55,234 nucleotides of DNA, taken from the IMG/VR virus record IMGVR_UViG_3300040801_001718, positions 1-55,234 of that record. The stretch is one strand, 5' to 3'. Under the pieces are notes generated by a model, which was given only the letters and a program-made list of their open reading frames with translations, searched no databases and had not been told where the DNA came from. The DNA is from a virus. Numbering within the stretch: position 1 is the stretch's first letter; each line of letters starts with the position of its first letter. The position numbers were made by a program, and so were the translations under genes. This document shows, piece by piece, positions 1-55,234 of this stretch.

Positions 1-743
1 CTTAACATCATCATTTCTCTATTTGGGATAGTCATTAAAGGTACAAAAATAGATCTGGCTTCCACATCTTCAAATTTTAAAGAGCTAGATCCACTAATTG
101 TAGAATATTCGTAATCATTATTAAAAGTACCGTCCCAATCAAGCATAGTACCTTTAGAAAACTGCTGATTAGCACAACTTTTAAGATACAAGCCGTCATA
201 TAACGTTTCCATTATATCATCCCTTTCAGCTGTATCTATTGCAAACACATGTAAATTAACTTGTCTAGGAACTCTTTTACCAGCTCCCAACTGAAATCCC
301 TCTTTAATAAATCCTGATATATCAACCACTACAATAGGTACTTCAGAACTTTCAACCGCAGACCATTCATCTACAACTGAAACATAATTCCAACTATATG
401 TAACACTAGAAGGGGTTATACCCTGGTTAGGAAATATTATACGCCCATCAATGTAATCAATACGATAATTTGACCCACTAATAACTGATCCAAATTCATC
501 ATAAACAACAACTGAATTCTGTTGTTCAGTTATATCAGATGGATTATCTAAATATCTCCAACCACGCCCTAAACTTATAGGACTTGGTATCATTGAAGAC
601 TGAGCTTCATACACATACGAACCCACAGATGATTGATCTTCCAAATAAACCAAAGCAGCTGAGTCAGTTTCCACAAAATCATCTAATACATAGTTCTTTA
701 TGTAATGATGTAAACTAAGATCTTCTTTGCGTACTCTTTTCAT
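1..743 (-). CDS. Virion-associated protein, partial (runs off the left edge)
   Basis: An open frame of about 247 codons starts at the ATG at 743 and is still open at base 1, so the C-terminus is missing. The start overlaps the stop of the upstream gene in a TAATG arrangement. The protein begins MKRVRKEDLSLHHYI and is rich in beta-type segments with many Ser, Val, Tyr and Asp residues. There is no signal peptide or membrane segment. I do not recognise the family. It is the last gene of the structural run seen here, so a tail or connector component is the most likely role. That role is inferred from position only. Confidence 0.75.
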   Translation of the reverse strand, partial: MKRVRKEDLSLHHYIKNYVLDDFVETDSAALVYLEDQSSVGSYVYEAQSSMIPSPISLGRGWRYLDNPSDITEQQNSVVVYDEFGSVISGSNYRIDYIDGRIIFPNQGITPSSVTYSWNYVSVVDEWSAVESSEVPIVVVDISGFIKEGFQLGAGKRVPRQVNLHVFAIDTAERDDIMETLYDGLYLKSCANQQFSKGTMLDWDGTFNNDYEYSTISGSSSLKFEDVEARSIFVPLMTIPNREMMML

Positions 744-1300
744 TACCTCGCCCCTAATTTCTTTATATATTTATTCATGTCTAACTGAATTTGCTCAAAG
801 AAATCAGGTATACCAGGAAAATCAGAAAACCTCCAATCAGGTTTTTCAATCCATCCCCGTAATTCGATACCTTGATTATATTCTTCTCTAGACATTAGGT
901 ATGCCTGACCAGTTCTTCCTAAACGACTATAACGTTCTCTAGGAAACATTTCTCTAGCCATTTCCGTAGTAACTAAAACATATCTTCCACTAATTCCTTG
1001 TAAAATTGTACCTATTATTTTTAAACAATCAGTAGTATCGGGGTCTAACTCTTCAGTAAACCCCAACTTACGTTCATCACCAACACCAAATTTTATTTGA
1101 TCTTTAGTAACCATTAAACTGTTTTCAATAGTTTCTTCCAAAAAAGATTTAAATTCCTCCCGACAAACAGAAGGGCGCATTGGATCGTCCTCATCCTCTA
1201 ACACTATTATTTCGTTATCAAATCTATCCATAAGTTGTGATACAATGTCATTTTTAATATCTACCTTTATAAGGTTAATTAATTCTTTTTTAATTGACAT
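743..1300 (-). CDS. Hypothetical virion-region protein
   Basis: The protein has about 185 residues and starts MSIKKELINLIKVDIKN. The frame extends upstream to GTG codons at 1309 and 1306, but ATG at 1300 is the simplest start. The N-terminus is helical and amphipathic, the middle is acidic (VLEDEDD), and the C-terminal half contains aromatic segments such as WRFSDFPGIPDFFEQ. No membrane segment or catalytic motif is seen. It overlaps the 3' end of the previous gene and the start of the next one, so it is translationally coupled within the structural operon. The family is not recognised. A head-tail joining or tail-completion role would fit its position and size, but this is not shown by the sequence. 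Confidence 0.7.
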   Translation of the reverse strand: MSIKKELINLIKVDIKNDIVSQLMDRFDNEIIVLEDEDDPMRPSVCREEFKSFLEETIENSLMVTKDQIKFGVGDERKLGFTEELDPDTTDCLKIIGTILQGISGRYVLVTTEMAREMFPRERYSRLGRTGQAYLMSREEYNQGIELRGWIEKPDWRFSDFPGIPDFFEQIQLDMNKYIKKLGAR

Positions 1301-1829
1301 ATTCACCACTGCCTTTCCTTGGTTTGTCCATTGTGATAAAAGATACTATCAAAACAGATTTACCACCTATTCCTCTAATTATAGGCGGGTTAGATAATTT
1401 ACATTTTAGTCCATCAATTGTAACATATTTAGATGTTTTTATTATATCTAAATAACAAACATCGGTTTTTACTTCTACCGAGGTAGCACCTTCCATGCCA
1501 GCGGCACTAAAAGTTAAATTATTAGTTGCATTACCTTGAGGATTCCAAATAACTATACCTTGGATACATTTTCTACGAGAAGTAGTTAGTACACCTTTAC
1601 CATTACAAACAGGGCATCGTCCATAAGTAAAATAAGTAGGGCTAGAGGGATCCACCTTGCACACACCAGAACTTTTATCATGCACTTTATCATAATAACA
1701 ATTTGGACATTCTGACCGTCTATCTGGCAAATAGATAACAATACGACGGCCTAAACCATCTATGAGCCTTGTCATAGACTGCTTCCATCGCTTCTTGGCT
1801 TTTAAGCCTATTTTTCGATTTCTAGCCAT
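1290..1829 (-). CDS. Cys-rich (zinc-ribbon-like) virion-region protein
   Basis: A protein of 179 residues with a basic N-terminus (MARNRKIGLKAKKRWK). It carries two CxxC pairs, CPNC near residue 41 and CPVC near residue 73, the second followed by NGKGVL. This is the arrangement of a DnaJ-type or zinc-ribbon knuckle, so zinc binding is likely. The rest looks like beta structure. The ribosome site AGGGG lies about 7 bases before the ATG. The 3' end overlaps the following gene. Small Cys-pair proteins occur beside tail genes in several phages, but I cannot assign a specific function. Alternatives are a structural zinc fold in the baseplate or neck, or an assembly chaperone. Confidence 0.75.
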   Translation of the reverse strand: MARNRKIGLKAKKRWKQSMTRLIDGLGRRIVIYLPDRRSECPNCYYDKVHDKSSGVCKVDPSSPTYFTYGRCPVCNGKGVLTTSRRKCIQGIVIWNPQGNATNNLTFSAAGMEGATSVEVKTDVCYLDIIKTSKYVTIDGLKCKLSNPPIIRGIGGKSVLIVSFITMDKPRKGSGEYVN

Positions 1830-1840
1830 AAGTTACCCCT

Positions 1841-2308
1841 CTATTCCTGGTCATCCAAACACGGTTCCTCTTGCCAAGGCCAACCCTTGCTCCTTGCTGT
1901 AACTTCATCTACAACTCGGCTAATTATATCTCCGCGTTCTCTGACTGGTATTTGATCTGGACGTACCCTCAATATAACGTCTCCCTCTTTTAATCTTTGT
2001 ACTACTTCCGCATAATCTCTTTCTGGAATCTGGTCTGGTCGGGCTCTAACTAATAAATCACCCTCATTCATTCTACTTAATACTTCTCCATACCCTCTTT
2101 GTGGAATTTGATTAGGACGAAGTCTTAAAACAACTTCACCTGTTTCACGAACTAACACCTCCACATAATCTCTGGTTAAAACACACGTATGGGCATGGCT
2201 TTCTATAAAAGCCGCTAAAATTATTGGAATATATTCATGATAAGGAGTACCCCAACCCCAAGTGGAAATTGTGGTATGCCCCCATCCCCATACAGATATA
2301 CTACTCAA
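1841..2308 (-). CDS. Repeat protein with 26-residue RPDQIP repeats
   Basis: A protein of 155 residues read from a TTG start at 2308, with GAAGGAAC just upstream and no in-frame ATG near it. The N-terminus contains the doubled element VWGWG / TWGWG. Residues from about 70 on hold almost three copies of a 26-residue repeat with the core R-x-RP(D/N)QIP-x-R, followed by an EV..R..EGD(L/V) segment. The repeats alternate basic and acidic positions. The gene ends in TAG, the only TAG stop among the complete genes left of 27.8 kb. No known family is recognised. Its place between structural genes suggests a virion part. The repeat geometry would suit a small fibrous or solenoid element. Confidence 0.65.
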   Translation of the reverse strand: MSSISVWGWGHTTISTWGWGTPYHEYIPIILAAFIESHAHTCVLTRDYVEVLVRETGEVVLRLRPNQIPQRGYGEVLSRMNEGDLLVRARPDQIPERDYAEVVQRLKEGDVILRVRPDQIPVRERGDIISRVVDEVTARSKGWPWQEEPCLDDQE

Positions 2309-2309
2309 T

Positions 2310-2801
2310 TTAAGTTCCTTCCTTAGCTTTAGATCTTTTAGAAGTCATTCCAGTAATTTGATAAATATCATCACCATTTATATCACTCGCATCATAAATT
2401 AATAATGGCGTAACATTATCGTCATCATATAATATCCAATTATCCTGACTTCCATTTTCCAATTCAAGTTTATTTTCAAATATCTTTTTCATTAACAAAA
2501 CCCTACAATCAATATTATCCGACATTAAATAAATATTACTAGAAATATCCCCATATTCACCGGTAGCCCCTTCAAGAAATCTATCTTTTTGTATTAGACT
2601 CGTGCCACCATCAGCTAACATAGTGTAATCTTTAGTCATATCATAAGTATAAAAATTAAATCTATAAAAACCACTGCCTACTTCTTCCATAGTATCTTCA
2701 GCCGCTATAGTTCCTGTATCCACGTGTCTTATTCTAATCAATGGATTCAAATTAACAGCAGGTTGTCCCTGCTTTTCAAAATATGCCACTACCCATGCCA
2801 T
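2310..2801 (-). CDS. Paralogue of the N-terminal module of the 759-residue fibre protein
   Basis: I place the start at the ATG at 2801 (MAWVVAYFEKQGQPAV), preceded by GGGGG at a normal distance and just after the stop of the upstream gene. This gives about 163 residues. An upstream ATG at 2894 would overlap the neighbour deeply and is less likely. The sequence runs parallel to the first 170 residues of the protein at 12872-15151: shared features include the PL..I..(V)DTGT-type strand, GSGFYRFNFYTYD against GDGFYRYSFDAYE, RLELDD/KLELEN, and the NWILYDDD segment. It is therefore a stand-alone copy of an attachment or adaptor module used in a fibre protein. A virion role is likely. Confidence 0.75.
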   Translation of the reverse strand: MAWVVAYFEKQGQPAVNLNPLIRIRHVDTGTIAAEDTMEEVGSGFYRFNFYTYDMTKDYTMLADGGTSLIQKDRFLEGATGEYGDISSNIYLMSDNIDCRVLLMKKIFENKLELENGSQDNWILYDDDNVTPLLIYDASDINGDDIYQITGMTSKRSKAKEGT

Positions 2802-2805
2802 ATTA

Positions 2806-3666
2806 TTACGCCCCCGGTAATTTAGAAGTTGTAGATCTATACATTTCAAAAGACCCATATCCCTTACTAACATTATCCGATTCCGGAGTAACAATTAAAC
2901 CAGTAACATACCAACCAGCTGGAACAGGATCAACCTGCGAACCTTCAGCATTTAATTCATCACCCATCGGACAATTCGTGTACATATGCTGCTTTCGAAC
3001 AAAAGACGCATAAAAAACATCCTTAGATGCATAAGCATACATATCATTACCTGAAAGTCCTAACATCGCGGCCGGAATCAAACCATTGGGATTTGGATAG
3101 TAATTTCCAGAGGGTACTGTTACATACATTGAACAATGACTGCCCCAAGGCGCATCGAAAAAATATAAAGTACCATCTTTTAAATAGACTGGTTCATTAA
3201 ACATTATATCCACTTTCTTAGCTTTAAAACCACCCTCAATAATTGGTGCGTTTTCTACCGTATTAGGATCATATATGTCATCATTATTGGAAAAATCCCA
3301 TAACATAACTTTACCATTACCTATTTCATCATCCACTGAGTCCCCAACCATTGTAAAATACGTTTGGGTACCTAAAGGTCTTGTATCAGCACGAACTAAT
3401 GGTCTTCCGTCTTCCATAGTTGGACCATTATGTTTAAACGAAGTGATGTAAATAACTGCATTTGATATAGATAGGTCGTTATATCCGTCATTTACTGTTA
3501 AAGTTCTATTTGAAATTTTTGTTATCAAATCTGAACTATCAGCCAAATCATACAAACTGATGCCATCGGTTGATCCTAAATCCACTATCCCACTTGCAGT
3601 TATTGTTACACCTAAATCATCAATAGAAACTAAAGTATTAGTGTTATTAATAACGTTAACTATCAT
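2806..3666 (-). CDS. Beta-rich virion protein
   Basis: The start is placed at ATG 3666 (MIVNVINNTNTLVSID), which has GGAGG 7 bases upstream; the ATG at 3687 lacks such a site. The result is 286 residues. The sequence is dominated by predicted beta strands with few charged patches. The N-terminal 60 residues (VTITASGIVDLGSTDGI) look like a small beta domain, followed by a larger domain with many Tyr, Gly and Pro residues that ends in a compact strand (GWYVTGLIVTPES). No signal peptide is present. I do not recognise the family. The setting between fibre genes suggests a tail or capsid-surface protein. Confidence 0.7.
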   Translation of the reverse strand: MIVNVINNTNTLVSIDDLGVTITASGIVDLGSTDGISLYDLADSSDLITKISNRTLTVNDGYNDLSISNAVIYITSFKHNGPTMEDGRPLVRADTRPLGTQTYFTMVGDSVDDEIGNGKVMLWDFSNNDDIYDPNTVENAPIIEGGFKAKKVDIMFNEPVYLKDGTLYFFDAPWGSHCSMYVTVPSGNYYPNPNGLIPAAMLGLSGNDMYAYASKDVFYASFVRKQHMYTNCPMGDELNAEGSQVDPVPAGWYVTGLIVTPESDNVSKGYGSFEMYRSTTSKLPGA

Positions 3667-3667
3667 T

Positions 3668-3979
3668 TTACACCTCCTCAGCATCAAAATATGGTTCTAA
3701 CGATAACAACCATTCATAGGCTGAGCTGACATGGTTTTTATTTAAATTATTTAAATACTCCTGTGAAAAATAAGTAGTAAAAGACCCACCAGAACATTTG
3801 TGTTTAAGTTGAGTAATTTCGGGTTTACCAGCATCATAAGTATCTTTATCTTTATAAACATTTAATACTACATTCACAGACGCTACATCTTTATATTCAA
3901 AATTAATATTACACACCACCAAATAGGCATCTGATAAAACTACTCCATTTTCTAAAGTTAAGGACATTTGAATAGCCAT
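3668..3979 (-). CDS. Small hypothetical structural-region protein
   Basis: A protein of 103 residues beginning MAIQMSLTLENGVVLSD, with GGAGG 9 bases before the ATG. It looks like a single small beta-sandwich (alternating hydrophobic residues, VNVVLNVYKDKDTYDAG) followed by a short helix near LSLEPYF. It sits between the giant fibre gene and the next virion gene with gaps of a few bases, so it belongs to the same transcript. The family is not recognised. Small proteins directly downstream of large fibre genes are sometimes fibre chaperones or adaptors, but nothing in the sequence proves that here. Confidence 0.65.
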   Translation of the reverse strand: MAIQMSLTLENGVVLSDAYLVVCNINFEYKDVASVNVVLNVYKDKDTYDAGKPEITQLKHKCSGGSFTTYFSQEYLNNLNKNHVSSAYEWLLSLEPYFDAEEV

Positions 3980-3994
3980 TATTTATTCCTCCTA

Positions 3995-6900
3995 TTAACT
4001 ACTTCTAAAATAAGTTAATCTTATATAATTATCACTTGCAACCATACTACACGTAGTAGATGACCCTTGCTGGTCACATACTAATTCCAGATAATCATTA
4101 GTACTCAATTGTATTAAAAATGGTCCAGCCCCTATACTTCCAGAATCCTCGGTTGTATTTCTTGTATAATTAGTGGATGTACCCCTACCTAAATAATCAG
4201 AACCATTTTTTCTTATTCTGCCTCTCACATTACTTCGCCCAGAGGCACCGTCATAATACAAATTGTATGAAACTTCATACCAACCATTCTGGTCTACGTA
4301 CACGCGTGAATTATTCGTAGAATTATCGTGAGTAAAATAATCATCATCTTTTAAATCTTCTTGATTCCAACCCACCGCAACTGGCGTAGATGAATTTACA
4401 TTAGTTGTGTTTGTACTATAGCACTGGATTGTTTTTGGCGCGCCGACAGTCACAGTTGTATAACTTACACCACTTGTAACAGTTACATTACCTTCAAAAT
4501 TTAGGTTAGAAACCGATGAAGCTTCTATTGATCCGTCTTGTGATATATTAATAGTAGCTCCAACACCTGGCTGTCCATTTTGACCTGCCGGACCCTGCTC
4601 TCCTCGTAAACCTTTTAAAGAAATTATTGTTAAAATAGTATCATCTGTTCCAGTAGTACTTCCAGAAGTATTTTCATATGCCTGTAAAGTTATATAATCA
4701 TTTTGTTGTAATGAAATAATAAATGAACCAGTTAATTCATGTTCTTCATTAGTATAAGTATTAACTTCTGATTCACTACCATCAAGTACAGTAGACCCGT
4801 TCTTCAATATCCGGCTGTAACTGTAATTAGAGCTACTTCTTATTACTTGGAATTTATAGGTAATGAAATATAACCCTGTTTCTTTTATATTTATACGCTC
4901 AGTATTACTATCATCATGTTCTAACACATCTGTATCGTTTTCAAAATCAGTGGTATCAAATGTTACATCTCCCCAACTACCTGGAAAAGTAAAATCAGTA
5001 GTTCTTCTTATCTGACATGCCGGTAAATCACCAGTTTCAATAGCATCTATCTGGTCAGCTAAAGCACCAGAAACGGAAGTTAACAAATTGTCTACTTCAG
5101 TTTCCGTGTAGTATCTATTATCATGATCTGTACTACCAGCTGCTGTATGATTTGTAATCCAAGCATCAACCTGAGTCTGAGTATAATATCTTGCATCACC
5201 CCTTGTATCATTGTGGTATTGTGAATGATCATCATCACCTAATCCTGTTAATTCTCCATGGTCAGTTGTTAAACCAGAAATTTCATCATCCACATACTTC
5301 TTATCAACTAATTCTGTAGTATTCGTAAATGTTGGATGAGAACTATAAGAAACTTTTCCAGTATAAGCACGGGTTCCATTTGACAAACTATACTGATTAT
5401 GATCATCATCATCAAGACCAGATAAATCACCATGGTCTGGACTAAATGATGACAACGCATCATCCACATATTTCTTATCAACAATATCAGTAGTAGACGT
5501 AAAAGTTTTATGTGAGTCATAACCAACTATACCTGTAAAAGGTCTAGTCCCAGACACAAGCACGTACTGAAAATGATCGTCATCTTGTAAACCCATTAAC
5601 AGTCCATGATCTAAATTACCACTAATAGTAACATTACCAGACAAAGTTGTCAACAAATAATCTACTTGCGTCTGCGTATAATATCGTGAATCTCCACGAA
5701 AATCATTGTGATATTGAATATGGTCATCATTAGCTAATCCACCAAGATCCCCGTGGTTTGATAAACCAGGCAATACACCATCACGGCCATAAGCAGTATA
5801 AACAATTGCTTGATCCAAATCAGTGAGATCAGTAGCCCCTCGTTTTACTATTAAATAGGCTCTTAAAACTGCGCCTTCTACAGAACCAGTAAGTAAATCA
5901 AAATTATCAGAGCTAATACCATCATAAGCTAACGATAGTGAATCATAACAATGCTGTCCCCACAATACAACTGTTACATCAGATACAGCAAAATAATAAA
6001 TTCTCTGAACAGTCCATTTTCCTGTAGGAACAGGTGTTAATACACCACCGACATCATAATAGTTAGGATCTATTTCACTTTTTTCAGTATAACGATAACT
6101 ATTAGAAATTTGATAATAGTATGAAGAAATTGAATTATCTGCTGTAGATTCATAAATATTAGGACTAGTTGGCTGATTTGTTCTATTTGCTCCTTTTCTA
6201 AATGCTTTACCAGCAGTTCTTCTTAAAGTCATAGGTGTAATAGTTGATACAGAATATCTATTTCCAGTTATGTTAACAGCGCCATAAGAATCAATAAAAT
6301 CCTCTAATGTTTTTGCTGCACAATACGCGGCTGTAGTATAATTAGCAATATTTGTAATTTCATCTGAACCAGAAATTGTTGACCAGTACTTACCCAAAAC
6401 AGCTGTGCTTCTTCTTTCTAACGCACTAAAATCATTATCTATAATTAATCCACCAACTCCTGATGAAACTCTATAAACTCCTATCCACTTATAAAAATCA
6501 CCATTCAAAGACCCACTAATACTTTGAGTTGGCCAAGACAATGTCTCAACCACAGGATCACCAGGATCTGACATATCCACATATATAGAAGTACCAGATA
6601 TAACATCCAACATATAAGAATTGATAGCATTTATAGATAAAGTACCGCCAGTTAAAATTCCAGTAGTATCAGCATATACTGCCAAATCCACATTGGCGTT
6701 GTCCTTTTTGAATCCACCAGCGGTTATTGTGTAATCACCAGCGTTCCAATCATTTGTAAGGGGCACTGATCCATCCTTATATAGCATTTGATTTGTTATA
6801 GACCCTGATATGGAATCCACTTCTGTTTCAGTGTAATAAAGATCATTTAAGGTTCCACTATCTAAATCTGTCTGTGAATAAGTAGTATTATCTACATAAG

Positions 6901-9892
6901 CTTTAATGGATTGTTGCGTAGCCAGAGCATATCTATCATCTGAATTCATCGTATCTTCATCAAGAACTTTATTAACATTAACGCCTGAATTAAATTGAAC
7001 TGTACCATCATAATTTAATTGAAACGCTAACAAAGACCCTTGATATTTAAAAGTTACTGGTGGAGTAGACCCAGTACCCTTACCTATTTCCCACCCTCTT
7101 AATGACCCATTTTGATCACTATAAAGATTAAAATAAGTACCATAATTCCAAGCATTAGATCCTTTGGATATACAAGTTAATTCTGCTTTTTCATTAACAG
7201 CTTCAACACCTAGTATTGATTCTTCTCCATCAGTGGGATTCTCATAAATTAAACCTTTATATCCATAATAATCAGCAGTGTATCTTAATTTTGGCTTAGT
7301 TAATTTACCTGTTTCAACAGTAAATATAATTTGGTCTTCATCATCACCAGTTCCAATAGTAGTATAATTATCATCTGAATCATAAGCATTGATGTAAACA
7401 TTAGTTGGATCCTGGATATCTAAAGAATCATTACTCAGTGGAGCTCTAGAATTCACAATCCTTAAAGTAGACGTATCTTTTTGTTCTATACCAGGATTTA
7501 CAGCTGAATCTTCAATAACGCTATTATCAATCAATAGAACAGCTGAATCCTTAACCACTATATTTTTTTCAACACCCCAAATATTCGTGCCACCAAATAA
7601 TTCTACATGGGTACCATCACCTTCTACGTATAGCGCAGTACCACTCAGCGTATTTGTAGAACAAAATTCGGCGTCGGCAAAATAAGCTTCACCATTAGAA
7701 ACATGAATATGTTTATCCCAACAATCCTCAACAAATAAAGCATCAGCATCAAATAATAGATAATCACCATCAAGTCTAATAGCAGTGCCGCATCTACGAA
7801 TATCACATCCACGCATATAGATATTAGATTCAATATCACTATATAAACCATATCTAACACCTCTAATATCTATGTTTTCAAAATATATTTCTTCATAACT
7901 ATCGTCATTCACTTGTATACCAATAGTACCAGAAGCTGTTTCCATAGAAGGAACATTAGTTGCATCAATACCGAAATCAAGTAAAGCTGTATTATACTGT
8001 ATATCAAACAAAGTATTTACAGAACTGTTTAAAGGTTTAAATCTAACCGAGTCTGTACTATAACCAGCGATAGTAACTAAGTACGGAGTGTCAATAGTTA
8101 CGGTTCCACTAAGTGTATACTCACCAGGTTCAATTTCAATAGCATATTTATCAGTACCACTTCCAGTTGTTTTAACTTGATTAATAGCATCATAAATATT
8201 ATCATAATCACCGCCTCTAAGAGCAACAACCAATTTTCTATCAAAAATACTTTTATATGCACCACTTACTTGCATATTACCATTAGATGGTGAATTAACA
8301 AAATTATAAGTTCCGTTACCAACAACGCCATCTTCAGCATCAATGTCATCAAAATGGCTTATTAGCGTACCGGTATTCCATGTGTTAGCGAAATAATTAT
8401 TTTCAAAATCACTGACAGTAACTCTGTTTCCGGTAGATCTTATAGTTGTACCATCAGTTGCAGAATAAGCATATCCGGTACCAACACTTCCTGGACCAGT
8501 TACTTCTATAAGATTATGCGCAGAATAAATTATACCTGAAGACGCATTATTTCTCATAAAGGTCATTATACCACCAAAACCTGAACTAGTAGCATTCATT
8601 ATAGCTTGACTTGTATATGCTTTTATTTCTGAATCATTAGCGTTGTTATAAATAGTAAAATAATAATCATAAGAATTAGCAGATGTATGAACTGATGTTG
8701 ACGAATCTCTAAACGATATTGATCCATTTATAGTATTTATTAACGAATGAGTACCTCCACCAGCTACTATATTAAAATATTGCAAAGCTGACCCAGACAC
8801 TCTAAAAGTTCCGCCACCATCTACATATATAGCATCACCATAAGTTGCGGTAGTCATCATAAATACGTGACATGAGTCAATATAATTAATTGCAGAACTA
8901 ACTGATCTAATTGCATGACAACCTGGTATACCTACAGGTTGAGATCTTACAGACAACTCATCTAAAGCGATACTATCAGTACCATTTAAAGTCAACGTTG
9001 TTCCAGAATAAGAAGTCAAAATACAATTAGTAGTATTATCTCCTCTTAATATTATATCTTTATCAACAACAAAATTACCTATATAAGTACCAGGATGAAT
9101 ATTTATTACATTACCATCTTCCGCAGAATCTATAGCCTGTTGTAAATCAGAATAATCACCACCAGATTCAGCAACATCTATATAATTAACTATACCTTTA
9201 TCATCGGTTACCTGTCTCCATCTATAATTAGGTAATCCACCAGAACCAAAATTATTTGCAACTAAAGTCGCAAAAGATCCTGGCTTTTCAAAATAAAAAC
9301 TATCAGATGGACCAATATCTTGACCAGACTCAGTTTGTAATATTATTGAATTACTTTCAGTCATTAAACCTGGCTTTCTAAAAAATAATTCACTGTTAAC
9401 ATTACCGCTATCTACATCAGGAATTGTTATTGTTAGTGCACCAAGATTTGAATCTAAATAATATACTGCATTTAGTTTGGTTATCGTCCAACTACCACTT
9501 GAAGTTAATGTACATCCTTTTTCTCCAGACTGAGTACCATTAACCCCGTCATAAGTTAAATAAATAACATCTGACACACCTCTAGCAGTTGATCCTATTT
9601 CTGACCAATCAGTACCGCCTTCACCATCAGAAACAAGTATATAACCAGAATCAATATTTCCAGTGTCAATACTATCAGGATCATCTCCTGGCAAACTTGT
9701 AGGATGATTTTCAATAATCCCAGATAAAGTTGCTTCTTCTTGTGATGACAATTCCGAATTGAATATAATATTAAGATCATCTGGTTTAGTAAAAAGCACA
9801 TAACCTAAACCACTTAATGTTGGTTCCGCTAATATTTCGGAATGAAGAATTCCACAATAAACGTCGGATTTAGTATACGAATATTCATACAT
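3995..9892 (-). CDS. Giant modular tail-fibre/adhesin (beta-helix, DDDH repeats, C1q-like heads)
   Basis: 1,965 residues, start ATG 9892 with GGAGG 10 bases upstream. Modules in order: an N-terminal region to about residue 240; a pectate-lyase-like right-handed beta-helix from about 245 (GGDYSDLQQAID, then INIHPGTYIGNF); a second beta-helix from about 555 (GGDYDNIYDAINQ, then IEIEPGEYTLSG); a long linker; four DHG.L.GL.DDDH.QY repeats between about 1370 and 1570, paired with VDKKYVDD segments; a C1q/TNF-like beta-sandwich from about 1626; a short collagen-like stretch (GEQGPAGQNGQPG) near 1765; and a second C1q-like domain to the end. Such proteins bind or degrade surface polysaccharide and form trimers. 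I see no certain catalytic residues. It is by far the longest protein in the window and almost certainly a host-recognition fibre. Confidence 0.9.
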   Translation of the reverse strand: MYEYSYTKSDVYCGILHSEILAEPTLSGLGYVLFTKPDDLNIIFNSELSSQEEATLSGIIENHPTSLPGDDPDSIDTGNIDSGYILVSDGEGGTDWSEIGSTARGVSDVIYLTYDGVNGTQSGEKGCTLTSSGSWTITKLNAVYYLDSNLGALTITIPDVDSGNVNSELFFRKPGLMTESNSIILQTESGQDIGPSDSFYFEKPGSFATLVANNFGSGGLPNYRWRQVTDDKGIVNYIDVAESGGDYSDLQQAIDSAEDGNVINIHPGTYIGNFVVDKDIILRGDNTTNCILTSYSGTTLTLNGTDSIALDELSVRSQPVGIPGCHAIRSVSSAINYIDSCHVFMMTTATYGDAIYVDGGGTFRVSGSALQYFNIVAGGGTHSLINTINGSISFRDSSTSVHTSANSYDYYFTIYNNANDSEIKAYTSQAIMNATSSGFGGIMTFMRNNASSGIIYSAHNLIEVTGPGSVGTGYAYSATDGTTIRSTGNRVTVSDFENNYFANTWNTGTLISHFDDIDAEDGVVGNGTYNFVNSPSNGNMQVSGAYKSIFDRKLVVALRGGDYDNIYDAINQVKTTGSGTDKYAIEIEPGEYTLSGTVTIDTPYLVTIAGYSTDSVRFKPLNSSVNTLFDIQYNTALLDFGIDATNVPSMETASGTIGIQVNDDSYEEIYFENIDIRGVRYGLYSDIESNIYMRGCDIRRCGTAIRLDGDYLLFDADALFVEDCWDKHIHVSNGEAYFADAEFCSTNTLSGTALYVEGDGTHVELFGGTNIWGVEKNIVVKDSAVLLIDNSVIEDSAVNPGIEQKDTSTLRIVNSRAPLSNDSLDIQDPTNVYINAYDSDDNYTTIGTGDDEDQIIFTVETGKLTKPKLRYTADYYGYKGLIYENPTDGEESILGVEAVNEKAELTCISKGSNAWNYGTYFNLYSDQNGSLRGWEIGKGTGSTPPVTFKYQGSLLAFQLNYDGTVQFNSGVNVNKVLDEDTMNSDDRYALATQQSIKAYVDNTTYSQTDLDSGTLNDLYYTETEVDSISGSITNQMLYKDGSVPLTNDWNAGDYTITAGGFKKDNANVDLAVYADTTGILTGGTLSINAINSYMLDVISGTSIYVDMSDPGDPVVETLSWPTQSISGSLNGDFYKWIGVYRVSSGVGGLIIDNDFSALERRSTAVLGKYWSTISGSDEITNIANYTTAAYCAAKTLEDFIDSYGAVNITGNRYSVSTITPMTLRRTAGKAFRKGANRTNQPTSPNIYESTADNSISSYYYQISNSYRYTEKSEIDPNYYDVGGVLTPVPTGKWTVQRIYYFAVSDVTVVLWGQHCYDSLSLAYDGISSDNFDLLTGSVEGAVLRAYLIVKRGATDLTDLDQAIVYTAYGRDGVLPGLSNHGDLGGLANDDHIQYHNDFRGDSRYYTQTQVDYLLTTLSGNVTISGNLDHGLLMGLQDDDHFQYVLVSGTRPFTGIVGYDSHKTFTSTTDIVDKKYVDDALSSFSPDHGDLSGLDDDDHNQYSLSNGTRAYTGKVSYSSHPTFTNTTELVDKKYVDDEISGLTTDHGELTGLGDDDHSQYHNDTRGDARYYTQTQVDAWITNHTAAGSTDHDNRYYTETEVDNLLTSVSGALADQIDAIETGDLPACQIRRTTDFTFPGSWGDVTFDTTDFENDTDVLEHDDSNTERINIKETGLYFITYKFQVIRSSSNYSYSRILKNGSTVLDGSESEVNTYTNEEHELTGSFIISLQQNDYITLQAYENTSGSTTGTDDTILTIISLKGLRGEQGPAGQNGQPGVGATINISQDGSIEASSVSNLNFEGNVTVTSGVSYTTVTVGAPKTIQCYSTNTTNVNSSTPVAVGWNQEDLKDDDYFTHDNSTNNSRVYVDQNGWYEVSYNLYYDGASGRSNVRGRIRKNGSDYLGRGTSTNYTRNTTEDSGSIGAGPFLIQLSTNDYLELVCDQQGSSTTCSMVASDNYIRLTYFRSS

Positions 9893-9893
9893 A

Positions 9894-11096
9894 TTATGAT
9901 AACCTCCAAAATTCTATTCGAGATCTTCTAATGCCAGCTGTGTCAGAGCTATTAGAAGCTCTAAAGTCAATATCAACATAATGATTACCTGAACTTAAAT
10001 ATACATAATAAAAATTAGATGCTATGTGCCATTGATCAGTATTGGCGTCTTGTGGTTCTTCACAATGTTCATTTACAGTAGTGGTATCATCTACTTGTAC
10101 TCTACCTTGAAAATCACGCCCAGTACTACTATATTGCCATTCATACCCCCACGCCACTCTATAAGTACCGGCTGGTATACCACTTACAGAAAATCTTGAT
10201 TTCTGAACCCAAGACGTACTACTTGTATCTGTTTGAGAATCATCCAAAGTATACCCGTACCAACTACCAAACTTTGGAAGAATTGTTGCGGTACCACTAA
10301 CCGTATCATCAATATCACAAGCTTTAAAATTAATTATTTCTGTAGGACTACCACTTATGGTTATTCCATTGTCTTCAACATAAATGGTGGAACCAGACCC
10401 TGGATCACCTTTATCACCTGTATCACCTTTCAAACCAGTAAAAGGAAAAATAGTTAACGATGAACCATCTGCTAAAGTTTTTATAGTGCCGCCGCCAGAT
10501 TCTCTTTGAGCTTGTACTCTCAGTCCATTTGTTTTTTCTAAATCAAGCAGTAAAATAACAACTGCGGTAGAAGCCCCTTGAGAATTACTCCTACTATACA
10601 TACGGGCTAAACTACCATTAACATAATTATAACCGCTACCACTGTCTAAAGTCAATCTCATCGAAGCTTCGCTTCTTGAATCACCGGCTGATTGATAAAT
10701 AGTAACTCTAGCTACAACTACATAAGTACCAGTTGTATTTATAATAATTTCTGAGGGAGCCGATACAGTGTCATGAGTAAAATCAGATGTTTTTTCTCTA
10801 TCAGTATCAAATGGTATGTCAGTCCATCCAGATGTTACATCTGTATCTCCCGATGAATCATAAGCATCAAAATAAGCATTATATACACCACTTGCAACGA
10901 CATCAGCTATTTGATCATCTACATACCATTTTGTAGTTAAATGACCATCTTTTGTTGGATTAACACCACTAATAGTAGTTGAAATACGCAACTCTTCTGA
11001 GTCCCCATCCCAATATAACATACTATCATTATTGGTACCAAATACCGCCATGTCGTCATCTTTAAAAAATATATCTTTTTGACTAAATCTTGCCAT
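9894..11096 (-). CDS. Fibre protein with collagen-like stretch and C1q-like domains
   Basis: A protein of 400 residues. The N-terminus (MARFSQKDIFFKDDD) matches the N-terminal module of the next gene upstream: both have an FGT-N-M-WDG core followed by T(V/I)SGV-PT and HLTTK-YVDD. This suggests a common virion-attachment peptide. The middle is a C1q/TNF-like beta domain, followed by a short collagen-like run (GLKGDTGDKGDPGSG, about residues 224-238) and a second beta-sandwich to the C-terminus (FWRLS). The same order of C1q-like, collagen and C1q-like occurs at the C-terminus of the giant fibre next door, from which it is only one base away. Likely a trimeric accessory fibre or receptor-binding head. 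Confidence 0.85.
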   Translation of the reverse strand: MARFSQKDIFFKDDDMAVFGTNNDSMLYWDGDSEELRISTTISGVNPTKDGHLTTKWYVDDQIADVVASGVYNAYFDAYDSSGDTDVTSGWTDIPFDTDREKTSDFTHDTVSAPSEIIINTTGTYVVVARVTIYQSAGDSRSEASMRLTLDSGSGYNYVNGSLARMYSRSNSQGASTAVVILLLDLEKTNGLRVQAQRESGGGTIKTLADGSSLTIFPFTGLKGDTGDKGDPGSGSTIYVEDNGITISGSPTEIINFKACDIDDTVSGTATILPKFGSWYGYTLDDSQTDTSSTSWVQKSRFSVSGIPAGTYRVAWGYEWQYSSTGRDFQGRVQVDDTTTVNEHCEEPQDANTDQWHIASNFYYVYLSSGNHYVDIDFRASNSSDTAGIRRSRIEFWRLS

Positions 11097-11125
11097 AGTA
11101 ATTAACCTCCGTCTTATTTTAGACC

Positions 11126-11162
11126 GTTATAGGAGGGGATATTTTAATACCCCTCCTATAAC
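11126..11162 (-). terminator. Hairpin after a fibre gene (13-bp perfect stem)
   Basis: A perfect 13-base inverted repeat (GTTATAGGAGGGG and its complement) with an 11-base AT loop lies 8 bases after the stop of the 560-residue fibre gene. No long U-run follows on the minus strand, so it may be an inefficient terminator, an attenuator or a 3'-end stabiliser rather than a full stop. Confidence 0.5.
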
Positions 11163-11169
11163 CAAGGTG

Positions 11170-12852
11170 TTAATCCTCGATAATACTCCAATCCAACACG
11201 TAATTAGCTGAATCCATATCGCCCATAAAAGTAACAGTGAAACCAGTTGAAGCTCTTGCACTTACAATAAATGCATAAATTGAAGGGGGTGAATCGGTAA
11301 TATTCTCCAATGTAGCATTAATTGTATAATTGGTGTGCCCCAAATCTGCGAAACTAATAGATACTTGAGAAGCTCCATTAGCAACAGCTTGTCGTCCATG
11401 ATTATCTATACCGCCTTGATCAACATAAGACTTAGTAGCTAAATGATACCCTTGAGTCGGATCTACACCAGAAACAGTAGCTGTAAAACCTCTAGTACCA
11501 TCAACAAGAACATACTGAGTATGATCATCGTCATCTAAACCAGCCAATGACCCGTGATCAATTTCAGACGCAGGAATACCACTAACTGTAATAGTATTAG
11601 CTGTGTCATTGTAATTAACAGTAACACTACCAGCACCACTCATGATATTACCTACAGCATCCTGAGCTTCCTCATCAGTATATCTAGCATGGTGAGCACT
11701 TGAAATAGCAGCATGAGCGGCTATATCAGAATCAATTTCAGAACTTAAAGCTCCACTAATAGTATTAACCTCTGATTCAGTATAATATCTATCATCATGA
11801 ATATGCTCTGAACTTGCGTTGCCAACTCCACCTGCACTAGTTAAATCAGTATACATAGTAGAAGTTAAATGATAGTACTCATTAGATGTGCCACCTTGCA
11901 AACCTGATAAATTATTATGCGTAGTAGTAGATCCAAATTGTACCCAACTACCAGCTGGATAATCGTTATTATATACATACAAACCATCAAGCTCTTCTAC
12001 CCATGCAGCATAACCCTCAGCAGGTTCGACCCCGCTCCAAGAAGTACCAGTGTACTCCATAATATAATTAGCTGTCCATGTACCACTAGTAGTAAGTGCT
12101 ATATATCTATTACCCTCTACAGCTATACCAGAAGCAATAGGTACTATATCGATTACCGGTTCTTGCCAACTTAAACCTTGACTTATATTATCTACATACT
12201 GCTTAGTAGTCAAGTGATTATCAGCAGTAGGAGTAATACCTCCTACCGTTCCAGTAAACGCTCTGGTACCATCCACTAAAATATATTGTGTATGATCGTC
12301 ATCACCCAATCCGTCTAAATCACCGTGGTCTTTATTACCACTAATAGTTACTGTGGTACTATTAGAACTTAATCCAATATTCCCAGCTCCTACTAGAGAT
12401 TTAAATTGTAAATCAACAAGTACTTTTTGTGCATATAAACCTTCACCGCCCCCAAGATTGGATGCAGTAGTTATTTCACCTGTACCACTAAGTGTGTCTA
12501 CATATGCCTTAGTAGTTAGATGATAATCCTGTGTAGGATAAACTCCAGAAACAGTATTAGTAAAACCTCGGCTGGCATTAATTGGCATATATTGAAGATG
12601 ATCATCATCCTCTAAACCAGTCAAGCCACCGTGATCTGTTATAATATTGCCACTAACTGTTGCAATTTCATCATCTACATACTGTCTTGTAGTCAAATGG
12701 TAACTTTGTGTAGGATCTACACCACTTACAGTGCTATTAACACGTAAATCATTAGCGGTCCCATCCCACCACATATCAGCATTTAAACCAGTGCCAAAAG
12801 TTACCTGTTGACCATCTTTAAGTCGTAAATCACCGCTTGTAAACTTAGCCAT
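11170..12852 (-). CDS. Fibre protein with DDDH repeats and C-terminal lectin-like domain
   Basis: A protein of 560 residues beginning MAKFTSGDLRLKDGQQ. The N-terminal module (FGTGLNADMWWDG, then VSGVDPT..YHLTTRQYVDD) is shared with the 400-residue neighbour. At least three copies of a composite repeat follow: GL.DDDH.QY, a GTR.FT segment, SGV.PT and HLTTK.YVD. The last 55 residues (TNYTINATLENITDSPP to the end) resemble the repeated beta modules of the 759-residue protein next upstream, which look like H-type-lectin folds. No catalytic motif is seen. It is probably a trimeric side fibre that shares an attachment peptide with its neighbour. A hairpin lies directly downstream. Confidence 0.85.
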   Translation of the reverse strand: MAKFTSGDLRLKDGQQVTFGTGLNADMWWDGTANDLRVNSTVSGVDPTQSYHLTTRQYVDDEIATVSGNIITDHGGLTGLEDDDHLQYMPINASRGFTNTVSGVYPTQDYHLTTKAYVDTLSGTGEITTASNLGGGEGLYAQKVLVDLQFKSLVGAGNIGLSSNSTTVTISGNKDHGDLDGLGDDDHTQYILVDGTRAFTGTVGGITPTADNHLTTKQYVDNISQGLSWQEPVIDIVPIASGIAVEGNRYIALTTSGTWTANYIMEYTGTSWSGVEPAEGYAAWVEELDGLYVYNNDYPAGSWVQFGSTTTHNNLSGLQGGTSNEYYHLTSTMYTDLTSAGGVGNASSEHIHDDRYYTESEVNTISGALSSEIDSDIAAHAAISSAHHARYTDEEAQDAVGNIMSGAGSVTVNYNDTANTITVSGIPASEIDHGSLAGLDDDDHTQYVLVDGTRGFTATVSGVDPTQGYHLATKSYVDQGGIDNHGRQAVANGASQVSISFADLGHTNYTINATLENITDSPPSIYAFIVSARASTGFTVTFMGDMDSANYVLDWSIIED

Positions 12853-12871
12853 GGCTTATTGTGTCCCTCCT

Positions 12872-15151
12872 TTAAGAATTTATATATCCAGGATCAAATC
12901 CTGGCTCAAATCTAATTGTGTCAGAAGCTATAGCAATACCAATAGATTGTTTCCATGCACCTGAATTAGGTGCAGCACTAGCTAAAGCTCCATCAACTGT
13001 TGAAACATAAATCACATCACCTGCTGTCCAAGACCACGCACCTTTTCTTATAATTCCTTTCCATAAAATTTTCTTACTACCAGTTCCTTCTTCTAAAGCA
13101 ATTGCCGAACAAGGCATTCTGGTCGTACCACTCACCGCAGTACATTGTTCCCAATGTCCGTTTGATTTCATATGTAATGGGCATCCTACACCAGTGTCAT
13201 TCCAATCAACTCGCATAGTAGATACATCACCACTCCACCCTACTGTATATCCATGCAAAACCATGCCACTGGGTGTTGTATTTAATACAATATTATAATC
13301 ACCTAATTCTAAATCTCCGCCCAATTCTGGGGAAGTGTCAGCTATTAAACTAGCTATATAATTACCACCAGCTAATCCGCCTGATATAGTAGCGTGCCAG
13401 TTTAACAAATAGTTATTTGAATCAATTTCACCAGAATAATGAACTCTAAATCCTGTTGTATATTTATTAGTAATAGTAAGAGCATACTCTGATGATGGCG
13501 CATCAACAGAGTTTTCTAAACTAAGAACTAAAGAATAATCATCACTAGGAAAAGCAGATCCAAATAATACATCAGTATAAGTATTCCCCTGTCCTAATAT
13601 CTCACTACCAAATTTATTCTGATTAATTATATTTAATATTTCTTGTTTGGTATAATATCTAGCGTCACCACGATCATCAGTATGATATTGTGGATGATCA
13701 TCTTCGTCTAGTCCTCTTAACCAACTATGTCTAATTCCTGACAAAGTACCATAATTACTACTACATGGCGAAGCACCAGATAAAGTAGCGTACCAATTTA
13801 AATAATAATTAGTAGAGTCTATTTCTCCAGAATAATGAACTGTAAAACCGAAAGGTGATTTCTCAGTAATAGTAATAGAATATTCTGAAGACGGATCATC
13901 AACCGTGTTCTCTAAATCAATTACTAAAACGTACTCATTATTATCAAATGGTGCGCCAAAATTAACCTGAGTTTCTGTATCCCATAAATTGAGATTCTCT
14001 CTACCTGACTTGGTTTGTCCTAATATTTCTAACAGCTGATTCCAAGTACCGCTAATAGCACTATCTACGTATTCTTTTGTGGTAAGGTGGTAATCTTCTA
14101 CCGGATAAACACCTGACACAGTAGAAGTAAATCCTCTAGTACCATTTGTCGGCACATATTGGGGATGATCATCATTTAACAATCCTAACAAATCACCATG
14201 AACTATCACACCACTTATAGTTGAAATGGTATAATCCACATACCACTTTGTAGCCAAATGGTAATCTTCTACCGGATAAACACCTGACACAGTAGAAGTA
14301 AATCCTCTAGTACCATTTGTCGGCACATATTGGGGATGATCATCTCTATCTAAATCAAGTAACCAATAATGTGGTATAGTTCCAGACAAAGTACCTGAAA
14401 TATTTGTAACTCCATAAATTAAACGATCAGTTGCAGCATCATACTTAACAACAAACTGATCACCCATACCGCTTTCATCTATACACTTAGTTCCTAAATA
14501 ACACCTATGATGTGCATTATCTACTGAATATTTAATTCCAGACGCAGTAGATGTATAGATACCATCACTAACTGCTTCAGAAACGTTTACTATGCCATCA
14601 TCATCTGGATCATATACAGATTTACGCATATAAATCTCAACACTAGGTGAAATGCCAGATCCACATACATCCCCATCCGCCATACCTCTTCGAGAAGGGG
14701 TATGCGGTTGCTGAACAATTAAATTTCCAGATTTATCTTTAACACTAAATGTTAAAAACGGAGTAGACTTATCATCATCATATAATACCCAATTGTCTGT
14801 ATCTCCATCATCAAGTTCTAATCTATTAGTTTGTATTTTTCTAAGTAGAATAGTACGTATATCTACAAGACCCACTGTTGATTCTATGGAATTAAGCACT
14901 TCAGCGTATTCACCACTTGAAGCATAGGTGTATCTTTCGGCGCCAGAAAGCGTAACACTATCACATATAACAGCATAATCACGTGATGGTTCATACGCAT
15001 CGAAACTGTACCTATAAAAACCATCCCCGGTCTCTACCATATTCTCATCGTTAACTACCGTTAATCCAGTTGCAACATCCAAAACTTTAACGAGAGGACT
15101 AAGACCTAAAGCTGGCTCACCACTATCTGTAAAAAACGCAAGTATCCACAT
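12872..15151 (-). CDS. Modular fibre protein with duplicated lectin-like domains
   Basis: A protein of 759 residues. Residues 1-170 form a beta module also found as a free-standing protein at 2310-2801. Next come DDDH-type repeats, two of which are encoded by an exact 86-bp direct repeat (14088-14173 and 14259-14344). Two H-lectin-like units follow, each with PSSEY..TIT.K, GF.VHYSGEIDS.NY and LNW. The C-terminal 130 residues (GHWEQC to FEPGFDPGY) match the C-terminal domain of the next protein, 15171-15830. Alternating shared modules show that this locus has grown by duplication and shuffling. Likely a capsid or tail fibre; carbohydrate binding is an inference from the lectin-like repeats. 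Confidence 0.85.
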   Translation of the reverse strand: MWILAFFTDSGEPALGLSPLVKVLDVATGLTVVNDENMVETGDGFYRYSFDAYEPSRDYAVICDSVTLSGAERYTYASSGEYAEVLNSIESTVGLVDIRTILLRKIQTNRLELDDGDTDNWVLYDDDKSTPFLTFSVKDKSGNLIVQQPHTPSRRGMADGDVCGSGISPSVEIYMRKSVYDPDDDGIVNVSEAVSDGIYTSTASGIKYSVDNAHHRCYLGTKCIDESGMGDQFVVKYDAATDRLIYGVTNISGTLSGTIPHYWLLDLDRDDHPQYVPTNGTRGFTSTVSGVYPVEDYHLATKWYVDYTISTISGVIVHGDLLGLLNDDHPQYVPTNGTRGFTSTVSGVYPVEDYHLTTKEYVDSAISGTWNQLLEILGQTKSGRENLNLWDTETQVNFGAPFDNNEYVLVIDLENTVDDPSSEYSITITEKSPFGFTVHYSGEIDSTNYYLNWYATLSGASPCSSNYGTLSGIRHSWLRGLDEDDHPQYHTDDRGDARYYTKQEILNIINQNKFGSEILGQGNTYTDVLFGSAFPSDDYSLVLSLENSVDAPSSEYALTITNKYTTGFRVHYSGEIDSNNYLLNWHATISGGLAGGNYIASLIADTSPELGGDLELGDYNIVLNTTPSGMVLHGYTVGWSGDVSTMRVDWNDTGVGCPLHMKSNGHWEQCTAVSGTTRMPCSAIALEEGTGSKKILWKGIIRKGAWSWTAGDVIYVSTVDGALASAAPNSGAWKQSIGIAIASDTIRFEPGFDPGYINS
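14088..14173. repeat. 86-bp exact direct repeat, copy 1
   Basis: Identical over 86 bases to 14259-14344, inside the fibre gene. It encodes the segment from the end of one DDDH repeat to the start of the next, including DDHPQYVP, NGTRGF and SGVYPVEDYHL. Exact identity at synonymous positions indicates a recent duplication or gene conversion. Confidence 0.9.
14259..14344. repeat. 86-bp exact direct repeat, copy 2
   Basis: Second copy of the exact repeat at 14088-14173, offset by 171 bases (57 codons), so the reading frame is kept. Confidence 0.9.
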
Positions 15152-15170
15152 AGATTAATATAATCTCCAA

Positions 15171-15830
15171 TTAAACTATCTCTACCATTGTATATTGAGG
15201 ATTAAAATACATTCGATTAGCATGAGTAGCAAACCCCACTATTTGTACAAAATCACCTGACCCACTAGGAGCGGTCTGTGTAAGTTCACCAGTAACACAA
15301 GACACGTATATAAAACCAAAACCACCAATAGTAGACCAATTCCAATTATCATTACGAATAAATCCTTGCATAAGCACTCTTTTACTACCAGTACCAGTCT
15401 CCAAAGCGAGCGCCCCACACGGCATAGCTGTTTCAGCATCGGCTTCTATCCAATGGCCATCATTATCTAAATACAAAGCAGCCCCTATACCATAAGTATT
15501 AGCATCAACAGTCATTGTAGTAATAATACCTCTGGCTTCATTGTTGGATTCAGGATCAGCAGGTATCTCTATACTACCATCAATATTTACTATATTTATA
15601 TCTACGATTGTTATTGGGGAATCATTGAACTTATCTGAGATGAAATATGGAACACAACCACTGGTAAGAGTATCGGTTATTGCATTAATTTCATATGATA
15701 AACTACCTGAAATTAACACCATCTGATCATACAAATGGCCAGACATCGTTGTAGATTTAGTTTCGTATTCGGCCTCTGACATAAAATCAGCATCGAAGAC
15801 CTGTGTCTCTGATAAACGACTTCTAGCCAT
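15171..15830 (-). CDS. Fibre-associated protein sharing the C-terminal domain of its neighbour
   Basis: A protein of 219 residues starting MARSRLSETQVFDADF, with GAGGAACT before the ATG. The first 70 residues are helical with Thr/Ser-rich stretches. The C-terminal 130 residues contain GHWIEADAETAMPCGALAL, GTGSKR.L..GFIR, a WNW segment and a final FNPQY. The same elements occur in order at the C-terminus of the 759-residue protein immediately downstream (GHWEQC, MPCSAIAL, GTGSKK, GFDPGY). It is therefore a stand-alone relative of that terminal domain. A role as a capsid or fibre surface protein is likely; the ligand is unknown. Confidence 0.75.
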   Translation of the reverse strand: MARSRLSETQVFDADFMSEAEYETKSTTMSGHLYDQMVLISGSLSYEINAITDTLTSGCVPYFISDKFNDSPITIVDINIVNIDGSIEIPADPESNNEARGIITTMTVDANTYGIGAALYLDNDGHWIEADAETAMPCGALALETGTGSKRVLMQGFIRNDNWNWSTIGGFGFIYVSCVTGELTQTAPSGSGDFVQIVGFATHANRMYFNPQYTMVEIV

Positions 15831-15866
15831 CTTTAGTTCCTCTATTAGTTGATATTAAAACATATA

Positions 15867-16190
15867 TTATGTGACGCCGTCTTCTTCTTCAGACTCCACG
15901 ACAGCCACGCCTTTCCTAATGTTATTTTCTTTAATATCTTTCATAATCCTGTCCCTTTCATCAGCTCTCTGCTGAGCAGCCACCAAACTTTGCACTATAT
16001 CAATGATTATTTTTTCATTAGCTTTTAACTGAGCTATTTCACCTTGCAAAGCTATAAGTGCCTTAGATTTCCTCTCAATATCTTGTCTAAAGCGCTTAGC
16101 TAACATAACAATAAATCCAGCTTCCTCTTTAGTAATTACTTCATTATCACGTGCATCATCTATTACATTTCTAAATTTATTCATATCCAT
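15867..16190 (-). CDS. Coiled-coil hypothetical protein
   Basis: A protein of 107 residues beginning MDMNKFRNVIDDARDNEV. It is almost entirely helical, with heptad-like spacing from about residue 30 to 95 (LAKRFRQDIERKSKALIAL and following), and ends in an acidic tail (ESEEEDGV). It has no Cys residues and no membrane segment. GGAGG lies upstream of the ATG, and a strong hairpin separates it from the gene before. The size and coiled coil would suit a fibre chaperone, a trimerisation partner or a small scaffold. The family is not recognised. Confidence 0.7.
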   Translation of the reverse strand: MDMNKFRNVIDDARDNEVITKEEAGFIVMLAKRFRQDIERKSKALIALQGEIAQLKANEKIIIDIVQSLVAAQQRADERDRIMKDIKENNIRKGVAVVESEEEDGVT

Positions 16191-16222
16191 CTTTACCTTT
16201 TCCTCCTAAATCCATAAATATT

Positions 16223-16248
16223 TATAGGCGCGCCGAAGCGCGCCTATA
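16223..16248 (-). terminator. GC-rich hairpin with UUCG tetraloop
   Basis: Perfect 11-bp stem (TATAGGCGCGC and complement) closed by a C(TTCG)G tetraloop on the minus strand, 8 bases after the stop of the 469-residue virion gene. The arms are the most GC-rich sequence in this neighbourhood. The following U-tract is weak, so partial termination or transcript-end protection is likely. Confidence 0.6.
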
Positions 16249-16255
16249 TATCTAA

Positions 16256-17665
16256 TTATTGCCTTACCACATAAATTATATTAGCATCTGCTACTACATT
16301 AAATCTAAATGTAATACCAGAAATTGTTGTTTCCTCATAATCCCTTACTTCACCACTTGTATCAGCCATCAATAACTGACCATTAACATAAACATCCATA
16401 TTAGCGCCTTCCTGACCAGCAGTTGACTTAGGTGTATAAGTCACACCAGCAGGCAAACCATGCACTGTATTTCTTGGAATTGTTACACTAACAGATTCAA
16501 TATATTTATTACCAAGACTTGCAGATATCGCATCTGCATTATCTTTAACTTGAATGTCTAATGCATTAATACCTGAAGCTATAGTATCACCATCAGAAAT
16601 ATAATTATCTTCAGTAAATGTAGTATCACCTAGAGCAGTATTCATAATATCTATTGCGTTTTGAATATCTGCTGGATCAACCACAAATGGATAATTACCA
16701 GTAGTATTAGCCCAACTACCAGCTGTTGATTCTACGCCATCCGTTGCTCCAGTATAACCCCAAAGATTACTAATATCTTCAGCAAAAATCGGATCTCCTT
16801 CTACTTTAGTAATAAAGTCAGTTCTAAACCATTCATATTCTTGAACATTAGTCATAACTTTACGATGTGGATAAACTACCTTAATACCACCAGTAATAGA
16901 GTACTCATTAAAATCAAAATTAACAAGATTACCACTAGGTGTTACATACCCACCACCAAAATCAAAATCTACATCATCACCACTTGGAGGTGTATAACCA
17001 CCACTAATAGTAGTAGTTGAAGTTGTATATCCACTTGGAAAACTTATAGGAGAACCATTTGCATAAAATTTAACATATACATCAGTGCCAGTTCCAGTTC
17101 CGCCTTCATCAGCGGCATCATAGAACAATCCATAAATAACATCTCCACCACTAGTTGTTATAGATGCGTTGTTAGCTACACTAAGAATATCTACAGCACA
17201 AACATCTAAAGCGCCACCTTCATCCCAATAATTGCCGCTAGTGCTTTGATAGATAGGAAGACCTCGTCTATCAGTAGCCGTAGCATAACTAGTAGTGATA
17301 TTCATTAAAAAACCGTCTTGTGTACCACTGACTGAATAGCCTGCACCACTATTGTCAGAAACTACCGGTACGATAACAGTTTTCGCATCCATACTGTGAT
17401 TTTTTAAATTAGTCAAATCCAGTGATTTAGTTTCACCGTTTCCACTAGTAGTATTGGTTGGATCGAAATAATTACCTAAGTTATCATACCAGTTAGTACT
17501 TCCCTTAGCCAGTCTCATAAGAGTTCTAAAAACATTAAGATCGTCTTCAAGAGAACCTGAGACTGTGGGCTCAGCTATAGTACCAGAAACTGCACCAGCT
17601 ACCTGGTCGTCATATGTAGCTGAACGTCTAATTTGTTCTAACTGAGTTAATAGACTTCTAGACAT
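16256..17665 (-). CDS. Virion protein, tandem paralogue A
   Basis: A protein of 469 residues starting MSRSLLTQLEQIRRSATYDD. It is clearly homologous to the next gene upstream (17693-19021): shared segments include AEPTVSGSLE, LGNYFDPTNTTSG, LWGYTGA(T/S)DG, a QVKDNADAI helix and the C-terminal NMDVYVNGQLL strand. This copy carries an extra stretch near residues 215-255 (SGGYTPPSGDDVDFDFGGG and a related segment) absent from the other. No catalytic motif or membrane segment is seen. The last 60 residues resemble the small protein at 19064-19348. The abundance of beta and Thr/Ser/Gly segments suggests an exposed structural protein such as a fibre or collar component. Confidence 0.8.
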   Translation of the reverse strand: MSRSLLTQLEQIRRSATYDDQVAGAVSGTIAEPTVSGSLEDDLNVFRTLMRLAKGSTNWYDNLGNYFDPTNTTSGNGETKSLDLTNLKNHSMDAKTVIVPVVSDNSGAGYSVSGTQDGFLMNITTSYATATDRRGLPIYQSTSGNYWDEGGALDVCAVDILSVANNASITTSGGDVIYGLFYDAADEGGTGTGTDVYVKFYANGSPISFPSGYTTSTTTISGGYTPPSGDDVDFDFGGGYVTPSGNLVNFDFNEYSITGGIKVVYPHRKVMTNVQEYEWFRTDFITKVEGDPIFAEDISNLWGYTGATDGVESTAGSWANTTGNYPFVVDPADIQNAIDIMNTALGDTTFTEDNYISDGDTIASGINALDIQVKDNADAISASLGNKYIESVSVTIPRNTVHGLPAGVTYTPKSTAGQEGANMDVYVNGQLLMADTSGEVRDYEETTISGITFRFNVVADANIIYVVRQ

Positions 17666-17692
17666 TTGTTATACTCTCCTTTATTGGATTTT

Positions 17693-19021
17693 TTACTGTC
17701 TAATCATATAGGTAATATTTCTACCATCCTGTACATTAAAGCGGAAAGTAATACCAGACGTACTTGTTTCACCATAGTCTCTATTTGCATCAACACCAGC
17801 AGCACCAGTATCAGCAGCAAGCAGTTGACCTCCAACATAAACGTCCATGTTACTTCCTTCTTGACCAACGGTTGAGTCTGGTGTATAAGTCAAACCAGCA
17901 GGTAATGGATGTTCAACACCAGCTGTGATATCGCCTGAAACCTCTTCAACATATTTATCAGCAGCACCAGCTGCGATAGCATCGGCATTATCTTTAACCT
18001 GTTGATCCAAAGCATCAAGAGAATCAGCAAAGCTCTCAGCATTAGTAACATAGTTCTGTTCCGTATAAGTCCTGTCACCAGCAGCATCGTTTAATGCATC
18101 ACTAGCTGACTGTAAATCAGATGGGTTTCCAGATAATGGGTAATTACCAGTTGCATTGGTCCAAGAACCAGCAGTACTGTCTATGCCATCACTAGCACCT
18201 GTATAACTCCATAAATTCATAATATCTTCAAGAAGCTCGATGTCACCTTCCCAAGAACTTACAAAATCAGTTCTCTGCCATTCCCACTCTTCAACATCTG
18301 TCATACGTCTACGTTCAGGAACAATAAAGTACACAGAAGTTACAGTACCAGTAACTGTTGAAAGATCACACACGGCGTCATTAGCATAAAATCTTACATA
18401 CACATCGGTACCATCACCAGTTCCACTATTATCAGCACCATCATGAAACTTAGCATAAATGGTATTACCACTCACATCTTGCATCTGTGAATCATTTGCA
18501 GAATTCAGCACATCAACTCTACATACGCGATCTGCGCCGCCTTCGTCAAAATAATCACCACTTACAGAAGAATAAATTGGAAGTGCTCCATCCGACCCAC
18601 CAGTACGATCGGTAGCGGTAGCATATGCTTTATTGTATACTGTAGAATTAGCACTTGTAAGTAACACACCAGTTGAGGTACCAGAAACAGTATATCCATT
18701 TCCACTATTATCTTCTTGTACAGCTAGAATAACAGTTTTAGCATCAAGAGTGTTATTCTTTAAATTAGTTAGATTCAACGCCTTCTGTTCTGCGCTTCCA
18801 CTAGTAGTATTAGTTGGGTCAAAATAATTACCCAAATCAGTGTACCACTTAGCAGAACCTTTGGTTAAACGCATAATTGAACGAAGAACATTAAGATCTT
18901 CTTCTAATGAACCAGATACAGTAGGCTCTGCTACACCAGAAGTAGTAACGCTTACAACCTGGTCATCATAATTAGCAGAACGTCTAATTTGTTCTAACTG
19001 TCTTATTAAACTTCTAGCCAT
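17693..19021 (-). CDS. Virion protein, tandem paralogue B
   Basis: A protein of 442 residues starting MARSLIRQLEQIRRSANYDD, with GGAGG upstream. It is a tandem paralogue of 16256-17665 along most of its length. The N-terminal helix is followed by a conserved TVSGSLEEDLNVL segment, a central beta domain with DGTDVYVRFYAN, a helical zone (ALDQQVKDNADAIAAG) and a C-terminal strand module (NMDVYVGGQLLAAD). Both copies start just after a ribosome site and lie 27 bases apart, so they are co-transcribed. Two copies with divergent middles suggest either a hetero-oligomeric virion part or a duplicated surface protein under diversification. Confidence 0.8.
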   Translation of the reverse strand: MARSLIRQLEQIRRSANYDDQVVSVTTSGVAEPTVSGSLEEDLNVLRSIMRLTKGSAKWYTDLGNYFDPTNTTSGSAEQKALNLTNLKNNTLDAKTVILAVQEDNSGNGYTVSGTSTGVLLTSANSTVYNKAYATATDRTGGSDGALPIYSSVSGDYFDEGGADRVCRVDVLNSANDSQMQDVSGNTIYAKFHDGADNSGTGDGTDVYVRFYANDAVCDLSTVTGTVTSVYFIVPERRRMTDVEEWEWQRTDFVSSWEGDIELLEDIMNLWSYTGASDGIDSTAGSWTNATGNYPLSGNPSDLQSASDALNDAAGDRTYTEQNYVTNAESFADSLDALDQQVKDNADAIAAGAADKYVEEVSGDITAGVEHPLPAGLTYTPDSTVGQEGSNMDVYVGGQLLAADTGAAGVDANRDYGETSTSGITFRFNVQDGRNITYMIRQ

Positions 19022-19063
19022 TTTATATGCTTCCTCCTATTTGAATTTTAGCTCGCTTAAATA

Positions 19064-19348
19064 TTAAGTATTAGGTATTTGATAATCTACAATTAAATTA
19101 TCATCACTATAAGGCTTAACATAAACCAATCTAAATGCGTTAGAACCATGCTCCCTATAATCATTATCTTTAGTTAATCTCTGGCCATTATAATAAACTG
19201 CTAATGTTCCAGCTACATAACTATAAGCTGTCTGAAAAATTCTATTAAAATTATCTTTAGAGCCCACTGCAGCTTCATTAACTATTAATAAATTTACGTA
19301 AGACCCGGAACCACCACCACTACGTCGCCTAGTTAATATTACAGCCAT
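19064..19348 (-). CDS. Small beta protein related to the C-terminus of the tandem paralogues
   Basis: A protein of 94 residues. After a Gly/Ser-rich start (MAVILTRRRSGGGSGSY) it holds the pattern LAVYYNGQRL, KDNDY-E, FRLVY and LIVDYQ. This matches the terminal strand module (VYVNGQLL, DYEET, FRFNV, IIYVVRQ) of the two larger genes directly downstream. It therefore looks like the free-standing form of their C-terminal domain. Gene spacing is short, which implies a shared transcript. A structural or fibre-tip role is inferred from the relationship and not from a recognised family. Confidence 0.7.
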   Translation of the reverse strand: MAVILTRRRSGGGSGSYVNLLIVNEAAVGSKDNFNRIFQTAYSYVAGTLAVYYNGQRLTKDNDYREHGSNAFRLVYVKPYSDDNLIVDYQIPNT

Positions 19349-19366
19349 AGCTTTTTCTACCTCACA

Positions 19367-20287
19367 TTAATCTATTAATACCCCCGCTTGTGCTATTATA
19401 GCGTTTTTAATAGACTCATCAATTAAAGCATCCAACATATCTTTAAGACGTCCTATTGTTTTATCACGCTCCCTTAAACCAGGTGATGGATCATACAAAC
19501 TTTGATCATCTCTGATAGTAGCCCCATCCTCGGTCATATCTTCCGAAGTCATATTTTCCAATAAATCAATAGAAGCTTGCAAAATTAAATGATCTTGGGT
19601 GACACTATCAGTCGGTACATTAGGTGGTATCATAGCATCGCCATAAGCTTCATAAATCTCTCTATCAGAATATTTAAATGTATAATACCAAACATTTATA
19701 ATATCATACAAGCATTGAGTACCACTAATTAAAGTACCACTGAATGTTAGATATTGGTAACCTTGGACCGTAGGATCAGTCAAATCAGTTTTATCTGTTG
19801 TTGTACCATCACTCAACGAACGAAGTGAGATATAAACCGGCCAGCCCTTTTCATCCAGTTTTAAAGTTTTATTATCTTCTGATATGTAATTACAACTTTC
19901 ATCTTCACAGTTCTCAAGATATATTCTAGACAATCCTTTAAAATCTCCAATATATCTTCTAATTTTTCGTATTATTGTAGATTGTGATGTATCAAAATCT
20001 ATTTCATTAGGATAAGTAGCCCCAGTATACAAAGTCGGCGCGGTACCCTGCGCCGGATCAGATAATGCACTTTCTGTATTTTCATCTCTATAATATGAAG
20101 ATCTATACCAATAGTCAGGAGTACCTGTGATATCATCATAAATATATTCAGACTGACCTGGCACAAGCATTACAAAAGCTAAATGAGAATATGTCCCATC
20201 TCTCTCATCTGATCGATATATTCTGATATAAGAATATAACATCATAACATTTTCTATATCCGTAACTCTTATAGTCAGACGTATCAT
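19367..20287 (-). CDS. Neck/connector-region protein with Fn3-like N-terminus
   Basis: A protein of 306 residues starting MIRLTIRVTDIENVM. Residues 1-80 resemble a fibronectin-III-type sandwich (YIRIYRSDERDG, ending with DYWYRSSYYRDENTESALSDP). The middle contains RKIRRYIGD and a segment with two nearby Cys residues (LENCEDESCNYI). The C-terminal 120 residues are helical (DHLILQASIDLLENM and RDKTIGRLKDMLDALIDE). Its place two genes downstream of the capsid module fits a head-tail connector or adaptor protein. I do not recognise a specific family, so the role is inferred from position. Confidence 0.7.
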   Translation of the reverse strand: MIRLTIRVTDIENVMMLYSYIRIYRSDERDGTYSHLAFVMLVPGQSEYIYDDITGTPDYWYRSSYYRDENTESALSDPAQGTAPTLYTGATYPNEIDFDTSQSTIIRKIRRYIGDFKGLSRIYLENCEDESCNYISEDNKTLKLDEKGWPVYISLRSLSDGTTTDKTDLTDPTVQGYQYLTFSGTLISGTQCLYDIINVWYYTFKYSDREIYEAYGDAMIPPNVPTDSVTQDHLILQASIDLLENMTSEDMTEDGATIRDDQSLYDPSPGLRERDKTIGRLKDMLDALIDESIKNAIIAQAGVLID

Positions 20288-20321
20288 CAGTAACTTGCCT
20301 CTCTTGTCCTAATTATAATAT

Positions 20322-20570
20322 TTAAGATACAGTCGTCTCTTCCCAAGCACCATACGTAATACTATAACTAACAGTGTGATTAGCATAACTAGACCCAGAA
20401 ATAGTCTGAGTATATTTCTTACCCCTCCATACTTCTTCTATTCCTAATAACTCATCGTTATTATTATAATAATAAGTAGTTTCTGGATTATACCCTTCAT
20501 GGCCTACAACGGTGCTATAGAACTTAGGAGATGGGGTATTTCTATCATAACCCTGCATATAATTATTCAT
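20322..20570 (-). CDS. Small hypothetical structural-region protein
   Basis: A protein of 82 residues beginning MNNYMQGYDRNTPSPKFY, with GGAGG 6 bases before the ATG. It is rich in Tyr and Asn and has a Ser/Thr-rich beta C-terminus (TQTISGSSYANHTVSYS). There are no charged repeats and no membrane segment. It lies 3 bases from the upstream gene, so it is part of the head-to-tail operon. Not recognised. Confidence 0.65.
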   Translation of the reverse strand: MNNYMQGYDRNTPSPKFYSTVVGHEGYNPETTYYYNNNDELLGIEEVWRGKKYTQTISGSSYANHTVSYSITYGAWEETTVS

Positions 20571-20573
20571 TTA

Positions 20574-21065
20574 TTACCTCCTACTAAGTTCCAATTCTTG
20601 TATTCTTTTTCTCAACATTCTACATAAAGTATCTCTGTTGGATAATTGACTTGCCATATTCAATGCATATCTTAAAGTTTTTTGATCTGTAAATTGGGGA
20701 ATAATTTCACGAGCTTGTCTAACAGACAATTGGGCTAATTCTTCAGGATTATCTTTGACTTTAACAAATGGAGTCGATTGAGTAGATTTCATCACCGACT
20801 TTTTAGCTTTTGAATCCAACTCGGGCTGATCTTCTTTTTTAGCATCATCTTTGGCTCCCGCTACTTTATACCTTATTTCCCAAATGTCTGAATTACGTAA
20901 CTTTACCTGTCGAAGCCAATTAACAAACTGGTCACCTTCTTTAATATCGTGCTTAATTCCATATTGTTCGTAAAGATCATCCAAAGAAATTTTTTCTCCA
21001 GGCCCTACAGATCTTTTCAAAGCATGTCTCCATGTAGGAGAATTGTTCTTAATATATCCTTCCAT
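20574..21065 (-). CDS. Hypothetical head/neck protein
   Basis: A protein of 163 residues beginning MEGYIKNNSPTWRHALKR, with GGAGG before the ATG. The first 75 residues look like a compact domain with a helix and an ISLDDLYEQYGIK segment. A charged Lys/Asp/Glu linker follows (residues about 75-110), then a helical C-terminus (ARLS-type VRQAREIIPQFTDQ, then MLRKRIQELELSRR). The two-domain plan with a flexible charged linker is common in phage neck and head-vertex proteins, but the family is not recognised. It is co-directional with the capsid genes. Confidence 0.65.
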   Translation of the reverse strand: MEGYIKNNSPTWRHALKRSVGPGEKISLDDLYEQYGIKHDIKEGDQFVNWLRQVKLRNSDIWEIRYKVAGAKDDAKKEDQPELDSKAKKSVMKSTQSTPFVKVKDNPEELAQLSVRQAREIIPQFTDQKTLRYALNMASQLSNRDTLCRMLRKRIQELELSRR

Positions 21066-21094
21066 AACCTTTTCCTCCTTATCAAAACTTATAT

Positions 21095-21451
21095 TTATAT
21101 ATCGTTTTCCTTGTCCAATAACACATCATATCCCGAATTTTTATCAACTCTATCGATGACATGATGCAACAAATTTGCCATTCTATGTAATGCTATTACT
21201 AACATCACAAACATAAACGCAGACGATAGTGCGTATACCTCTACCATACAAAATATAGTTACATAAAGCAAACTTACCCATATTGAGGTACAATACGGAC
21301 AATCTAATAAATCATGCAAAAATCTTATACTTCTGTTATTAGACCGATTAAATAAAAATCTCCTCACCGGTTTAAATATATCTGATTTACTCAATATATT
21401 AGTTACTGCTTCTATATTTATTATCAAAAGTATTAATATAAAAAATAACAT
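21095..21451 (-). CDS. Small membrane protein, DUF1360-like
   Basis: A protein of 118 residues with a hydrophobic N-terminus (MLFFILILLIINIEAV), a cytoplasmic basic patch (FKPVRRFLFNRSNNR), the motif LLDCPYCTSIWVSLLY and a further strongly hydrophobic helix (ALSSAFMFVMLVIALHRM). The CPYC-x-S-x-W signature followed by membrane helices is the hallmark of the small DUF1360 membrane family, known mainly from Bacillus genomes. No biochemical role is established for that family. The location directly after the capsid gene, behind a hairpin, is odd for a membrane protein. A holin-like or membrane-association role is possible but unproven. Confidence 0.65.
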   Translation of the reverse strand: MLFFILILLIINIEAVTNILSKSDIFKPVRRFLFNRSNNRSIRFLHDLLDCPYCTSIWVSLLYVTIFCMVEVYALSSAFMFVMLVIALHRMANLLHHVIDRVDKNSGYDVLLDKENDI

Positions 21452-21469
21452 ATCTTTGTCCTATCGTAT

Positions 21470-21499
21470 TAGTGTCCTGCACATAAGTACAGGACACTA
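21470..21499 (-). terminator. Hairpin downstream of the major capsid gene
   Basis: A 10-bp perfect inverted repeat (TAGTGTCCTG with its complement) and a 10-base loop, centred about 30 bases after the capsid stop codon. No U-run follows on the minus strand. Likely partial termination or mRNA 3'-end protection for the very abundant capsid transcript. Confidence 0.5.
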
Positions 21500-21514
21500 T
21501 ATATTCATACGATA

Positions 21515-22585
21515 TTAAAGTGATCTATCGATTACACCAATAGCCAACATTCTTGGATCGAGACATGCGAACCCAATTTCTTCCCATCCGAAGAAACCTT
21601 GTTTCTGAACACGAAGCAACGTAGGATCATCATAAGCATCATATTCTTTTCGAATAGGCATTACAAGAGAGTCATTAACACTAAGATCAAAACCAACCAC
21701 CTGAGTTTCACCCAATGTAAGAATAGTTCCATCAGCATTAGTAACATTAGCGTTATCTAGTGTATATGCATTATACACATCACCACCATCAGCAATAAAT
21801 TTACCATATGCTGAAGCATTACCATTGATATTGTAAAGACCGGTTGCACCGAGATGCTGAATTTCATGTAATGTTACATTCCAGATACTTCCCATACCTG
21901 CAGCCTGAAAAATTTCTCTTCTAGTTACAGGGTCAATATCTGTGTCAGTCCATTCACGAATATCAGCAGCATCTTCAGGAGATACGTACAAATCAGTAAG
22001 TGTTCTTCCTACTCTCTTAAATCCAACAATCATTCTATTAATCAATTCTTTTGACAGATATCCAGCACCAGTAGATGCAGGATTGATCTCGTAGATAGGC
22101 GCAGGACGTGATCCTAACAATCCTTTACCAGAAAACGCAGATGTAGCGGCGGGAAGAATTACACGCCATCCACATTCTTCTTCATAATCAGCGATAGCTT
22201 TAGCGGCTTTCTCAGCGGCACGTTGAGGTATATCAATTCGTGAGTCCCTTGCATAAGTGATCTTCCAATCACCAGATGCATCAACATTAAATGTCGGAAC
22301 ATATACCTCTTCTCCGATACCTTCAATGAAGTTCTGAGCGACATAACCGAGACCTGGCAGAATCCACACTGGGATTTCAAAATCCTCCGCTACTGGGTAA
22401 ACTGCCTGAGCACCAGGGCCGAGTCTTTCAACAGCGAATAACTGTCTCATAATGGATTCACGCTCAACCGCTTGAAGGATAGGTGTAGTAAGGGCTGCGG
22501 CAAATGCCTTATATGCAGCCATACCTTCCGGAGTGTTAATAGCAGCCGTTGCCTTAAAAAGTTTTTGCATTTCCTTTCTATCCAT
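21515..22585 (-). CDS. Major capsid protein (probable HK97 fold)
   Basis: I place the start at ATG 22585 (MDRKEMQKLFKATAAINTP), which has GGAGG about 11 bases upstream; the ATG at 22645 has no ribosome site. This gives 356 residues. An N-terminal helical arm is followed by segments typical of HK97-type major capsid proteins: an extended strand region with VPTFNVDASGDWKITYARD, a long helix (RAAEKAAKAIADYEEECGW), a spine-type helix with SKELINRMIVGFKRVGR and DLYVSPEDAADIREW, and a C-terminal strand with GFACLDPRMLAIGVID. Neighbours are scaffold, prohead protease, portal and terminase in the classical order, which supports the call. The sequence is less AT-rich than its surroundings, as expected for a highly expressed gene. 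Confidence 0.85.
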   Translation of the reverse strand: MDRKEMQKLFKATAAINTPEGMAAYKAFAAALTTPILQAVERESIMRQLFAVERLGPGAQAVYPVAEDFEIPVWILPGLGYVAQNFIEGIGEEVYVPTFNVDASGDWKITYARDSRIDIPQRAAEKAAKAIADYEEECGWRVILPAATSAFSGKGLLGSRPAPIYEINPASTGAGYLSKELINRMIVGFKRVGRTLTDLYVSPEDAADIREWTDTDIDPVTRREIFQAAGMGSIWNVTLHEIQHLGATGLYNINGNASAYGKFIADGGDVYNAYTLDNANVTNADGTILTLGETQVVGFDLSVNDSLVMPIRKEYDAYDDPTLLRVQKQGFFGWEEIGFACLDPRMLAIGVIDRSL

Positions 22586-22665
22586 AATAGCTATTTCCTC
22601 CTTCAAGAGTTTTGGATGCGATAAACACATTGATCCATAATTCAACTTTTTAGATTTAATCTAGA

Positions 22666-23271
22666 TTACACTAGAAGTTTAATTCTAATAGGATACAAGG
22701 TAGTATTGTCGATATTTGCTTCGACCTGTGCAGCACTAGCACCTTTAACTACCCTAGCAACAGATGTATTAACACCATCTGGCTGATTAGCACTACTATT
22801 ACTTACTTTACAGTACCCACCTGTCTTATCAATGTAAAGATGATCACCAGGTTTCATAGCATCAGTACCTTTAGTAGCAACAGTATAATGCACTGTATCC
22901 CAAATACCTAAATGCGCCACACCAACAGGAGCAAACTTAGTACCACTAATTTGACCACTTGCATTATACTTAGGTTGTGCAACAACATCTGAAGATCCTA
23001 AATCTCCAGGCATATAAAAACCAGCAGGATGTACATTGTGATATCCAGTTTTAACTTTCTGCATTAAGAATCCAAAAGGCGAATTCTCAGGAGAAGTATA
23101 GGTATCACCAGCAGTATAAAGGTCAACAATAGCGTCCTGATTTGCAGCTGCATTAACAAGATAACACACGGCACCAGCGTACGCGAGTACAACACCTACA
23201 CCAGTAGTTGTGCTTGTCTCATTAAATTGACAAAATTGATTCTGCACTACAGGATGTCTGGGAATAAACAT
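22666..23271 (-). CDS. Probable capsid decoration/stabilisation protein
   Basis: The start is ATG 23271 (MFIPRHPVVQNQFCQFNE); an ATG three codons upstream would sit directly on the ribosome site. This leaves 201 residues. It is beta-rich with many Gly, Ala and Val, e.g. GVGVVLAYAGAVCYLVNAAANQ, then PGDHLYIDKTGGYCKVSNSS, ending in a strand (LYPIRIKLLV). This composition and the position directly upstream of the capsid gene are typical of head decoration or cement proteins. Parts of the plan (a PGD.LYI strand, then an A-rich turn) resemble the C-terminal domain in the fibre genes at 12872-15830, although that similarity is weak. Confidence 0.65.
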   Translation of the reverse strand: MFIPRHPVVQNQFCQFNETSTTTGVGVVLAYAGAVCYLVNAAANQDAIVDLYTAGDTYTSPENSPFGFLMQKVKTGYHNVHPAGFYMPGDLGSSDVVAQPKYNASGQISGTKFAPVGVAHLGIWDTVHYTVATKGTDAMKPGDHLYIDKTGGYCKVSNSSANQPDGVNTSVARVVKGASAAQVEANIDNTTLYPIRIKLLV

Positions 23272-23321
23272 AATTACCATTCCTCCTTATATATAAATTT
23301 GCAAAAAAGATCTCAAAAATA

Positions 23322-24188
23322 TTATCTTTTTTGTTTACTCTTAATATTTTCAGCCATCTGAGCACCAAGTTCACGATACTTATTCAGTATATCCTTAGCT
23401 GGCTCAGCTTCCATGTTAAGAGCAGCGGCAATGGCCTTCATTGGGTCGATGCTATCATCATCACTATAACTCAAAGACGCAACAGCTTCATCTTTATATG
23501 ACTCAAAATCTTCATCAGTCATATCCTGGATTTTAGCAATTTCTTCTTCATCTGTAATTTCTGCACCGGCTTCTTTTAATTCTGCAAGCCTTGTTGCCAA
23601 TAATTCTTTCTTCTTTTCAGCTTCTTCTTTTTTCTTGGCTTCTTCCTTCTTAGCCTCTTCAGGATCATCAACGCTGTTCCCAGCATCTTCAAGTTCCTTA
23701 ATGACATAAGATCTAACAGAAACCAATTCATCTTTATAAGAAGCAAAATCTTCATCAGTCATTTCTCTGACTTTAATACGCTGAGCCTCTGAATCAGTAG
23801 AAGCAACACCAGCTGTTTTAAGAGCTTCCATTCTATCAGCAGCCATCTGGTCTTTCTTCATATTATCCAATTCTTCTTCAGCAGCTTCGGCTCGCTTAGT
23901 CAACTTTTCTTTTTCTTCATCGAAATCTGCTTTTTCATCTTCAAGTGCCTTTTTGGCTTCCGCAACCTCATTTAGTTGGGTTTCAAGAGAAGCAATGCTT
24001 TCCTGAAGACTTTCCACTTCGGCTTTATGCTCAGTATCCTTTGCCTCTAAGGATGCATTAAGCTCTGTAATAGTAGCAGCAGCAGCATTCAATGCTGCCT
24101 CAGTCTCTTTCTTCATTTCAGCTTCTTCTTTTTTCTTGAAGATTTCATCAACAATAACTTCGACATTAGTAGTTAGTTGATCATTCAT
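23322..24188 (-). CDS. Capsid scaffolding protein
   Basis: A protein of 288 residues, highly charged and almost wholly helical. A long coiled coil spans about residues 15-125 (Glu/Lys/Ala-rich), followed by two copies of an MTDEDF(A/E)SYKDE module near residues 142 and 228, separated by a Lys/Glu/Ala stretch. The C-terminus is basic (NIKSKQKR), as usual for scaffolds that contact the capsid subunit through a positively charged helix-turn-helix. The gene lies between protease and capsid genes in the standard order. No Cys residues and no Trp. The internal duplication is a notable feature. Scaffold assignment rests on composition and position, which together are quite diagnostic. Confidence 0.8.
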   Translation of the reverse strand: MNDQLTTNVEVIVDEIFKKKEEAEMKKETEAALNAAAATITELNASLEAKDTEHKAEVESLQESIASLETQLNEVAEAKKALEDEKADFDEEKEKLTKRAEAAEEELDNMKKDQMAADRMEALKTAGVASTDSEAQRIKVREMTDEDFASYKDELVSVRSYVIKELEDAGNSVDDPEEAKKEEAKKKEEAEKKKELLATRLAELKEAGAEITDEEEIAKIQDMTDEDFESYKDEAVASLSYSDDDSIDPMKAIAAALNMEAEPAKDILNKYRELGAQMAENIKSKQKR

Positions 24189-24309
24189 AGAAAATAAACC
24201 TCCTTATAAAATTTTCGTAAATTTGCCAAATACCAAACCAACCCCATGCTATTTAAAAACTATTCAAATTTACTTATAAACCTTGCCCTATAACCTTAAA
24301 TCTCGTTTA

Positions 24310-24753
24310 TTACATAGAACTTTGATCACGTCTCTTCCAAATCTGATTTGAAGAGTTTGAAGTAAACGTAGCATCATCACCTAAAAAGATAACAACATCA
24401 AAATCAGTGTCAGCCCCAGCAGACACAGTTGATTTCAATTTAAGTGTTTTATTACCAACATCTTTCTCAATGTAAACTTTACCAAGAACAGTAGTATCAT
24501 ATACTACGCCACTTGTTACCGTAAACACTGGAGTAACCTGAATTACACCAGTTTCGGGAGTAAAGTTATTAAAACTAACACCGCTAGCTACTACCACTTC
24601 GGTAGTACCAGATGCCAATGTTACCGTATCACCCCATATAAATGGAACTCTACGACCGTTACCCAAGTTTTTATACAAACATGCCTTATCATCGTCAGCA
24701 TTAACCCTGACAACTTTGGGTACGCTACGTCCAGTTAATCTTGCTTGTGGCAT
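24310..24753 (-). CDS. Head decoration-type protein
   Basis: A protein of 147 residues starting MPQARLTGRSVPKVVRVN, with GGAGG upstream. It consists of a beta sandwich with conserved-looking turns (WGDTVTLASGTTEVVVASG, and later TDFDVVIFLGDDATF) and a basic end. No Cys-pair or membrane segment. The gene sits between protease and scaffold, a place often taken by head decoration or cement proteins. The 120 bases before the scaffold gene (24189-24309) contain only AT-rich leader sequence and the scaffold ribosome site. The assignment is from position and composition. Confidence 0.6.
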   Translation of the reverse strand: MPQARLTGRSVPKVVRVNADDDKACLYKNLGNGRRVPFIWGDTVTLASGTTEVVVASGVSFNNFTPETGVIQVTPVFTVTSGVVYDTTVLGKVYIEKDVGNKTLKLKSTVSAGADTDFDVVIFLGDDATFTSNSSNQIWKRRDQSSM

Positions 24754-24770
24754 GAGCGATTACCTCCTCT

Positions 24771-25841
24771 TTAATTTTTTTGTAATACTTGTTTTAACTC
24801 CGACAACAATTTGCCCCGCTTTTCGTTCTCTTCAACTTCTTGCATTTTAGCTTTGGCATATTTAGCCGCTTTTCTTTCAGCCTGACGACGCAAACAATTA
24901 GGATCTGTTACATCATGACCAAAAGAAGTACATGCGGCTTCAAACAATGTACACCAATTCTCATGCAAAATTTCAGTGTCAGGTCCAGGTGGTTCACTAG
25001 CATAAACATACTTTTTGTAACTCACACAAATACCTACACTTGTCTGTTTTCTAATATCAACTATATCAATATCAGATTCTTCTTTTTTCACTGGTATTTT
25101 AATTTCGTCATCTTTATCCAATTCCACAACTATAGTACCTTCTTCTTCATGTTTTTTAGCGGTTTCAAATATCAAAGACCTAGGATTAGCCGGTTGTTTT
25201 ACTAACCCACATCCAGAAAACATTAAATCCCTCAAAACTCTAGCTATTTCTCCAGAAGCTATTGCGGCACCTTTTTTAACAATTCTAGCAGCTTTACCTA
25301 AAATATCAGATGAAGCTAGACCCATGGCTTCCGCTTCCTTTCTAGACAAAACTAGATCGCCTACTTTAACATCATAATCCTGAAAATATGTCTCCATAGA
25401 TAATTTCCACTTGCCTTTTTGTACCTCTTCAGCTAACTCTGGAAAACGACTTTTGTAAATAATACCACCTATCATTACATCAATATCCATCTTATCCAAA
25501 GTTTCTTCTTCCATACTAGACAACTCACTAACATCCAATACTTTTCCACTATGATCTACAAAAACACTAGAATAAATATGACCCACAATTTCTTCTTCTG
25601 AATGTTCAATATCCAGCGGCTTATTTACAATACTTGAATGTGCCTTAACCATTTCTGATGGCATAAAATAAGCATGATTCAAATTCTCACCGGAAGATAC
25701 AAAGCATCCAGAAAAAAATAACATATCAGGGGTCTTATTTTTTGGAAATTCCACTATTGCAGCAACTTCTTTTCGAAGTTCTTCGGTTTCCTTTAATATT
25801 TGAATTTTAGCCTCTAATTTTATAGGTTTATTAGTAGACAC
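24771..25841 (-). CDS. Prohead maturation serine protease
   Basis: A protein of 356 residues from a GTG start at 25841 with GGGAGG 8 bases before it. The first 230 residues fit the phage prohead protease (assemblin-like) fold: a substrate-entry strand, then LDIEHSEEEIVGHI with candidate catalytic His80, and WKLSMETYF with candidate nucleophile Ser148 in the usual S-x-E context. Cys46 and Cys211 lie in two FSGC motifs. The C-terminal 120 residues are an extra acidic and helical region that might act as an internal scaffold or delivery tail. The enzyme would cleave scaffold and capsid N-terminal arms during head maturation. The position between portal and scaffold genes agrees. Confidence 0.8.
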   Translation of the reverse strand: MSTNKPIKLEAKIQILKETEELRKEVAAIVEFPKNKTPDMLFFSGCFVSSGENLNHAYFMPSEMVKAHSSIVNKPLDIEHSEEEIVGHIYSSVFVDHSGKVLDVSELSSMEEETLDKMDIDVMIGGIIYKSRFPELAEEVQKGKWKLSMETYFQDYDVKVGDLVLSRKEAEAMGLASSDILGKAARIVKKGAAIASGEIARVLRDLMFSGCGLVKQPANPRSLIFETAKKHEEEGTIVVELDKDDEIKIPVKKEESDIDIVDIRKQTSVGICVSYKKYVYASEPPGPDTEILHENWCTLFEAACTSFGHDVTDPNCLRRQAERKAAKYAKAKMQEVEENEKRGKLLSELKQVLQKN

Positions 25842-25867
25842 AACACAACCCTCCCTATATAAAAGTA

Positions 25868-25900
25868 TTCCTCTAATTATAGAATGGTTAGTTAATTATT
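25868..25900 (-). promoter_or_regulatory. Possible promoter before the protease gene
   Basis: The minus strand carries CATTCTATAATTAGAGG about 30-40 bases before the protease start. It has a perfect TATAAT preceded by TTC as in the four-copy promoter element, but the CTAGCAAA box is absent. No good -35 hexamer is visible. Tentative. Confidence 0.3.
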
Positions 25901-25938
25901 AAATTTAATACCTCAAATATATATAACTATAAAAAATT

Positions 25939-27816
25939 TTAGTCATTTAAATTTGAAAAAAATCCCTCAGTAAAAGCTTCAAATTGTTCATCTGTCATTA
26001 CTTTGGCTGCTTCTTTTAATATTAAAGCCGAAGCTGTTTTACTTGTAGGCGAGGGTTGATTACTTGGTGATTGATTGGGTACTTTAGTTTGTTTATTAGT
26101 CTTTGTTTCTTTGGTTTTAGTTTTAGCCGGTTGTCCTGGAGGACGCCCTGATGATGGAGTACCTGTAGGAGCACCTTGCACAGGTTGTGTATTCGCACTT
26201 TTCTGAAATGGACTTCCAACTATACCTAATGTACCATTCATTACTTCTGGAAATTCTTTTTGCATATTAGCAAACTCGTTTTCAAACTCAAAACCTAGTT
26301 GCTCGAGAGCTGTACGATATGACAACATACGTCTATCAACCATCTGAGAAATAGTACTCATATAAAGTATAATATCTCTAAGTACAGTATTATCCCATCT
26401 TACTTTTGGAAATCTATCAAATCCTTGAGATTCTGCTATTTCTCTATACTCATTGTATATCCACCTCTCAACTTGGCTACGCGCATACCATATTTCTTCA
26501 GTAATAGTTCTTGCTAACAAAGCGGCTTCGCCTTGGTTTAGTTGTTCGGTACCATCAATCAGAGCTCTTGAAAATGCCAAAGCACCAGTAATATCTTCAT
26601 TAACCTGAGCATATTTATCTTGTCCTAAAATACTTTCAATTTCTGGAGAAACTATTTTTTCTATGTTTAATGTGTGATTCCACACCACATCAAATGATTT
26701 GGAAGAGGTATCAAATAAATTAGCGATAGCCTGCAGTTGACTTTGTTCAGTCACCGGATATTCGTCATTACCAATTGTTATTTTCAAAATATAATTAGTA
26801 ATGCCATCTAAAGTACTTAAATCGGCCTGTCTTAAAGCATTCTTATACTCAATAGCTTCAAAAGCTTTAACACCCCTTGGTCGCGGATATCTATCATACG
26901 GCATCTTACGATAATCAACAGCGCCTACATATTCACTTTCCAATGGGATACCACCGCCTTGCTCAACAGCACTCTTAAAATCACTCGGTAATAACTTAAT
27001 TATTTCTTTCTCTTCGGTGTTCAGTTCCGATGTATTTTTTTGTAACAATTTTCTTAATTCGTCTGAAGGCGTTAATGTTACTTTTGTATCGTTAAATAAC
27101 AAACTACCAGTAATTTCAATATTAAGGGGGTTAAGAATTGTATATCCAATAGGAATATATCCTTTAGACCACTTTTTCTTTTTTTGACCTCGCTCTTTCC
27201 TACTAAGTTTTTCTCTACGACCATTAATTCTTTCCGCTCTCTTTGAAAGATTTCTTAAAATACTTTTTTCTACCTTTGTTCCAGGCACAGGTGACAAATA
27301 AGTAATACCAGGTTCATATTTACCAACAACCTTATAAGTTCTAACCATACCAATTCTAAAAAAATCAAAGAAAATCCAATTAATTATTTCTCTAAAATGA
27401 ACGTCAAGTGACCAAACATCATAAAAAAGTTTAATATCAGCATCGTCAGAATCATTCTCAAATCCCTTTGATGCTAAATTAGTTAAAATATCTATAGTAG
27501 ATCCATAAATATCTTGTTCAACATAATATCTCATCGACCTATTAAATAACTCTTTAGGTGTTTCATCGTATGGAGCATTATATCCTTGGGCTAAATCTAA
27601 ACCAGTTCTATCTAAAGTCTGCCTTCTCAAAGTTGCCGCACGTTCAACTGAATGAAGTTTAATAGCGTCTCTAGCCTCTAAACCAGCTAACATCTTATTA
27701 GTAGGCTGAACATACAACGAGGCTTTGCTTCCATCCCATTCTATTTTACGCAAACCTATATCAGGGTGTTCTTTCTTTATATATGAAGTTATCTTTGCTA
27801 TTTCTTTTGAATCCAT
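25939..27816 (-). CDS. Portal protein
   Basis: I set the start at ATG 27816 (MDSKEIAKITSYIKKEH), with AGGAG 7 bases upstream; the open frame runs ten codons further but without a ribosome site. This gives 625 residues. Features fitting a dodecameric head portal: a mixed alpha/beta wing and stem, a basic loop (RKERGQKKKKWSKGYIPIG) before a beta region with LNPLNIEITG, and long helices near residues 440-510 (RSQVERWIYNEYREIAES). The C-terminal region after about 530 is Pro/Thr/Lys-rich and disordered (GTPSSGRPPGQPAKTKTK) before a final helix. The gene follows large terminase and a membrane protein, and precedes protease and scaffold. Confidence 0.8.
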   Translation of the reverse strand: MDSKEIAKITSYIKKEHPDIGLRKIEWDGSKASLYVQPTNKMLAGLEARDAIKLHSVERAATLRRQTLDRTGLDLAQGYNAPYDETPKELFNRSMRYYVEQDIYGSTIDILTNLASKGFENDSDDADIKLFYDVWSLDVHFREIINWIFFDFFRIGMVRTYKVVGKYEPGITYLSPVPGTKVEKSILRNLSKRAERINGRREKLSRKERGQKKKKWSKGYIPIGYTILNPLNIEITGSLLFNDTKVTLTPSDELRKLLQKNTSELNTEEKEIIKLLPSDFKSAVEQGGGIPLESEYVGAVDYRKMPYDRYPRPRGVKAFEAIEYKNALRQADLSTLDGITNYILKITIGNDEYPVTEQSQLQAIANLFDTSSKSFDVVWNHTLNIEKIVSPEIESILGQDKYAQVNEDITGALAFSRALIDGTEQLNQGEAALLARTITEEIWYARSQVERWIYNEYREIAESQGFDRFPKVRWDNTVLRDIILYMSTISQMVDRRMLSYRTALEQLGFEFENEFANMQKEFPEVMNGTLGIVGSPFQKSANTQPVQGAPTGTPSSGRPPGQPAKTKTKETKTNKQTKVPNQSPSNQPSPTSKTASALILKEAAKVMTDEQFEAFTEGFFSNLND

Positions 27817-27826
27817 TTTGCATCTC

Positions 27827-28276
27827 CTATGTTTTATCCATAGCACTTAAATCTTTATTAATATTTTTCTTCCAAACCTCAGCAACTTGAAATGTACCTT
27901 TTAAACCCATAATAATTCCTAAAATGGAAGCGAACTGAATATTACTTATTAAACTCAAAGATAGTAAAACAGTAATCAAAGCAATAATCCATATCTTAAC
28001 AGAAATTATCTGAGCAAACAACTTTTGAAACCACAAATCCCAAAATGTATTTTTACATATAAAATATTCTTTTCTGGGTCTTGCTACAAGTAAAAATTTT
28101 CTTTTTTCCTCAAATTTTTTCTCTATTATATCTTGTAAATTATCAATATCGGTCTGAACCTCATCCAGAACCTCGCTCACAGTAACTTCTTCTTTTGTAT
28201 TTTTAGGTGGCTTACTTTCAGGTTTATCTGGTTCTATTGGTTCTTCAATTACATCTTCTTTTATTTCCTCATTCAT
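27827..28276 (-). CDS. Two-helix membrane protein between terminase and portal
   Basis: The start is placed at ATG 28276 (MNEEIKEDVIEEPIEPDK), which has GGAGG 8 bases upstream, giving 149 residues. The N-terminal 50 residues are acidic and Pro-rich. A coiled-coil-like stretch follows (DIDNLQDIIEKKFEEKRK). Two membrane segments lie near residues 95-135 (KIWIIALITVLLSLSLI and ASILGIIMGLKGTF), with a short basic C-terminus. It ends in TAG within the ribosome site of the portal gene. Membrane proteins here are unusual; possibilities are a holin-type protein or a factor that docks packaging at the membrane. Not recognised. Confidence 0.65.
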   Translation of the reverse strand: MNEEIKEDVIEEPIEPDKPESKPPKNTKEEVTVSEVLDEVQTDIDNLQDIIEKKFEEKRKFLLVARPRKEYFICKNTFWDLWFQKLFAQIISVKIWIIALITVLLSLSLISNIQFASILGIIMGLKGTFQVAEVWKKNINKDLSAMDKT

Positions 28277-28324
28277 TTCTGATACCTCCACAAAAAACAA
28301 CACTTCTATTAGCTAAAAGGTTAG

Positions 28325-30034
28325 TTAAAGTTTACGTTGTAATACAGCAGAATTCATATAGTCTTGACCCACACCAACTTTTCTCCTAACAAAAGACGAC
28401 CCCTGTTTATGAGGGCGTATTAAACCTTCACTTTCTAATTTGGGTTCTACAAATTCTGAATCTCTCATTAATTCTTTAACACCATAAGCTGCTAAAATAA
28501 TTGCTGAATATAAATCTTTATTTTGTCCTTTTTTGGGAGTATCAAAATGCCTAACCCCTCTGGCGGTCTCTGTAACAATTATACTTAACATCTGTGATTT
28601 TAACAATCTAACTTCATCGTACAACTTTTCTTCTACTTCCATCGAAGATCTAGGTATATCAGGAAACCTTAACCTGTTGTTTTCAAATAACGATAGCGCA
28701 TCAAAATTAGCGTCTGATATCCACGCGGGCGAAAAATTTATCATTTTCAAAATTCTACGACCATGTTTGTATTTAGTTAAATCATCATCCATATCTAAAA
28801 TAGGCGTACTATTATTATACCCCTCAGCTAATAAATCTTTAATAGCGTTACCGCCTCCCTGCGCATCCATATAAATACGAATGACATTAAAGCTACTTAA
28901 CAATCTCTGAATAGCTTTTGTCATTTCCTGTGTAGTTTGTTTTCTCAATCCACGCACATAAACTATTTTATTAGGTGACCCCAATTCGACAACAACAATA
29001 CCGAATAAAGCGGAACCACCCTGGTTTGGGTCAATACCGATGATATACTCATTTCCAGATTCACCCCTTGTTTTTATGGTAAAATCACTATCTCTAGTAC
29101 ACGATTCTAACAATGAAGCCTTAAAGAAACCTTCACTATCAGAAACCATAGCAGCTTCGTACTCCATAATAAATTCAATACTAGACATAGTTCTTTTCGC
29201 TTCATTGATATTGTTCATATCCAAAAATCCCCTTGGCATCATTCTATATGGAACTTGGTGAACAGCGTATTTAGTAGATTCACTTTCCTCAGACATTGCT
29301 TTCCAATAGGATTTCATTCTATGCCACATATGATTAAACTTAAAATATCCAGACGAAGTCATTATCATTTTATTAGCAGTATCAGTTTCTAAATCATCTT
29401 CGGTAGCTAAACCTTCAGCTATCAACTTTTCTATTCGCTCAATTTCCCGAACTTTTTGCATAGGTTCTAAATGAACAGCTGCCATAGGGCGAATAACCAT
29501 ATCAATGACATCAGACGGCATTTGAGCTAACTCATCTATTTCGATCAAATAAAAACGGGAACCTCTAATTTTGGCCCCGTCTACACCAATAGGTAAAGCT
29601 TCGATATAACTACCATTAGAATTTTCAGTACCTTTAAATTTTAAGAAACAAGTATCAGCACCACGTGTAGGCTTCTTTTCTGTAGCCTCTCTTAAAATAG
29701 ATGATTTTTGATATAATTTCTCTACTTCAGCAAATATCATTTTGGACTGTCTAAAGGAAGGGGCTATCAAACCTATGCGATAACCTGGATAAAGAAGTGC
29801 ATGTAAAGCAGCGTTTATACCTAAAAGGAAAGTTTTTCCACATCCACGACCAGCTACCGTGATACAATAGTTCTTAAACCACATATCACGTAAAATTATA
29901 CGTTGAACAGGTGCCAAATCTACTCGTAAAAGATCATACGCCGCCAATACTGGATCAGTTCTATAAAACTCTACCATAGAACCACCCTGTTCCATTATTT
30001 CTTCTATACTTTCATAAATATCGATAGACGCCAA
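28325..30034 (-). CDS. terL: Terminase large subunit (packaging ATPase/nuclease)
   Basis: A protein of 569 residues, TTG start at 30034 with AGGAGGG about 5 bases upstream. The ATPase domain has Walker A AGRGCGKT (residues 61-68) and Walker B LIEIDE (163-168) after the usual adenine-binding segment VQRIILRDMW. The nuclease domain has the RNase-H-like acidic set: IIGIDPNQGG (Asp335), IYMDAQGGGN (Asp390) and a terminal DLYSAIILA Asp near 525. The protein threads DNA into the prohead through the portal encoded two genes downstream and cuts the concatemer. The length and motif order are those of the family. The preceding gene is the likely small subunit. Confidence 0.93.
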   Translation of the reverse strand: MASIDIYESIEEIMEQGGSMVEFYRTDPVLAAYDLLRVDLAPVQRIILRDMWFKNYCITVAGRGCGKTFLLGINAALHALLYPGYRIGLIAPSFRQSKMIFAEVEKLYQKSSILREATEKKPTRGADTCFLKFKGTENSNGSYIEALPIGVDGAKIRGSRFYLIEIDELAQMPSDVIDMVIRPMAAVHLEPMQKVREIERIEKLIAEGLATEDDLETDTANKMIMTSSGYFKFNHMWHRMKSYWKAMSEESESTKYAVHQVPYRMMPRGFLDMNNINEAKRTMSSIEFIMEYEAAMVSDSEGFFKASLLESCTRDSDFTIKTRGESGNEYIIGIDPNQGGSALFGIVVVELGSPNKIVYVRGLRKQTTQEMTKAIQRLLSSFNVIRIYMDAQGGGNAIKDLLAEGYNNSTPILDMDDDLTKYKHGRRILKMINFSPAWISDANFDALSLFENNRLRFPDIPRSSMEVEEKLYDEVRLLKSQMLSIIVTETARGVRHFDTPKKGQNKDLYSAIILAAYGVKELMRDSEFVEPKLESEGLIRPHKQGSSFVRRKVGVGQDYMNSAVLQRKL

Positions 30035-30042
30035 GTTCCCTC

Positions 30043-30570
30043 CTAAGCATCATCACGATCAAATACTTCAGCGTCTTGGTCTTCTCTATTACCAATAAGC
30101 AACTCTGACTCGCGTACTTCATTCTCCTCTTCAATAAATTTCATAGATCTATTAAACATATTATCTTTCTTTTCTTGGTCAAAAGCTACTGCTAAATCTA
30201 CAATAGATAAACCACTGTATTTCTTAGGATCTATTCTATCTCTACGTCTTGTAACTAAATTTTCTTTTAATTTTTCAGTTTGTTTTCTTACTCGTTCTAT
30301 AGCTATAGAAGCATCTATTTGTGCATCTGGATTACCTTTAGCGGTTTTTAACAATCGTATCTCCAGCACTCGATTCATAGCAATAGAAACGATGTCGTCC
30401 ATATCATTTGCCGATAGTTGTGATTCATCAAAATCATTAAGGTAAAGACCCACCAATCCATTAAACATTTCTAACTCTTCTGGTTCAAAAATATCGGCTG
30501 AAGGTATTAGATCATTAAGTATATCTTTAAATTTTGGAGGATTTTTAGGTCTACCCTGTTTACGTGTCAT
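30043..30570 (-). CDS. Probable terminase small subunit
   Basis: A protein of 175 residues starting MTRKQGRPKNPPKFKDIL. The basic QGRPKNPP start is AT-hook-like and suits DNA contact. The rest is helical and highly charged (LEEL-type helices with SANDMDDIVSIAMNRVLEIR, then RVRKQTEKLKENLVTRRRD), ending in an acidic tail. It lies 8 bases before the large terminase gene, the usual place for the small subunit, which recognises the packaging site and activates the ATPase. The family match is not certain because small terminases are very divergent. It ends in TAG. Confidence 0.65.
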   Translation of the reverse strand: MTRKQGRPKNPPKFKDILNDLIPSADIFEPEELEMFNGLVGLYLNDFDESQLSANDMDDIVSIAMNRVLEIRLLKTAKGNPDAQIDASIAIERVRKQTEKLKENLVTRRRDRIDPKKYSGLSIVDLAVAFDQEKKDNMFNRSMKFIEEENEVRESELLIGNREDQDAEVFDRDDA

Positions 30571-30581
30571 AACTTCCTTTA

Positions 30582-31013
30582 CTATATCAATAATGATAAC
30601 AATTCTTGAACTTCATCTGTCATATTACTATCCTCTAATTCTTCTTTAAGTAATAACAAGAATTCAGGAGTAGATGAGTGACAAAAATTTTCGATATTAG
30701 ATCCATAACAAACTTCTAATTGGCTTAAATACATTATTCTCTTATTAGACATTATATTATCAGTGCCATCCAATTCGGATTTATGCTCGTATAACCAATT
30801 TGTTATTTCTCTAGGAAAATATTTATACTCACTACTTAACCCATCAGAAACTGGATCCCTTTTCTTAAAATACTTTATCAGTGATCTAGATATTTTATTT
30901 CTAGTTTCCCTGGAATGTGCCTTTCCAATCCTACTTTGCCTTATTTTATCTTTACTCTCATCACTCAATTCAAAGCCAGTTGGTCTTCCTCGTTTTTTAA
31001 CAATTTCCTCCAT
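30582..31013 (-). CDS. NUMOD3-like DNA-binding protein (copy 1)
   Basis: A protein of 143 residues. Residues 8-50 hold an AT-hook-like RGRPTG followed by ELSDESKDKIRQSRIGKAH, then TRNKISRSLIKYFKK. This is the S.E....KI..S..G..HS..T..KIS.S pattern of NUMOD3 modules, which bind DNA in GIY-YIG and HNH homing endonucleases. No nuclease domain follows; the remaining 90 residues are helical and acidic. A second protein at 50823-51149 has a very similar N-terminus. The gene lies immediately before the small terminase and ends with tandem stops TAG TAA. Possible roles are a sequence-specific regulator or packaging-site binding protein, both inferred. Confidence 0.7.
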   Translation of the reverse strand: MEEIVKKRGRPTGFELSDESKDKIRQSRIGKAHSRETRNKISRSLIKYFKKRDPVSDGLSSEYKYFPREITNWLYEHKSELDGTDNIMSNKRIMYLSQLEVCYGSNIENFCHSSTPEFLLLLKEELEDSNMTDEVQELLSLLI

Positions 31014-31019
31014 ATATCC

Positions 31020-31508
31020 TTACCTCGATTGAACGTTCACATCATCAATATTACATTTTATAATTCTATCAGCACCTAAAATACTAATACTAACAGATAG
31101 TGTTTTGTCATTAATATCCACTACTGTTGCCTCCCATCCAATAAAGGGAGTACCTACTAACTTTACAACAGTACCAGGTTCAAGTTGATCTACTGAAATT
31201 AACTCGTCATATTTGCTTTTATCTTGTTTTTTTATCTTTTCTATTTCCTCATCTGAACATTTACCTATGTATTCAGATATCCAAGGACACGCATTTATAG
31301 ATATAGACGTATCTATGTTATGATTGTATTTAATAAATATATAATTAACATAAATAGGTATATCTTTTGTTTTCTTACCTTTTTTGGTATTATATTCCTT
31401 TTCTGCCATTGGATATAGAAACTCTTCAACATCATCTAATTCAGACAAAAATTCCTTTATTCTTTTTTGTCTATTAGCTACCACTGTCCAAACATGCCAA
31501 TTAGCCAT
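31020..31508 (-). CDS. NusG/RfaH-like transcription elongation factor
   Basis: A protein of 162 residues. The N-terminal domain starts MANWHVWTVVANRQKRIKEF, matching the W-Y-(V/A)-(V/L)-x-x-x-x-x-x-E start of NusG N-terminal domains, with an FLYPMAEKE strand and IPIYVNYIFIKY (compare the (I/V)FPGY(V/I)-type strand). The C-terminal domain is a KOW-type barrel: LEPGTVVKLVGTPFIGWEA, then VVDINDKTLSVSI. NusG-family proteins bind the RNA-polymerase clamp and reduce pausing or connect to Rho or ribosomes. A phage-encoded specialised version directly upstream of the packaging and head operon would suit antitermination of late genes. Both domains look complete. Confidence 0.8.
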   Translation of the reverse strand: MANWHVWTVVANRQKRIKEFLSELDDVEEFLYPMAEKEYNTKKGKKTKDIPIYVNYIFIKYNHNIDTSISINACPWISEYIGKCSDEEIEKIKKQDKSKYDELISVDQLEPGTVVKLVGTPFIGWEATVVDINDKTLSVSISILGADRIIKCNIDDVNVQSR

Positions 31509-31752
31509 TTAATTTCCTCGCCTTAGTCAGTTTTTTACAAATAGAACAAATTACCATAATAGTATTTTTTGGCGCATCAAATACTCTTCCACATTCTTCA
31601 CACTCAAACCAAGCATAGGATTTTCTTATTGGTTTTGAAAACTCATAAGGTAATTTTTTATCATCAGCTATTTTACTTTCATGGTGTATTTTATCCCGGT
31701 GTTTTTGCAAACCACCTTCTGGCACCCATCTACGTCCATCTGGTAAAGGCAT
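31501..31752 (-). CDS. Zinc-ribbon protein
   Basis: A protein of 83 residues starting MPLPDGRRWVPEGGLQKHRD. The C-terminal half has two CxxC pairs (CEEC and CSIC) separated by about 17 residues with an AWFECEECGRVF context, so a zinc ribbon is very likely. The N-terminal half also has HRDKIHH, a possible extra metal site. It overlaps the NusG-like gene by 8 bases, suggesting coupled translation. Small zinc-ribbon proteins in phages often bind RNA polymerase or nucleic acid. The partner is not evident from sequence. Confidence 0.7.
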   Translation of the reverse strand: MPLPDGRRWVPEGGLQKHRDKIHHESKIADDKKLPYEFSKPIRKSYAWFECEECGRVFDAPKNTIMVICSICKKLTKARKLNG

Positions 31753-32333
31753 TATGTACTCAAACCTTCCTTTCTAATATGATCTACTTCAATAAATCTT
31801 TTAGATGCAATATAATCAGCGCTGTACACTGCTAATTCTTCCATACTATATTCAGGGATGGGCTTTCTATATTTTGGTATTGTCCATTCTCCATAATGAT
31901 AAAATACCGACCAGTAAATTATATTAGCTGAATTCTTGTCCAATCTATCTTTAAATCCGTTATTATATACATCAGCTATCAGTTTAGCCATGATTTGAGG
32001 ATGGTCTCTCACAGTATGTCCAACAGATTCTAACCCTTGCTTAGCCATATCATGTAATAAAGCCGCTGCACAAACTTCGTCCCGATGATGCTCGCACCCA
32101 AAAGCTCTAGTATAATCATAAGCTATCGTAAACACACGCTTAGTATGAATAACTGTACCATCACCAGCCAACTCATCTATCGGATGAAATTTACCAGATG
32201 AACTTGATGGACAATCATCAAATACATAATCAGGTGCTACCCTCAAACATTCCTTAGTAAAATCAATAACATCTTTTTTTAACATTAATTTTAATTCATG
32301 TTTAAATAAATCTAACCTATCCTTGTAATCCAT
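31752..32333 (-). CDS. HD-domain phosphohydrolase
   Basis: A protein of 193 residues. The HD metal-binding pattern is visible: an H(T)KRVF helix near residue 64, H near 81-82 (CEHHRDEV), AALLHDMAKQG with the HD dyad near 92-93, and VRDHPQIMAKLI near 109. The order H...HH...HD...D is that of HD-superfamily phosphohydrolases, which cleave phosphates from nucleotides or cyclic dinucleotides. The substrate is not evident. Neighbours include dNMP kinase and small unknown genes, so a nucleotide-pool role is plausible; degradation of a host signalling nucleotide is an alternative. AAGGAG lies before the ATG. Confidence 0.75.
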   Translation of the reverse strand: MDYKDRLDLFKHELKLMLKKDVIDFTKECLRVAPDYVFDDCPSSSSGKFHPIDELAGDGTVIHTKRVFTIAYDYTRAFGCEHHRDEVCAAALLHDMAKQGLESVGHTVRDHPQIMAKLIADVYNNGFKDRLDKNSANIIYWSVFYHYGEWTIPKYRKPIPEYSMEELAVYSADYIASKRFIEVDHIRKEGLST

Positions 32334-32344
32334 AAAAATCTCCT

Positions 32345-32581
32345 TTAACTTGCATACCTATCAACAATCAGTGGTCTCATTTTAACCTCATCTGTTCTAA
32401 AATCCAACCGCTCTGGTTGAGTAGATGGATTCTGAGCATTGTATCCAGGTTGAGGTTGTCCATTTCTATAATATCTTTGATTATCAAATGTCATATATCT
32501 ATCGTTAGTTGTTCGAGTCAAAGTCCATCCTTCTTTATATGGAATAAATCTCGGTCTTTGATAATCAGCTAAAGTAGGCAT
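32345..32581 (-). CDS. Small hypothetical protein
   Basis: A protein of 78 residues, MPTLADYQRPRFIPYKEGW at the start, rich in Arg, Tyr, Pro, Asn and Gln (e.g. YYRNGQPQPGYNAQNPS). Mostly disordered by composition, with a Thr-rich strand near residue 22. It is joined to the upstream gene by a one-base overlap (TAATG), so it is translationally coupled. Not recognised. Confidence 0.6.
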   Translation of the reverse strand: MPTLADYQRPRFIPYKEGWTLTRTTNDRYMTFDNQRYYRNGQPQPGYNAQNPSTQPERLDFRTDEVKMRPLIVDRYAS

Positions 32582-32856
32582 TATAGTCTCTCCTTTAGTT
32601 CCTTATATTCATCTTCAAATTCTTGTTTATTTTTATCAATATCTTCTTGGTTAGCCTGCATCCAACTCATCAAATTCATAACAAAATCAGGAATACCTTC
32701 ACCTGACCATTCGTAAGAAATTCTTAATCTTTCATTATCACCACGTTTGATTCCTACACTGGCATACTTATATTCACCGCTTTTGGTAATATCAGCGCCA
32801 ATAATTTCACTCGGATCAAATGCTAAAGTGATAGCTTTACTTTTCTTTTCCGCCAT
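32581..32856 (-). CDS. Small hypothetical protein
   Basis: A protein of 91 residues starting MAEKKSKAITLAFDPSEI, with GGGAGG before the ATG. It looks like a small alpha/beta domain: strands ITLAFD, YKYASVGIKRG and RLRISYEW, then a helix (VMNLMSWMQANQEDIDK) and a charged C-terminal helix. It overlaps the dNMP kinase gene by 20 bases and is therefore in the same transcript. The family is not recognised. Small proteins of this layout are frequent in phage nucleotide-metabolism operons without known roles. Confidence 0.6.
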   Translation of the reverse strand: MAEKKSKAITLAFDPSEIIGADITKSGEYKYASVGIKRGDNERLRISYEWSGEGIPDFVMNLMSWMQANQEDIDKNKQEFEDEYKELKERL

Positions 32857-33505
32857 TATAGTTCCTCCCTATCTCTTTCAATTCTGTGAATTTTAAAATA
32901 ACTTTCGCAGCATCAACAGCCGCGTCATACAAATCCTTTAATGTTCCATCATTGTGAATTTCAATATCAAAATACTCTGATGGTTTATCATCTAAAGCTG
33001 TCTCCGATTCATGATACGTACCATGTATTTTAGCAGCCGATTTCCTAACTATCCTAATTAATACACCATTTTTCTTTACATATTCACATTCATTTAGGTG
33101 TCTTACATCAGTTATCACTATATCTGGACAACCAGCATATTTCCATTTTTCATCTACTTTTCTAACCCAAAAATCATAATCAATTTTTCTGTAAAACGAT
33201 CCAATTTCCTGCATAATCTCTCTTGGTGTCCAATACCAGGGCGGTAATCCACGACCATCATCATATTCAACTGCAACCCCCTGCATTAATGGATTTGGTT
33301 TTTTAAATTCAGTCTTATCTTCTTTTCTATTTCCCCATAACTGATCACGATTTAAATTAAAATGTTCTAAGCACATCTGTTTCAATTTGTGAGCAAAAGC
33401 AGTGGTCTTAAATTCTCTATTGTACTTTTTACTAAATACATCTATTAAATATTCTGAAAATTGATCTTTTCCAGATCTTGCTTTACCACTAATACCTACT
33501 ATCAT
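32837..33505 (-). CDS. Deoxynucleoside monophosphate kinase-like P-loop enzyme
   Basis: A protein of 222 residues. The P-loop GISGKARSGKD lies at residues 4-14. An LID-like region with WYWTPREIMQEIGSF follows, and a Walker-B-like strand VITDVRHLNECEYV near residue 127 with a following VLIRIVRK strand. This layout and length match the phage deoxynucleoside monophosphate kinases of the T4 gene 1 type. These phosphorylate dNMPs arising from host DNA breakdown to feed replication. The downstream and upstream genes overlap its ends by a few bases. A related P-loop kinase with another substrate cannot be excluded. Confidence 0.8.
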   Translation of the reverse strand: MIVGISGKARSGKDQFSEYLIDVFSKKYNREFKTTAFAHKLKQMCLEHFNLNRDQLWGNRKEDKTEFKKPNPLMQGVAVEYDDGRGLPPWYWTPREIMQEIGSFYRKIDYDFWVRKVDEKWKYAGCPDIVITDVRHLNECEYVKKNGVLIRIVRKSAAKIHGTYHESETALDDKPSEYFDIEIHNDGTLKDLYDAAVDAAKVILKFTELKEIGRNYNGGKEK

Positions 33506-33762
33506 TTTAACACTCCCTTTACTGTTTTAATAGCTTTTTTAAACTCAGTATCTAGAACCTTAGATTTTTTAATCAAAGTGTTCGAAAACTTTTCGATACT
33601 ATCAGCAAGTTCCTCTTCCGTATTTCGCTTTATAGGTATTAACTTGACTATGTATTCCTTACAAGGGGACTTACAATCATATTTACTACGGTGTAGAGAT
33701 TTGATTTCACCCTCTTCGTCAAATTCTACCCAATACTTGTAATTTAAACTTCTGTGTTCCAT
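33502..33762 (-). CDS. Small hypothetical protein
   Basis: A protein of 86 residues, MEHRSLNYKYWVEFDEEGE at the start. The first half is a small strand-rich domain with two Cys in CKSPCKEY. The second half is a Lys-rich helix (FKKAIKTVKGVLK). It ends in TGA, overlapping the dNMP kinase start (ATGA), which indicates coupled translation. The ribosome site is weak (GAGCGG). Not recognised. Confidence 0.6.
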   Translation of the reverse strand: MEHRSLNYKYWVEFDEEGEIKSLHRSKYDCKSPCKEYIVKLIPIKRNTEEELADSIEKFSNTLIKKSKVLDTEFKKAIKTVKGVLK

Positions 33763-34199
33763 AATGTCCGCTCTATGCTATTTTCTATAGTTCTAATATC
33801 AGACATAATACCTTTTATTTTTGCATGTATTTCCTCTAAATCAATACAAACAAATGTTTGAGAGATTAAGTTATACTTTTCAATATGATATTTAATCACA
33901 TTAAAAAAATCTAACTTATCTCTCATTGACTCTAAAATATTTTCAGCATCAGCTATACTAAATTCATCATCATTTAATTTGATTTTAGATACAACCTTCG
34001 CCCTGTCAACTATAATACTATACCTTTGAGATTCTTTATATAAATTCTCAAGTTCCTTGACCTTGTTTTTAACAAATTCCTTGTTTAACTTGACATCCGC
34101 ATCATCGGTGGATACCGATAATTCCTTGATTCTATCACATAGTTGATTGATAGATTCTTCTATAAAATCCTTTTCCTTAATAGCTTCTGCTAAATACAT
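33744..34199 (-). CDS. Coiled-coil hypothetical protein
   Basis: A protein of 151 residues starting MYLAEAIKEKDFIEESINQ, with AAGGAG before the ATG. It is helical throughout with heptad-like hydrophobic spacing from residue 5 to 75 and again near 90-140 (EEIHAKIKGIMSDIRTIE). There is one Cys pair at distant positions and no membrane segment. It overlaps the downstream gene by 19 bases. The family is not recognised. Structural coiled-coil adaptors are one option, but no context supports a specific role. Confidence 0.6.
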   Translation of the reverse strand: MYLAEAIKEKDFIEESINQLCDRIKELSVSTDDADVKLNKEFVKNKVKELENLYKESQRYSIIVDRAKVVSKIKLNDDEFSIADAENILESMRDKLDFFNVIKYHIEKYNLISQTFVCIDLEEIHAKIKGIMSDIRTIENSIERTLWNTEV

Positions 34200-34210
34200 T
34201 AGAATTCTCC

Positions 34211-34435
34211 TTAAACTTTCGGCATTACATTATGTGCCTGAATACCTTTATCGGTTTCCACAATTTCAAATGTAACGGGCTGTCCAGCTTTTAATGTTTT
34301 ATATCCATCCATATCAATATATGAATAATGTACAAAATATTCTGTCTGCTCGTCACCATCTTTAAATACAAACCCGTACCCACGTTCAGCGTTGAACCAT
34401 TTTACAGTTCCATTCACTTTATCATTGTCAGACAT
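34211..34435 (-). CDS. Cold-shock domain protein (CspA type)
   Basis: A protein of 74 residues. It contains GTVKWFNAERGYGFV with the RNP1-like RGYGFV core, YFVHYS as RNP2, and the end strand PVTFEIVETDKGIQAHNV. Length, motif order and aromatic residues are those of bacterial CspA-type proteins. These bind single-stranded RNA or DNA, melt secondary structure and can act as antiterminators. AGGAGG precedes the ATG. In a phage it may assist translation or transcription through structured late mRNA. The RNP1 has Tyr in place of the usual Phe, which is tolerated. A clear family member. Confidence 0.9.
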   Translation of the reverse strand: MSDNDKVNGTVKWFNAERGYGFVFKDGDEQTEYFVHYSYIDMDGYKTLKAGQPVTFEIVETDKGIQAHNVMPKV

Positions 34436-34454
34436 AATACAAAAAACCTCCTAT

Positions 34455-35123
34455 TTATTCAAATACATACATTCCATTGTGTCGTACCTTGATGTTGGGA
34501 TCGACAAAAACATCGAATCCTAATTCTCTTAGAATTCGACAAACATAATAGTCTTCAGATAAATACTCGCCATCAAAAACACCAACCTGGAATATGTCAT
34601 ACATTTTAATATTTGGTTGTGTATCCCCACGAGTATGCGGATTAGGGTAATAAATGTCTTTATTATCCTGTGCATAACTTACCAAAGCATCCACTGCTCT
34701 TCTTGAAAGCATGAATACCGCCGTTCCTATCCTGTCCACCTTATATAACTTAGATCCATCCTCTAAAGTTTCTTCATCTAAAATCTTACCTGTATTATAC
34801 ACTGACTGACCAGTCTGTCTATTAAAGCCTTTAAGTGCAACAGGCACGCCTATTACATCTTTATTCAAAGACAATAAGCGAATAAGACCATCAGCATGAA
34901 AATAAATATCAGCATCCAAAAATAATAGATGAGAAAGCCCCACTGCACTATGAAAATAGGATATGACTGAGTTTCTTCCTCTTGTTATTAAACTCTCATT
35001 ACCTATCGTCATTAGTGTGAATGGTATATTCTTTTCATAATATGAAATTATTGAATGTAAAAAATCCGTATGAACCATCGAATTATAAGCCGGAGTCCCT
35101 ATAAATACATTTACTTTATCCAT
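34455..35123 (-). CDS. GT-A-fold glycosyltransferase
   Basis: A protein of 222 residues. The N-terminus MDKVNVFIGTPAYNSMVHTD is the nucleotide-sugar binding strand. The metal motif LLFLDADIYF holds DxD at residues 70-72, followed by AVFMLSRRAVDAL, EDYYVC and a final VRHNG. This is the arrangement of family-2-like GT-A glycosyltransferases. Such phage enzymes modify DNA bases, virion proteins or host surface sugars; the target is not evident. A promoter-like element lies 24 bases upstream of the start, and the gene before it is one of the fibre genes. Virion-protein glycosylation is therefore possible. Confidence 0.8.
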   Translation of the reverse strand: MDKVNVFIGTPAYNSMVHTDFLHSIISYYEKNIPFTLMTIGNESLITRGRNSVISYFHSAVGLSHLLFLDADIYFHADGLIRLLSLNKDVIGVPVALKGFNRQTGQSVYNTGKILDEETLEDGSKLYKVDRIGTAVFMLSRRAVDALVSYAQDNKDIYYPNPHTRGDTQPNIKMYDIFQVGVFDGEYLSEDYYVCRILRELGFDVFVDPNIKVRHNGMYVFE

Positions 35124-35146
35124 AAATTCTAAAACCTTTCATTTAT

Positions 35147-35175
35147 ATTATAGAATATTTTTAACTATTTGCTAG
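35147..35175 (-). promoter_or_regulatory. Promoter-like element, copy 1
   Basis: Minus strand: CTAGCAAA, 10 bases, then TATTCTATAAT, followed by the glycosyltransferase start 24 bases further on. TATAAT is a perfect -10 hexamer with 17 bases to CTAGCA in the -35 position. Same spacing in four places in the window. Confidence 0.7.
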
Positions 35176-35191
35176 ACAATTTACTATATTT

Positions 35192-36280
35192 TTAAGCATT
35201 TGATGTAGCAGCTAAAGACCATTCTTCTACAGACAGATCTCCAAAATCAACAGCGTCGCCAGTGGAACTAATAGTAATATAATCAATAACATTAATTTTT
35301 GCATCATCAAGTGCGCCACCGCCAAATACGCCGCGATCATTCACATCATTTGAAGTAGATGCTAGTTGTGCACGAGCCGCTGTTAAATCTCCAAAATCCT
35401 GGGCATTGCCAGTAGAAGTTATGGTTATATATTCAATTATATTATACTCCGGACCAGTATCACCACCGCCGAACACACCTCTATTGTTTGTTCCGTTAGA
35501 AGTAGCAGCAAGCGCATATCTACCTACTGTTAAATCCCCGAAATCTGTGGCATTACCAGTAGTTGAAATGGTGACATAATCAATTACGTTAGAAATGGCA
35601 CCACCACCAAACACACCTCTATTGTTAGTACTATTTGAAGTACTAGCGATGGAATATCTAGTTCCGATCAAATCCCCAAAATCTGTGGCATTTCCGGTAG
35701 TAGAAATGGTGACATAATCAATTATGTTAGAAGCTGGTGCTACACTACCACCGCCAAATACACCTCTATTGTTAGTACTATTTGAAGTAGTCCCTAAACT
35801 ATGTCTTTTTATCGTCAAATCGCCAAAATCAGTAGAGTTTCCAGTAGTAGAAATAGTTATATATTCAATTGAATTAGTAATCGCACTTGTTTGACCACCA
35901 CCAAGTACACCTCTATCATTAGTACCATTCGAAGACGCACCAAGACCGAATCTTGCGTTTATTAAATCACCGAAATCTGTAGTGTTACTCGTAGTTGAAA
36001 TGGTTATATACGACATTACATTTAATTTAACACTACTCCATCCACCAATGAATACACCTCTATCTCTTCCAGAAAAATCTTCTTCTGGTGAAATACCTCC
36101 ATAACCCAAAACCTCGCCATCAGATTTTAAAGCCAGGACAGTTTTAGTTCCAGAAACCAGAGCTGTTACTTCATAATCTCCCACTGATTCCAATGAGTTA
36201 GATTCGATTGACCAGTCAGATTCTTTTAATATTAAAATTCTGGCGCTATCGTTTAAAGTCCCAGAAATTTTATAGGCCAT
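35192..36280 (-). CDS. Six-repeat propeller-like fibre protein (copy 1)
   Basis: A protein of 362 residues. Residues 1-75 form a shared N-terminal domain (YKISGTLNDSARILI, DWSIESN, VSGTKTV, GYGGISPEE). Six repeats of about 45-50 residues follow, each starting RGVFGGG (first copy RGVFIGG) and containing (I/V)(D/E)Y(I/V)TI(S/T)(S/T)TGNA.DFGDL and a (A/S)TSN.TN end. The repeat number and Gly-rich strand turns suggest a six-bladed beta-propeller. Three other genes here share the plan (41792, 43404, 54217). They are probably alternative receptor-binding or accessory fibre proteins. The gene overlaps the next by 11 bases at its start side. Confidence 0.85.
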   Translation of the reverse strand: MAYKISGTLNDSARILILKESDWSIESNSLESVGDYEVTALVSGTKTVLALKSDGEVLGYGGISPEEDFSGRDRGVFIGGWSSVKLNVMSYITISTTSNTTDFGDLINARFGLGASSNGTNDRGVLGGGQTSAITNSIEYITISTTGNSTDFGDLTIKRHSLGTTSNSTNNRGVFGGGSVAPASNIIDYVTISTTGNATDFGDLIGTRYSIASTSNSTNNRGVFGGGAISNVIDYVTISTTGNATDFGDLTVGRYALAATSNGTNNRGVFGGGDTGPEYNIIEYITITSTGNAQDFGDLTAARAQLASTSNDVNDRGVFGGGALDDAKINVIDYITISSTGDAVDFGDLSVEEWSLAATSNA

Positions 36281-37235
36281 TTTCTTCCTCCAAGATGGGA
36301 TTAACTTTTTTTTCTAAATATAAATAATCTTCAGAAATAAGATTTTTAAGTCCAATACGTTTCATAGCATGTCTGTACTCCTCTTTAAACAAATCATGCA
36401 TTTTATCAAGAAAATCATATAAAACAGTAATACTTGGAGCATTACCAGCTTTAGTAATTGCTTCTACTTGATCTAAATATTGCTTCACTAAATGATAAGC
36501 GGCATGTGGATTAACACCATATTGTTCGAGATACTCATGTGTTCCAACATTTAATCGACCAGTCATTTCAACATCTCTAATAGCATGTAAAAAAGATGTT
36601 TTAACGTGTTCTTCAACCTCGCACTTCTCAAAATCTTCTTCATCCCAGTTGTCTGGGATATCATAAGATTCTTTAATCTCATTATAAGCATCTTGATACA
36701 TACCTATTTCCTTTAAAGCACCTTCAATATAAATATTAGTATCACCTATATTAGCTACTTTCTCTTCTATTTCAATGTTCAAAAGTTGAAGATCAAAATT
36801 TCTATCAATCTCATCTGGTTCAGTAGAACTAACCCAACGTAGTTTTTTCGCTAATAATTTATCAAGCTCTACTTTTTCTCTCCGAAGTTTAAAAATATTC
36901 TCTTTAAGAGCTTGTCTTTTTCTTTCTATCTTAGCCAAACACTGCTTTAATCTTCGATAAGGAGACTGTGATATCATATTCAAAGACATTAATTTTCCAG
37001 TAGCCTGCGAATTTTGCCTACCAAACACATTTGTTGCTCTATTAATTTCTGGCATATTTTCCGCCAGCTTAGCTAATTTTGCATTATCAAATATCTTAAA
37101 TTCAACCAAACTATGTGAATTTGGATCAGCAGCCCTAGAAAATATCTGCATAAATTTATTAGATTTATCAATTAAATCATCCGTCTGTACTGTAATATCT
37201 TTCATTTCATCAACTTTAATTAAGTCTTTTGACAT
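36270..37235 (-). CDS. Helical protein next to the actin-like gene
   Basis: I place the start at ATG 37235 (MSKDLIKVDEMKDITVQ), with GGGGGG 7 bases upstream; codons before it lack a site. This gives 321 residues. It is strongly helical, with a coiled-coil region near residues 105-165 (AKIERKRQALKENIFKLRR and following) and an acidic segment DNWDEEDFEKCEVEEHV. The C-terminal 90 residues are helical with HAAYHLVKQYLDQVEAI. It has no DNA-binding motif I recognise. The gene starts 15 bases after the actin-like gene stop. A filament partner or segregation adaptor is a reasonable guess from position only. Confidence 0.65.
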   Translation of the reverse strand: MSKDLIKVDEMKDITVQTDDLIDKSNKFMQIFSRAADPNSHSLVEFKIFDNAKLAKLAENMPEINRATNVFGRQNSQATGKLMSLNMISQSPYRRLKQCLAKIERKRQALKENIFKLRREKVELDKLLAKKLRWVSSTEPDEIDRNFDLQLLNIEIEEKVANIGDTNIYIEGALKEIGMYQDAYNEIKESYDIPDNWDEEDFEKCEVEEHVKTSFLHAIRDVEMTGRLNVGTHEYLEQYGVNPHAAYHLVKQYLDQVEAITKAGNAPSITVLYDFLDKMHDLFKEEYRHAMKRIGLKNLISEDYLYLEKKVNPILEEENGL

Positions 37236-37249
37236 TTTAAACCCCCCTA

Positions 37250-38248
37250 TTATAATACAGCTGCCATCAAACAACCATTAGCAACTGCTGTCATTGGATC
37301 TTTCGCTCTTCGTACTTCTTTAATCTCAAAAGGAAACTTCTTTCCTAATAAACCCTCTTTAAATTTATTTACAAATCCCTTTGCCAATGTCAAACCACCA
37401 GACACAACGACTGGAATTTCTTCTCTAAAAGAAGGTAATTTGGATTTATCTAATTCATATAAGATATTTTCCAAAGCATAATTAATTAGTACATTATAGT
37501 AAACTGATATAGCTTCTTGTATTTTACCTTCAGGATTTGCCAAATTAATACCACCTTCCTCTTTTTCTACCTGAATTAACGAAGATCGTTCATCAATAGC
37601 TTTACCAACAGAACTATCAATCCAATCACCACCCTTAGTTAATGAAAACTGAATAATAGGGTCACCCTCATAACAAACAGCGGAATTAACCATACCAGCA
37701 CCAAATGAAAGGCACATTCCGGTAAGATTGTCATCCAGCAATTCGGAAAACGCTATTGCGAACCCCTCGTTTAGTGGGGTAGCGTCAAAGCCCATTTCTC
37801 TCATATATGATTTCATCATTTCTGTATGAAAAAATATATCGAATTCACCATCTACTGGCTCAGCCGGTATTGAAAACACTAGATCATCACTACCACTACC
37901 TCTACCTATTAAACTCTCAATAATAAGCTTAATCATTGGTAAAGAATCCTTCTCTTTTGGCGAAAGAACTCCTTTACTCATAGGACGACGTGCATCAGCA
38001 TTACGTTCATTTGCCATAAGCAATGCGTCCTCACCCACGACTATAAAATCACCAACTTCGTCTATGATAAAATTAGCTTTCCTACTCTCTAAAGCCATTC
38101 TAATACTTTTTTGATTAACTTTAGACTTTGGGGTAATTCTAAGAAAAGCATCTCGCTGTCGCTTATAAATAGGATTGCCTTCTGCACCCATAATTGCAGA
38201 AACCAACATATTAGTTCCTATATCCAAACCTACTCCTTTACTACCCAT
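37250..38248 (-). CDS. Actin-like ATPase (ParM/MreB superfamily)
   Basis: A protein of 332 residues. Phosphate-1 motif GVGLDIGTNML (residues 5-15), phosphate-2 type CLSFGAGMVNSAVCY near 180, and adenosine motif VVVSGGLTLAKGF near 285 are in the correct order and spacing for the actin/Hsp70 ATPase fold. The length fits ParM, Alp and MreB rather than DnaK. Phage actin-like proteins form filaments that move or segregate DNA or position assembly. Neighbours are a coiled-coil protein and ClpP upstream and a helical protein downstream, all in one run. No obvious RHH-type ParR gene is visible. AGGAGG precedes the ATG. Confidence 0.85.
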   Translation of the reverse strand: MGSKGVGLDIGTNMLVSAIMGAEGNPIYKRQRDAFLRITPKSKVNQKSIRMALESRKANFIIDEVGDFIVVGEDALLMANERNADARRPMSKGVLSPKEKDSLPMIKLIIESLIGRGSGSDDLVFSIPAEPVDGEFDIFFHTEMMKSYMREMGFDATPLNEGFAIAFSELLDDNLTGMCLSFGAGMVNSAVCYEGDPIIQFSLTKGGDWIDSSVGKAIDERSSLIQVEKEEGGINLANPEGKIQEAISVYYNVLINYALENILYELDKSKLPSFREEIPVVVSGGLTLAKGFVNKFKEGLLGKKFPFEIKEVRRAKDPMTAVANGCLMAAVL

Positions 38249-38264
38249 AATAATTCCTCCTTAA

Positions 38265-39083
38265 TTATTCACCAATTCTAGCCCTTACAGGCTTATACTT
38301 TTTATTATCCAATAATCCTTTAAGCTTTTCCACATCAGACCTTAAATCTCGCTTTAATCCTTTAGCCTCGGATGCGCTTACTTTAATATGAGAATCTAAA
38401 TCAGTTTCTACTGATTCCAAAGGATCTATAAATATTTTATCATTCAAAATTGGGCGAGCATCCTCATAATTATCCATTGTGATAGTACCTGATTTTATTT
38501 TATCTATCAAATCTATAATCTTTGACTTCAACTCAGATACTTCTTGGTTTTGCTGTTCACGTAGTAAATTTATTAACTCGTAATTATCAGACAGTTTTTC
38601 TTCTTTTTTAACTATATCATTTTTTAACTCTTTAATTTCGATTTTTCGTTCAGATAGTCTTTCGTTAAGATCTTTAATTTGGGCTTTGGCTGAATTTAAT
38701 TGGCTATTTAAATTACCCAAACCACTTTCATATCGTTCACGTATTTGCTTTTCGGCATGTTCAACAGCTTCTTTAATTTTTTGCTCCACAACATCAAAAG
38801 GAAGTCCCATGCCTTCCAAATTTTTACTTGAAACAGTAAAGGCTTCTTTTACTTCTTCCATTTCTTTGCGTATTTCAGCCTTTAATTCTTCACGAGCTTC
38901 TTTATTATTTAATAAAACTTCTTTGAGAGCCTCCATATCTATTTTGGGCATATTTATACTTGCTGTGCCCATACCAACACCTTGTTGACGTCTCTGCATA
39001 TCTCTAGGCCCTCCCTGGCCTAACTGTTTCGAAGATTTTGGTGGAAGTTTTTTTCTGTAAGGTATTTGACTATTATCAGACAT
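38265..39083 (-). CDS. Coiled-coil protein upstream of the actin-like gene
   Basis: A protein of 272 residues. The N-terminal 40 residues are basic and Gly/Gln-rich (KKLPPKSSKQLGQGGPRD) and probably disordered. Residues 50-200 form long coiled coils (Glu/Lys/Leu heptads, for example LNERLSERKIEIKELKNDI). The C-terminal 60 residues carry further helices and a basic end (KKYKPVRARIGE). The gene lies between ClpP and the actin-like gene with gaps of 4 and 16 bases. A filament-binding or DNA-bridging adaptor is plausible because of the basic ends around a coiled coil, but no family is recognised. It could also be a ClpP substrate or adaptor. Confidence 0.7.
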   Translation of the reverse strand: MSDNSQIPYRKKLPPKSSKQLGQGGPRDMQRRQQGVGMGTASINMPKIDMEALKEVLLNNKEAREELKAEIRKEMEEVKEAFTVSSKNLEGMGLPFDVVEQKIKEAVEHAEKQIRERYESGLGNLNSQLNSAKAQIKDLNERLSERKIEIKELKNDIVKKEEKLSDNYELINLLREQQNQEVSELKSKIIDLIDKIKSGTITMDNYEDARPILNDKIFIDPLESVETDLDSHIKVSASEAKGLKRDLRSDVEKLKGLLDNKKYKPVRARIGE

Positions 39084-39087
39084 TCTG

Positions 39088-39672
39088 CTACTCCCTGCTT
39101 AATAAAACTTCATCAATTACGCCGTAATTTTTAGCATCTTCCGGACCTATATAATAATCCCTATCGATATCTTTCTTTAACTGTTTAATGGTTTTACCAG
39201 TCATATTAGCCCATTCACCTATCATTAAATCATTTAGTCTATCAGCTTCTTGAACAGACCTTTTAACATCTTCTATATGACCTTCAGCACCACTAGACAC
39301 TTGATGAAGCATAATACGAGCATTTTTCAATGCAAATCGTTTGCCTTTAGCACCAGCAGCTAAAATAAAAGCTGCGGCACTCGCAGCTTCACCAATACAA
39401 ACAGTTGACACATCGGGTTTGATATAATTCATTACATCATAAATAGCTAAACAAGCAGATACCACTCCACCAGGACTATTAATATAAATCGTAATATCTC
39501 GCTCTGGATCGTCTGCTTCTAAAAATAACAACTGAGCCACTACCGAATTAGCCAACTCTTTTGTAAAATCACTACCTATGAAAACAATTCGATCTTTCAA
39601 AAGTCTGGAATACAGATCATAAACTCGCTCTTTTTGACCTTCGCCCTCAATCACATACGGAATTCCTGCCAT
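39088..39672 (-). CDS. clpP: ClpP-like serine protease
   Basis: A protein of 194 residues. The catalytic triad is visible: Ser98 in GEAASAAAF, His123 in IMLHQVSSG and Asp172 in DIDRDYY. The oligomerisation strand ITIYINSPGG and the end YGVIDEVL are typical. The length matches bacterial ClpP without a long propeptide. The family forms tetradecamers that degrade proteins fed by ClpX/ClpA-type ATPases. No such ATPase is seen here, so host unfoldases would be needed, or it acts alone on small peptides. It is not in the normal position of a prohead protease, and a separate prohead protease exists. It ends in TAG. GGAGG precedes the ATG. Confidence 0.9.
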   Translation of the reverse strand: MAGIPYVIEGEGQKERVYDLYSRLLKDRIVFIGSDFTKELANSVVAQLLFLEADDPERDITIYINSPGGVVSACLAIYDVMNYIKPDVSTVCIGEAASAAAFILAAGAKGKRFALKNARIMLHQVSSGAEGHIEDVKRSVQEADRLNDLMIGEWANMTGKTIKQLKKDIDRDYYIGPEDAKNYGVIDEVLLSRE

Positions 39673-39742
39673 AATTCAAATCCTCCAAAATAATTTATTA
39701 CCTAATACAAATTTTTCTTACAAAGTTTTTGTTGGAACAAAT

Positions 39743-39759
39743 AGTCTGCGAAGCGGACT
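39743..39759. other. Small hairpin in the ClpP leader
   Basis: Inverted repeat AGTCTGC / GCGGACT (one G-U pair) with a 3-base loop, between the tandem repeats and the ClpP start. On the plus strand four T residues follow. It may be a weak terminator or leader structure. The rest of the 197-base gap (39673-39869) is AT-rich and holds the 25-bp repeats. Confidence 0.35.
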
Positions 39760-39802
39760 TTTGTACTATTCTAACATATATATTCAAACTTATATATTCT
39801 TC

Positions 39803-39874
39803 GTCCCCAAAAATAGGGACTATGTTAGTCCCCAAAAATAGGGACTATGTTAGTCCCCAAAAATAGGGACTATG
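39803..39874. repeat. Three 25-bp tandem repeats with internal dyad
   Basis: Copies start at 39803, 39828 and 39853 (the third is cut short by about 3 bases). Each reads GTCCCCAAAAATAGGGACTAT plus a 4-base link. Within each unit GTCCC and GGGAC form a dyad around an AAAAATA centre, so each copy can be a hairpin or a protein-binding site. The third copy covers the stop codon of the winged-helix gene. The array lies directly in front of the ClpP, coiled-coil and actin-like run. It could be an operator, a centromere-like site or a multi-hairpin terminator. Confidence 0.85.
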
Positions 39875-40334
39875 GTTCATTAATGATTTCATCTATAAAA
39901 TATCTATCATCACCTATTTGTGAAACTCTTCCTAATATATAAACTTGTTGTTTATATCGTTTTCCAACATCTATTTCAGTGATTCTAATAACACCAGTTT
40001 TTTTCAAATAATTTATGTACCGACTTATTTTAGAATTATACCATCCAGTTTTATCTCGTATTTCTTTATAACTCAACACACATACTAAATCACCGTTATC
40101 GTAATACTGATTTTTTATGCGTCTATAAAATTTGGATTTAACATTTCCACGTATAATGTGGCTCCTAAATAAACAATACATAGCAAACGATGGGTGCGCC
40201 ATTAATCTGTAAAATTTTTTTTGCTGGAACATACCGGTGTGGAACCATGTTTTATGGTTGTTATTATAAGAAATTTTTTCTGGTGTTGTTTGTTGTTCAT
40301 GTATATATCCATCTATAATAGAATTATTATCCAT
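39870..40334 (-). CDS. Winged-helix DNA-binding protein
   Basis: A protein of 154 residues. After a disordered start (MDNNSIIDGYIHEQQTTPE) it has LMAHPSFAMYCLFRSHIIRG, then LSYKEIRDKTGWYNSKISRYINYLKKTGVIR, a classical winged helix-turn-helix with recognition helix near NSKISRYINYLKK, followed by the wing (RYKQQVYIL). This layout resembles replication-initiator or DnaD-type N-terminal domains in phages and plasmids. A transcriptional regulator is equally possible. The gene ends in TAG inside a 25-bp repeat array, which could be its own binding site. AGAGG precedes the ATG. Confidence 0.7.
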   Translation of the reverse strand: MDNNSIIDGYIHEQQTTPEKISYNNNHKTWFHTGMFQQKKFYRLMAHPSFAMYCLFRSHIIRGNVKSKFYRRIKNQYYDNGDLVCVLSYKEIRDKTGWYNSKISRYINYLKKTGVIRITEIDVGKRYKQQVYILGRVSQIGDDRYFIDEIINEP

Positions 40335-40342
40335 AAAACCTC

Positions 40343-40600
40343 TTATATATTTTTAAAAAAAGGTAATTTCTTTTCTTCTTTTGGTTCATAATGAGTGCAT
40401 TCAATAGTAGAATCCATGTCCAAATCCATATCAGCTATTAAACACATATTCATAATAACTATATTTTCACCATCTTCCTTAAGCACACAATTGCCATCTT
40501 CATCTTTAAATTCTTCTATGTCACTTGGGATAAAAACTCTTCTAAATCTAAATTTACAACTTTTACATAGGCTATTAGAATTACCATTTTTATTAGTCAT
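40343..40600 (-). CDS. Small Cys-containing hypothetical protein
   Basis: A protein of 85 residues, start MTNKNGNSNSLCKSCKFRF. It has a CKSC pair near the N-terminus and later single Cys residues (DGNCVL, NMCLIAD, IECTHYE), so a metal site is possible. The middle is acidic (SDIEEFKDEDGN). The ribosome site is weak. It sits in a run of short genes that share a promoter at about 41.28 kb. The C-CxxC...C pattern resembles small phage zinc proteins of unknown role. Confidence 0.6.
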   Translation of the reverse strand: MTNKNGNSNSLCKSCKFRFRRVFIPSDIEEFKDEDGNCVLKEDGENIVIMNMCLIADMDLDMDSTIECTHYEPKEEKKLPFFKNI

Positions 40601-40616
40601 TAGTTTATCCGCCGTT

Positions 40617-40832
40617 TTAACGTTGTTTTAAGGATCTTGTGATGGTTTCCTCTGTTTTTCCTCCTTCAATTCGTCCTTCGGCTTTCAACCTTTTTATTTT
40701 CGCATTAATAGAATCTTTATTTCTTGGACGATCTAATTTGGAAAACATTTCTATTAATTCAAAAATAGTTTTTATTTTGTAATTTTCTATTAATAGCTTT
40801 TCCTCGCCCAATTGCCATCCTTTTCTACGCAT
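40617..40832 (-). CDS. Small HTH (SANT/Myb-like) protein
   Basis: A protein of 71 residues starting MRRKGWQLGEEKLLIENYK. The order W....E..LI.NY, then TIFELIEMF, then KDSINAKIKRL resembles a Myb/SANT-type three-helix DNA-binding unit with the third helix as recognition helix. The C-terminus is basic. Such single-domain proteins regulate transcription in phages. It lies between two other short genes and is transcribed with them. The fold call is from pattern only and moderately certain. Confidence 0.6.
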   Translation of the reverse strand: MRRKGWQLGEEKLLIENYKIKTIFELIEMFSKLDRPRNKDSINAKIKRLKAEGRIEGGKTEETITRSLKQR

Positions 40833-40846
40833 TTTTAGACACCTCT

Positions 40847-41239
40847 TTAATCTACTTGTTTAAAACTACTGAAAAAATCATAAATTTCTTGAATACTTCT
40901 TTTGATATACTTTCCTTCAGATTCATAAAACACTATCTCATCTTCTTTGTGATAAATATCATCTAAATCCAAATTAGGTATCAATAATTTTACTAAATTC
41001 TCACATCCATACACTAATTCATCATATATTTGTGTTTCAAATTGTTTGAATGGGCATCCGATACAATCATTCTTAATGTATTTTTTACAAAAAGGACAAT
41101 TCGATTTATTTATATACGCTTTTTCTCCATTAATTGTCTCTAAAATTTCAAAATTATCTAAATTATATCGTTCTAAAGCTAAAAGTAAATCTTCGTTTTT
41201 TATTTTTATTAATCTATTTCCTACTTTATTAACGTACAT
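40847..41239 (-). CDS. Cys-rich (zinc-knuckle) hypothetical protein
   Basis: A protein of 130 residues. It contains CPFCKKYIKNDCIGCPF, a tight four-Cys cluster near residues 48-63 typical of zinc binding. The N-terminal part (LIKIKNEDLLLALERYNLD) is helical, and the C-terminal part is acidic and aromatic (DDIYHKEDEIVFYES, then FFSSFKQVD). A good promoter with TTGACA lies upstream, so it heads the short operon 41.24-39.87 kb. The family is not recognised. Zinc clusters in such small phage proteins often mediate nucleic-acid or RNA-polymerase contact. Confidence 0.65.
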   Translation of the reverse strand: MYVNKVGNRLIKIKNEDLLLALERYNLDNFEILETINGEKAYINKSNCPFCKKYIKNDCIGCPFKQFETQIYDELVYGCENLVKLLIPNLDLDDIYHKEDEIVFYESEGKYIKRSIQEIYDFFSSFKQVD

Positions 41240-41261
41240 TCGTGATTATCCTCCGGTGTTT

Positions 41262-41290
41262 TATAAAATAAGCTGCAACCGGATTGTCAA
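41262..41290 (-). promoter_or_regulatory. Candidate promoter with TTGACA
   Basis: Minus strand: perfect -35 TTGACA at 41290-41285, then 17-19 bases to TTTATAAAA. The -10 match is partial. It is placed about 25 bases before the zinc-knuckle gene and just after the upstream stop. It differs from the four-copy element and may serve early transcription. Confidence 0.45.
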
Positions 41291-41294
41291 CCCA

Positions 41295-41729
41295 TCATAA
41301 CACCACCTCCTTCGTCGGCCAAAAATATTCTAAATTAATATCCACGTTCCAATTAAATTGTGAATAATATTCATAATCTTTTTGTAAAAGTTTGGATTGG
41401 TGGGATTCATGAAATTTATTATTTCCCAACCAGGGTGGATAAATTATAAATTGATTTGGTGTTATTAAAGGCATATTATTTTTATAGCCTCTATTAATCC
41501 ATTCTAATACTATCACATTGTAATATTGTTTTAAGCATTCTTCATACCTTTTCCACATTAAAACAGCTGGATGGTTACCCCAAGGTATTTTACCATTTAT
41601 ATTAACTTTGGCTTTTCCTAACAATATGTTAAGTATTTGTTTTGCTTCTACTCTTTGTTTACCTAAACGTCGATAATCCAAACACTTAGCAGTTGTAGTA
41701 AAATCTCTATAAGGTAAAAAAGTTTGCAT
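41295..41729 (-). CDS. Pyrimidine-dimer glycosylase-like (MSMEG_6447-type) protein
   Basis: A protein of 144 residues. The start MQTFLPYRDFTTTAKCLDY, then RRLGKQRVEAKQIL, WGNHPAVLMWKRYEECL, EWINRGY and PPWLGNNKFHESHQSKLL, ending in YFWPTKE, follows closely the small family annotated in bacteria and phages as pyrimidine-dimer DNA glycosylase or MSMEG_6447-type. DenV-like enzymes cut at UV photoproducts. Biochemical proof for this subfamily is limited as far as I know, so DNA-repair function is family-based. The gene is preceded by a copy of the promoter-like element, 29 bases upstream. It ends in TGA. Confidence 0.75.
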   Translation of the reverse strand: MQTFLPYRDFTTTAKCLDYRRLGKQRVEAKQILNILLGKAKVNINGKIPWGNHPAVLMWKRYEECLKQYYNVIVLEWINRGYKNNMPLITPNQFIIYPPWLGNNKFHESHQSKLLQKDYEYYSQFNWNVDINLEYFWPTKEVVL

Positions 41730-41757
41730 GTAAATCCCCTATCATGGTCTTACTTAT

Positions 41758-41786
41758 ATTATAGAATATTTTTAACTATTTGCTAG
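41758..41786 (-). promoter_or_regulatory. Promoter-like element, copy 2
   Basis: Minus strand: CTAGCAAA, 10 bases identical to copy 1, then TATTCTATAAT. Located between the stop of a fibre gene and the start of the glycosylase-like gene. The flanking bases also match copy 1, which suggests duplication together with the fibre gene 3' end. Confidence 0.7.
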
Positions 41787-41791
41787 ACAAA

Positions 41792-42898
41792 TTACGCATC
41801 AGAACATGCAGCTGGGCTCTGCTTGCCCATTGTTAAATCGCCAAAATCACTAGCATTTCCAGTATTAGAAATGGTTATATAATCTATCAAATTAGTAATA
41901 GCGTCAGAATAACCGCCTCCAAATATACCGCGCTCATTGGTTCCATTCGAGGTACTACTGCTAATATACCTAGCTACTGTTAAGTCGCCAAAATCAGTAG
42001 CATTTCCAGTCGACGAGATTGTTATGTATTCTATAACATTAACTCTATCGCTTATATAACCCCCACCAAACACTCCTCGATTATTAGTATGGTTTGAAGT
42101 AGCAGTTACATAACTTATATCATTACTAAGGTCTCCGAAATCTGAGGCATTGCCAGTAGAAGTAATGGTTATATAGTCGATAACATTCATAAATGATCCA
42201 TTATCACCACCACCCCATACACCTCGATTGTTAGTAGCATTCGAAGTAGCTGACGCGTATCTACGAACAGCTGTCAGATCACCAAAATCTTGACTATTTC
42301 CTGTATTAGAAATTGTAATATATTCTATTATATTTGTCCAATTATTTCCATCATATCCACCAGCTCCAAACACACCACGTTCATTAGTTCCATTAGATGT
42401 AGCAGTAAGCCATGTCCACGTTTTAGTAAGATCACCAAAATCTGATGTATCTCCAGTTGTAGAAATAGTAATATATTCTATCACATTAGAACGAGATCCA
42501 TCATCACCACCACCAAATACTCCACGATCATTCGTACCGTTCGAAGTAGCACTTAAGCTTGTTTTTGCTACACTTAAATCACCGAAATCTGTGGCATCCC
42601 CAGTGGTTGAAATGGTTATGTAATCAATTATGTTACTACGAGCTACAGTTTCGTCAGCCCCACCGCCAAAAACACCTCTATCTCCTCCAGAAGAATACTC
42701 TTCTGGTGAAATACCTCCATAACCCAAAACTTCCCCATCAGATTTTAAAGCTATGACTGTTTTAGTTCCAGAAACTAGCGATTCTATTTCATAATCTCCG
42801 ACCGATTCTTCGGTATTTGATTCGATTGACCAGTCAGATTCTTTTAATATTAAAATTCTGGCGCTATCGTTTAAAGTCCCAGAAATTTTGTATGACAT
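41792..42898 (-). CDS. Six-repeat propeller-like fibre protein (copy 2)
   Basis: A protein of 368 residues. The N-terminal 75 residues are nearly identical to those of the genes at 43404 and 35192 (SYKISGTLNDSARILI, NTEESVGDYEIESL). Six repeats follow, each opening RG(V/I)(F/W)G(G/A)G, with variable residues after the Gly-rich turn, then YITIS.TG...DFGDL. The variable stretch of each repeat (for example GYDGNNWTN, DNGSFMN) differs strongly between paralogues, as expected for exposed loops on a propeller face. It is probably a fibre or host-recognition protein. GGAGG precedes the ATG. Confidence 0.85.
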   Translation of the reverse strand: MSYKISGTLNDSARILILKESDWSIESNTEESVGDYEIESLVSGTKTVIALKSDGEVLGYGGISPEEYSSGGDRGVFGGGADETVARSNIIDYITISTTGDATDFGDLSVAKTSLSATSNGTNDRGVFGGGDDGSRSNVIEYITISTTGDTSDFGDLTKTWTWLTATSNGTNERGVFGAGGYDGNNWTNIIEYITISNTGNSQDFGDLTAVRRYASATSNATNNRGVWGGGDNGSFMNVIDYITITSTGNASDFGDLSNDISYVTATSNHTNNRGVFGGGYISDRVNVIEYITISSTGNATDFGDLTVARYISSSTSNGTNERGIFGGGYSDAITNLIDYITISNTGNASDFGDLTMGKQSPAACSDA

Positions 42899-42907
42899 TT
42901 TTGTAAT

Positions 42908-43297
42908 TTATCCTCCATAAAGTTTATTTTCTAATTTTTCTATCATATCTTTAATTCTTCGTTTTTTATCTTGCAAAAATGTATCATTTGGATCTCTTTT
43001 TAATTCTTTTTCAACTAGAGCATTTTGACACTGTAACTGTTCTAAAAATCGCATATCCATAGTACGTTCTTGTTCTTTTTGTTTCATTTCCAATATTTTT
43101 TGCTGCATTTTAAACGTTTTGACAGTGTCCGCTTCCATTTCTTTTTTCATTTCTCTAGCGGAAGCCGCACTAAAATATCTATCTTCCATAAAAAACACTG
43201 CGCCAACAACAAAGGAAACGATGGTTAAAACAGATATTAACATTTTTGATAGATTAGTTAATTTTAATCCACCTTCCTGTTTATTTTTTATAAACAT
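42908..43297 (-). CDS. Membrane-anchored coiled-coil protein, inner-spanin-like
   Basis: A protein of 129 residues. One N-terminal membrane segment lies at about residues 19-37 (MLISVLTIVSFVVGAVFF), preceded by basic residues (KNKQEGGLK). A charged coiled coil follows (MKKEMEADTVKTFKMQQKI and on) with Cys near residue 90. This is the topology of an inner-membrane spanin (Rz-like): cytoplasmic tip, one helix, periplasmic coiled coil. The lipoprotein at 45068 could be the outer partner. The pair is not nested as in lambda, so the role is a plausible inference. Other single-anchor coiled-coil proteins would look similar. Confidence 0.6.
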   Translation of the reverse strand: MFIKNKQEGGLKLTNLSKMLISVLTIVSFVVGAVFFMEDRYFSAASAREMKKEMEADTVKTFKMQQKILEMKQKEQERTMDMRFLEQLQCQNALVEKELKRDPNDTFLQDKKRRIKDMIEKLENKLYGG

Positions 43298-43326
43298 GAT
43301 GACCTCTTTTCAAATATATAATTTTA

Positions 43327-43396
43327 TGGGAGAGTAGGATTCGAACCTACATTAACTGGGTCAGAGCCAGTCGTCCTACCATTGAACGATCCCCCA
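43327..43396 (-). tRNA. tRNA-Gln (CTG)
   Basis: A complete cloverleaf of 70 bases. The acceptor TGGGGGA pairs with TCTCCCA. D stem GTTC/GGAC. Anticodon stem ACTGG/CCAGT with loop CTCTGAC, so the anticodon is CTG (reads CAG). T arm GTAGG-TTCGAAT-CCTAC. U1-A72 is a known feature of tRNA-Gln. No CCA is encoded. It starts 7 bases after the stop of the fibre gene at 43404 and ends 28 bases before the start of the spanin-like gene. Confidence 0.9.
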
Positions 43397-43403
43397 TTAT
43401 ATG

Positions 43404-44504
43404 TTAAGCATCTGAACAAGCAGCTAATTCCGAGCATGCAGTAGTTATATCGCCAAAATCTGTAGCATTTCCAATAGATGAAATTGTAATGTAGTCAATA
43501 ACATTTAACCAGCTAATCTGCATTCCACCACCAAATAAGCCGCGTTCATTTGTACCGTTGGAACAAGCTGATAGATCTTTTCTAACTCCATTTAAATCTC
43601 CAAAATCAGTAGCATTTCCAGTAGAGTTTATAGTTATATAGTCCATAACATTGATATTAGATGGGGTACTACCACCACCAAACACTCCGCGCTCATTAGT
43701 CCCGTTTGAAGTAGCACTTACACCATAAACCTGGTTCCTTAAATCACCAAAATCATTGGCATTACTTTTGGATGAAATAGTTATATAATTAATATAATTG
43801 TAAAAATTTGACCCATTAGTCCCACCACCAAACACTCCACGATCATTGGTGCTATTAGAAGTGGCGGCTAAAAAACCCCTAGCATTTGCTGCCAAATCTC
43901 CAAAATCAACGGCGTTTCCAGTAGTTGGGATGGTGATGTAGTCCATGACATTTTTATAATTACTATCACGGCCACCTCCAAACACGCCTCTTTCATTTGT
44001 ACCATTAGAACAAGCAGCTAAACCATATCTACTTACCGTCAAATCACCAAAATCTGTAGCATCGCCAATAGTTGAAATAGTGATGTAATCAATTCTATTG
44101 GTAAGATTAACATCACCGCCACCAAATACTCCACGATCATTAGTACCATTCGAAGTGGCTGATAAACTACGCCTAGCTACTGTTAAATCTCCAAAATTTG
44201 TAGCATTACCAGTAGTTGAAATTGTCACGTATCCAATGACATTTGTAACTGCTGAGGCATCGACACCACCACCAAACACGCCTCTATCTCCTACAGGAAG
44301 ATATTCTTCAGGAGACACGTTTCCGTATCCAACAACTTCGCCGCCAGTGTTAATAGCAACTATGGTTTTAGTGCCGCTAACTAGGCTTTCAATTTCATAA
44401 TCTCCGACCGATTCTTCGGTATTTGATTCGATCGACCAGTCAGATTCTTTTAATATTAAAATTCTGGCGCTATCGTTTAAAGTCCCAGAAATTTTGTATG
44501 ACAT
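43404..44504 (-). CDS. Six-repeat propeller-like fibre protein (copy 3)
   Basis: A protein of 366 residues. Same plan as the other copies: an N-terminal domain (YKISGTLNDSARILI; here with IVAINTGGEVVGYGN replacing the KSDGEVLGYGG version), then six RG(V/L)FGGG repeats ending in ACSDA. It lies between tRNA-Gly(TCC) and tRNA-Gln(CTG). The first 130 bases of the gene are almost identical in DNA to those of the 41792 gene, including silent positions, so the pair arose by recent duplication or conversion. Likely an alternative receptor-binding or accessory fibre. Confidence 0.85.
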   Translation of the reverse strand: MSYKISGTLNDSARILILKESDWSIESNTEESVGDYEIESLVSGTKTIVAINTGGEVVGYGNVSPEEYLPVGDRGVFGGGVDASAVTNVIGYVTISTTGNATNFGDLTVARRSLSATSNGTNDRGVFGGGDVNLTNRIDYITISTIGDATDFGDLTVSRYGLAACSNGTNERGVFGGGRDSNYKNVMDYITIPTTGNAVDFGDLAANARGFLAATSNSTNDRGVFGGGTNGSNFYNYINYITISSKSNANDFGDLRNQVYGVSATSNGTNERGVFGGGSTPSNINVMDYITINSTGNATDFGDLNGVRKDLSACSNGTNERGLFGGGMQISWLNVIDYITISSIGNATDFGDITTACSELAACSDA

Positions 44505-44539
44505 TATTTTATTTATCTCCTTTTTGTATTTTTAATGGA

Positions 44540-44610
44540 GCGGACACGGAGAGTCGAACTCCGGTCAGCGGATTGGAAGTCCACCGCACTGGCCACTGTG
44601 CTATGTCCGC
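44540..44610 (-). tRNA. tRNA-Gly (TCC)
   Basis: A 71-base cloverleaf followed by discriminator T and an encoded CCA (44536-44538). Acceptor GCGGACA/TGTCCGC, D stem GCAC/GTGC, anticodon stem GTGGA/TCCGC with loop CTTCCAA, so the anticodon is TCC (reads GGA). T arm CGGAG-TTCGACT-CTCCG. The stop codon of a 55-residue gene abuts its first base. Confidence 0.93.
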
Positions 44611-44778
44611 TTATTTGTAATTATCTAATAGTTTTGAAATATCTAAAATTGGGTATTGAGCTAATACTTCTAAAGTTATTTTCAATATCTCATTAATTTG
44701 AGCAATATTAACTTCCTCTTTGCCGGATTCCTTCTTAGCTATTGCTTGTGCTAATTTAGCAAATTGTATGCTAGCCAT
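44611..44778 (-). CDS. Small helical protein (55 residues) abutting tRNA-Gly
   Basis: A 55-residue frame starting at ATG 44778 with AGGAG 7 bases upstream: MASIQFAKLAQAIAKKESG, then a helical hydrophobic remainder (LEVLAQYPILDISKLL). The start overlaps the stop of the gene before (TAATG). The stop TAA at 44613-44611 is directly followed by the first base of tRNA-Gly(TCC). No membrane segment is certain. Role unknown. Good ribosome site and coupling make it a real gene. Confidence 0.7.
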   Translation of the reverse strand: MASIQFAKLAQAIAKKESGKEEVNIAQINEILKITLEVLAQYPILDISKLLDNYK

Positions 44779-45056
44779 TATAGTACTCCTTTCACCCCTG
44801 CTGCAATACCTTTCATTAATAACTCTGTCAATTTTTCAATTGCTCTCTGGGCTAAAGCTAAATTTTTTACTTTATCACGTAATCTATCTAATTCTATTAA
44901 ATCACGAACATCTTGTATGTACGATCTACATAAAGACTCGGGAAGTCTGCCTTCTTCAAACTGATTAATATATCTTTCAATGTCATTACCTCGTTCTTGA
45001 AGATATTCATCGTCAGATTCTTTCAATTCTTTTATCAAATCATATATAGCTATCAT
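44778..45056 (-). CDS. Small helical hypothetical protein
   Basis: A protein of 92 residues beginning MIAIYDLIKELKESDDEYL. It is helical and charged, and ends in an amphipathic segment (LTELLMKGIAAGVKGVL). The gene is translationally coupled at its 3' end to the 55-residue gene. It sits in the lysis and envelope region. The Gly-containing hydrophobic C-terminus could associate with membranes, but the length is short for a classical holin. Not recognised. Confidence 0.65.
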   Translation of the reverse strand: MIAIYDLIKELKESDDEYLQERGNDIERYINQFEEGRLPESLCRSYIQDVRDLIELDRLRDKVKNLALAQRAIEKLTELLMKGIAAGVKGVL

Positions 45057-45067
45057 AATATCTACTC

Positions 45068-45487
45068 CTATTTATTCTTTAACAATTCAGTTTCTATGAC
45101 AATATCTATTGCAGTCAGTATATTTTTTAATTTTATATCAGCGTGCTCTTTAGTCCACTTTTCTTGAGAAATTCGTTCGTCAGCATGCCGTTTAAACATC
45201 TTTTGAATAATTTCAATTTGTTTAACGGTAGGGGAATTTGGATCACCTTTACTTTTCTCATATGCTAATATATATTTAAATCTTTGATTCATGGTCGCCA
45301 AACATCTAGTATCTATATTATTAGTTTGATACATAGCATAAATACCCTCAATATCAGGCTTTAGGTATGCTAAATTCTGATGTGTTTCTGGATCATATCT
45401 ACTAATCAAACTCGACGCACATCCTGATAATATAAATAAAACAGCGATAACTCCAATAACTCCAATAAAAAAATTTTTATACTTCAC
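45068..45487 (-). CDS. Lipoprotein (possible outer spanin)
   Basis: A protein of 139 residues from a GTG start at 45487 with GGGAGG 8 bases upstream. It has a typical lipoprotein signal peptide: Lys-rich start, hydrophobic core (FFIGVIGVIAVLFIL) and lipobox LSGC with Cys23. The mature part is helical with KQIEIIQKMFKRHADERIS. In a phage lysis region such a protein may be the outer-membrane spanin or a superinfection-exclusion lipoprotein; the former would pair with the coiled-coil protein at 42908. It starts 17 bases after the 3' end of tRNA-Gly(GCC) and ends in TAG. Confidence 0.7.
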   Translation of the reverse strand: MKYKNFFIGVIGVIAVLFILSGCASSLISRYDPETHQNLAYLKPDIEGIYAMYQTNNIDTRCLATMNQRFKYILAYEKSKGDPNSPTVKQIEIIQKMFKRHADERISQEKWTKEHADIKLKNILTAIDIVIETELLKNK

Positions 45488-45504
45488 TGTATTGCCTCCC
45501 GTGA

Positions 45505-45575
45505 GCGGGCAATGGGAATCGAACCCATACTGTTAACTTGGCAAGCTAACGTGCTACCACTATCACTATGCCCGC
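45505..45575 (-). tRNA. tRNA-Gly (GCC), overlapping a protein gene
   Basis: A 71-base cloverleaf: acceptor GCGGGCA/TGCCCGC, a three-pair D stem with GTGGTA loop, anticodon stem TTAGC/GTTAA with loop TTGCCAA (anticodon GCC, reads GGC), T arm ATGGG-TTCGATT-CCCAT. No CCA is encoded (TCAC follows). The preceding protein gene (45546-46097) reads into it for 30 bases and stops at a TAG formed by bases 28-30 of the tRNA. Confidence 0.92.
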
Positions 45576-46097
45576 TTTTGTATTTTTAACTATGTCAATT
45601 ATAAATCCAAGTGGTTTTGGTGTTGTCCACATAACTCTATTTGAAAAATCTGATTCAAATTCTCTACCAGCAAATTTACCAGTTGTTTCCTTTTTATAAG
45701 CTGTGACAACCAAAACGTATTTAGTGTCATATGGTATAGGAAAATTTTTCTTAGTAAGCTCGATAGATTTGATATCAAATGATTCTATATTGGCTCTAAA
45801 AAGATAGTTATTTTTTAAAATATCTTGTTTATTAATTGGAATAAAAACACCTTCACCGCCTGGAACTTCCTCGTAAGATCTTGTATCGTAAGTACAATCA
45901 GTATCTACAACAGAACAATAATAATCAAGTGTCCACACATAAACATAAGTCCCACAAACTGCTGTAGGTGAGCAAACATCTGTGCTGGTCCACTGAAGTG
46001 ATTTTGCTTCTATTATATTTGAAAAAATTCCAACTAAAAGTAAGGATGCTAAAACCAGCCTTCTAAATTTTTTCAGGAAAAAAGGCTTTTTAACCAT
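45546..46097 (-). CDS. Secreted Fn3-like protein ending inside tRNA-Gly
   Basis: A protein of 183 residues. A signal peptide is likely (KKFRRLVLASLLLVGIFSNIIEA, cleavage after Ala near residue 31 or so). The mature part has paired Cys (VCSPTAVC, then YCSVVDTDC) and a fibronectin-III-like strand pattern (YVLVVTAYKKE, NRVMWTTP). The last nine residues (AGIVIVVAR) are encoded by the first 27 bases of the tRNA gene, and the TAG stop lies in its anticodon stem. Envelope localisation is likely. The function is unknown; a superinfection-exclusion or lysis role is possible. Confidence 0.7.
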   Translation of the reverse strand: MVKKPFFLKKFRRLVLASLLLVGIFSNIIEAKSLQWTSTDVCSPTAVCGTYVYVWTLDYYCSVVDTDCTYDTRSYEEVPGGEGVFIPINKQDILKNNYLFRANIESFDIKSIELTKKNFPIPYDTKYVLVVTAYKKETTGKFAGREFESDFSNRVMWTTPKPLGFIIDIVKNTKAGIVIVVAR

Positions 46098-46101
46098 GCT
46101 A

Positions 46102-46389
46102 TTATCCTGAGATATATACCGTAAATACCGGAAGGACCGGTCTCTCGAAAGGGAAATTGACTGTCAGTGCCTCCCATCCATTATCTATAATAACATCGGC
46201 ATTATGGCTTCCTACGGTAATAATGGCTGGATCAAGTAAATAATCTAAATATACAGTATCATTTTCAACTACAAATTCGGGATTACCATCTACAAAAACA
46301 CCTATTTGAGTACCATCAATAGATACCGTAATAGATTCAATTGGATTTTCTGTTGTATGTGGAACTGAGCTAGTTTTTAGATGTTTCAT
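46102..46389 (-). CDS. Small Ig-like hypothetical protein
   Basis: A protein of 95 residues starting MKHLKTSSVPHTTENPI, with AAGGAG before the ATG. A single beta-sandwich is likely (ITVSIDGTQIGVFVDG, VYLDYLLDPAI, FTVYISG). No Cys and no signal peptide. It lies 4 bases before the secreted protein gene and 10 bases after a basic unknown gene. A phage surface or decoration domain would fit. Not recognised. Confidence 0.6.
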   Translation of the reverse strand: MKHLKTSSVPHTTENPIESITVSIDGTQIGVFVDGNPEFVVENDTVYLDYLLDPAIITVGSHNADVIIDNGWEALTVNFPFERPVLPVFTVYISG

Positions 46390-46399
46390 AAATTTCTCC

Positions 46400-46978
46400 T
46401 TACATCCATTGTTTTTTCTTTTTATGGTTCTTCCAACATTTTCTATTATCTACATCACCGCGAGGTCTATCATCCCACATGTTAGGTAACATATGAGCCA
46501 GTCGTTTACCTCTAATATATTCTTTGTGCGCATAACTCCAACGTCTTTCTTGTGTAGTTTTAGGACGCTTGTAAAAAGATCCAAAACTCCACGATTTTTT
46601 ACCTGTGAATGGAACAGGTGTATACCTAAATATAACATGTTTGTAACGCTCGTTGTATCTTCTAATATAACTATTTGTGTTACATGTCGATCTGTTATAT
46701 TCACGTATATCATTCAATACTTCATTTTTAGAGAACATGCTGCCAAATTGATCTCGGATAATATATTTTGTCGGACGTTCATCTTTTTTTCCTAAACGTC
46801 TATATATTAAATCATCCAACCAACTATTATAGCGTTCTTTAAGTGTGTTTATTACGTATTTTTCAACAAAATGGTAGTTAGTATTCTCTATAAACTCTTG
46901 ATAATTTTTATAATGATATACTTCACCATCAGTACCTATAAGTTTAATTTCGGGTTGGTATTGCGGAATATCATACAT
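46400..46978 (-). CDS. Basic aromatic hypothetical protein
   Basis: A protein of 192 residues starting MYDIPQYQPEIKLIGTDGE, with GAGGAGG upstream. The first 60 residues are a small alpha/beta domain. The remainder is very rich in Arg, Lys, Tyr and Trp (for example YKRPKTTQERRWSYAHKEY, then HKKKKQWM at the end). The composition suggests nucleic-acid contact. The small gene at 48274 has a related basic and aromatic composition. No known family is recognised. Confidence 0.65.
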   Translation of the reverse strand: MYDIPQYQPEIKLIGTDGEVYHYKNYQEFIENTNYHFVEKYVINTLKERYNSWLDDLIYRRLGKKDERPTKYIIRDQFGSMFSKNEVLNDIREYNRSTCNTNSYIRRYNERYKHVIFRYTPVPFTGKKSWSFGSFYKRPKTTQERRWSYAHKEYIRGKRLAHMLPNMWDDRPRGDVDNRKCWKNHKKKKQWM

Positions 46979-47006
46979 AACGACACCTCCTCAGTTAAAT
47001 ATAAAT

Positions 47007-47048
47007 CTAACTGAATGGCATCGTTGCATTTCCTTCAAATGGGAACAT
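47007..47048 (-). CDS. Possible 13-residue mini-ORF
   Basis: ATG at 47048 is preceded by GGAGG at 7 bases, a strong site. The frame MFPFEGNATMPFS ends in TAG at 47009-47007, 28 bases before the start of the next gene. If the amber suppressor acts, only three more residues would be added. It may be a leader peptide that tunes the following gene, or simply a reused ribosome site. Low certainty. Confidence 0.35.
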   Translation of the reverse strand: MFPFEGNATMPFS

Positions 47049-47058
47049 AGTTATCCTC

Positions 47059-47640
47059 CTAATTTTTAATAAATTCTACTCTGTTTAACCATCCTCTGGC
47101 GTATTTTTCTTGAATAGGACTTTCGGTCATATAAGTGATATAGTGCATCCCTTGTAAAATATTTAGAACTTTGTACAAATAACTAACATTATCAGTAGCT
47201 AAATACATAGACAAAGCCCTATATGTATTTTGTCCAAATTGACCATCTTCGACAATATCTTCATATATTTGTTGATTTCGGTTTAGAATGTTTAAACCTC
47301 TTTGTAGAAATTTGATTGCTCGACTAGCTCCCATATTTACGCTGGTATCAAATAATTCGTTTGCTAAATCCTGTTCTGATAATTCATCGCCCCAAAATAA
47401 ATTCCAAAAAGTTGATTTATAAAATAATTTAACCATGTCTTCTAATTCAGAATTACTTTCTAAATTGTTTGGAAAATCAGAACTACTTTTTGCTTCATCT
47501 ATAATGGGCCATCCTTCCCAATCAGGATGATATCGTCTAGAAATACCTTTATAAGTTTCTTTACCCGAATCATCGGGATCATTTGAATAACCACCTTCAT
47601 GACCTAACGTAATATTATACGCCGTATTAAAATTCGCCAT
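47059..47640 (-). CDS. Endolysin, GH108-type N-acetylmuramidase
   Basis: I place the start at ATG 47640 (MANFNTAYNITLGHEGGYS), with GGAGA and good spacing; the open frame extends upstream without a site. The 193-residue protein has the hallmark HEGGYSNDPDDSG with catalytic Glu15, then TYKGISRRYHPDW, and GASRAIKFLQRGLNIL with the C-terminal putative peptidoglycan-binding fold (VEDGQFGQNT.RAL). This is the glycoside hydrolase 108 plus PG-binding-3 pattern. It cleaves the glycan chain at lysis. No signal peptide is seen, so export would need a holin. It ends in TAG. The permuted NlpC/P60-like gene lies directly upstream. Confidence 0.9.
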   Translation of the reverse strand: MANFNTAYNITLGHEGGYSNDPDDSGKETYKGISRRYHPDWEGWPIIDEAKSSSDFPNNLESNSELEDMVKLFYKSTFWNLFWGDELSEQDLANELFDTSVNMGASRAIKFLQRGLNILNRNQQIYEDIVEDGQFGQNTYRALSMYLATDNVSYLYKVLNILQGMHYITYMTESPIQEKYARGWLNRVEFIKN

Positions 47641-47650
47641 ACTAACTCTC

Positions 47651-48220
47651 CTATGATAATCGTTCTGCCAAGATAGTCCATCGATCTGGATATTTCTCCC
47701 AATCATCTTCTATATCGTCTGGATCACAGGACATCCATGGCACATTATTAAATTCATAACCACATGCCGTATTATAAATCCAAGCTACAAAACTTGAACA
47801 CACTTGATTATATATATTCTCGTCTTTATTACTAAACCAGTTTGTTTTAAAGATATGATCTAAAAATTGTAAAAGTATTCGATGTACCCCATAAAATTTT
47901 CCTAATAATTGTGGTGCAGTTCGAAGCATAACATCTTGTTGGTGTTGGCTTAAATCATTTTTTCTTGCTATTCGCCAATACTTTTTGTTTTTGAATAATT
48001 TATCTAATTTGATACTCCTTAACCGCCAATGGGCTTCCCAAGCTTCTATATTATCTTTTACAATTAAACAATGACCCCAATGTACAGGATCATCTTGAAA
48101 ATGTCTCATAAACCATACTATTAAATTGTTATCACAGGATAATATAATATCTCCAGTTTTCAAAGTTGGTAAAACGTTTTTCTCTAAATGCTGACGTGAC
48201 AGTTTTAGATTGATATCCAT
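47651..48220 (-). CDS. Permuted NlpC/P60 (YiiX-like) papain-fold protein
   Basis: A protein of 189 residues. The order is GDIILSCDN, then VHWGHCLIV with candidate catalytic His50, then a C-terminal QVCSSFVAW with candidate nucleophile Cys141. This is the circularly permuted papain-like layout (His before Cys) of YiiX/YebB and related enzymes. Members act on peptidoglycan peptides or lipids or amides. Beside the endolysin it may be a second cell-wall hydrolase. It starts 18 bases after the suppressor-type tRNA and ends in TAG, four bases before the next ribosome site. No signal peptide. Confidence 0.75.
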   Translation of the reverse strand: MDINLKLSRQHLEKNVLPTLKTGDIILSCDNNLIVWFMRHFQDDPVHWGHCLIVKDNIEAWEAHWRLRSIKLDKLFKNKKYWRIARKNDLSQHQQDVMLRTAPQLLGKFYGVHRILLQFLDHIFKTNWFSNKDENIYNQVCSSFVAWIYNTACGYEFNNVPWMSCDPDDIEDDWEKYPDRWTILAERLS

Positions 48221-48238
48221 TATGTTTTACCTCTGTGA

Positions 48239-48309
48239 TCGTGTGGGGGGAGTTGAACCCCCCTAAAACGGTTTTAGAATCCGCCGCCTAGCCGCTCGGC
48301 CACACACGA
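48239..48309 (-). tRNA. Amber-suppressor-type tRNA, anticodon CTA
   Basis: A 71-base cloverleaf: acceptor TCGTGTG/CACACGA, fully paired; D arm GCC-(9)-GGC with GG in the loop; anticodon stem GCGGA/ACCGT (one G-U, one A-A mismatch next to the loop); loop TTCTAAA, so the anticodon is CTA (reads UAG); T arm GGGGG-TTCAACT-CCCCC. The variable loop is 5 bases, so it is not of Ser/Leu/Tyr type. U1-A72 occurs also in the tRNA-Gln here and is a Gln-type feature. No CCA is encoded. A 9-base loop with TCT would be the alternative, but it would need a poorer stem. Confidence 0.8.
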
Positions 48310-48618
48310 TTGATCAGTATATTCAATTTTTATTTTATCTATCCATTCCTCGTTAGGTAAATTATTTTCACGAGGATTTTCTATTTGTGATCTTATTTTA
48401 CCTCTCAACTCAGAATAAGCGATGTGCCTATGTCGGTATTCCCTACGTAATTTATTAAGATTTACAAAATTATCAGAGTATTCTTTATACTCTTTGGAAT
48501 TCCAACTAAATCCTCCATAATCATTACGCTGATGATCTTTGAAAAGATTTTTACGCAGTCTTATTTCAACTGCTGAAGTTTTTAACCAATTTTTAAGTTG
48601 CGTCGTTTTATGCCCCAT
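48274..48618 (-). CDS. Basic hypothetical protein ending inside the suppressor tRNA
   Basis: A protein of 114 residues, MGHKTTQLKNWLKTSAVE at the start, with GGAGG 9 bases before the ATG. It is basic and aromatic (NLNKLRREYRHRHIAYSEL). The last 11 residues (SCVAERLGGGF plus stop) are encoded by the 5' part of the tRNA. The stop TAA uses the last two bases of the CTA anticodon. The family is not recognised. The strong ribosome site supports a real gene. The 99-base gap before it holds the ribosome site and AT-rich sequence without other features. Confidence 0.7.
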   Translation of the reverse strand: MGHKTTQLKNWLKTSAVEIRLRKNLFKDHQRNDYGGFSWNSKEYKEYSDNFVNLNKLRREYRHRHIAYSELRGKIRSQIENPRENNLPNEEWIDKIKIEYTDQSCVAERLGGGF

Positions 48619-48717
48619 AATAGTGTCCTCCTATTTAATTTAATTACAGATAAACTGTGATGAGGATATTACCATTATGGGGGTTTAAGTTTTGCAACCT
48701 ACCCCATATCTAATCGT

Positions 48718-49293
48718 TTAATCTAGGTCATATTTTTGTCCTTTACTATAGCTACGCCAAATATCTAAATCTAGTTCTGCTACTGATTTACCAGATTTTT
48801 TGACGTAATCTAAAAACAAATTTTCAATTTCTTTATATTGTTTATTACTTCCTGGTGTTGACTTAGGAACAACATGCCCGTTGTCCCTTAAAAAACTTAA
48901 TATATGAACATCCAGACCAGCGCAATTCGAAATAGGTCTGCTATGTATCAAAAAACACCTTGAAGTTTTTCTACCAATACCTTTAATTTGCTCTAAATCA
49001 TTTATACTACAAGTTTTTAAATTTAAACCACTGTTTGCTATTTCCCACATGGATTGTGCTTTTAGATTATAGCATCCTATTCCATAGGATTTTAACATCT
49101 GTGGTAATAGCTTTGGATCACTTCTACGTATTTTATCAAAAGGTGAAACACCTTCTAAATTATTTAACAACTTATCTAACTGCCTTGCCATGACTTTTGC
49201 AGTTTTACCAGCTGCACATATCCAAAAAAGTAATACTTCTTCTAATTTATAGTTGGTTAAATTGTAGTTTGTTATATCATATGGATCTATCAT
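48718..49293 (-). CDS. HhH-GPD DNA glycosylase-like protein
   Basis: A protein of 191 residues. The helix-hairpin-helix motif IKGIGRKTSRCFLI has Lys109 at the position of the catalytic Lys of endonuclease III, and GLDVHI has Asp128 at the place of the catalytic Asp, 19 residues later as in that family. The C-terminal iron-sulphur Cys cluster is absent. Endonuclease-III-type enzymes remove damaged or modified bases. In a phage this could repair DNA or act on a modified base. A copy of the promoter-like element lies 21 bases upstream. The fold call is good; the substrate is unknown. Confidence 0.75.
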   Translation of the reverse strand: MIDPYDITNYNLTNYKLEEVLLFWICAAGKTAKVMARQLDKLLNNLEGVSPFDKIRRSDPKLLPQMLKSYGIGCYNLKAQSMWEIANSGLNLKTCSINDLEQIKGIGRKTSRCFLIHSRPISNCAGLDVHILSFLRDNGHVVPKSTPGSNKQYKEIENLFLDYVKKSGKSVAELDLDIWRSYSKGQKYDLD

Positions 49294-49313
49294 AATTAAA
49301 TAATCCTATCAAT

Positions 49314-49342
49314 ATTATAGAATATTTTTTTAGTTTTGCTAG
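49314..49342 (-). promoter_or_regulatory. Promoter-like element, copy 3
   Basis: Minus strand: CTAGCAAA, 10 bases (different from copies 1 and 2), then TATTCTATAAT. The TAG of CTAGCAAA is at the same time the stop codon of the gene before. It lies 21 bases before the glycosylase start. Confidence 0.7.
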
Positions 49343-49914
49343 ACACTTTTTAACTCATCTATTAATTTATCAGGATCTTTTTGTGCTCGTTCTTTGAGAC
49401 CTAAAATAGTATCTAATCTACCTATGTAATAAGCTCTATCAGCGGCCAAACGACCCATCAAATAAGATTCCCACCCATGTTGTCCGTAATTTTTACGATA
49501 TGTTTCTGCCATATATGTACAATGATTTAAAAAACAATGACATACCCTATCAGCAGTTTGATTTAGTAATTTTTCATCTAATTTAACAGCTAACATAGAA
49601 AATTCATGAAATAAATTAATGAATTCTTCTTTATAAGTCTCAACTATATAACTACCATCTATCCATGGACCATTATATTCATGCTTTATATTATTGATTT
49701 CTAGATATTCTTTTACTTTTTTCTTATATTTTCTACTACATCGTATGATAGAATATTTACATTCATAAAAAAAATGCCAATACTTATCGTTTTTTAAAAT
49801 ATTTTCATAAATATACAAAATATGAAGCCATGCTTCTTCCATATCATCATTAAAATCTAAAAGATTAAATTCTACTATTTTAGGCTTTCTGTTTAGATAA
49901 TTCTTAAAATTCAT
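49339..49914 (-). CDS. Hypothetical protein
   Basis: A protein of 191 residues beginning MNFKNYLNRKPKIVEFNLL, with AAGGGG before the ATG. The N-terminal 100 residues look like an alpha/beta domain with YWHFFYECKYSIIRCSRKYK and a GPWIDGSYIVETY segment. The C-terminal part is helical with paired Cys/His residues (RVCHCFLNHC), possibly a metal site. No known family is recognised. It ends in a TAG that belongs to the -35-like box of the next promoter. Confidence 0.65.
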   Translation of the reverse strand: MNFKNYLNRKPKIVEFNLLDFNDDMEEAWLHILYIYENILKNDKYWHFFYECKYSIIRCSRKYKKKVKEYLEINNIKHEYNGPWIDGSYIVETYKEEFINLFHEFSMLAVKLDEKLLNQTADRVCHCFLNHCTYMAETYRKNYGQHGWESYLMGRLAADRAYYIGRLDTILGLKERAQKDPDKLIDELKSV

Positions 49915-49915
49915 A

Positions 49916-50104
49916 TTAATACCCCTTAAATTCTGGTAAATTCTCGTATTCTTCTTCTAACATTTCACCAATTGATATTTCTATTACATCACCAGGTGAA
50001 CCTTCAACCAAATGCATGTTCAATTCTTCTATTGCATGTATTAGATCTTTCCAACATACGGTACCACTTTGTAAAGTTTTATGCTTGACTTTGTATACTT
50101 TCAT
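49916..50104 (-). CDS. Small hypothetical protein
   Basis: A protein of 62 residues, MKVYKVKHKTLQSGTVCW at the start, then a helix (KDLIHAIEELNMHL), a strand (DVIEISIGEML) and an acidic end. It looks like a compact alpha/beta unit. It overlaps the upstream gene in ATGA fashion. AAGGAA lies 11 bases before the ATG. Not recognised. Confidence 0.65.
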   Translation of the reverse strand: MKVYKVKHKTLQSGTVCWKDLIHAIEELNMHLVEGSPGDVIEISIGEMLEEEYENLPEFKGY

Positions 50105-50319
50105 AATTCTTTTTTCCTTATTCTTGTTTTATTCCACCACTCATCAAATAGTTTTTTTGCTTTTATTCTTTGAAACCATGTCATATTTTTATATAAAATA
50201 GTTTCATAACTACCGCAATTAGGACAATGATCTATACCCCAACTATTTCCACCAGACCAAAATGTGTCATGAAGATAACAATTTATACAGAACATTTCAT
50301 TTTCATGGAATCTTTCCAT
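50101..50319 (-). CDS. Small zinc-ribbon protein
   Basis: I place the start at ATG 50319 (MERFHENEMFCINCYLHD), with GGAG 8 bases upstream; the open frame continues upstream without a site. It has 72 residues and two CxxC pairs (CINC, CPNC) about 20 residues apart, so a zinc ribbon is likely. A basic helical C-terminus follows (RIKAKKLFDEWWNKTRIRK). Such proteins usually bind nucleic acid or polymerase. It ends in TGA, overlapping the next start. Confidence 0.7.
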   Translation of the reverse strand: MERFHENEMFCINCYLHDTFWSGGNSWGIDHCPNCGSYETILYKNMTWFQRIKAKKLFDEWWNKTRIRKKEL

Positions 50320-50320
50320 T

Positions 50321-50821
50321 TTAATACTCCAAAAAGAAAGTTTTAGTAATTTCAATTGCTTCATCCAAAGTATCTACTTTAGCTTTACAGTTCTCATCAA
50401 TCCATGGATGTGTGGTATATGGATTGATTACATTATGTGTTATGCCAATGACTGGTATTCCAAATATATCATCCGCCCAAGTTAATTCTTGAATAGTGCC
50501 TATAAGTGGCTTTTCCTCGGTACCAATTACTAAATCCACTATCATTAAATTACACATAGATATTAATTGTTTATCTTTTGATCTTAACAAGTGTTGGGAT
50601 TTTTCAACTACTTTTTTAATAAAATCTATCCCATCGCTTGTAATAGTATTCCTCATCATCTGATTAAATCCATTGGCACACGGGTTCACTACTACAACTC
50701 TATTATCATTTTCGAAAGCCTTTACGAACTTTTCTCGCCATGCATATGTTTCAGGATTTTTACTAATATTTCCAGCTAAATAAATATAATTTCTTTTTTT
50801 ATTACCTCTTCCATCAGACAT
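50321..50821 (-). CDS. Nucleoside 2-deoxyribosyltransferase-fold protein
   Basis: A protein of 166 residues. The Rossmann-like start YIYLAGNISKNPETYAWR, the central strand MIVDLVIGTEEKPLIGTIQEL and the GIPVIGITHN strand match the nucleoside 2-deoxyribosyltransferase / DUF4406-type family. In that family a Glu on the segment after GT acts as nucleophile (here in GTIQELTWAD). These enzymes exchange or hydrolyse N-glycosidic bonds of nucleosides or nucleotides. Substrate options are dNMPs for a modified-base pathway or a host signalling nucleotide. Another protein of the same superfamily is encoded 530 bases upstream. Confidence 0.7.
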   Translation of the reverse strand: MSDGRGNKKRNYIYLAGNISKNPETYAWREKFVKAFENDNRVVVVNPCANGFNQMMRNTITSDGIDFIKKVVEKSQHLLRSKDKQLISMCNLMIVDLVIGTEEKPLIGTIQELTWADDIFGIPVIGITHNVINPYTTHPWIDENCKAKVDTLDEAIEITKTFFLEY

Positions 50822-50822
50822 A

Positions 50823-51149
50823 TTAATTCTCCCTATCTTTTAATTCTTTGTTATATTTATGCATATCAGTACACATTCTACTAACCAAATCTGAAAATTC
50901 TTTACAATAATCCTTAAAACTATCGGTTTCTGCAAAATTTGACCACTTATCATGCATAAATTCACTAAGTCTTAGTCTATGCATTTCTAGTGCCATTTGT
51001 CCAGCTGGAGTTTTAAAATAAGCTTTTAAACTTTTAGATATTTTATTTTTAGTTTGGTCAGAATGCATTTTACCTACTCTTGATTTACGTATCTTATTTT
51101 TTGACTCCATGCTTAATTCGTAACCCACTGGTCGTCCTCGATTCGCCAT
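50823..51149 (-). CDS. NUMOD3-like DNA-binding protein (copy 2)
   Basis: The start is set at ATG 51149 (MANRGRPVGYELSMESKN), with AGGAG 7-8 bases upstream, giving 108 residues. Residues 4-45 repeat the pattern of the protein at 30582: RGRP, then ELS.ESK.KIR.SR.GK, then T..KIS.SL..YFK. No nuclease domain is attached. The C-terminal 60 residues are helical (LSEFMHDKWSNFAETDS). It is likely a DNA-binding regulator derived from a homing-endonuclease module. The similarity to copy 1 extends only over the N-terminal 45 residues. Confidence 0.7.
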   Translation of the reverse strand: MANRGRPVGYELSMESKNKIRKSRVGKMHSDQTKNKISKSLKAYFKTPAGQMALEMHRLRLSEFMHDKWSNFAETDSFKDYCKEFSDLVSRMCTDMHKYNKELKDREN

Positions 51150-51159
51150 AATAATTCTC

Positions 51160-51351
51160 CTATGATTCAAATAATAATTTTATTAAACCATCTGCTATTT
51201 CATTGCATTGCTCTTTATTAAAAGTCATACCTTCTCTTTTTTTATCCCAAAGATACATAGCGATATTATCTTGATATGCTCTTCTAAAATCAGGATCACT
51301 TTTCAAAAATCTCATAATTATTCTACGTGCATGATACACTTTGTTTGCCAT
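51160..51351 (-). CDS. Small hypothetical protein
   Basis: The start is set at ATG 51351 (MANKVYHARRIIMRFLKS), with GGAG 7 bases upstream; an ATG at 51393 lies within the preceding gene without a site. It has 63 residues, a basic N-terminal helix, a central RRAYQDNIAMYLWDKKRE helix and a C-terminal amphipathic end. It ends in TAG close to the next ribosome site. Not recognised. Confidence 0.6.
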   Translation of the reverse strand: MANKVYHARRIIMRFLKSDPDFRRAYQDNIAMYLWDKKREGMTFNKEQCNEIADGLIKLLFES

Positions 51352-51352
51352 T

Positions 51353-51763
51353 TTATATCTCCAATTTTTTAAATAATTGTCTTGCTTTTTCAAGATCCAT
51401 TATTAATAATTTTTCAAAATATGGTTGAGGGTCTATATGTTCAACTTCTATTTCATTATATTCAGCAAATTCAATTTCTCCTTTAAGTCCAACTGAAGTT
51501 TCCCATCCAGGCAATGTTACTACAAGTAGCCTTTTACATTGCTTTAAAAATGATAAATTCATTCTTTCCCAAAACTCAAATGTTTTTGGCATTGTATACT
51601 TACAAGCAATGTGATGCCATGAGCTGATAGGCGAATAAATTGCTCTGCCTTGATTAGTAAGCTCGGTAGCAATTATATCAACTATTTTTGCTCTAAAATC
51701 CTGTAAGTAACCGTTGTTGTCTGAATAAGGTGTTCCCAAATATTCTAAATCTAATAGTTCCAT
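51353..51763 (-). CDS. DUF1937-like (deoxyribosyltransferase-fold) protein
   Basis: A protein of 136 residues. The start YLGTPYSDNNGYLQDFRAK, then GRAIYSPISSWHHIA, a WERMNLSFLKQCKRLLVVTL helix-strand and GWETSVGLKGEIEFA follow the DUF1937 family pattern, a relative of nucleoside 2-deoxyribosyltransferases. The GE(I)-type Glu near residue 95 would be the nucleophile. The function of the family is not well established. It forms a pair with the larger family member at 50321. The gene overlaps the upstream gene by one base (TAATG). Confidence 0.7.
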   Translation of the reverse strand: MELLDLEYLGTPYSDNNGYLQDFRAKIVDIIATELTNQGRAIYSPISSWHHIACKYTMPKTFEFWERMNLSFLKQCKRLLVVTLPGWETSVGLKGEIEFAEYNEIEVEHIDPQPYFEKLLIMDLEKARQLFKKLEI

Positions 51764-52164
51764 TATATATCTCCATTCTCAATTATTTTTTGTTCTTCAT
51801 ACGGAATAAGTAATTTTATTCGTATCCATTCTGCTGATTCTCTATATTCATTTTTAAATATTATAGGTAATGATTTTTCAACAGCTTCATAAATCATTCC
51901 CATAAAATTTTTATAGTTATTATATGATGGTTTTATATGATATTTTGCGTATTTAAACAAAATGTAATTTATGTTACCATCTGGAGTGGCTGCGGCATGT
52001 ATATCATTAACTAATTCCATAATAGGATGGTTTGGCTGAAACGTTAATGATCCTGACAGACATATTAAAAAATCTCTGAATTTTTCCATATTTAAAGACA
52101 ACTCTACTAATTTATTAATGTATCTATTCAATTCCGGTCTTTTTTCTGGTAATACGTAAGGCAT
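51763..52164 (-). CDS. Small conserved-type protein (MPY...PYE..KI.ENGD family)
   Basis: A protein of 133 residues. The first residues MPYVLPEKRPELNRYINKL, the middle NINYILFKYAKYHIK and the end PYEEQKIIENGDI match a small family common in phages and bacteria that starts MPY(I/V) and closes PYE..KI.ENGD; I think this is DUF6899 but cannot verify it. No function is known to me. It is helical. Coupled with the neighbours at both ends by one-base overlaps. Confidence 0.65.
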   Translation of the reverse strand: MPYVLPEKRPELNRYINKLVELSLNMEKFRDFLICLSGSLTFQPNHPIMELVNDIHAAATPDGNINYILFKYAKYHIKPSYNNYKNFMGMIYEAVEKSLPIIFKNEYRESAEWIRIKLLIPYEEQKIIENGDI

Positions 52165-52580
52165 TATTCATCTACCTCCATTTCATCTAATTTTTTCATA
52201 AACATGTCTGCATGTTCTTTATATTCTTCCAAAACTTTTATCTTATCTACATGGACAGATTCAACATATTTTATTTCTTCCCAATTAAAAGTATAAAATT
52301 TATATGGAATCCCTACTTTTTCAACATCTTTTTCAAATTCTACATTTACAATCTCAAGAATTAAAAAAGGAAATTCTTTTTTGAAAGCTAAACACCCATC
52401 TTTGGTATTTACTTCTTTGTTTATAAGATCTATATTAGACTCAGCTTCTATCGAAGTTCCGAAACGTCCAATTATTTCTGCTTTATACTCAGTTTCTCCA
52501 AACCCATGACCAATAATATATGTATATTTCATTGGTCTATCATTATGTTCCATTGGTTCTACTATTCTCATTGTGTTCAT
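52164..52580 (-). CDS. Hypothetical protein
   Basis: Start at ATG 52580 (MNTMRIVEPMEHNDRPMK), with GGAG 8 bases upstream; a TTG one codon before is unlikely. It has 138 residues. The main domain begins near KYTYIIGHGFGETEYKAEI and shows beta strands with FPFLILEIVNVEF and YKFYTFNWEEI, then an acidic helix at the end (MFMKKLDEMEVDE). The family is not recognised. It overlaps the next upstream gene by 38 bases. Confidence 0.6.
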   Translation of the reverse strand: MNTMRIVEPMEHNDRPMKYTYIIGHGFGETEYKAEIIGRFGTSIEAESNIDLINKEVNTKDGCLAFKKEFPFLILEIVNVEFEKDVEKVGIPYKFYTFNWEEIKYVESVHVDKIKVLEEYKEHADMFMKKLDEMEVDE

Positions 52581-52842
52581 CAATATTCTCCGGTATTTCT
52601 TTAGTTTTGTTTATTTTCCAAAATCTAACCATCGGAGGTTTATGACCTTGTGGTAAAGCCACTATATAATCAATTCCGTAATCTTTTCTTAAACTTATCA
52701 TTTTAGAAACTAGATCATACTCTTTAACTGGCTTTCCATTAAATAAAACTTTCACTAATTCGGGCATAGGTATTTCTATAACTACCTTTTTATCTTCCTC
52801 TATGCTTTTAATTAAAGTTGTTATAAACTTATGTCCGTCCAT
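52543..52842 (-). CDS. Hypothetical protein
   Basis: A protein of 99 residues, MDGHKFITTLIKSIEEDKK at the start, with GGAGG 8 bases before the ATG. It has an alpha/beta pattern (KVVIEIPMPELVKVLFNG, then DYIVALPQGHKPPMVRFW) and a disordered acidic C-terminus. First gene after the fourth promoter-like element, so it heads the accessory operon 52.8-49.3 kb. Not recognised. Confidence 0.65.
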   Translation of the reverse strand: MDGHKFITTLIKSIEEDKKVVIEIPMPELVKVLFNGKPVKEYDLVSKMISLRKDYGIDYIVALPQGHKPPMVRFWKINKTKEIPENIDEHNENSRTNGT

Positions 52843-52862
52843 CGTGGTCGTCCTCCAATAAT

Positions 52863-52891
52863 ATTATAGAATATTTTAGTATTTTTGCTAG
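52863..52891 (-). promoter_or_regulatory. Promoter-like element, copy 4
   Basis: Minus strand: CTAGCAAA, 10 bases, then TATTCTATAAT, 21 bases before the start of the gene at 52842 and just after the terminator that closes the metacaspase unit. Spacing between the two boxes is the same as in the other copies. Confidence 0.7.
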
Positions 52892-52901
52892 GTAAAAAAT
52901 A

Positions 52902-52928
52902 AAAAAGCGGACATATAGCCCGCTTTTT
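52902..52928 (-). terminator. Rho-independent terminator after the metacaspase unit
   Basis: Stem AAAAAGCGG with its exact complement and a 9-base loop. On the minus strand the stem is followed by a run of T (CCGCTTTTTTATTTTTT). The structure is symmetric enough to work in both directions. It lies 32 bases after the stop of the 46-residue gene and separates it from the next operon. Confidence 0.8.
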
Positions 52929-52959
52929 AACGTAAATTTAATATATATCTGCTATTATT

Positions 52960-53100
52960 TTATGTATATAGTAATTCCCAAAAACTTTCATTTATTATTA
53001 TAGAGTATTCTGGGTCTAAATCATCTAAATTACTAAATTCTGATAGTAATTTTTCCAAAATTTTCTGTTTTTCGGGATCAGCTATTTCAGAATCATCCAT
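52960..53100 (-). CDS. 46-residue very acidic protein downstream of the metacaspase
   Basis: ATG at 53100 with GGAGG 9 bases upstream; the ribosome site lies in the last codons of the metacaspase gene, and the start is 6 bases after its stop. The frame begins MDDSEIADPEKQKILEKLL and ends NESFWELLYT before TAA. It has 13 Asp/Glu and only 3 Lys and no Arg. It is probably helical in the first half. A small acidic partner directly after a protease gene could be an inhibitor, a chaperone or a substrate. It is closed by a strong terminator, so the two genes form a unit. I do not recognise a family. Confidence 0.7.
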   Translation of the reverse strand: MDDSEIADPEKQKILEKLLSEFSNLDDLDPEYSIIINESFWELLYT

Positions 53101-53106
53101 AATTTA

Positions 53107-54186
53107 TTAGCCTCCAAAAACTTTCCTATTGACTAGAGTGCTATCACCACTTAATTGCGGAATTTGAGTAAATTCAGACTTTAATGTTTGAACAGCCTGG
53201 TTATGTGCTTCTTTAAAAGTTATATTTGGATTAGATTTAATAGCTTTAGTGATTGCCCATGTAAAAGCACCTTGATATTTATTACCTATATTAGCATCAG
53301 CGGAAGTTTGATCATCTTTACATCCAGAAATTAATATATGATTTTGAGAAGCAGATTTATCTTGTTTAGCCCCTATAATTTTTACTGGCAATTTTCTATC
53401 TACTGATCTAGATTTTATATCGAAAGGAGGTTCTAAATAACGAGGAGTATGGCGTTCTTTTGTTTTATTTCCAGGATTATTTAATCCACGAGTCATCGTA
53501 CCACTATGACAAGAATCACAGAACATTGTCAAATAAACACCTTTTGGCACTTTTTTAAATAGTTCAGCTAAATCATCATCAGTTAAAGGGTTGTTCCAAT
53601 CCAAGTCTGTTGGACAAAGTATTTCATCCAATGAATCATTTAGTTCATCCCCATTTCGATCTCTAATCTGACTTCCATGACCTGAATAATGAAAAAACAA
53701 TTCATCACCCGCAACTGGATCTTTCACTAACCAGTTTAATCTTTCTAAAATACCTTCTTTGGTCGCTCTAAAATCAGTAAGAACTCGTATATTATCGGCT
53801 TCGAATCCAAACTGATTGACAAGTAAATTTCTCATATTTTCAACATCATTAACGCATCCTTGTAAATCTGCATTTAGATCTGGGGCATATTTATTAATTC
53901 CAACCAATACAGCTTTCTTTATTGGTTTACGATTTGTTGGTGCAGGTACTACTACATCATCATCGTCATCTTTTTTAAATTTATCCAAAAATTTCTTTAT
54001 GCATTTACACATTTCGTCTTCTCCAAACTTATGAATTTTATCCCTTGTTTCTTTAGCTTCATTATCCCATAATTTTAAAAGTTCTGATCTTGGTATATTG
54101 TATTTTTTAAACTCTTTCCAAGCTAATTTAGTCCATTTATATCTATAATAGTGATTTAAATATGTACCTTTTTCCCACTTAGCCAT
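53107..54186 (-). CDS. Metacaspase (peptidase C14-type)
   Basis: A protein of 359 residues. Residues 1-75 are a basic helical pre-domain with two nearby Cys (MCKCIKK), followed by an Asp run and Pro-rich linker (DDDDDVVVPAPTNRKP). The caspase-type domain starts KKAVLVGINKY and has the dyad His170 in FHYSGHGSQ and Cys226 in CDSCHSG. In between is the DRNGDELNDSLDEILCP segment typical of metacaspases, in line with a basic P1 pocket (cleavage after Arg/Lys). The C-terminal part has ILISGCKDDQTSAD and GAFTWAI as in the family. All key residues are present. It lies between a fibre gene and a small acidic gene. AGGAG precedes the ATG. Confidence 0.92.
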   Translation of the reverse strand: MAKWEKGTYLNHYYRYKWTKLAWKEFKKYNIPRSELLKLWDNEAKETRDKIHKFGEDEMCKCIKKFLDKFKKDDDDDVVVPAPTNRKPIKKAVLVGINKYAPDLNADLQGCVNDVENMRNLLVNQFGFEADNIRVLTDFRATKEGILERLNWLVKDPVAGDELFFHYSGHGSQIRDRNGDELNDSLDEILCPTDLDWNNPLTDDDLAELFKKVPKGVYLTMFCDSCHSGTMTRGLNNPGNKTKERHTPRYLEPPFDIKSRSVDRKLPVKIIGAKQDKSASQNHILISGCKDDQTSADANIGNKYQGAFTWAITKAIKSNPNITFKEAHNQAVQTLKSEFTQIPQLSGDSTLVNRKVFGG

Positions 54187-54216
54187 ATTTTTCTCCTATA
54201 TTTATGATTTTATATA

Positions 54217-55234
54217 TTAAGCATCTGAAGTAGCTGCTATATCATATTTATTTGCTCTAAGATCACCAAAATCAGTAGCATTGCCAGTAGATGAAATGGT
54301 TATATAATCGATAATATTACAAGCCGCTGTAGTATAACCACCGCCGAAAACGCCACGATTATCCGTACCGTTAGATGTAGCAGCCAAAAAACGTCTGGCA
54401 GCTGTTAAATCTCCGAAATCAGTAGCATTACCAGTCGAAGAGATAGTAACATAAGTAATAACATTAGTAGTAGTACCCCTATCTCCACCGCCAAACACAC
54501 CACGATTACTAGTACCATTAGAAGATGCCGCTAAAACATATGTGGCCGATAATAAATCACCAAAATCAGTAGTATTACCGGTTGAAGAAATGGTTATATA
54601 TTCAATCGTATTAAATTTTGATGCGGAACTTGAAACTCCACCACCAAAAATACCTCTATTATTTGTTGCATTTGATGTTGCTGATGTACCTCTGATTTCC
54701 TCCACCAAATCACCAAAATCAGAAGCATTACCGGTAGATGAAATTGTGATATATTCTATAATGTTAGAACATAATGAAATGTCAGTAGTACCTCCCCCAA
54801 ACACACCTCTATTACTTGTTCCATTAGATGAAGCTGCTAATTCTTGTCTTGATGATGCAAGATCACCAAAATCACTTGCATTACCTGTAGTAGATACAGT
54901 CACATAATCAATAATATTATATCTATTAGCGCTCATTGATCCGCCACCAAACACTCCACGATCATTAGTGCCATTAGAAGTAGCGGCTAATTTTTCTCTA
55001 TATAATGAGAGATTACCAAAATCACCGGCATTACCAGTTGATGAAATAGCTATGTATTCTATTTCCCAATTATCACCACCAAATAAACCTCTGTCCCCAG
55101 CAGTATAAGATGGTACTGTTTCAAAATACCAAATGTCACCAGTTGTTGTGCCGGTTTCATTCTTTGAATCAATTCTCCAGTAATAAGTACCGTCTTTTTC
55201 TAATGTACCGGGATCATAATTTGTTCCTTCTTGA
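54217..55234 (-). CDS. Six-repeat propeller-like fibre protein (copy 4), partial at the right edge
   Basis: The frame is open from the right edge (first whole codon ends at 55233) to the stop at 54217: 338 residues plus missing N-terminus. The visible start is an Fn3-like end (DGTYYWRIDSKNETGTTTG, then IWYFETVP), unlike the N-terminal domain of the other three copies. Six repeats follow (first one shorter, RGLFGGDNWEIEYIAIS), all with the RG(V/I)FGGG and DFG(D/N)L pattern, ending AATSDA. A GTG near 54954 is internal and not the start. It is 30 bases upstream of the metacaspase gene. Likely a large fibre whose last domain is the propeller. Confidence 0.85.
   Translation of the reverse strand, partial: QEGTNYDPGTLEKDGTYYWRIDSKNETGTTTGDIWYFETVPSYTAGDRGLFGGDNWEIEYIAISSTGNAGDFGNLSLYREKLAATSNGTNDRGVFGGGSMSANRYNIIDYVTVSTTGNASDFGDLASSRQELAASSNGTSNRGVFGGGTTDISLCSNIIEYITISSTGNASDFGDLVEEIRGTSATSNATNNRGIFGGGVSSSASKFNTIEYITISSTGNTTDFGDLLSATYVLAASSNGTSNRGVFGGGDRGTTTNVITYVTISSTGNATDFGDLTAARRFLAATSNGTDNRGVFGGGYTTAACNIIDYITISSTGNATDFGDLRANKYDIAATSDA

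Follow-up and report, generated by a model that had tools for sequence, protein, structure and literature searches.

A candidate amber-dependent leader and closely packed tRNAs in a phage genome

The window, by which we mean the whole 55,234-nucleotide stretch of viral DNA analyzed here (IMG/VR record IMGVR_UViG_3300040801_001718), carries four tRNAs and a dedicated module around a tRNA with a CUA anticodon. Judged from the sequence, the leader of this module probably serves as a translational switch that is on only when UAG is decoded. As proposed, the module would comprise an amber-containing leader, a hairpin over a ribosome binding site (RBS), a gene of a family called HIAY, in some relatives a gene resembling that for peptidyl-tRNA hydrolase 2 (PTH2), and the CUA tRNA. 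Its features in the window are as follows.

48675..48731, minus strand: micro-ORF (leader peptide) MT*IKRLDMG*VAKLKPP-TAA, 5′ of the HIAY gene
48723-48725, minus strand: in-frame TAG of the leader, codon 3
48699-48701, minus strand: in-frame TAG of the leader, codon 11
48678-48683, minus strand: Pro-Pro codons of the leader
48675-48677, minus strand: TAA of the leader
48613..48682, minus strand: predicted RBS-sequestering hairpin, ahead of and across the HIAY start
48682-48651, minus strand: 5′ arm of the hairpin, beginning within the Pro-Pro codons of the leader
48642-48613, minus strand: 3′ arm of the hairpin, holding the HIAY Shine-Dalgarno (SD) sequence and start codon
48274..48618, minus strand: HIAY-family gene encoding 114 aa with the motif EYRHxHIAYSELRG, the final 36 nt lying within the CUA tRNA
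48237..48309, minus strand: tRNA with a CUA anticodon (CTA, ARAGORN), candidate amber suppressor

Proteins with the family motif HIAYxELRG are, by sequence comparison, a new protein family. No significant match to the family was found in Pfam, PHROGs, NCBIfam, or PDB folds, no PDB match was found for a structure model, and the named-phage collection yielded no homologues. When several window proteins were each used as a single query, few relatives emerged; the terminase returned 80 loci. The HIAY-gene set comprises 16 contigs, and most of its members are metagenomic.

A leader lies 5′ of 15 of the 16 HIAY genes (window, L140, L141, L164, L167, L168, L169 [partial], L181-L187, and L211) and is absent from this position in L212. 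Its SD sequence in the window is weak, with AAAGGAC upstream. The first stop codon in these leaders is always TAG and never TAA or TGA. It is codon 3 in most leaders and codon 9 in L181, and the L185 leader opens with ATG ATA TAG. Beyond this TAG, the frame is open through the Pro-Pro codons in all leaders; several have a second TAG and no TAA or TGA. In L167, L182, and L183, the stop does not immediately follow the Pro-Pro codons.

A strict scan for an SD sequence, ATG, up to 9 codons, TAG, and a frame ending in Pro-Pro-TAA/TGA covered 4.38 Mb of strand-bases and yielded 10 matches with an SD sequence, every one of them ahead of a HIAY gene. When the internal codon was swapped to TAA, the scan yielded three matches, and with TGA it yielded none; no match from these swapped scans was located ahead of a HIAY gene. 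Contig L211 was fetched only after the leader pattern had been defined, and its leader (ML*DKRLDMG*VAKLRPP) retains both TAGs of the window. The two leaders differ by seven synonymous and three nonsynonymous codon changes (random P = 0.0007). We take the leader to be a conserved, translatable upstream ORF with a conserved Pro-Pro end and synonymous variation. The preliminary description of this DNA, which concerned the tRNAs, had missed this amber-containing leader 5′ of the HIAY gene, and it is the more telling feature.

The hairpin was assessed by comparing its two arms among phages. Matched arms have a mean duplex energy of -15.7 kcal/mol, versus -9.7 kcal/mol when the two arms come from different phages, and none of 200,000 arm permutations was as low as the matched arms. 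The z score of the hairpin is between -2.4 and -5.3 in 13 of 14 leaders, and the hairpin is weak in L185 (z of +0.7). Among the 73 RBSs of the window, that of HIAY is not the most closed, ranking fifth. In our model, the mean cost of opening the RBS is 10.6 kcal/mol with a ribosome at the first TAG, 12.9 kcal/mol with one at the last TAG, and 2.6 kcal/mol with one at the Pro-Pro-stop. The HIAY RBS is therefore predicted to be occluded by an RNA structure whose opening depends on the position of the ribosome in the leader.

The CUA tRNA of the window has a tRNA fold (Rfam RF00005, 48.6 bits), and a CUA tRNA is present in the same locus for 14 of the 15 leader-bearing contigs. The acceptor ends of these tRNAs differ between phages. 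We consider the CUA tRNA to be a candidate UAG-reading amber suppressor. The possibility of a true pyrrolysine tRNA was dropped, because the label Pyl given by ARAGORN rests on the anticodon only.

In four relatives (L140, L141, L168, and L167), another gene lies between the HIAY gene and the CUA tRNA. The model of its product has a PTH2 fold (PDB matches 2zv3, 3erj, 1xty, 1wn2, and 1q7s), and no Pfam match was found; we regard the protein as a putative PTH2. No PTH2 gene was found in the window. PTH2-like genes occur in Lak phages too, and the amber leader is absent at all of the more distant PTH2 loci that were checked (Lak, Erwinia, Serratia, Stenotrophomonas, Acinetobacter ME3, and mycobacteriophage Cane17).

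Only where the PTH2 gene is absent does the HIAY gene overlap the CUA tRNA, by 36 nt in the window and by 38 nt each in L164 and L211. In each case, the overlap ends at a UAA that the anticodon loop supplies; the TAA of the window gene is built from the anticodon-loop bases of its CUA tRNA. L164 and L211 are probably related by descent, and support in the HIAY tree is too weak to tell a single origin of PTH2 absence from repeated ones.

Based on these features, we propose that a ribosome initiating on the leader would meet UAG at codon 3 and, in the window, again at codon 11. Without UAG decoding, termination there would leave the hairpin shut and the HIAY gene untranslated. If a charged suppressor tRNA were present, the ribosome would read through to the Pro-Pro-stop end. 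Termination after poly-Pro is inefficient (PMC6412442), and slow termination at this end would leave the ribosome covering the 5′ arm of the hairpin, which would free the SD sequence and start codon. HIAY would then be made, along with coupled PTH2 where it is present. UAG decoding in vivo, pausing at Pro-Pro-stop, and the direction of regulation are all three steps that we infer from sequence. Furthermore, in the three phages with the overlap, the HIAY ORF is read into the tRNA as far as the UAA of the anticodon loop, so translation of HIAY may compete with maturation of the tRNA, a conflict that we speculate could provide negative feedback.

ARAGORN predicts four tRNAs in the window and no more, each on the minus strand. 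Besides the CUA tRNA and HIAY gene listed above, these tRNAs and their neighbors are as follows.

43325..43397, minus strand: tRNA-Gln(CTG) (ARAGORN)
44536..44610, minus strand: tRNA-Gly(TCC) (ARAGORN)
45503..45575, minus strand: tRNA-Gly(GCC) (ARAGORN)
42908..43297, minus strand: 129-aa ORF, starting 27 nt past tRNA-Gln
43404..44504, minus strand: 366-aa repeat protein, starting 31 nt past tRNA-Gly(TCC) and ending 6 nt ahead of tRNA-Gln
44611..44778, minus strand: 55-aa ORF, its TAA directly abutting tRNA-Gly(TCC)
45068..45487, minus strand: 139-aa ORF with a GTG start, 15 nt past tRNA-Gly(GCC)
45546..46097, minus strand: 183-aa ORF with a TAG end, 30 nt inside tRNA-Gly(GCC)
47651..48220, minus strand: C92 (YiiX-like) peptidase gene, starting 16 nt past the CUA tRNA

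The preliminary description had placed all four tRNAs at protein-gene ends, which we confirm: one directly follows a TAA and two are overlapped, by 30 and 36 nt. It had put the next starts 17 to 31 bases on; the gaps are indeed short, and the low end was slightly off (27, 31, 15, and 16 nt). It had also called for a comparison of these junctions in related phages, where the tight joints between stop codon and tRNA proved to be kept. A homologue of the 129-aa ORF likewise lies 3′ of tRNA-Gln in L140, and in L211 a C92 peptidase gene is also directly 3′ of the CUA tRNA. In the clade, each of the 21 tRNAs that lead a run has an ORF of 50 aa or longer ending at -18 to +38. Because the gap after the stop codon is exactly 0 for 10 of these 21 tRNAs and for 3 of 50 tRNAs of other phages, most of which show gaps from the preceding ORF, abutment is a clade trait (Fisher P = 1.3e-4, an optimistic value given that related contigs are non-independent).

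The strongest competing account, with a likelihood only a little short of even, is plain compaction, by which the zero joints and overlaps are results of neutral deletion and chance stop codons in tRNAs end the ORFs that read into them. Protein-coding genes of the window are separated by a median of 12.5 nt and overlap at 19 of 72 junctions, so the short 3′ gaps after tRNAs are ordinary and leave room for an SD site. A tRNA needs no upstream signal and the following gene needs an RBS, and thus the zero 5′ gaps and 15- to 31-nt 3′ gaps fit compaction alone. Likewise, the read-in ORFs end at TAG or TAA borne by the tRNAs, and the joint between the 183-aa ORF and tRNA-Gly(GCC) reads AAA|GCG in frame, a single base off TAA|GCG. 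However, compaction leaves the amber leader and the hairpin unexplained, and it does not readily account for the HIAY/CUA-tRNA overlap having the same end point in three phages, although two of these probably share it by descent.

Somewhat less probable, though still a serious prospect, is that the functional point is the mitochondria-like punctuation advanced in the preliminary description, whereby RNase P and 3′ processing cut one transcript and the overlaps yield either tRNA or mRNA. The tRNAs are set in a compact, co-directional gene row, apparently with no promoters of their own, and the row is so trimmed that a tRNA often begins at the base after the stop codon. Between 42.8 and 49.4 kb, a consensus scan showed no sign of separate tRNA promoters, with 30 promoter-like matches versus 34.4 in shuffles (phage promoters may differ from the consensus). 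Terminators in this region numbered 4 versus 2.5 in shuffles, which is no clear excess. Given that all four tRNAs sit inside one co-directional gene row with no promoter excess and with joints kept in relatives, it is plausible that they are co-transcribed with their neighbors and freed by RNase P. A cut at a zero-gap joint would leave an mRNA 3′ end with a complete UAA, and a trade-off between the tRNA and a complete mRNA is still logically valid at the two overlaps. On the other hand, the same gaps are predicted by compaction, tRNAs of other phages are mostly set apart from the preceding ORF, and tRNA and gene ends are separated in some relatives: PTH2 splits the HIAY gene from the CUA tRNA in four of them, whereas the overlap stands in the window, L164, and L211. 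Mitochondrial tRNAs likewise adjoin gene ends or overlap them, on a single strand; unlike that system, the phage genes have their own RBSs and complete stop codons. No report of phage tRNA punctuation was found in the open-access papers searched. Mitochondria-like punctuation is possible in this phage; the pattern itself is real, and most of it comes down to close packing together with one gene that runs into the CUA tRNA.

It is unlikely that the leader TAG is an ordinary stop, with a two-codon minigene acting through dipeptidyl-tRNA drop-off or coupling, PTH2 as the matching hydrolase, and the rest of the leader being merely a hairpin arm. The usual codon-3 position of TAG and the PTH2 gene adjoining in many members fit this idea, and a two-codon mini-ORF is known to control txe in cis (PMC8708949). 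The lambda bar minigene, AUG-AUA-UAA (PMC8012679), shares the start-one codon-stop geometry and a functional link to peptidyl-tRNA hydrolase, and the L185 start is a single base off it. Unlike bar, the leader stop is only ever UAG, at codon 9 in one case, and past it the frame continues to the conserved Pro-Pro codons; between the window and L211, synonymous changes lie downstream of TAG.

Least probable of all is genome-wide reassignment of TAG (code 15, as in Lak and crAss-like phages, which also encode Sup-CUA tRNAs), with the leader TAG just a normal sense codon; the CUA tRNA and an in-frame TAG in the PTH2-like gene of L181 favor it, but TAG terminates 12 of the 73 window genes and clusters near codon 3 of a micro-ORF ahead of one gene family. 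A filtered search for internal TAG gave no convincing or conserved case in other window genes; the pattern of a recoded phage, many in-frame TAGs and none as a stop, is not seen in the window. Because TAG is an ordinary stop for these 12 genes and is not internal elsewhere, any amber decoding would have to be incomplete or limited to certain times.

A leader that works by where its ribosome halts has well-known counterparts in the ermC-type and tnaC leaders. By the same logic, the halting point of a ribosome on the toiL upstream ORF sets whether RNA structure hides the RBS of topAI (PMC12121999). The phage leader shares with all three a short upstream ORF and the proposed control of RBS structure by ribosome position. 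It is set apart from them by its conserved internal TAG and by the proposed signal, which would be UAG decoding by a phage suppressor tRNA rather than an antibiotic, tryptophan, or an uncharged elongator tRNA. A synthetic unnatural-amino-acid switch has a TAG inserted into its leader peptide, so that expression downstream requires a CUA tRNA (PMC6412442, Figure 8). That switch is engineered and transcriptional (rut site), whereas the phage leader is natural, occurs in 15 contigs, and is apparently translational via an RBS hairpin. No precedent for a natural amber-containing leader was found in the open-access literature searched.

We are evenly divided on the broader proposal that the module is a natural sensor of genetic-code state, in which the leader would gauge UAG decoding by the suppressor tRNA and turn on HIAY and PTH2, and in which, without PTH2, the read-in gene could restrain the very tRNA that induces it. 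CUA suppressor tRNAs occur in many phages, which raises the question of how UAG decoding is fitted to the course of infection in hosts whose genes still end in UAG. If the proposed switch is real, a conserved leader dependent on UAG decoding would act as an internal gauge of that decoding and a natural counterpart to amber-controlled synthetic switches. HIAY and phage PTH2 would then gain a testable role in coping with or promoting stop-codon readthrough.

The four tRNAs of the window and their joints with protein genes, when recomputed, match the preliminary description, which held that tRNAs punctuate gene ends as in mitochondria. The reported short gap to the downstream start was also recovered, at 15-31 nt rather than 17-31. 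All four tRNAs lie within a co-directional gene row:

43325-43397, minus strand, tRNA-Gln(CTG)
44536-44610, minus strand, tRNA-Gly(TCC)
45503-45575, minus strand, tRNA-Gly(GCC)
48237-48309, minus strand, CUA tRNA

A promoter scan found fewer -10/-35-like pairs in the sequence (30) than in its shuffles (34.4), and terminators show no clear excess (4 versus 2.5). Therefore, separate tRNA promoters are not indicated by a scan of such pairs, from which phage-specific promoters may differ. Compaction explains the gap asymmetry, 0 nt before versus 15-31 nt after a tRNA, since a Shine-Dalgarno site is required for the gene downstream but not for the tRNA. Searches found no relatives of the 183-aa gene that overlaps tRNA-Gly(GCC) by 30 nt. 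The in-frame joint there, AAA/GCG, is one base from TAA/GCG, so loss of an abutting stop would be a simple, if unproven, origin of this overlap. Paralogous repeat proteins (GVFGGG...YITISTTGNATDFGDL; phrog_19111 where scanned) are encoded at 35192-36280, 41792-42898, 43404-44504, and 54217-54954.

The window phage, whose large terminase is of the phrog_2 type, has few close kin. A terminase scan returned 80 loci, four of which share parts of the tRNA neighborhood (phage contigs L140, L141, L142, and L160/L167); L164 and L168 were added by scans with neighboring proteins, and L211 later. L211 (JAEORV010000165.1) resembles the window phage in its HIAY gene, CUA tRNA, and C92 peptidase and is filed under a Lokiarchaeota MAG, probably as a misbinned contig or a host clue. 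In relatives, too, tRNAs sit at gene ends: for all 21 run-leading clade tRNAs, an ORF of 50 aa or more ends between -18 and +38. Ten of the 21 start exactly after a stop codon (TAA or TGA), compared to 3 of 50 in other phages (Fisher 1.3e-4, with related contigs being non-independent). Tight abutment is thus a trait of this clade.

The CUA tRNA is overlapped by a gene (48274-48618, minus strand, 114 aa) of a family that we named HIAY after its motif, (Y/F)RHxHIAY(S/C)ELRG, and for which Pfam, PHROGs, NCBIfam, PDB, and viral fold libraries gave no match. The overlap, previously proposed to let a transcript yield either the tRNA or the complete mRNA, recurs in L164 and L211 but not in L140, L141, L168, or L167, where the HIAY homologue lies before a gene for a peptidyl-tRNA hydrolase 2 (PTH2)-like protein. 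Overlapping HIAY genes reach 36 nt (window) or 38 nt (L164, L211) into the tRNA and end at a UAA made of anticodon-loop bases; no PTH2 gene was found in these three. A weakly supported HIAY tree is compatible with PTH2 loss or gain, on one or several occasions. Elsewhere, the PTH2-like gene precedes the CUA tRNA, with its stop codon abutting (L140, L141, L168) or after an 8-nt gap (L167). PTH2-like genes were located as follows:

L140, 6898-7188
L141, 1229-1528
L167/L168, 4001-4294
L175, 4001 on

The predicted PTH2 model matches solved PTH2 structures. Such genes also occur in Lak, Erwinia, Serratia, Stenotrophomonas, Acinetobacter ME3, and mycobacteriophage records, frequently adjoining tRNA genes, and both Acinetobacter phage ME3 and the mycobacteriophage Cane17 have a CUA tRNA nearby. 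In the 211-kb phage contig L175/L181, the gene near L175:4001 carries an in-frame TAG (QNH*GSEWKNN), a sign of amber decoding there. Directly downstream of the window CUA tRNA are GH108 endolysin-like (47059-47706) and C92 (YiiX-like) peptidase (47651-48220) genes.

Upstream of HIAY genes is a micro-ORF (window 48675-48731, minus strand) with an in-frame TAG and a Pro-Pro end.

Leader peptides by contig (asterisk, in-frame TAG); most members are metagenomic contigs, and related contigs are non-independent
Window: MT*IKRLDMG*VAKLKPP
L211: ML*DKRLDMG*VAKLRPP
L140: ML*KRFNGL*IIRGPP
L141: MS*VKPRKFDGG*INIRPP
L164: ML*EISRSPP
L168: MT*IHKMEYG*VARGPP
L167: MT*VKQIDYG*GARSPPN...
L181: MNNDKVKC*VLKPP
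L182: MKMK*IQLLRGPPI...
L183: MT*GFDKQRAPPY...
L184: MW*VKTSPP*GNSRSPP
L185: MI*IHKPP
L186: MT*VRIRPP
L187: MT*NHVFKPP
L169: ...KP*VKKPP (5' end cut)

The Pro codons (CCN CCN) and final stop (TAA or TGA) vary while TAG is invariant, a pattern that appears to be the signature of a translated reading frame whose TAG is important. The window and L211 leaders differ by seven synonymous and three nonsynonymous codon changes (P = 0.0007 under random change). Three members (L167, L182, L183) lack an immediate stop after Pro-Pro, and the leader is absent upstream of a distant HIAY homologue (L212, 30% identity). With a Shine-Dalgarno site demanded, the strict motif had no occurrence away from HIAY genes in 4.38 Mb strand-bases; TAA or TGA in place of TAG gave 3 and 0 matches, none preceding HIAY genes. 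Without that demand, a few scattered chance matches appeared.

Of the 14 complete leaders, 13 have a predicted hairpin in which the stretch starting at the Pro-Pro codons pairs with the HIAY Shine-Dalgarno and start region; in L185 there is no strong hairpin. Hairpin sequences vary among phages, yet the arms remain complementary within each: mean duplex energy is -15.7 kcal/mol for true partners versus -9.7 when swapped between phages, and none of 200,000 permutations was as low. With a modeled ribosome covering about 11 nt beyond the A-site codon, mean opening cost is 10.6 kcal/mol at the first TAG, 12.9 at the last TAG, and 2.6 at the Pro-Pro-stop (window: 12.5, 18.8, and 3.3).

A second minigene lies at window 46970-47060 (minus strand), upstream of gene 46400-46978, with counterparts at L140 ~5740-5787 and L164 ~5245-5290. 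It reads ATG CCA TTC AGT TAG (MPFS*) in the window and ATG CCT TTT AAG TGA (MPFK) in both counterparts, so its TAG is not conserved. Each copy falls inside a long predicted hairpin hiding the RBS of the 46400-family gene; the window RBS has the highest opening cost among 73 genes (17.8 kcal/mol).

The simplest reading of this comparative and computational evidence is that leader and hairpin form a translational attenuator whose ON state would need UAG decoding. The CUA tRNA shares a locus with the leader and HIAY gene in 14 of 15 cases, mostly downstream in the same gene row. The leader might instead be a minigene resembling lambda bar (PMC8012679), but conservation of the frame beyond TAG counts against this reading. 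Genome-wide code 15 is unlikely, since TAG is the stop codon of 12 of 73 genes in the window, where none was found inside a gene.

The proposed attenuator would work like sensory uORFs such as toiL (PMC12121999) and an engineered TAG-in-leader switch (PMC6412442); a natural leader with an amber codon did not turn up in full-text literature searches. Ribosomes terminate inefficiently after poly-Pro stretches (PMC6412442), so slow termination at the Pro-Pro end would prolong the hairpin-open state. Two serial ambers, as in the window, would steepen the switch. More speculatively, the HIAY/CUA-tRNA overlap may add negative feedback, since ribosomes translating the gene would traverse the tRNA's 5' half. 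Once switched on, the operon would yield HIAY, plus PTH2 where present, which could clear readthrough peptidyl-tRNAs or have RF1 or the suppressor tRNA as its target.

Follow-up and report, generated by a model that had tools for sequence, protein, structure and literature searches.

A tRNA with anticodon CUA in a standard-code phage, probably the surviving RNA part of an orf114/PTH2/tRNA(CUA) cassette

Suppressor tRNAs of phages that use the standard genetic code have so far had no known target, as was stated for phage XacN1 (PMC5852040), and the genome studied here raises the same question, namely what a tRNA with the anticodon CUA does in such a phage. The stretch analysed, referred to as the window, is the full 55,234-base virus record IMGVR_UViG_3300040801_001718 (positions 1 to 55,234), in which a sequence-only reading had pointed to an amber-suppressor-type tRNA. 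We consider it probable that this tRNA, here called tRNA(CUA), is a functional-looking amber suppressor in a phage of standard code, and the RNA component that survives here from a cassette formed by orf114, a PTH2-like gene and the tRNA.

The tRNA gene and the genetic code of the phage

The gene was identified by ARAGORN (anticodon CTA, 48237..48309, minus strand) and by Rfam RF00005 (48238-48309, with 48.6 bits against a gathering score of 29 and an E for the whole window of 2.2e-7), which agrees with the cloverleaf recognised in the sequence-only reading and amends its span to 48237-48309 on the minus strand. The sequence is 5'-TCGTGTG TG GCC GAGCGGCTA GGC G GCGGA TTCTAAA ACCGT TTTAG GGGGG TTCAACT CCCCC CACACGA T-3'. 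As had been described, the acceptor stem (TCGTGTG/CACACGA) and the T stem form all of their pairs; the T-loop consensus is intact, the D stem has 3 bp, and the anticodon stem is made up of four pairs and an A31.A39 mismatch, with a G27-U43 wobble. With a score above the gathering score and with acceptor, D, anticodon and T stems paired, the gene belongs to RF00005. The variable loop (TTTAG) has 5 nt, the discriminator is U73, and no CCA is encoded. When the bare RNA is folded to minimum free energy, the D region refolds and the result is not the cloverleaf (z -2.0).

The anticodon CTA (48275..48277, minus strand) lies within the loop TTCTAAA (48273-48279), and by this anticodon the tRNA is of the amber-suppressor type. 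The alternative anticodon TCT (Arg), which the sequence-only reading had itself raised, is excluded since it leaves no paired anticodon stem. The ARAGORN label "Pyl" reflects the anticodon only. A tRNA-Pyl was rejected on structure, as two bases (T8 G9) stand between the acceptor and D stems, the anticodon stem has 4-5 bp and the variable loop has 5 nt, whereas the marks of tRNA-Pyl are, we assume, a single base at the first of these places, a 6-bp anticodon stem and a 3-nt variable loop. No PylRS, other aminoacyl-tRNA synthetase or release factor was found by Pfam among the ∼55 window proteins scanned, in a contig that may be a fragment; the likeness to tRNA-Pyl is thus confined to anticodon and label. 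The gene is confirmed as a real tRNA, one that by its anticodon would be able to read UAG.

Three further tRNAs were found by ARAGORN on the minus strand: tRNA-Gly(GCC) (45503..45575), which is part of a recurring tRNA set also seen in the related genomes G006 and G063 (G and L numbers are our own labels for genomes and loci), tRNA-Gly(TCC) (44536..44610) and tRNA-Gln(CTG) (43325..43397). The TAG stop of a gene at 45546-46097 (-) lies inside tRNA-Gly(GCC), making this the second gene in the window to overlap a tRNA. The window has no close phage in GenBank, and direct searches there for relatives of the tRNA region and of orf114 returned none.

The phage uses the standard code. The window has 72 ORFs that reach 60 aa or more, almost all of them on the same strand, and these end in TAA (58, 81%), TAG (12, 16%) or TGA (2, 3%), in keeping with the "about a dozen" TAG stops counted earlier; the rarity of TGA stops is an observation in its own right. 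Genome-wide recoding of TAG (code 15) was ruled out because reading TAG as sense lowers coding density, from 0.937 under code 11 to 0.898. No internal TAG was found in window genes on comparison with relatives. A merge across TAG of the pre-terminase gene with the terminase, suggested by the relative G004, was rejected as the frames do not join in the window. Among close relatives, the terminase large subunit of L008, L009 and L018 begins to match only at residue 95-96 and the frame of G004 (9539-13600) extends over ∼1350 codons, probably because of an intein.

The first gene after tRNA(CUA) is Peptidase_C92-like (47651..48220, minus strand; below the Pfam cutoff), with a homolog in the related genome G016 that also lies 3' of a CUA tRNA. 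It is followed by an endolysin gene (Glyco_hydro_108 and PG_binding_3; 47059..47706, minus strand). In another phage (L108, 8736), an endolysin homolog has a TAG in frame where a tryptophan is conserved. Elsewhere in the window, 37250-38248 (-) encodes a member of the actin-like Volactin family (E 1.9e-68), a surprising companion to an endolysin that degrades peptidoglycan, and 53107-54186 (-) a caspase-domain protein (Peptidase_C14, E 8e-37) whose G006 homolog is 56% identical. Three matches to phrog_19111 (35192-36280, 41792-42898 and 54217-55233) are probably paralogs.

Gene order around tRNA(CUA) in relatives and in other phages

Directly 5' of tRNA(CUA) is orf114 (48274..48618, minus strand), recognised as an ORF and by homologs in the clade, which encodes 114 aa with a EYRHRHIAYSELRG motif. 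Its 3' end overlaps the tRNA by 36 nt, with the TAA stop (48274-48276), formed by the CTAA of the anticodon loop, lying partly on the anticodon. The clade was defined as relatives by terminase, many of which are without any tRNA and most of which are fragments. A CUA tRNA is present in all members that cover the internal tRNA region, these being the window, G006, G016, G020 and G063; the last was picked up by a tRNA pattern scan, the other matches of which were degenerate and not called as tRNAs. All five use the standard code, and their median protein identity is ∼42–57%, except for the pair of G006 and G063 at 76%; that between the window and the other members is ∼53–57%. Terminase relatives of the window occur on MAG contigs of Fermentibacteria, Parcubacteria and WOR-3, relationships too weak for host assignment.

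A homolog of orf114 lies just upstream of the CUA tRNA in all five members, and in G006, G016 and G020 a PTH2-like gene of ∼96 codons stands between the two and ends at the tRNA. This gene is missing from the window and from G063, where orf114 runs into the tRNA; an HMM search of the entire window for PTH2 gave no match, and the corresponding junction is at 48309..48310. The window therefore holds two of the three cassette parts. Two separate losses of PTH2 are the simplest account, since G063 is closest to the PTH2-bearing G006 and the window is about equally distant from all.

The arrangement extends well beyond this clade. Virus contigs were scanned with a PTH2-like alignment, blind to tRNAs, which gave 80 loci; clustering at 85% reduced these to 67. 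Of the 61 loci that have a same-strand tRNA downstream, 57 have CUA as the next one and two have UCA (opal). The CUA tRNA starts within 20 nt of the end of the PTH2 match in 24 loci and within 100 nt in 42, and in several loci its first base directly follows the PTH2 stop codon. Chance linkage is excluded, as CUA tRNAs make up merely 58 of the 414 tRNAs at these loci (p ∼6e-44, from a binomial that treats partly related loci as independent). One locus counted as an exception (L286) has a CUA tRNA ∼23 nt past PTH2 that was missed by ARAGORN. An orf114-like gene lies directly upstream of PTH2 in ∼37 of the 67 loci. Judged by gene order, orf114/PTH2/tRNA(CUA) is thus a putative widespread phage cassette, co-directional and often abutting, with its order kept in unrelated phages. 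Cultured phages are among the carriers: the Mycobacterium phages Alice and IkeLoa have PTH followed by a tRNA-sup with anticodon CTA, Mycobacterium phage Phabba is a further case, and Acinetobacter phage ME3 has the pair in reversed order.

Within the 5–10 kb seen per locus, TAG recoding is clear only in L332 (Lak-like) and L314, and possible in L291; nearly all PTH2-linked phages use the standard code, cultured mycobacteriophages included. In L291 and in L314, which is apparently TAG-recoded, the PTH2-like gene is followed by an opal-type tRNA (TCA) in place of CTA.

The PF01981 profile matches 22 of 39 proteins of the PTH2-like family at E ≤ 0.01 (best 1.1e-5), with the L165 copy taken singly giving a weak match of 17.7 bits, under the cutoff of 23, and the family matches the PDB PTH2 chains 24bt (E 1.8e-4) and 2zv3. 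The position aligned with a lysine of the solved PTH2 enzymes, which we take to be catalytic, is occupied by Tyr or Gln, and the hydrolase activity of the family is therefore uncertain.

In-frame TAG codons in PTH2 and a proposed role for the cassette

Relatives, rather than the window, supply the strongest evidence that CUA tRNAs of this kind decode UAG and that PTH2 is one of their targets. A single in-frame TAG with both flanks conserved was found in the PTH2 gene of 11 loci (L266, L271, L279, L283, L308, L315, L321, L238, L239, L241 and L255; L308 is the same record as L242). Several of these codons fall in one variable-length stretch after AEWLL. In L293 a TAG is at PTH2 codon 7. In L306 (∼5001) a TAG closes the orf114-like frame, and the PTH2 sequence, which has no start codon, follows in the same frame, making this locus a natural candidate for a readthrough fusion. 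The other in-frame stops in PTH2 are one TAA (L237) and one TGA (L336, at a conserved Trp), so that TAG accounts for 11 of 13 (p 2e-4 against one third), or for 9 of 11 (∼1e-3 by hand) when L238, L239 and L241 are counted as one. These three are the relatives of L237, whose TAA near 6094 occupies the PTH2 site at which they have TAG; the CTA tRNA of the L237 phage has a C31.A39 mismatch.

With the frame holding one in-frame TAG, PTH2 would need suppression in ∼11 lineages, and as most PTH2 genes are without TAG this dependence is not general. An all-against-all comparison for internal stops, restricted to sites with several supporting loci because of noise, found no comparably supported in-frame TAG in the other genes of the TAG-bearing loci. 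One such locus (L283) has no tRNA detectable within its 27.5-kb record. Taken together, the anticodon, the covariance score, the presence in all five clade members that cover the internal tRNA region and the TAG codons inside the PTH2 frame of related cassettes support the earlier assignment of tRNA(CUA) to the amber-suppressor type.

On this basis we propose that orf114, PTH2 and tRNA(CUA) would be transcribed together, with RNase P freeing the tRNA, and that the charged tRNA(CUA) would compete with RF1 at UAG during infection. The clearest natural target in the cassette family would be the PTH2 gene, the product of which, in the lineages with TAG, would be made only if suppression works. PTH2 may then act on tRNA(CUA), or on peptidyl-tRNA(CUA) derived from readthrough, and in this way limit or clean up suppression. 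With PTH2 gone and no phage gene visibly recoded, the targets in the window would be either the ends of its TAG-terminated genes or messages of the host, and that tRNA(CUA) has outlived PTH2 suggests that it is either useful alone or on its way out. More tentatively, and with somewhat more doubt than confidence, the cassette could be a self-regulating switch in which tRNA(CUA) suppresses UAG and the PTH2-like protein, made by readthrough in several lineages, curbs tRNA(CUA) or its peptidyl form; standard-code phages might thus control suppression, and the window would be a case in which the brake has been lost.

Alternative readings and comparison with known systems

The alternative that survives best, though we think it unlikely, is that tRNA(CUA) has been decaying and nonfunctional since PTH2 was lost, with orf114 reading across its 5' half. 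The absence of PTH2 and the 36-nt overlap fit such decay, as do the lowest Rfam score among the four tRNAs of the window, the 31.39 mismatch and an odd D arm; the remaining stem pairs and the T-loop consensus, however, are intact, and G063 has independently retained its tRNA after PTH2 loss. The mismatch is itself recurrent, being present in 15 of 65 CUA tRNAs but in 15 of 350 tRNAs of other types (p 4e-6), mostly with loops beginning TT, and it is found in mycobacteriophage CUA tRNAs as well. Changes in the anticodon arm modulate suppression, which one report shows for pair 27-43, not 31-39 (PMC13092985), and it is a reasonable guess by analogy that the 31.39 mismatch may tune suppression.

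Slightly less probable is that tRNA(CUA) is directed at the host, either through readthrough of host UAG stops or by filling the A site at UAG so as to counter stop-codon-specific mRNA cleavage, with the phage's own genes ending mostly in TAA. The stop usage of the window and the lack of a visible phage target accord with this, and the presence of PTH2 and tmRNA in tRNA-rich phages fits ribosome rescue. Avoidance of TAG stops in phages with CUA tRNAs was rejected, however, as their share (46/324, 14%) does not differ significantly from that in tRNA-less relatives (63/339, 19%; p 0.14), and the in-frame TAGs of PTH2 indicate phage targets in other lineages.

The sequence-only reading had favoured a suppressor that inserts Gln, with partial or timed readthrough of the phage's own TAG-ended genes, and this we now regard as improbable. 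The anticodon and the U1-A72 pair, which is indeed common to tRNA(CUA) and tRNA-Gln(CTG), are in its favour, and 69% of the theta-ribozyme-linked phage suppressor tRNAs were predicted to carry Gln (PMC10879173). Against this, T-A at 1-72 occurs in the clade only in the window and G016, with G-C in G006, G020, G063 and L235/L261, and U73 is atypical of Gln tRNAs. Among GenBank phages, BLAST matched tRNA-Cys and tRNA-Pro genes best, and the nearest neighbours with the anticodon masked are Cys, Gly and Gly, by a home-made and rough test that was correct for 69% of 410 phage tRNAs (Gln 22/27); tRNA-Gln(CTG) is not the nearest relative, and overall the tRNA does not group with tRNA-Gln. The masked classifier called Gln for just one of 68 related CUA tRNAs. 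Among 65 CUA tRNAs the discriminator is A in 39, T in 14, G in 8 and C in 4, and the first acceptor pair is G-C in 51. With N73, the first pair and the classifier result taken into account, no charging signature is shared across the CUA family, and for the window Gln is not indicated. The amino acid inserted probably differs between phages, and very divergent CUA tRNAs appear to have in common only position and anticodon. As for readthrough, the two genes right behind tRNA(CUA), Peptidase_C92-like and endolysin, both stop at TAG; readthrough would add seven codons to each, the first of the two TAGs overlapping the next ribosome-binding site. Over all 12 TAG genes the extensions would be 0–22 codons, mostly across ribosome-binding sites (TAGGAG), and with no interrupted gene there is no positive evidence for partial or timed readthrough.

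That tRNA(CUA) is an RNA-processing signal or recombination site instead of a decoder is very improbable: the tRNA often starts right after the PTH2 stop in relatives, where RNase P would trim the messenger, and the charging elements vary freely, but the CUA anticodon is kept while the rest diverges, the in-frame TAGs of PTH2 require a decoder, and no integrase was recognised among the window proteins scanned.

The reading of tRNA(CUA) as a functional-looking suppressor left from the cassette can be set beside several known systems. The closest is the standard-code jumbo phage XacN1, with two CUA tRNAs for which its authors found no targets; as in the window, reading through its amber stops revealed no recoded gene, and XacN1 also encodes a peptidyl-tRNA hydrolase (PMC5852040). 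No linkage to PTH2 was noted by those authors, whereas the linked, TAG-bearing PTH2 of relatives offers a target here. The code-15 phages (crAss-like, Lak) likewise encode a CUA suppressor, but TAG is reassigned throughout their genomes, unlike in the window and most PTH2-linked phages (PMC11210395, PMC10879173). Phages Alice and IkeLoa (Bixzunavirus), with a PTH2-like gene followed by a CUA tRNA, are annotated with the standard code; they differ in having a larger tRNA array and a tmRNA, and in the window lacking PTH2. The PTH2 of jumbo phages, of the same family as the cassette partner, has been interpreted as serving ribosome rescue, and the accessible part of that report does not mention a link to suppressor tRNAs (PMC7824862). 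A search of chiefly open-access literature on peptidyl-tRNA hydrolase, suppressor tRNA and phage returned no report of the pairing, so the orf114/PTH2/tRNA(CUA) cassette is apparently undescribed, a novelty that is provisional.

An adjacent PTH2 partner in dozens of diverse phages, bearing TAG in ∼11 lineages, makes the question of the target of standard-code phage suppressor tRNAs directly testable, and cultured phages of Mycobacterium smegmatis are among the systems open to such a test. The cassette also suggests that phage PTH2 may have a role other than general ribosome rescue.

Follow-up and report, generated by a model that had tools for sequence, protein, structure and literature searches.

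Metacaspases are caspase-like proteases that cut after Arg or Lys, and they have been discussed as ancient death proteases of hosts. Among described systems, the type I metacaspases of yeast (Mca1/Yca1, 4f6o), Candida glabrata (Mca1, 7qp0) and T. brucei (MCA2, 4afr) have the same p20 + p10 fold as the phage enzyme considered here, and have in common with it a His/Cys dyad, an acidic S1 pocket, an SGxxxxQTSAD motif in p10 and the absence of a long linker between the domains. The phage enzyme differs from this set in being encoded by a phage and in having a basic helical extension and no Pro-rich or zinc-finger prodomain, and from the yeast and Candida enzymes and Arabidopsis MCA4 (AtMCA4) in carrying Arg rather than Asp seven positions after the catalytic Cys (Cys+7). 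Its bacterial counterparts are stand-alone type I-like metacaspases of Desulfobacterota and other bacteria (L034-L113), the closest of which are 48–53% identical over the whole caspase domain. Unlike the phage enzyme, most of these start directly at the caspase domain; they lack the small acidic gene (p46) described below, and a transmembrane (TM) helix occurs in none of the 80.

Metacaspases are also encoded by giant viruses (medusavirus, Heterosigma akashiwo virus, Fadolivirus, and Clandestinovirus), for which a role in host death has been proposed (PMC6450098), and a Fadolivirus protein is the best BFVD match of our enzyme (E 8e-23). However, giant viruses infect eukaryotes, whereas the present locus belongs to a tailed phage lineage, with its nearest cellular relatives among bacteria. 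Another comparison is offered by the orthocaspase MaOC1 of Microcystis, which cleaves an antitoxin encoded next to it (PMC7935541) and is likewise a caspase-family protease followed by a small gene, its possible target. However, the biology of MaOC1 is its own, and the gene is followed by a ParE/ParD module of two genes (PMC7935541), whereas only one orphan gene is present here; p46 has no toxin or antitoxin similarity, and no adjacent toxin and antitoxin genes of the MaOC1 type were found. In the open-access literature we found no paper on phage-encoded metacaspases beyond a remark on phage-related metacaspase operons of Clostridium botulinum (PMC3501461), a passing mention that gave an earlier hint of metacaspases in phage-like surroundings.

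The DNA analysed here, hereafter called the window, spans the 55,234 bases of one IMG/VR record. It carries a tailed-phage terminase, endolysin genes and weak capsid matches, in agreement with the first-pass annotation, which had read it as phage DNA. Relatives of its terminase form a large uncultured group whose contigs are mostly fragments, and a metacaspase was found in 3 of 50 of them. The features of the locus, in the order of transcription, are as follows.

54217..55234 (-), fibre-like gene with RGVFGGG repeats, cut off where the contig ends and separated by 30 nt from the metacaspase, which follows on the same strand
53107..54186 (-), metacaspase coding sequence, 359 aa
54016..54186 (-), basic, helical N-terminal extension of 57 residues, lineage-specific
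53965..54015 (-), MCKCIKKFLDKFKKDDD segment from Met58, a possible second start
53146..53919 (-), caspase domain (p20 + p10), residues 90-347
53677..53679 (-), catalytic His170 (HYSGHG)
53509..53511 (-), catalytic Cys226 (DSCHSG)
53111..53115 (-), GGAGG ribosome site of p46
52960..53100 (-), p46, acidic protein of 46 aa
52902..52928 (-), rho-independent terminator ending the metacaspase-p46 transcript, 11-bp stem plus T tract
52543..52842 (-), conserved '...RFW' gene, marker of the syntenic slot
51763..52164 (-), DUF6899 gene, second slot marker

Judging from its sequence, the locus almost certainly encodes a catalytically complete type I metacaspase, an accessory gene of the tailed phage. The reading frame, with AGGAG upstream of its ATG at a 6-nt spacer, contains Peptidase_C14 as its one strong domain (Pfam, 127.6 bits against a cut-off of 21.4). 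Its top sequence matches in the PDB are yeast Mca1, Candida Mca1 and AtMCA4, to which it aligns over both p20 and p10. An AlphaFold2 (AF2) model with 32 sequences as input has a core pLDDT >90, and the best solved-structure matches of that model are again metacaspases, plant ones included (Foldseek E 8e-20). The complete caspase-type dyad and the basic pre-domain recorded in the first-pass annotation are both upheld. His170 and Cys226 are invariant in an alignment of 40 sequences, and residues 1-72 carry a net charge of +8.7. The same alignment shows C111, D114, S168, and D224 of the S1 pocket to be invariant; we take these residues to be the counterparts of the basic-P1 pocket of T. brucei MCA2. 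An orthocaspase, consisting of p20 only, was considered and is excluded, since the p10 region is present and conserved, with its motif SGCKxxQTSAD lying directly behind p20 without a long linker. By every structural feature tested, in sequence and in model, the window enzyme is a type I metacaspase.

Its activation may nevertheless differ from that of the enzymes at the top of the PDB matches. Where yeast, Candida and AtMCA4 have Asp at Cys+7, the window metacaspase has Arg233. Arg or Lys is likewise found there in 56 of the 75 viral sequences aligned and in 67 of the 69 bacterial ones; D203 of the DD motif is retained (40-sequence alignment). The presence of Arg233 instead of Asp suggests that Ca2+ control may not follow the pattern of those three enzymes.

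The N-terminal extension has no homologue in 308 loci, i.e., it is confined to this phage, and helices are predicted at residues 6-27 and 33-51 (AF2, pLDDT about 70). From Met58, which has GGAG 8 nt upstream, the protein reads MCKCIKKFLDKFKK; relatives start with similar sequences (MCKLCDWLF..., MCKILSNLF..., and MGCKCLEKIQ...), and therefore the 57-residue extension looks like a later addition. Met58 as the sole start was rejected, however: the first 57 codons are coding (score 0.474), so the long form stands and Met58 is a possible second start.

The ATG of p46 lies 6 nt past the TAA of the metacaspase, with GGAGG 10 nt before it. The first-pass annotation had stressed this spacing and a strong ribosome site. 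The GGAGG is indeed present, but it falls within the codons for the Gly-Gly pair at the metacaspase C-terminus (...RKVFGG). This C-terminus resembles those of the two nearest relatives (RKVFGRK and RKVFGGK), so that the site is partly a by-product of the protein sequence. A spurious frame with a by-product ribosome site was nonetheless rejected by codon statistics, trained on the long genes of the window: p46 scores 0.525, where genuine coding pieces of 46 codons average 0.564 and not one of 89 spurious ORFs reaches its value. Hence p46 is a real gene. Its acidic and Arg-free character was also described correctly at first reading, as it is the most acidic small protein in the window (pI 4.05, charge -10.5); a lack of Arg would be expected by chance with p = 0.13. 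A single-sequence AF2 model has two helices (pLDDT 72). No match to p46 was found in Pfam, NCBIfam or PADLOC, and a match to PHROG 31298 (E 0.064) was taken as chance.

The metacaspase and p46 had been regarded as a closed two-gene unit, with a terminator after p46 and a new promoter behind it. The terminator is there, an 11-bp stem at 52928-52902, and p46, a genuine but lineage-specific gene, is the last one of the transcription unit that includes the metacaspase. The promoter was not found by a two-hexamer scan; the next gene past the terminator, a conserved phage gene, has no family assignment. Nor does the unit appear closed, since a gap of 30 nt separates the metacaspase from the end of the fibre gene before it, which is on the same strand, and no terminator was detected in between.

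The proposed pairing of the metacaspase with p46 found no support in related phages. Two relatives, G001 (locus L005) and G002 (locus L006), have some 25-35 genes in common with the window, including a 356-aa capsid-like gene that is ~90% identical in G002, and carry their metacaspase in the same slot, upstream of counterparts of the RFW gene and of the DUF6899 gene (the former placed by alignment, the latter by family match and alignment). In place of p46, this slot holds a gene of 105 or 116 aa and one of 81 or 85 aa. No match to p46 was obtained in INPHARED at E 10, no significant one in 308 related loci (tblastn, best E 0.29), no exact DNA pattern match in IMG/VR, and none in 20 whole metacaspase-bearing records, where the short query makes the negative weak. 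A short acidic gene conserved behind viral metacaspases, which the first-pass annotation had suggested looking for, was not found either: among 59 genes lying <=120 nt behind them, the charge per residue goes no lower than -0.089, versus -0.228 for p46. By these comparisons p46 is very probably not a conserved partner of the metacaspase, and given this lack of conservation it should not be named as one. A better candidate for a conserved partner would be a 90-aa gene that is conserved directly upstream of the metacaspase in two other viral loci (L011:5650-5922 and L013:5683-5955).

Metacaspases had been called rare in phages, and this holds for catalogued ones: INPHARED (50,697 records) gave one clear tblastn match with the window metacaspase and three with a second query. 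In uncultured viruses they do recur: alignment-based pattern scans of IMG/VR returned 29, then 80 loci, and about 75 of the viral metacaspases are distinct. With the full metacaspase as a single query, viral and genome collections gave no matches, because the chosen peptides fell in variable parts of the protein, a problem that the alignments overcame. Of 76 viral sequences, 74 contain SGHG and 73 contain DxCH/F. All viral pairs for which dN/dS could be measured have values of 0.06-0.25. In a tree built from 103 sequences, viral and bacterial, the window metacaspase groups with the viral copies L005, L006, and L007 (99/92), and viral and bacterial labels switch nine times. The occurrence in 3 of 50 terminase relatives, the intermixed tree and the low dN/dS together argue for an accessory but selected phage gene. 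Phage metacaspases are, as far as these sequences indicate, a scattered family under purifying selection that is exchanged with bacteria; the family is real and worth study. With ~75 viral copies under purifying selection, among them membrane-anchored ones and one interrupted by an intein at the catalytic histidine, the use of caspase-like proteolysis by phages in host death or lysis is now testable.

Several members of the family merit description in their own right. The intein-bearing copy (L032:4516-6594, on the contig of L270, IMGVR_UViG_3300029258_004408; TIGR01445 and TIGR01443) is split directly after the catalytic His-Gly (SGHG/CFSGD...VHN/SQVRD), so its protease activity would depend on protein splicing. 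Eight loci (L022, L278, L283, L285, L286, L288, L290, and L291) encode a metacaspase with a C-terminal TM helix adjoining Hsp20 and/or ClpS genes, a block that is conserved in a different phage group from that of the window. Two others (L016:5971-6861 and L026:5956-6861) have the metacaspase between genes for a gp32-like single-strand-binding protein and a RecA/UvsX-like protein, and conservation there extends to at least five neighbouring genes on both sides. In L254, L258, and L266 the caspase domain is preceded by a strongly acidic segment (net -10.6, -23.9, and -16.0, respectively), which itself follows a hydrophobic N-terminal motif, and a HAD-type phosphatase gene and two TM genes are conserved upstream of the metacaspase in these three loci.

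As to function, we tentatively propose, as a possible rather than a probable role, that the window metacaspase is an accessory, host-directed Arg/Lys protease that acts near the envelope and aids killing or lysis. It would be made from the same-strand gene block that includes the fibre gene, might process itself in a flexible K/R-rich loop (about residues 228-278), and would cleave host proteins near the inner membrane, after Arg or Lys, which could help to dismantle the cell or prepare lysis. TM helices are N-terminal in L005 and L006 and C-terminal in 14 other viral copies, compared with 0 of the 80 close bacterial relatives; the window metacaspase itself has none. The metacaspase of L256, from the clade of the window, is surrounded by an amidase gene, a lipoprotein gene and a 61-aa TM gene. 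A holin-like TM gene is common to the surroundings of L007, L260, and L263, a lipoprotein gene to those of L256, L260, L261, and L263, and lysis-type neighbours occur in L256, L260, L263, L279, and L293. Immediate neighbours of viral metacaspase genes encode, among other domains, Amidase_2, Amidase_3, M15_4 and phage lysozyme, and among the matches listed there are four lysis-type neighbours versus 0 of 108 for the fourth to sixth neighbours (roughly p = 0.06), so the excess is small. The TM anchors, the neighbours of the relatives with MCK-type N-termini and the endolysin-type neighbours all point to the cell envelope. However, TM helices occur in ~15% of prokaryotic metacaspases generally (PMC3501461), and anchoring is therefore not phage-specific; the hydrophobicity of the N-terminal extensions is ordinary compared with other genes of the same loci (p = 0.31). 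A phage-specific membrane-anchor signature was rejected on these two grounds. Both of them, together with the differing contexts of other clades (RecA/gp32 in L016 and L026; Hsp20/ClpS in L022 and L278-L291), weaken the envelope reading. No endolysin, holin or spanin gene adjoins the metacaspase in the window, where the endolysin-type genes (GH108 and C92, at 47059-48220) lie 5 kb away. Taken together, a selected accessory phage metacaspase with an orphan p46 and a putative role in envelope proteolysis is the best overall explanation of the locus, and we give this combination about an even chance.

Alternatively, the metacaspase and p46 may form a regulated pair, in which p46 serves as inhibitor, activator or substrate, perhaps docking on the basic N-terminal extension. 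That p46 is coding, co-terminal and very acidic fits such a pair, as does the basic extension (+8.7), which like p46 was found in this phage alone; acidic segments in cis precede the caspase domain in L258, L266, and L254 (see above), and MaOC1, which cleaves the antitoxin encoded alongside it (PMC7935541), provides a precedent. However, no homologue or analogue of p46 was found behind the other viral metacaspases searched, the slot in G001 and G002 holds other genes, metacaspases of the family occur elsewhere without such a gene, and small acidic proteins are not rare in phages, all of which make the pair unlikely. Still less likely, in our judgement, is its generalization, that phage metacaspases are a class of their own under the control of acidic pro-segments, provided in cis in L254, L258, and L266 and in trans by p46 here, where it would act on a co-acquired basic N-terminal domain and restrain the protease until late infection. 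A further use of the protease might be counter-defence, through destruction of a host defence protein (e.g., a membrane-bound effector) or interference with caspase-like defence proteases. The metacaspase matches the PADLOC 'caspase' model (68 bits), its distribution is accessory and patchy (3 of 50 terminase relatives, on partial contigs), and relatives have membrane tethers; but the domain in common is all that the PADLOC match reflects, none of the genes alongside the metacaspase was identified as a defence or anti-defence gene, and such a distribution would fit any accessory gene. We consider this role improbable, to about the same degree as the pair.

The two remaining alternatives start from the fibre gene and the adsorption region. 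Maturation of the virion would have the metacaspase trim the fibre encoded upstream of it, whose RGVFGGG repeats have a conserved Arg before Gly; a related fibre gene lies directly upstream in both the window and the related genome G010 (gaps of 19-30 nt), and a LamG-type fibre gene overlaps the metacaspase in L012. However, in G001 and G002, the closest relatives, the genes upstream are different ones, the fibre neighbour being common only to G010; no protease lies alongside the remaining fibre copies of this phage, and most viral metacaspases do not adjoin fibres, which leaves fibre trimming very unlikely. Superinfection exclusion, or some other way in which a membrane-associated protease might convert the host cell, would accord with the membrane anchors in relatives, with the position near adsorption genes and with the accessory distribution. 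Against it, a limited look revealed no evidence of lysogeny, and there is no similarity to exclusion proteins; we rate exclusion as remote as fibre trimming. Envelope-near proteolysis thus remains our preferred, if tentative, reading.

Some other genes of this phage deserve mention. The fibre-like gene is one of four paralogues with RGVFGGG repeats (35192-36280, 41792-42898, 43404-44504, and 54217-55234, all on the (-) strand), and the three complete ones have near-identical first ~60 residues, as if they formed a receptor-binding repertoire. A tRNA with a CUA anticodon (amber-suppressor type; Pyl according to ARAGORN) is located at 48237-48309 (-), and three further tRNAs at 43325, 44536, and 45503. 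Recoding of TAG, which the CUA tRNA had brought to mind, was rejected, as TAG ends 12 called genes, an endolysin gene among them, without coding continuation. A complete ClpP gene is present at 39088-39672 (-) (PF00574, 234 bits), with 51-71% identity in G001, G002, and G010. Finally, the protein encoded at 37250-38248 (-) of the window is a homologue of actin and falls into the Volactin family (PF25216, 231.8 bits), which is known from haloarchaea; it is 76% identical in G001 and G002.
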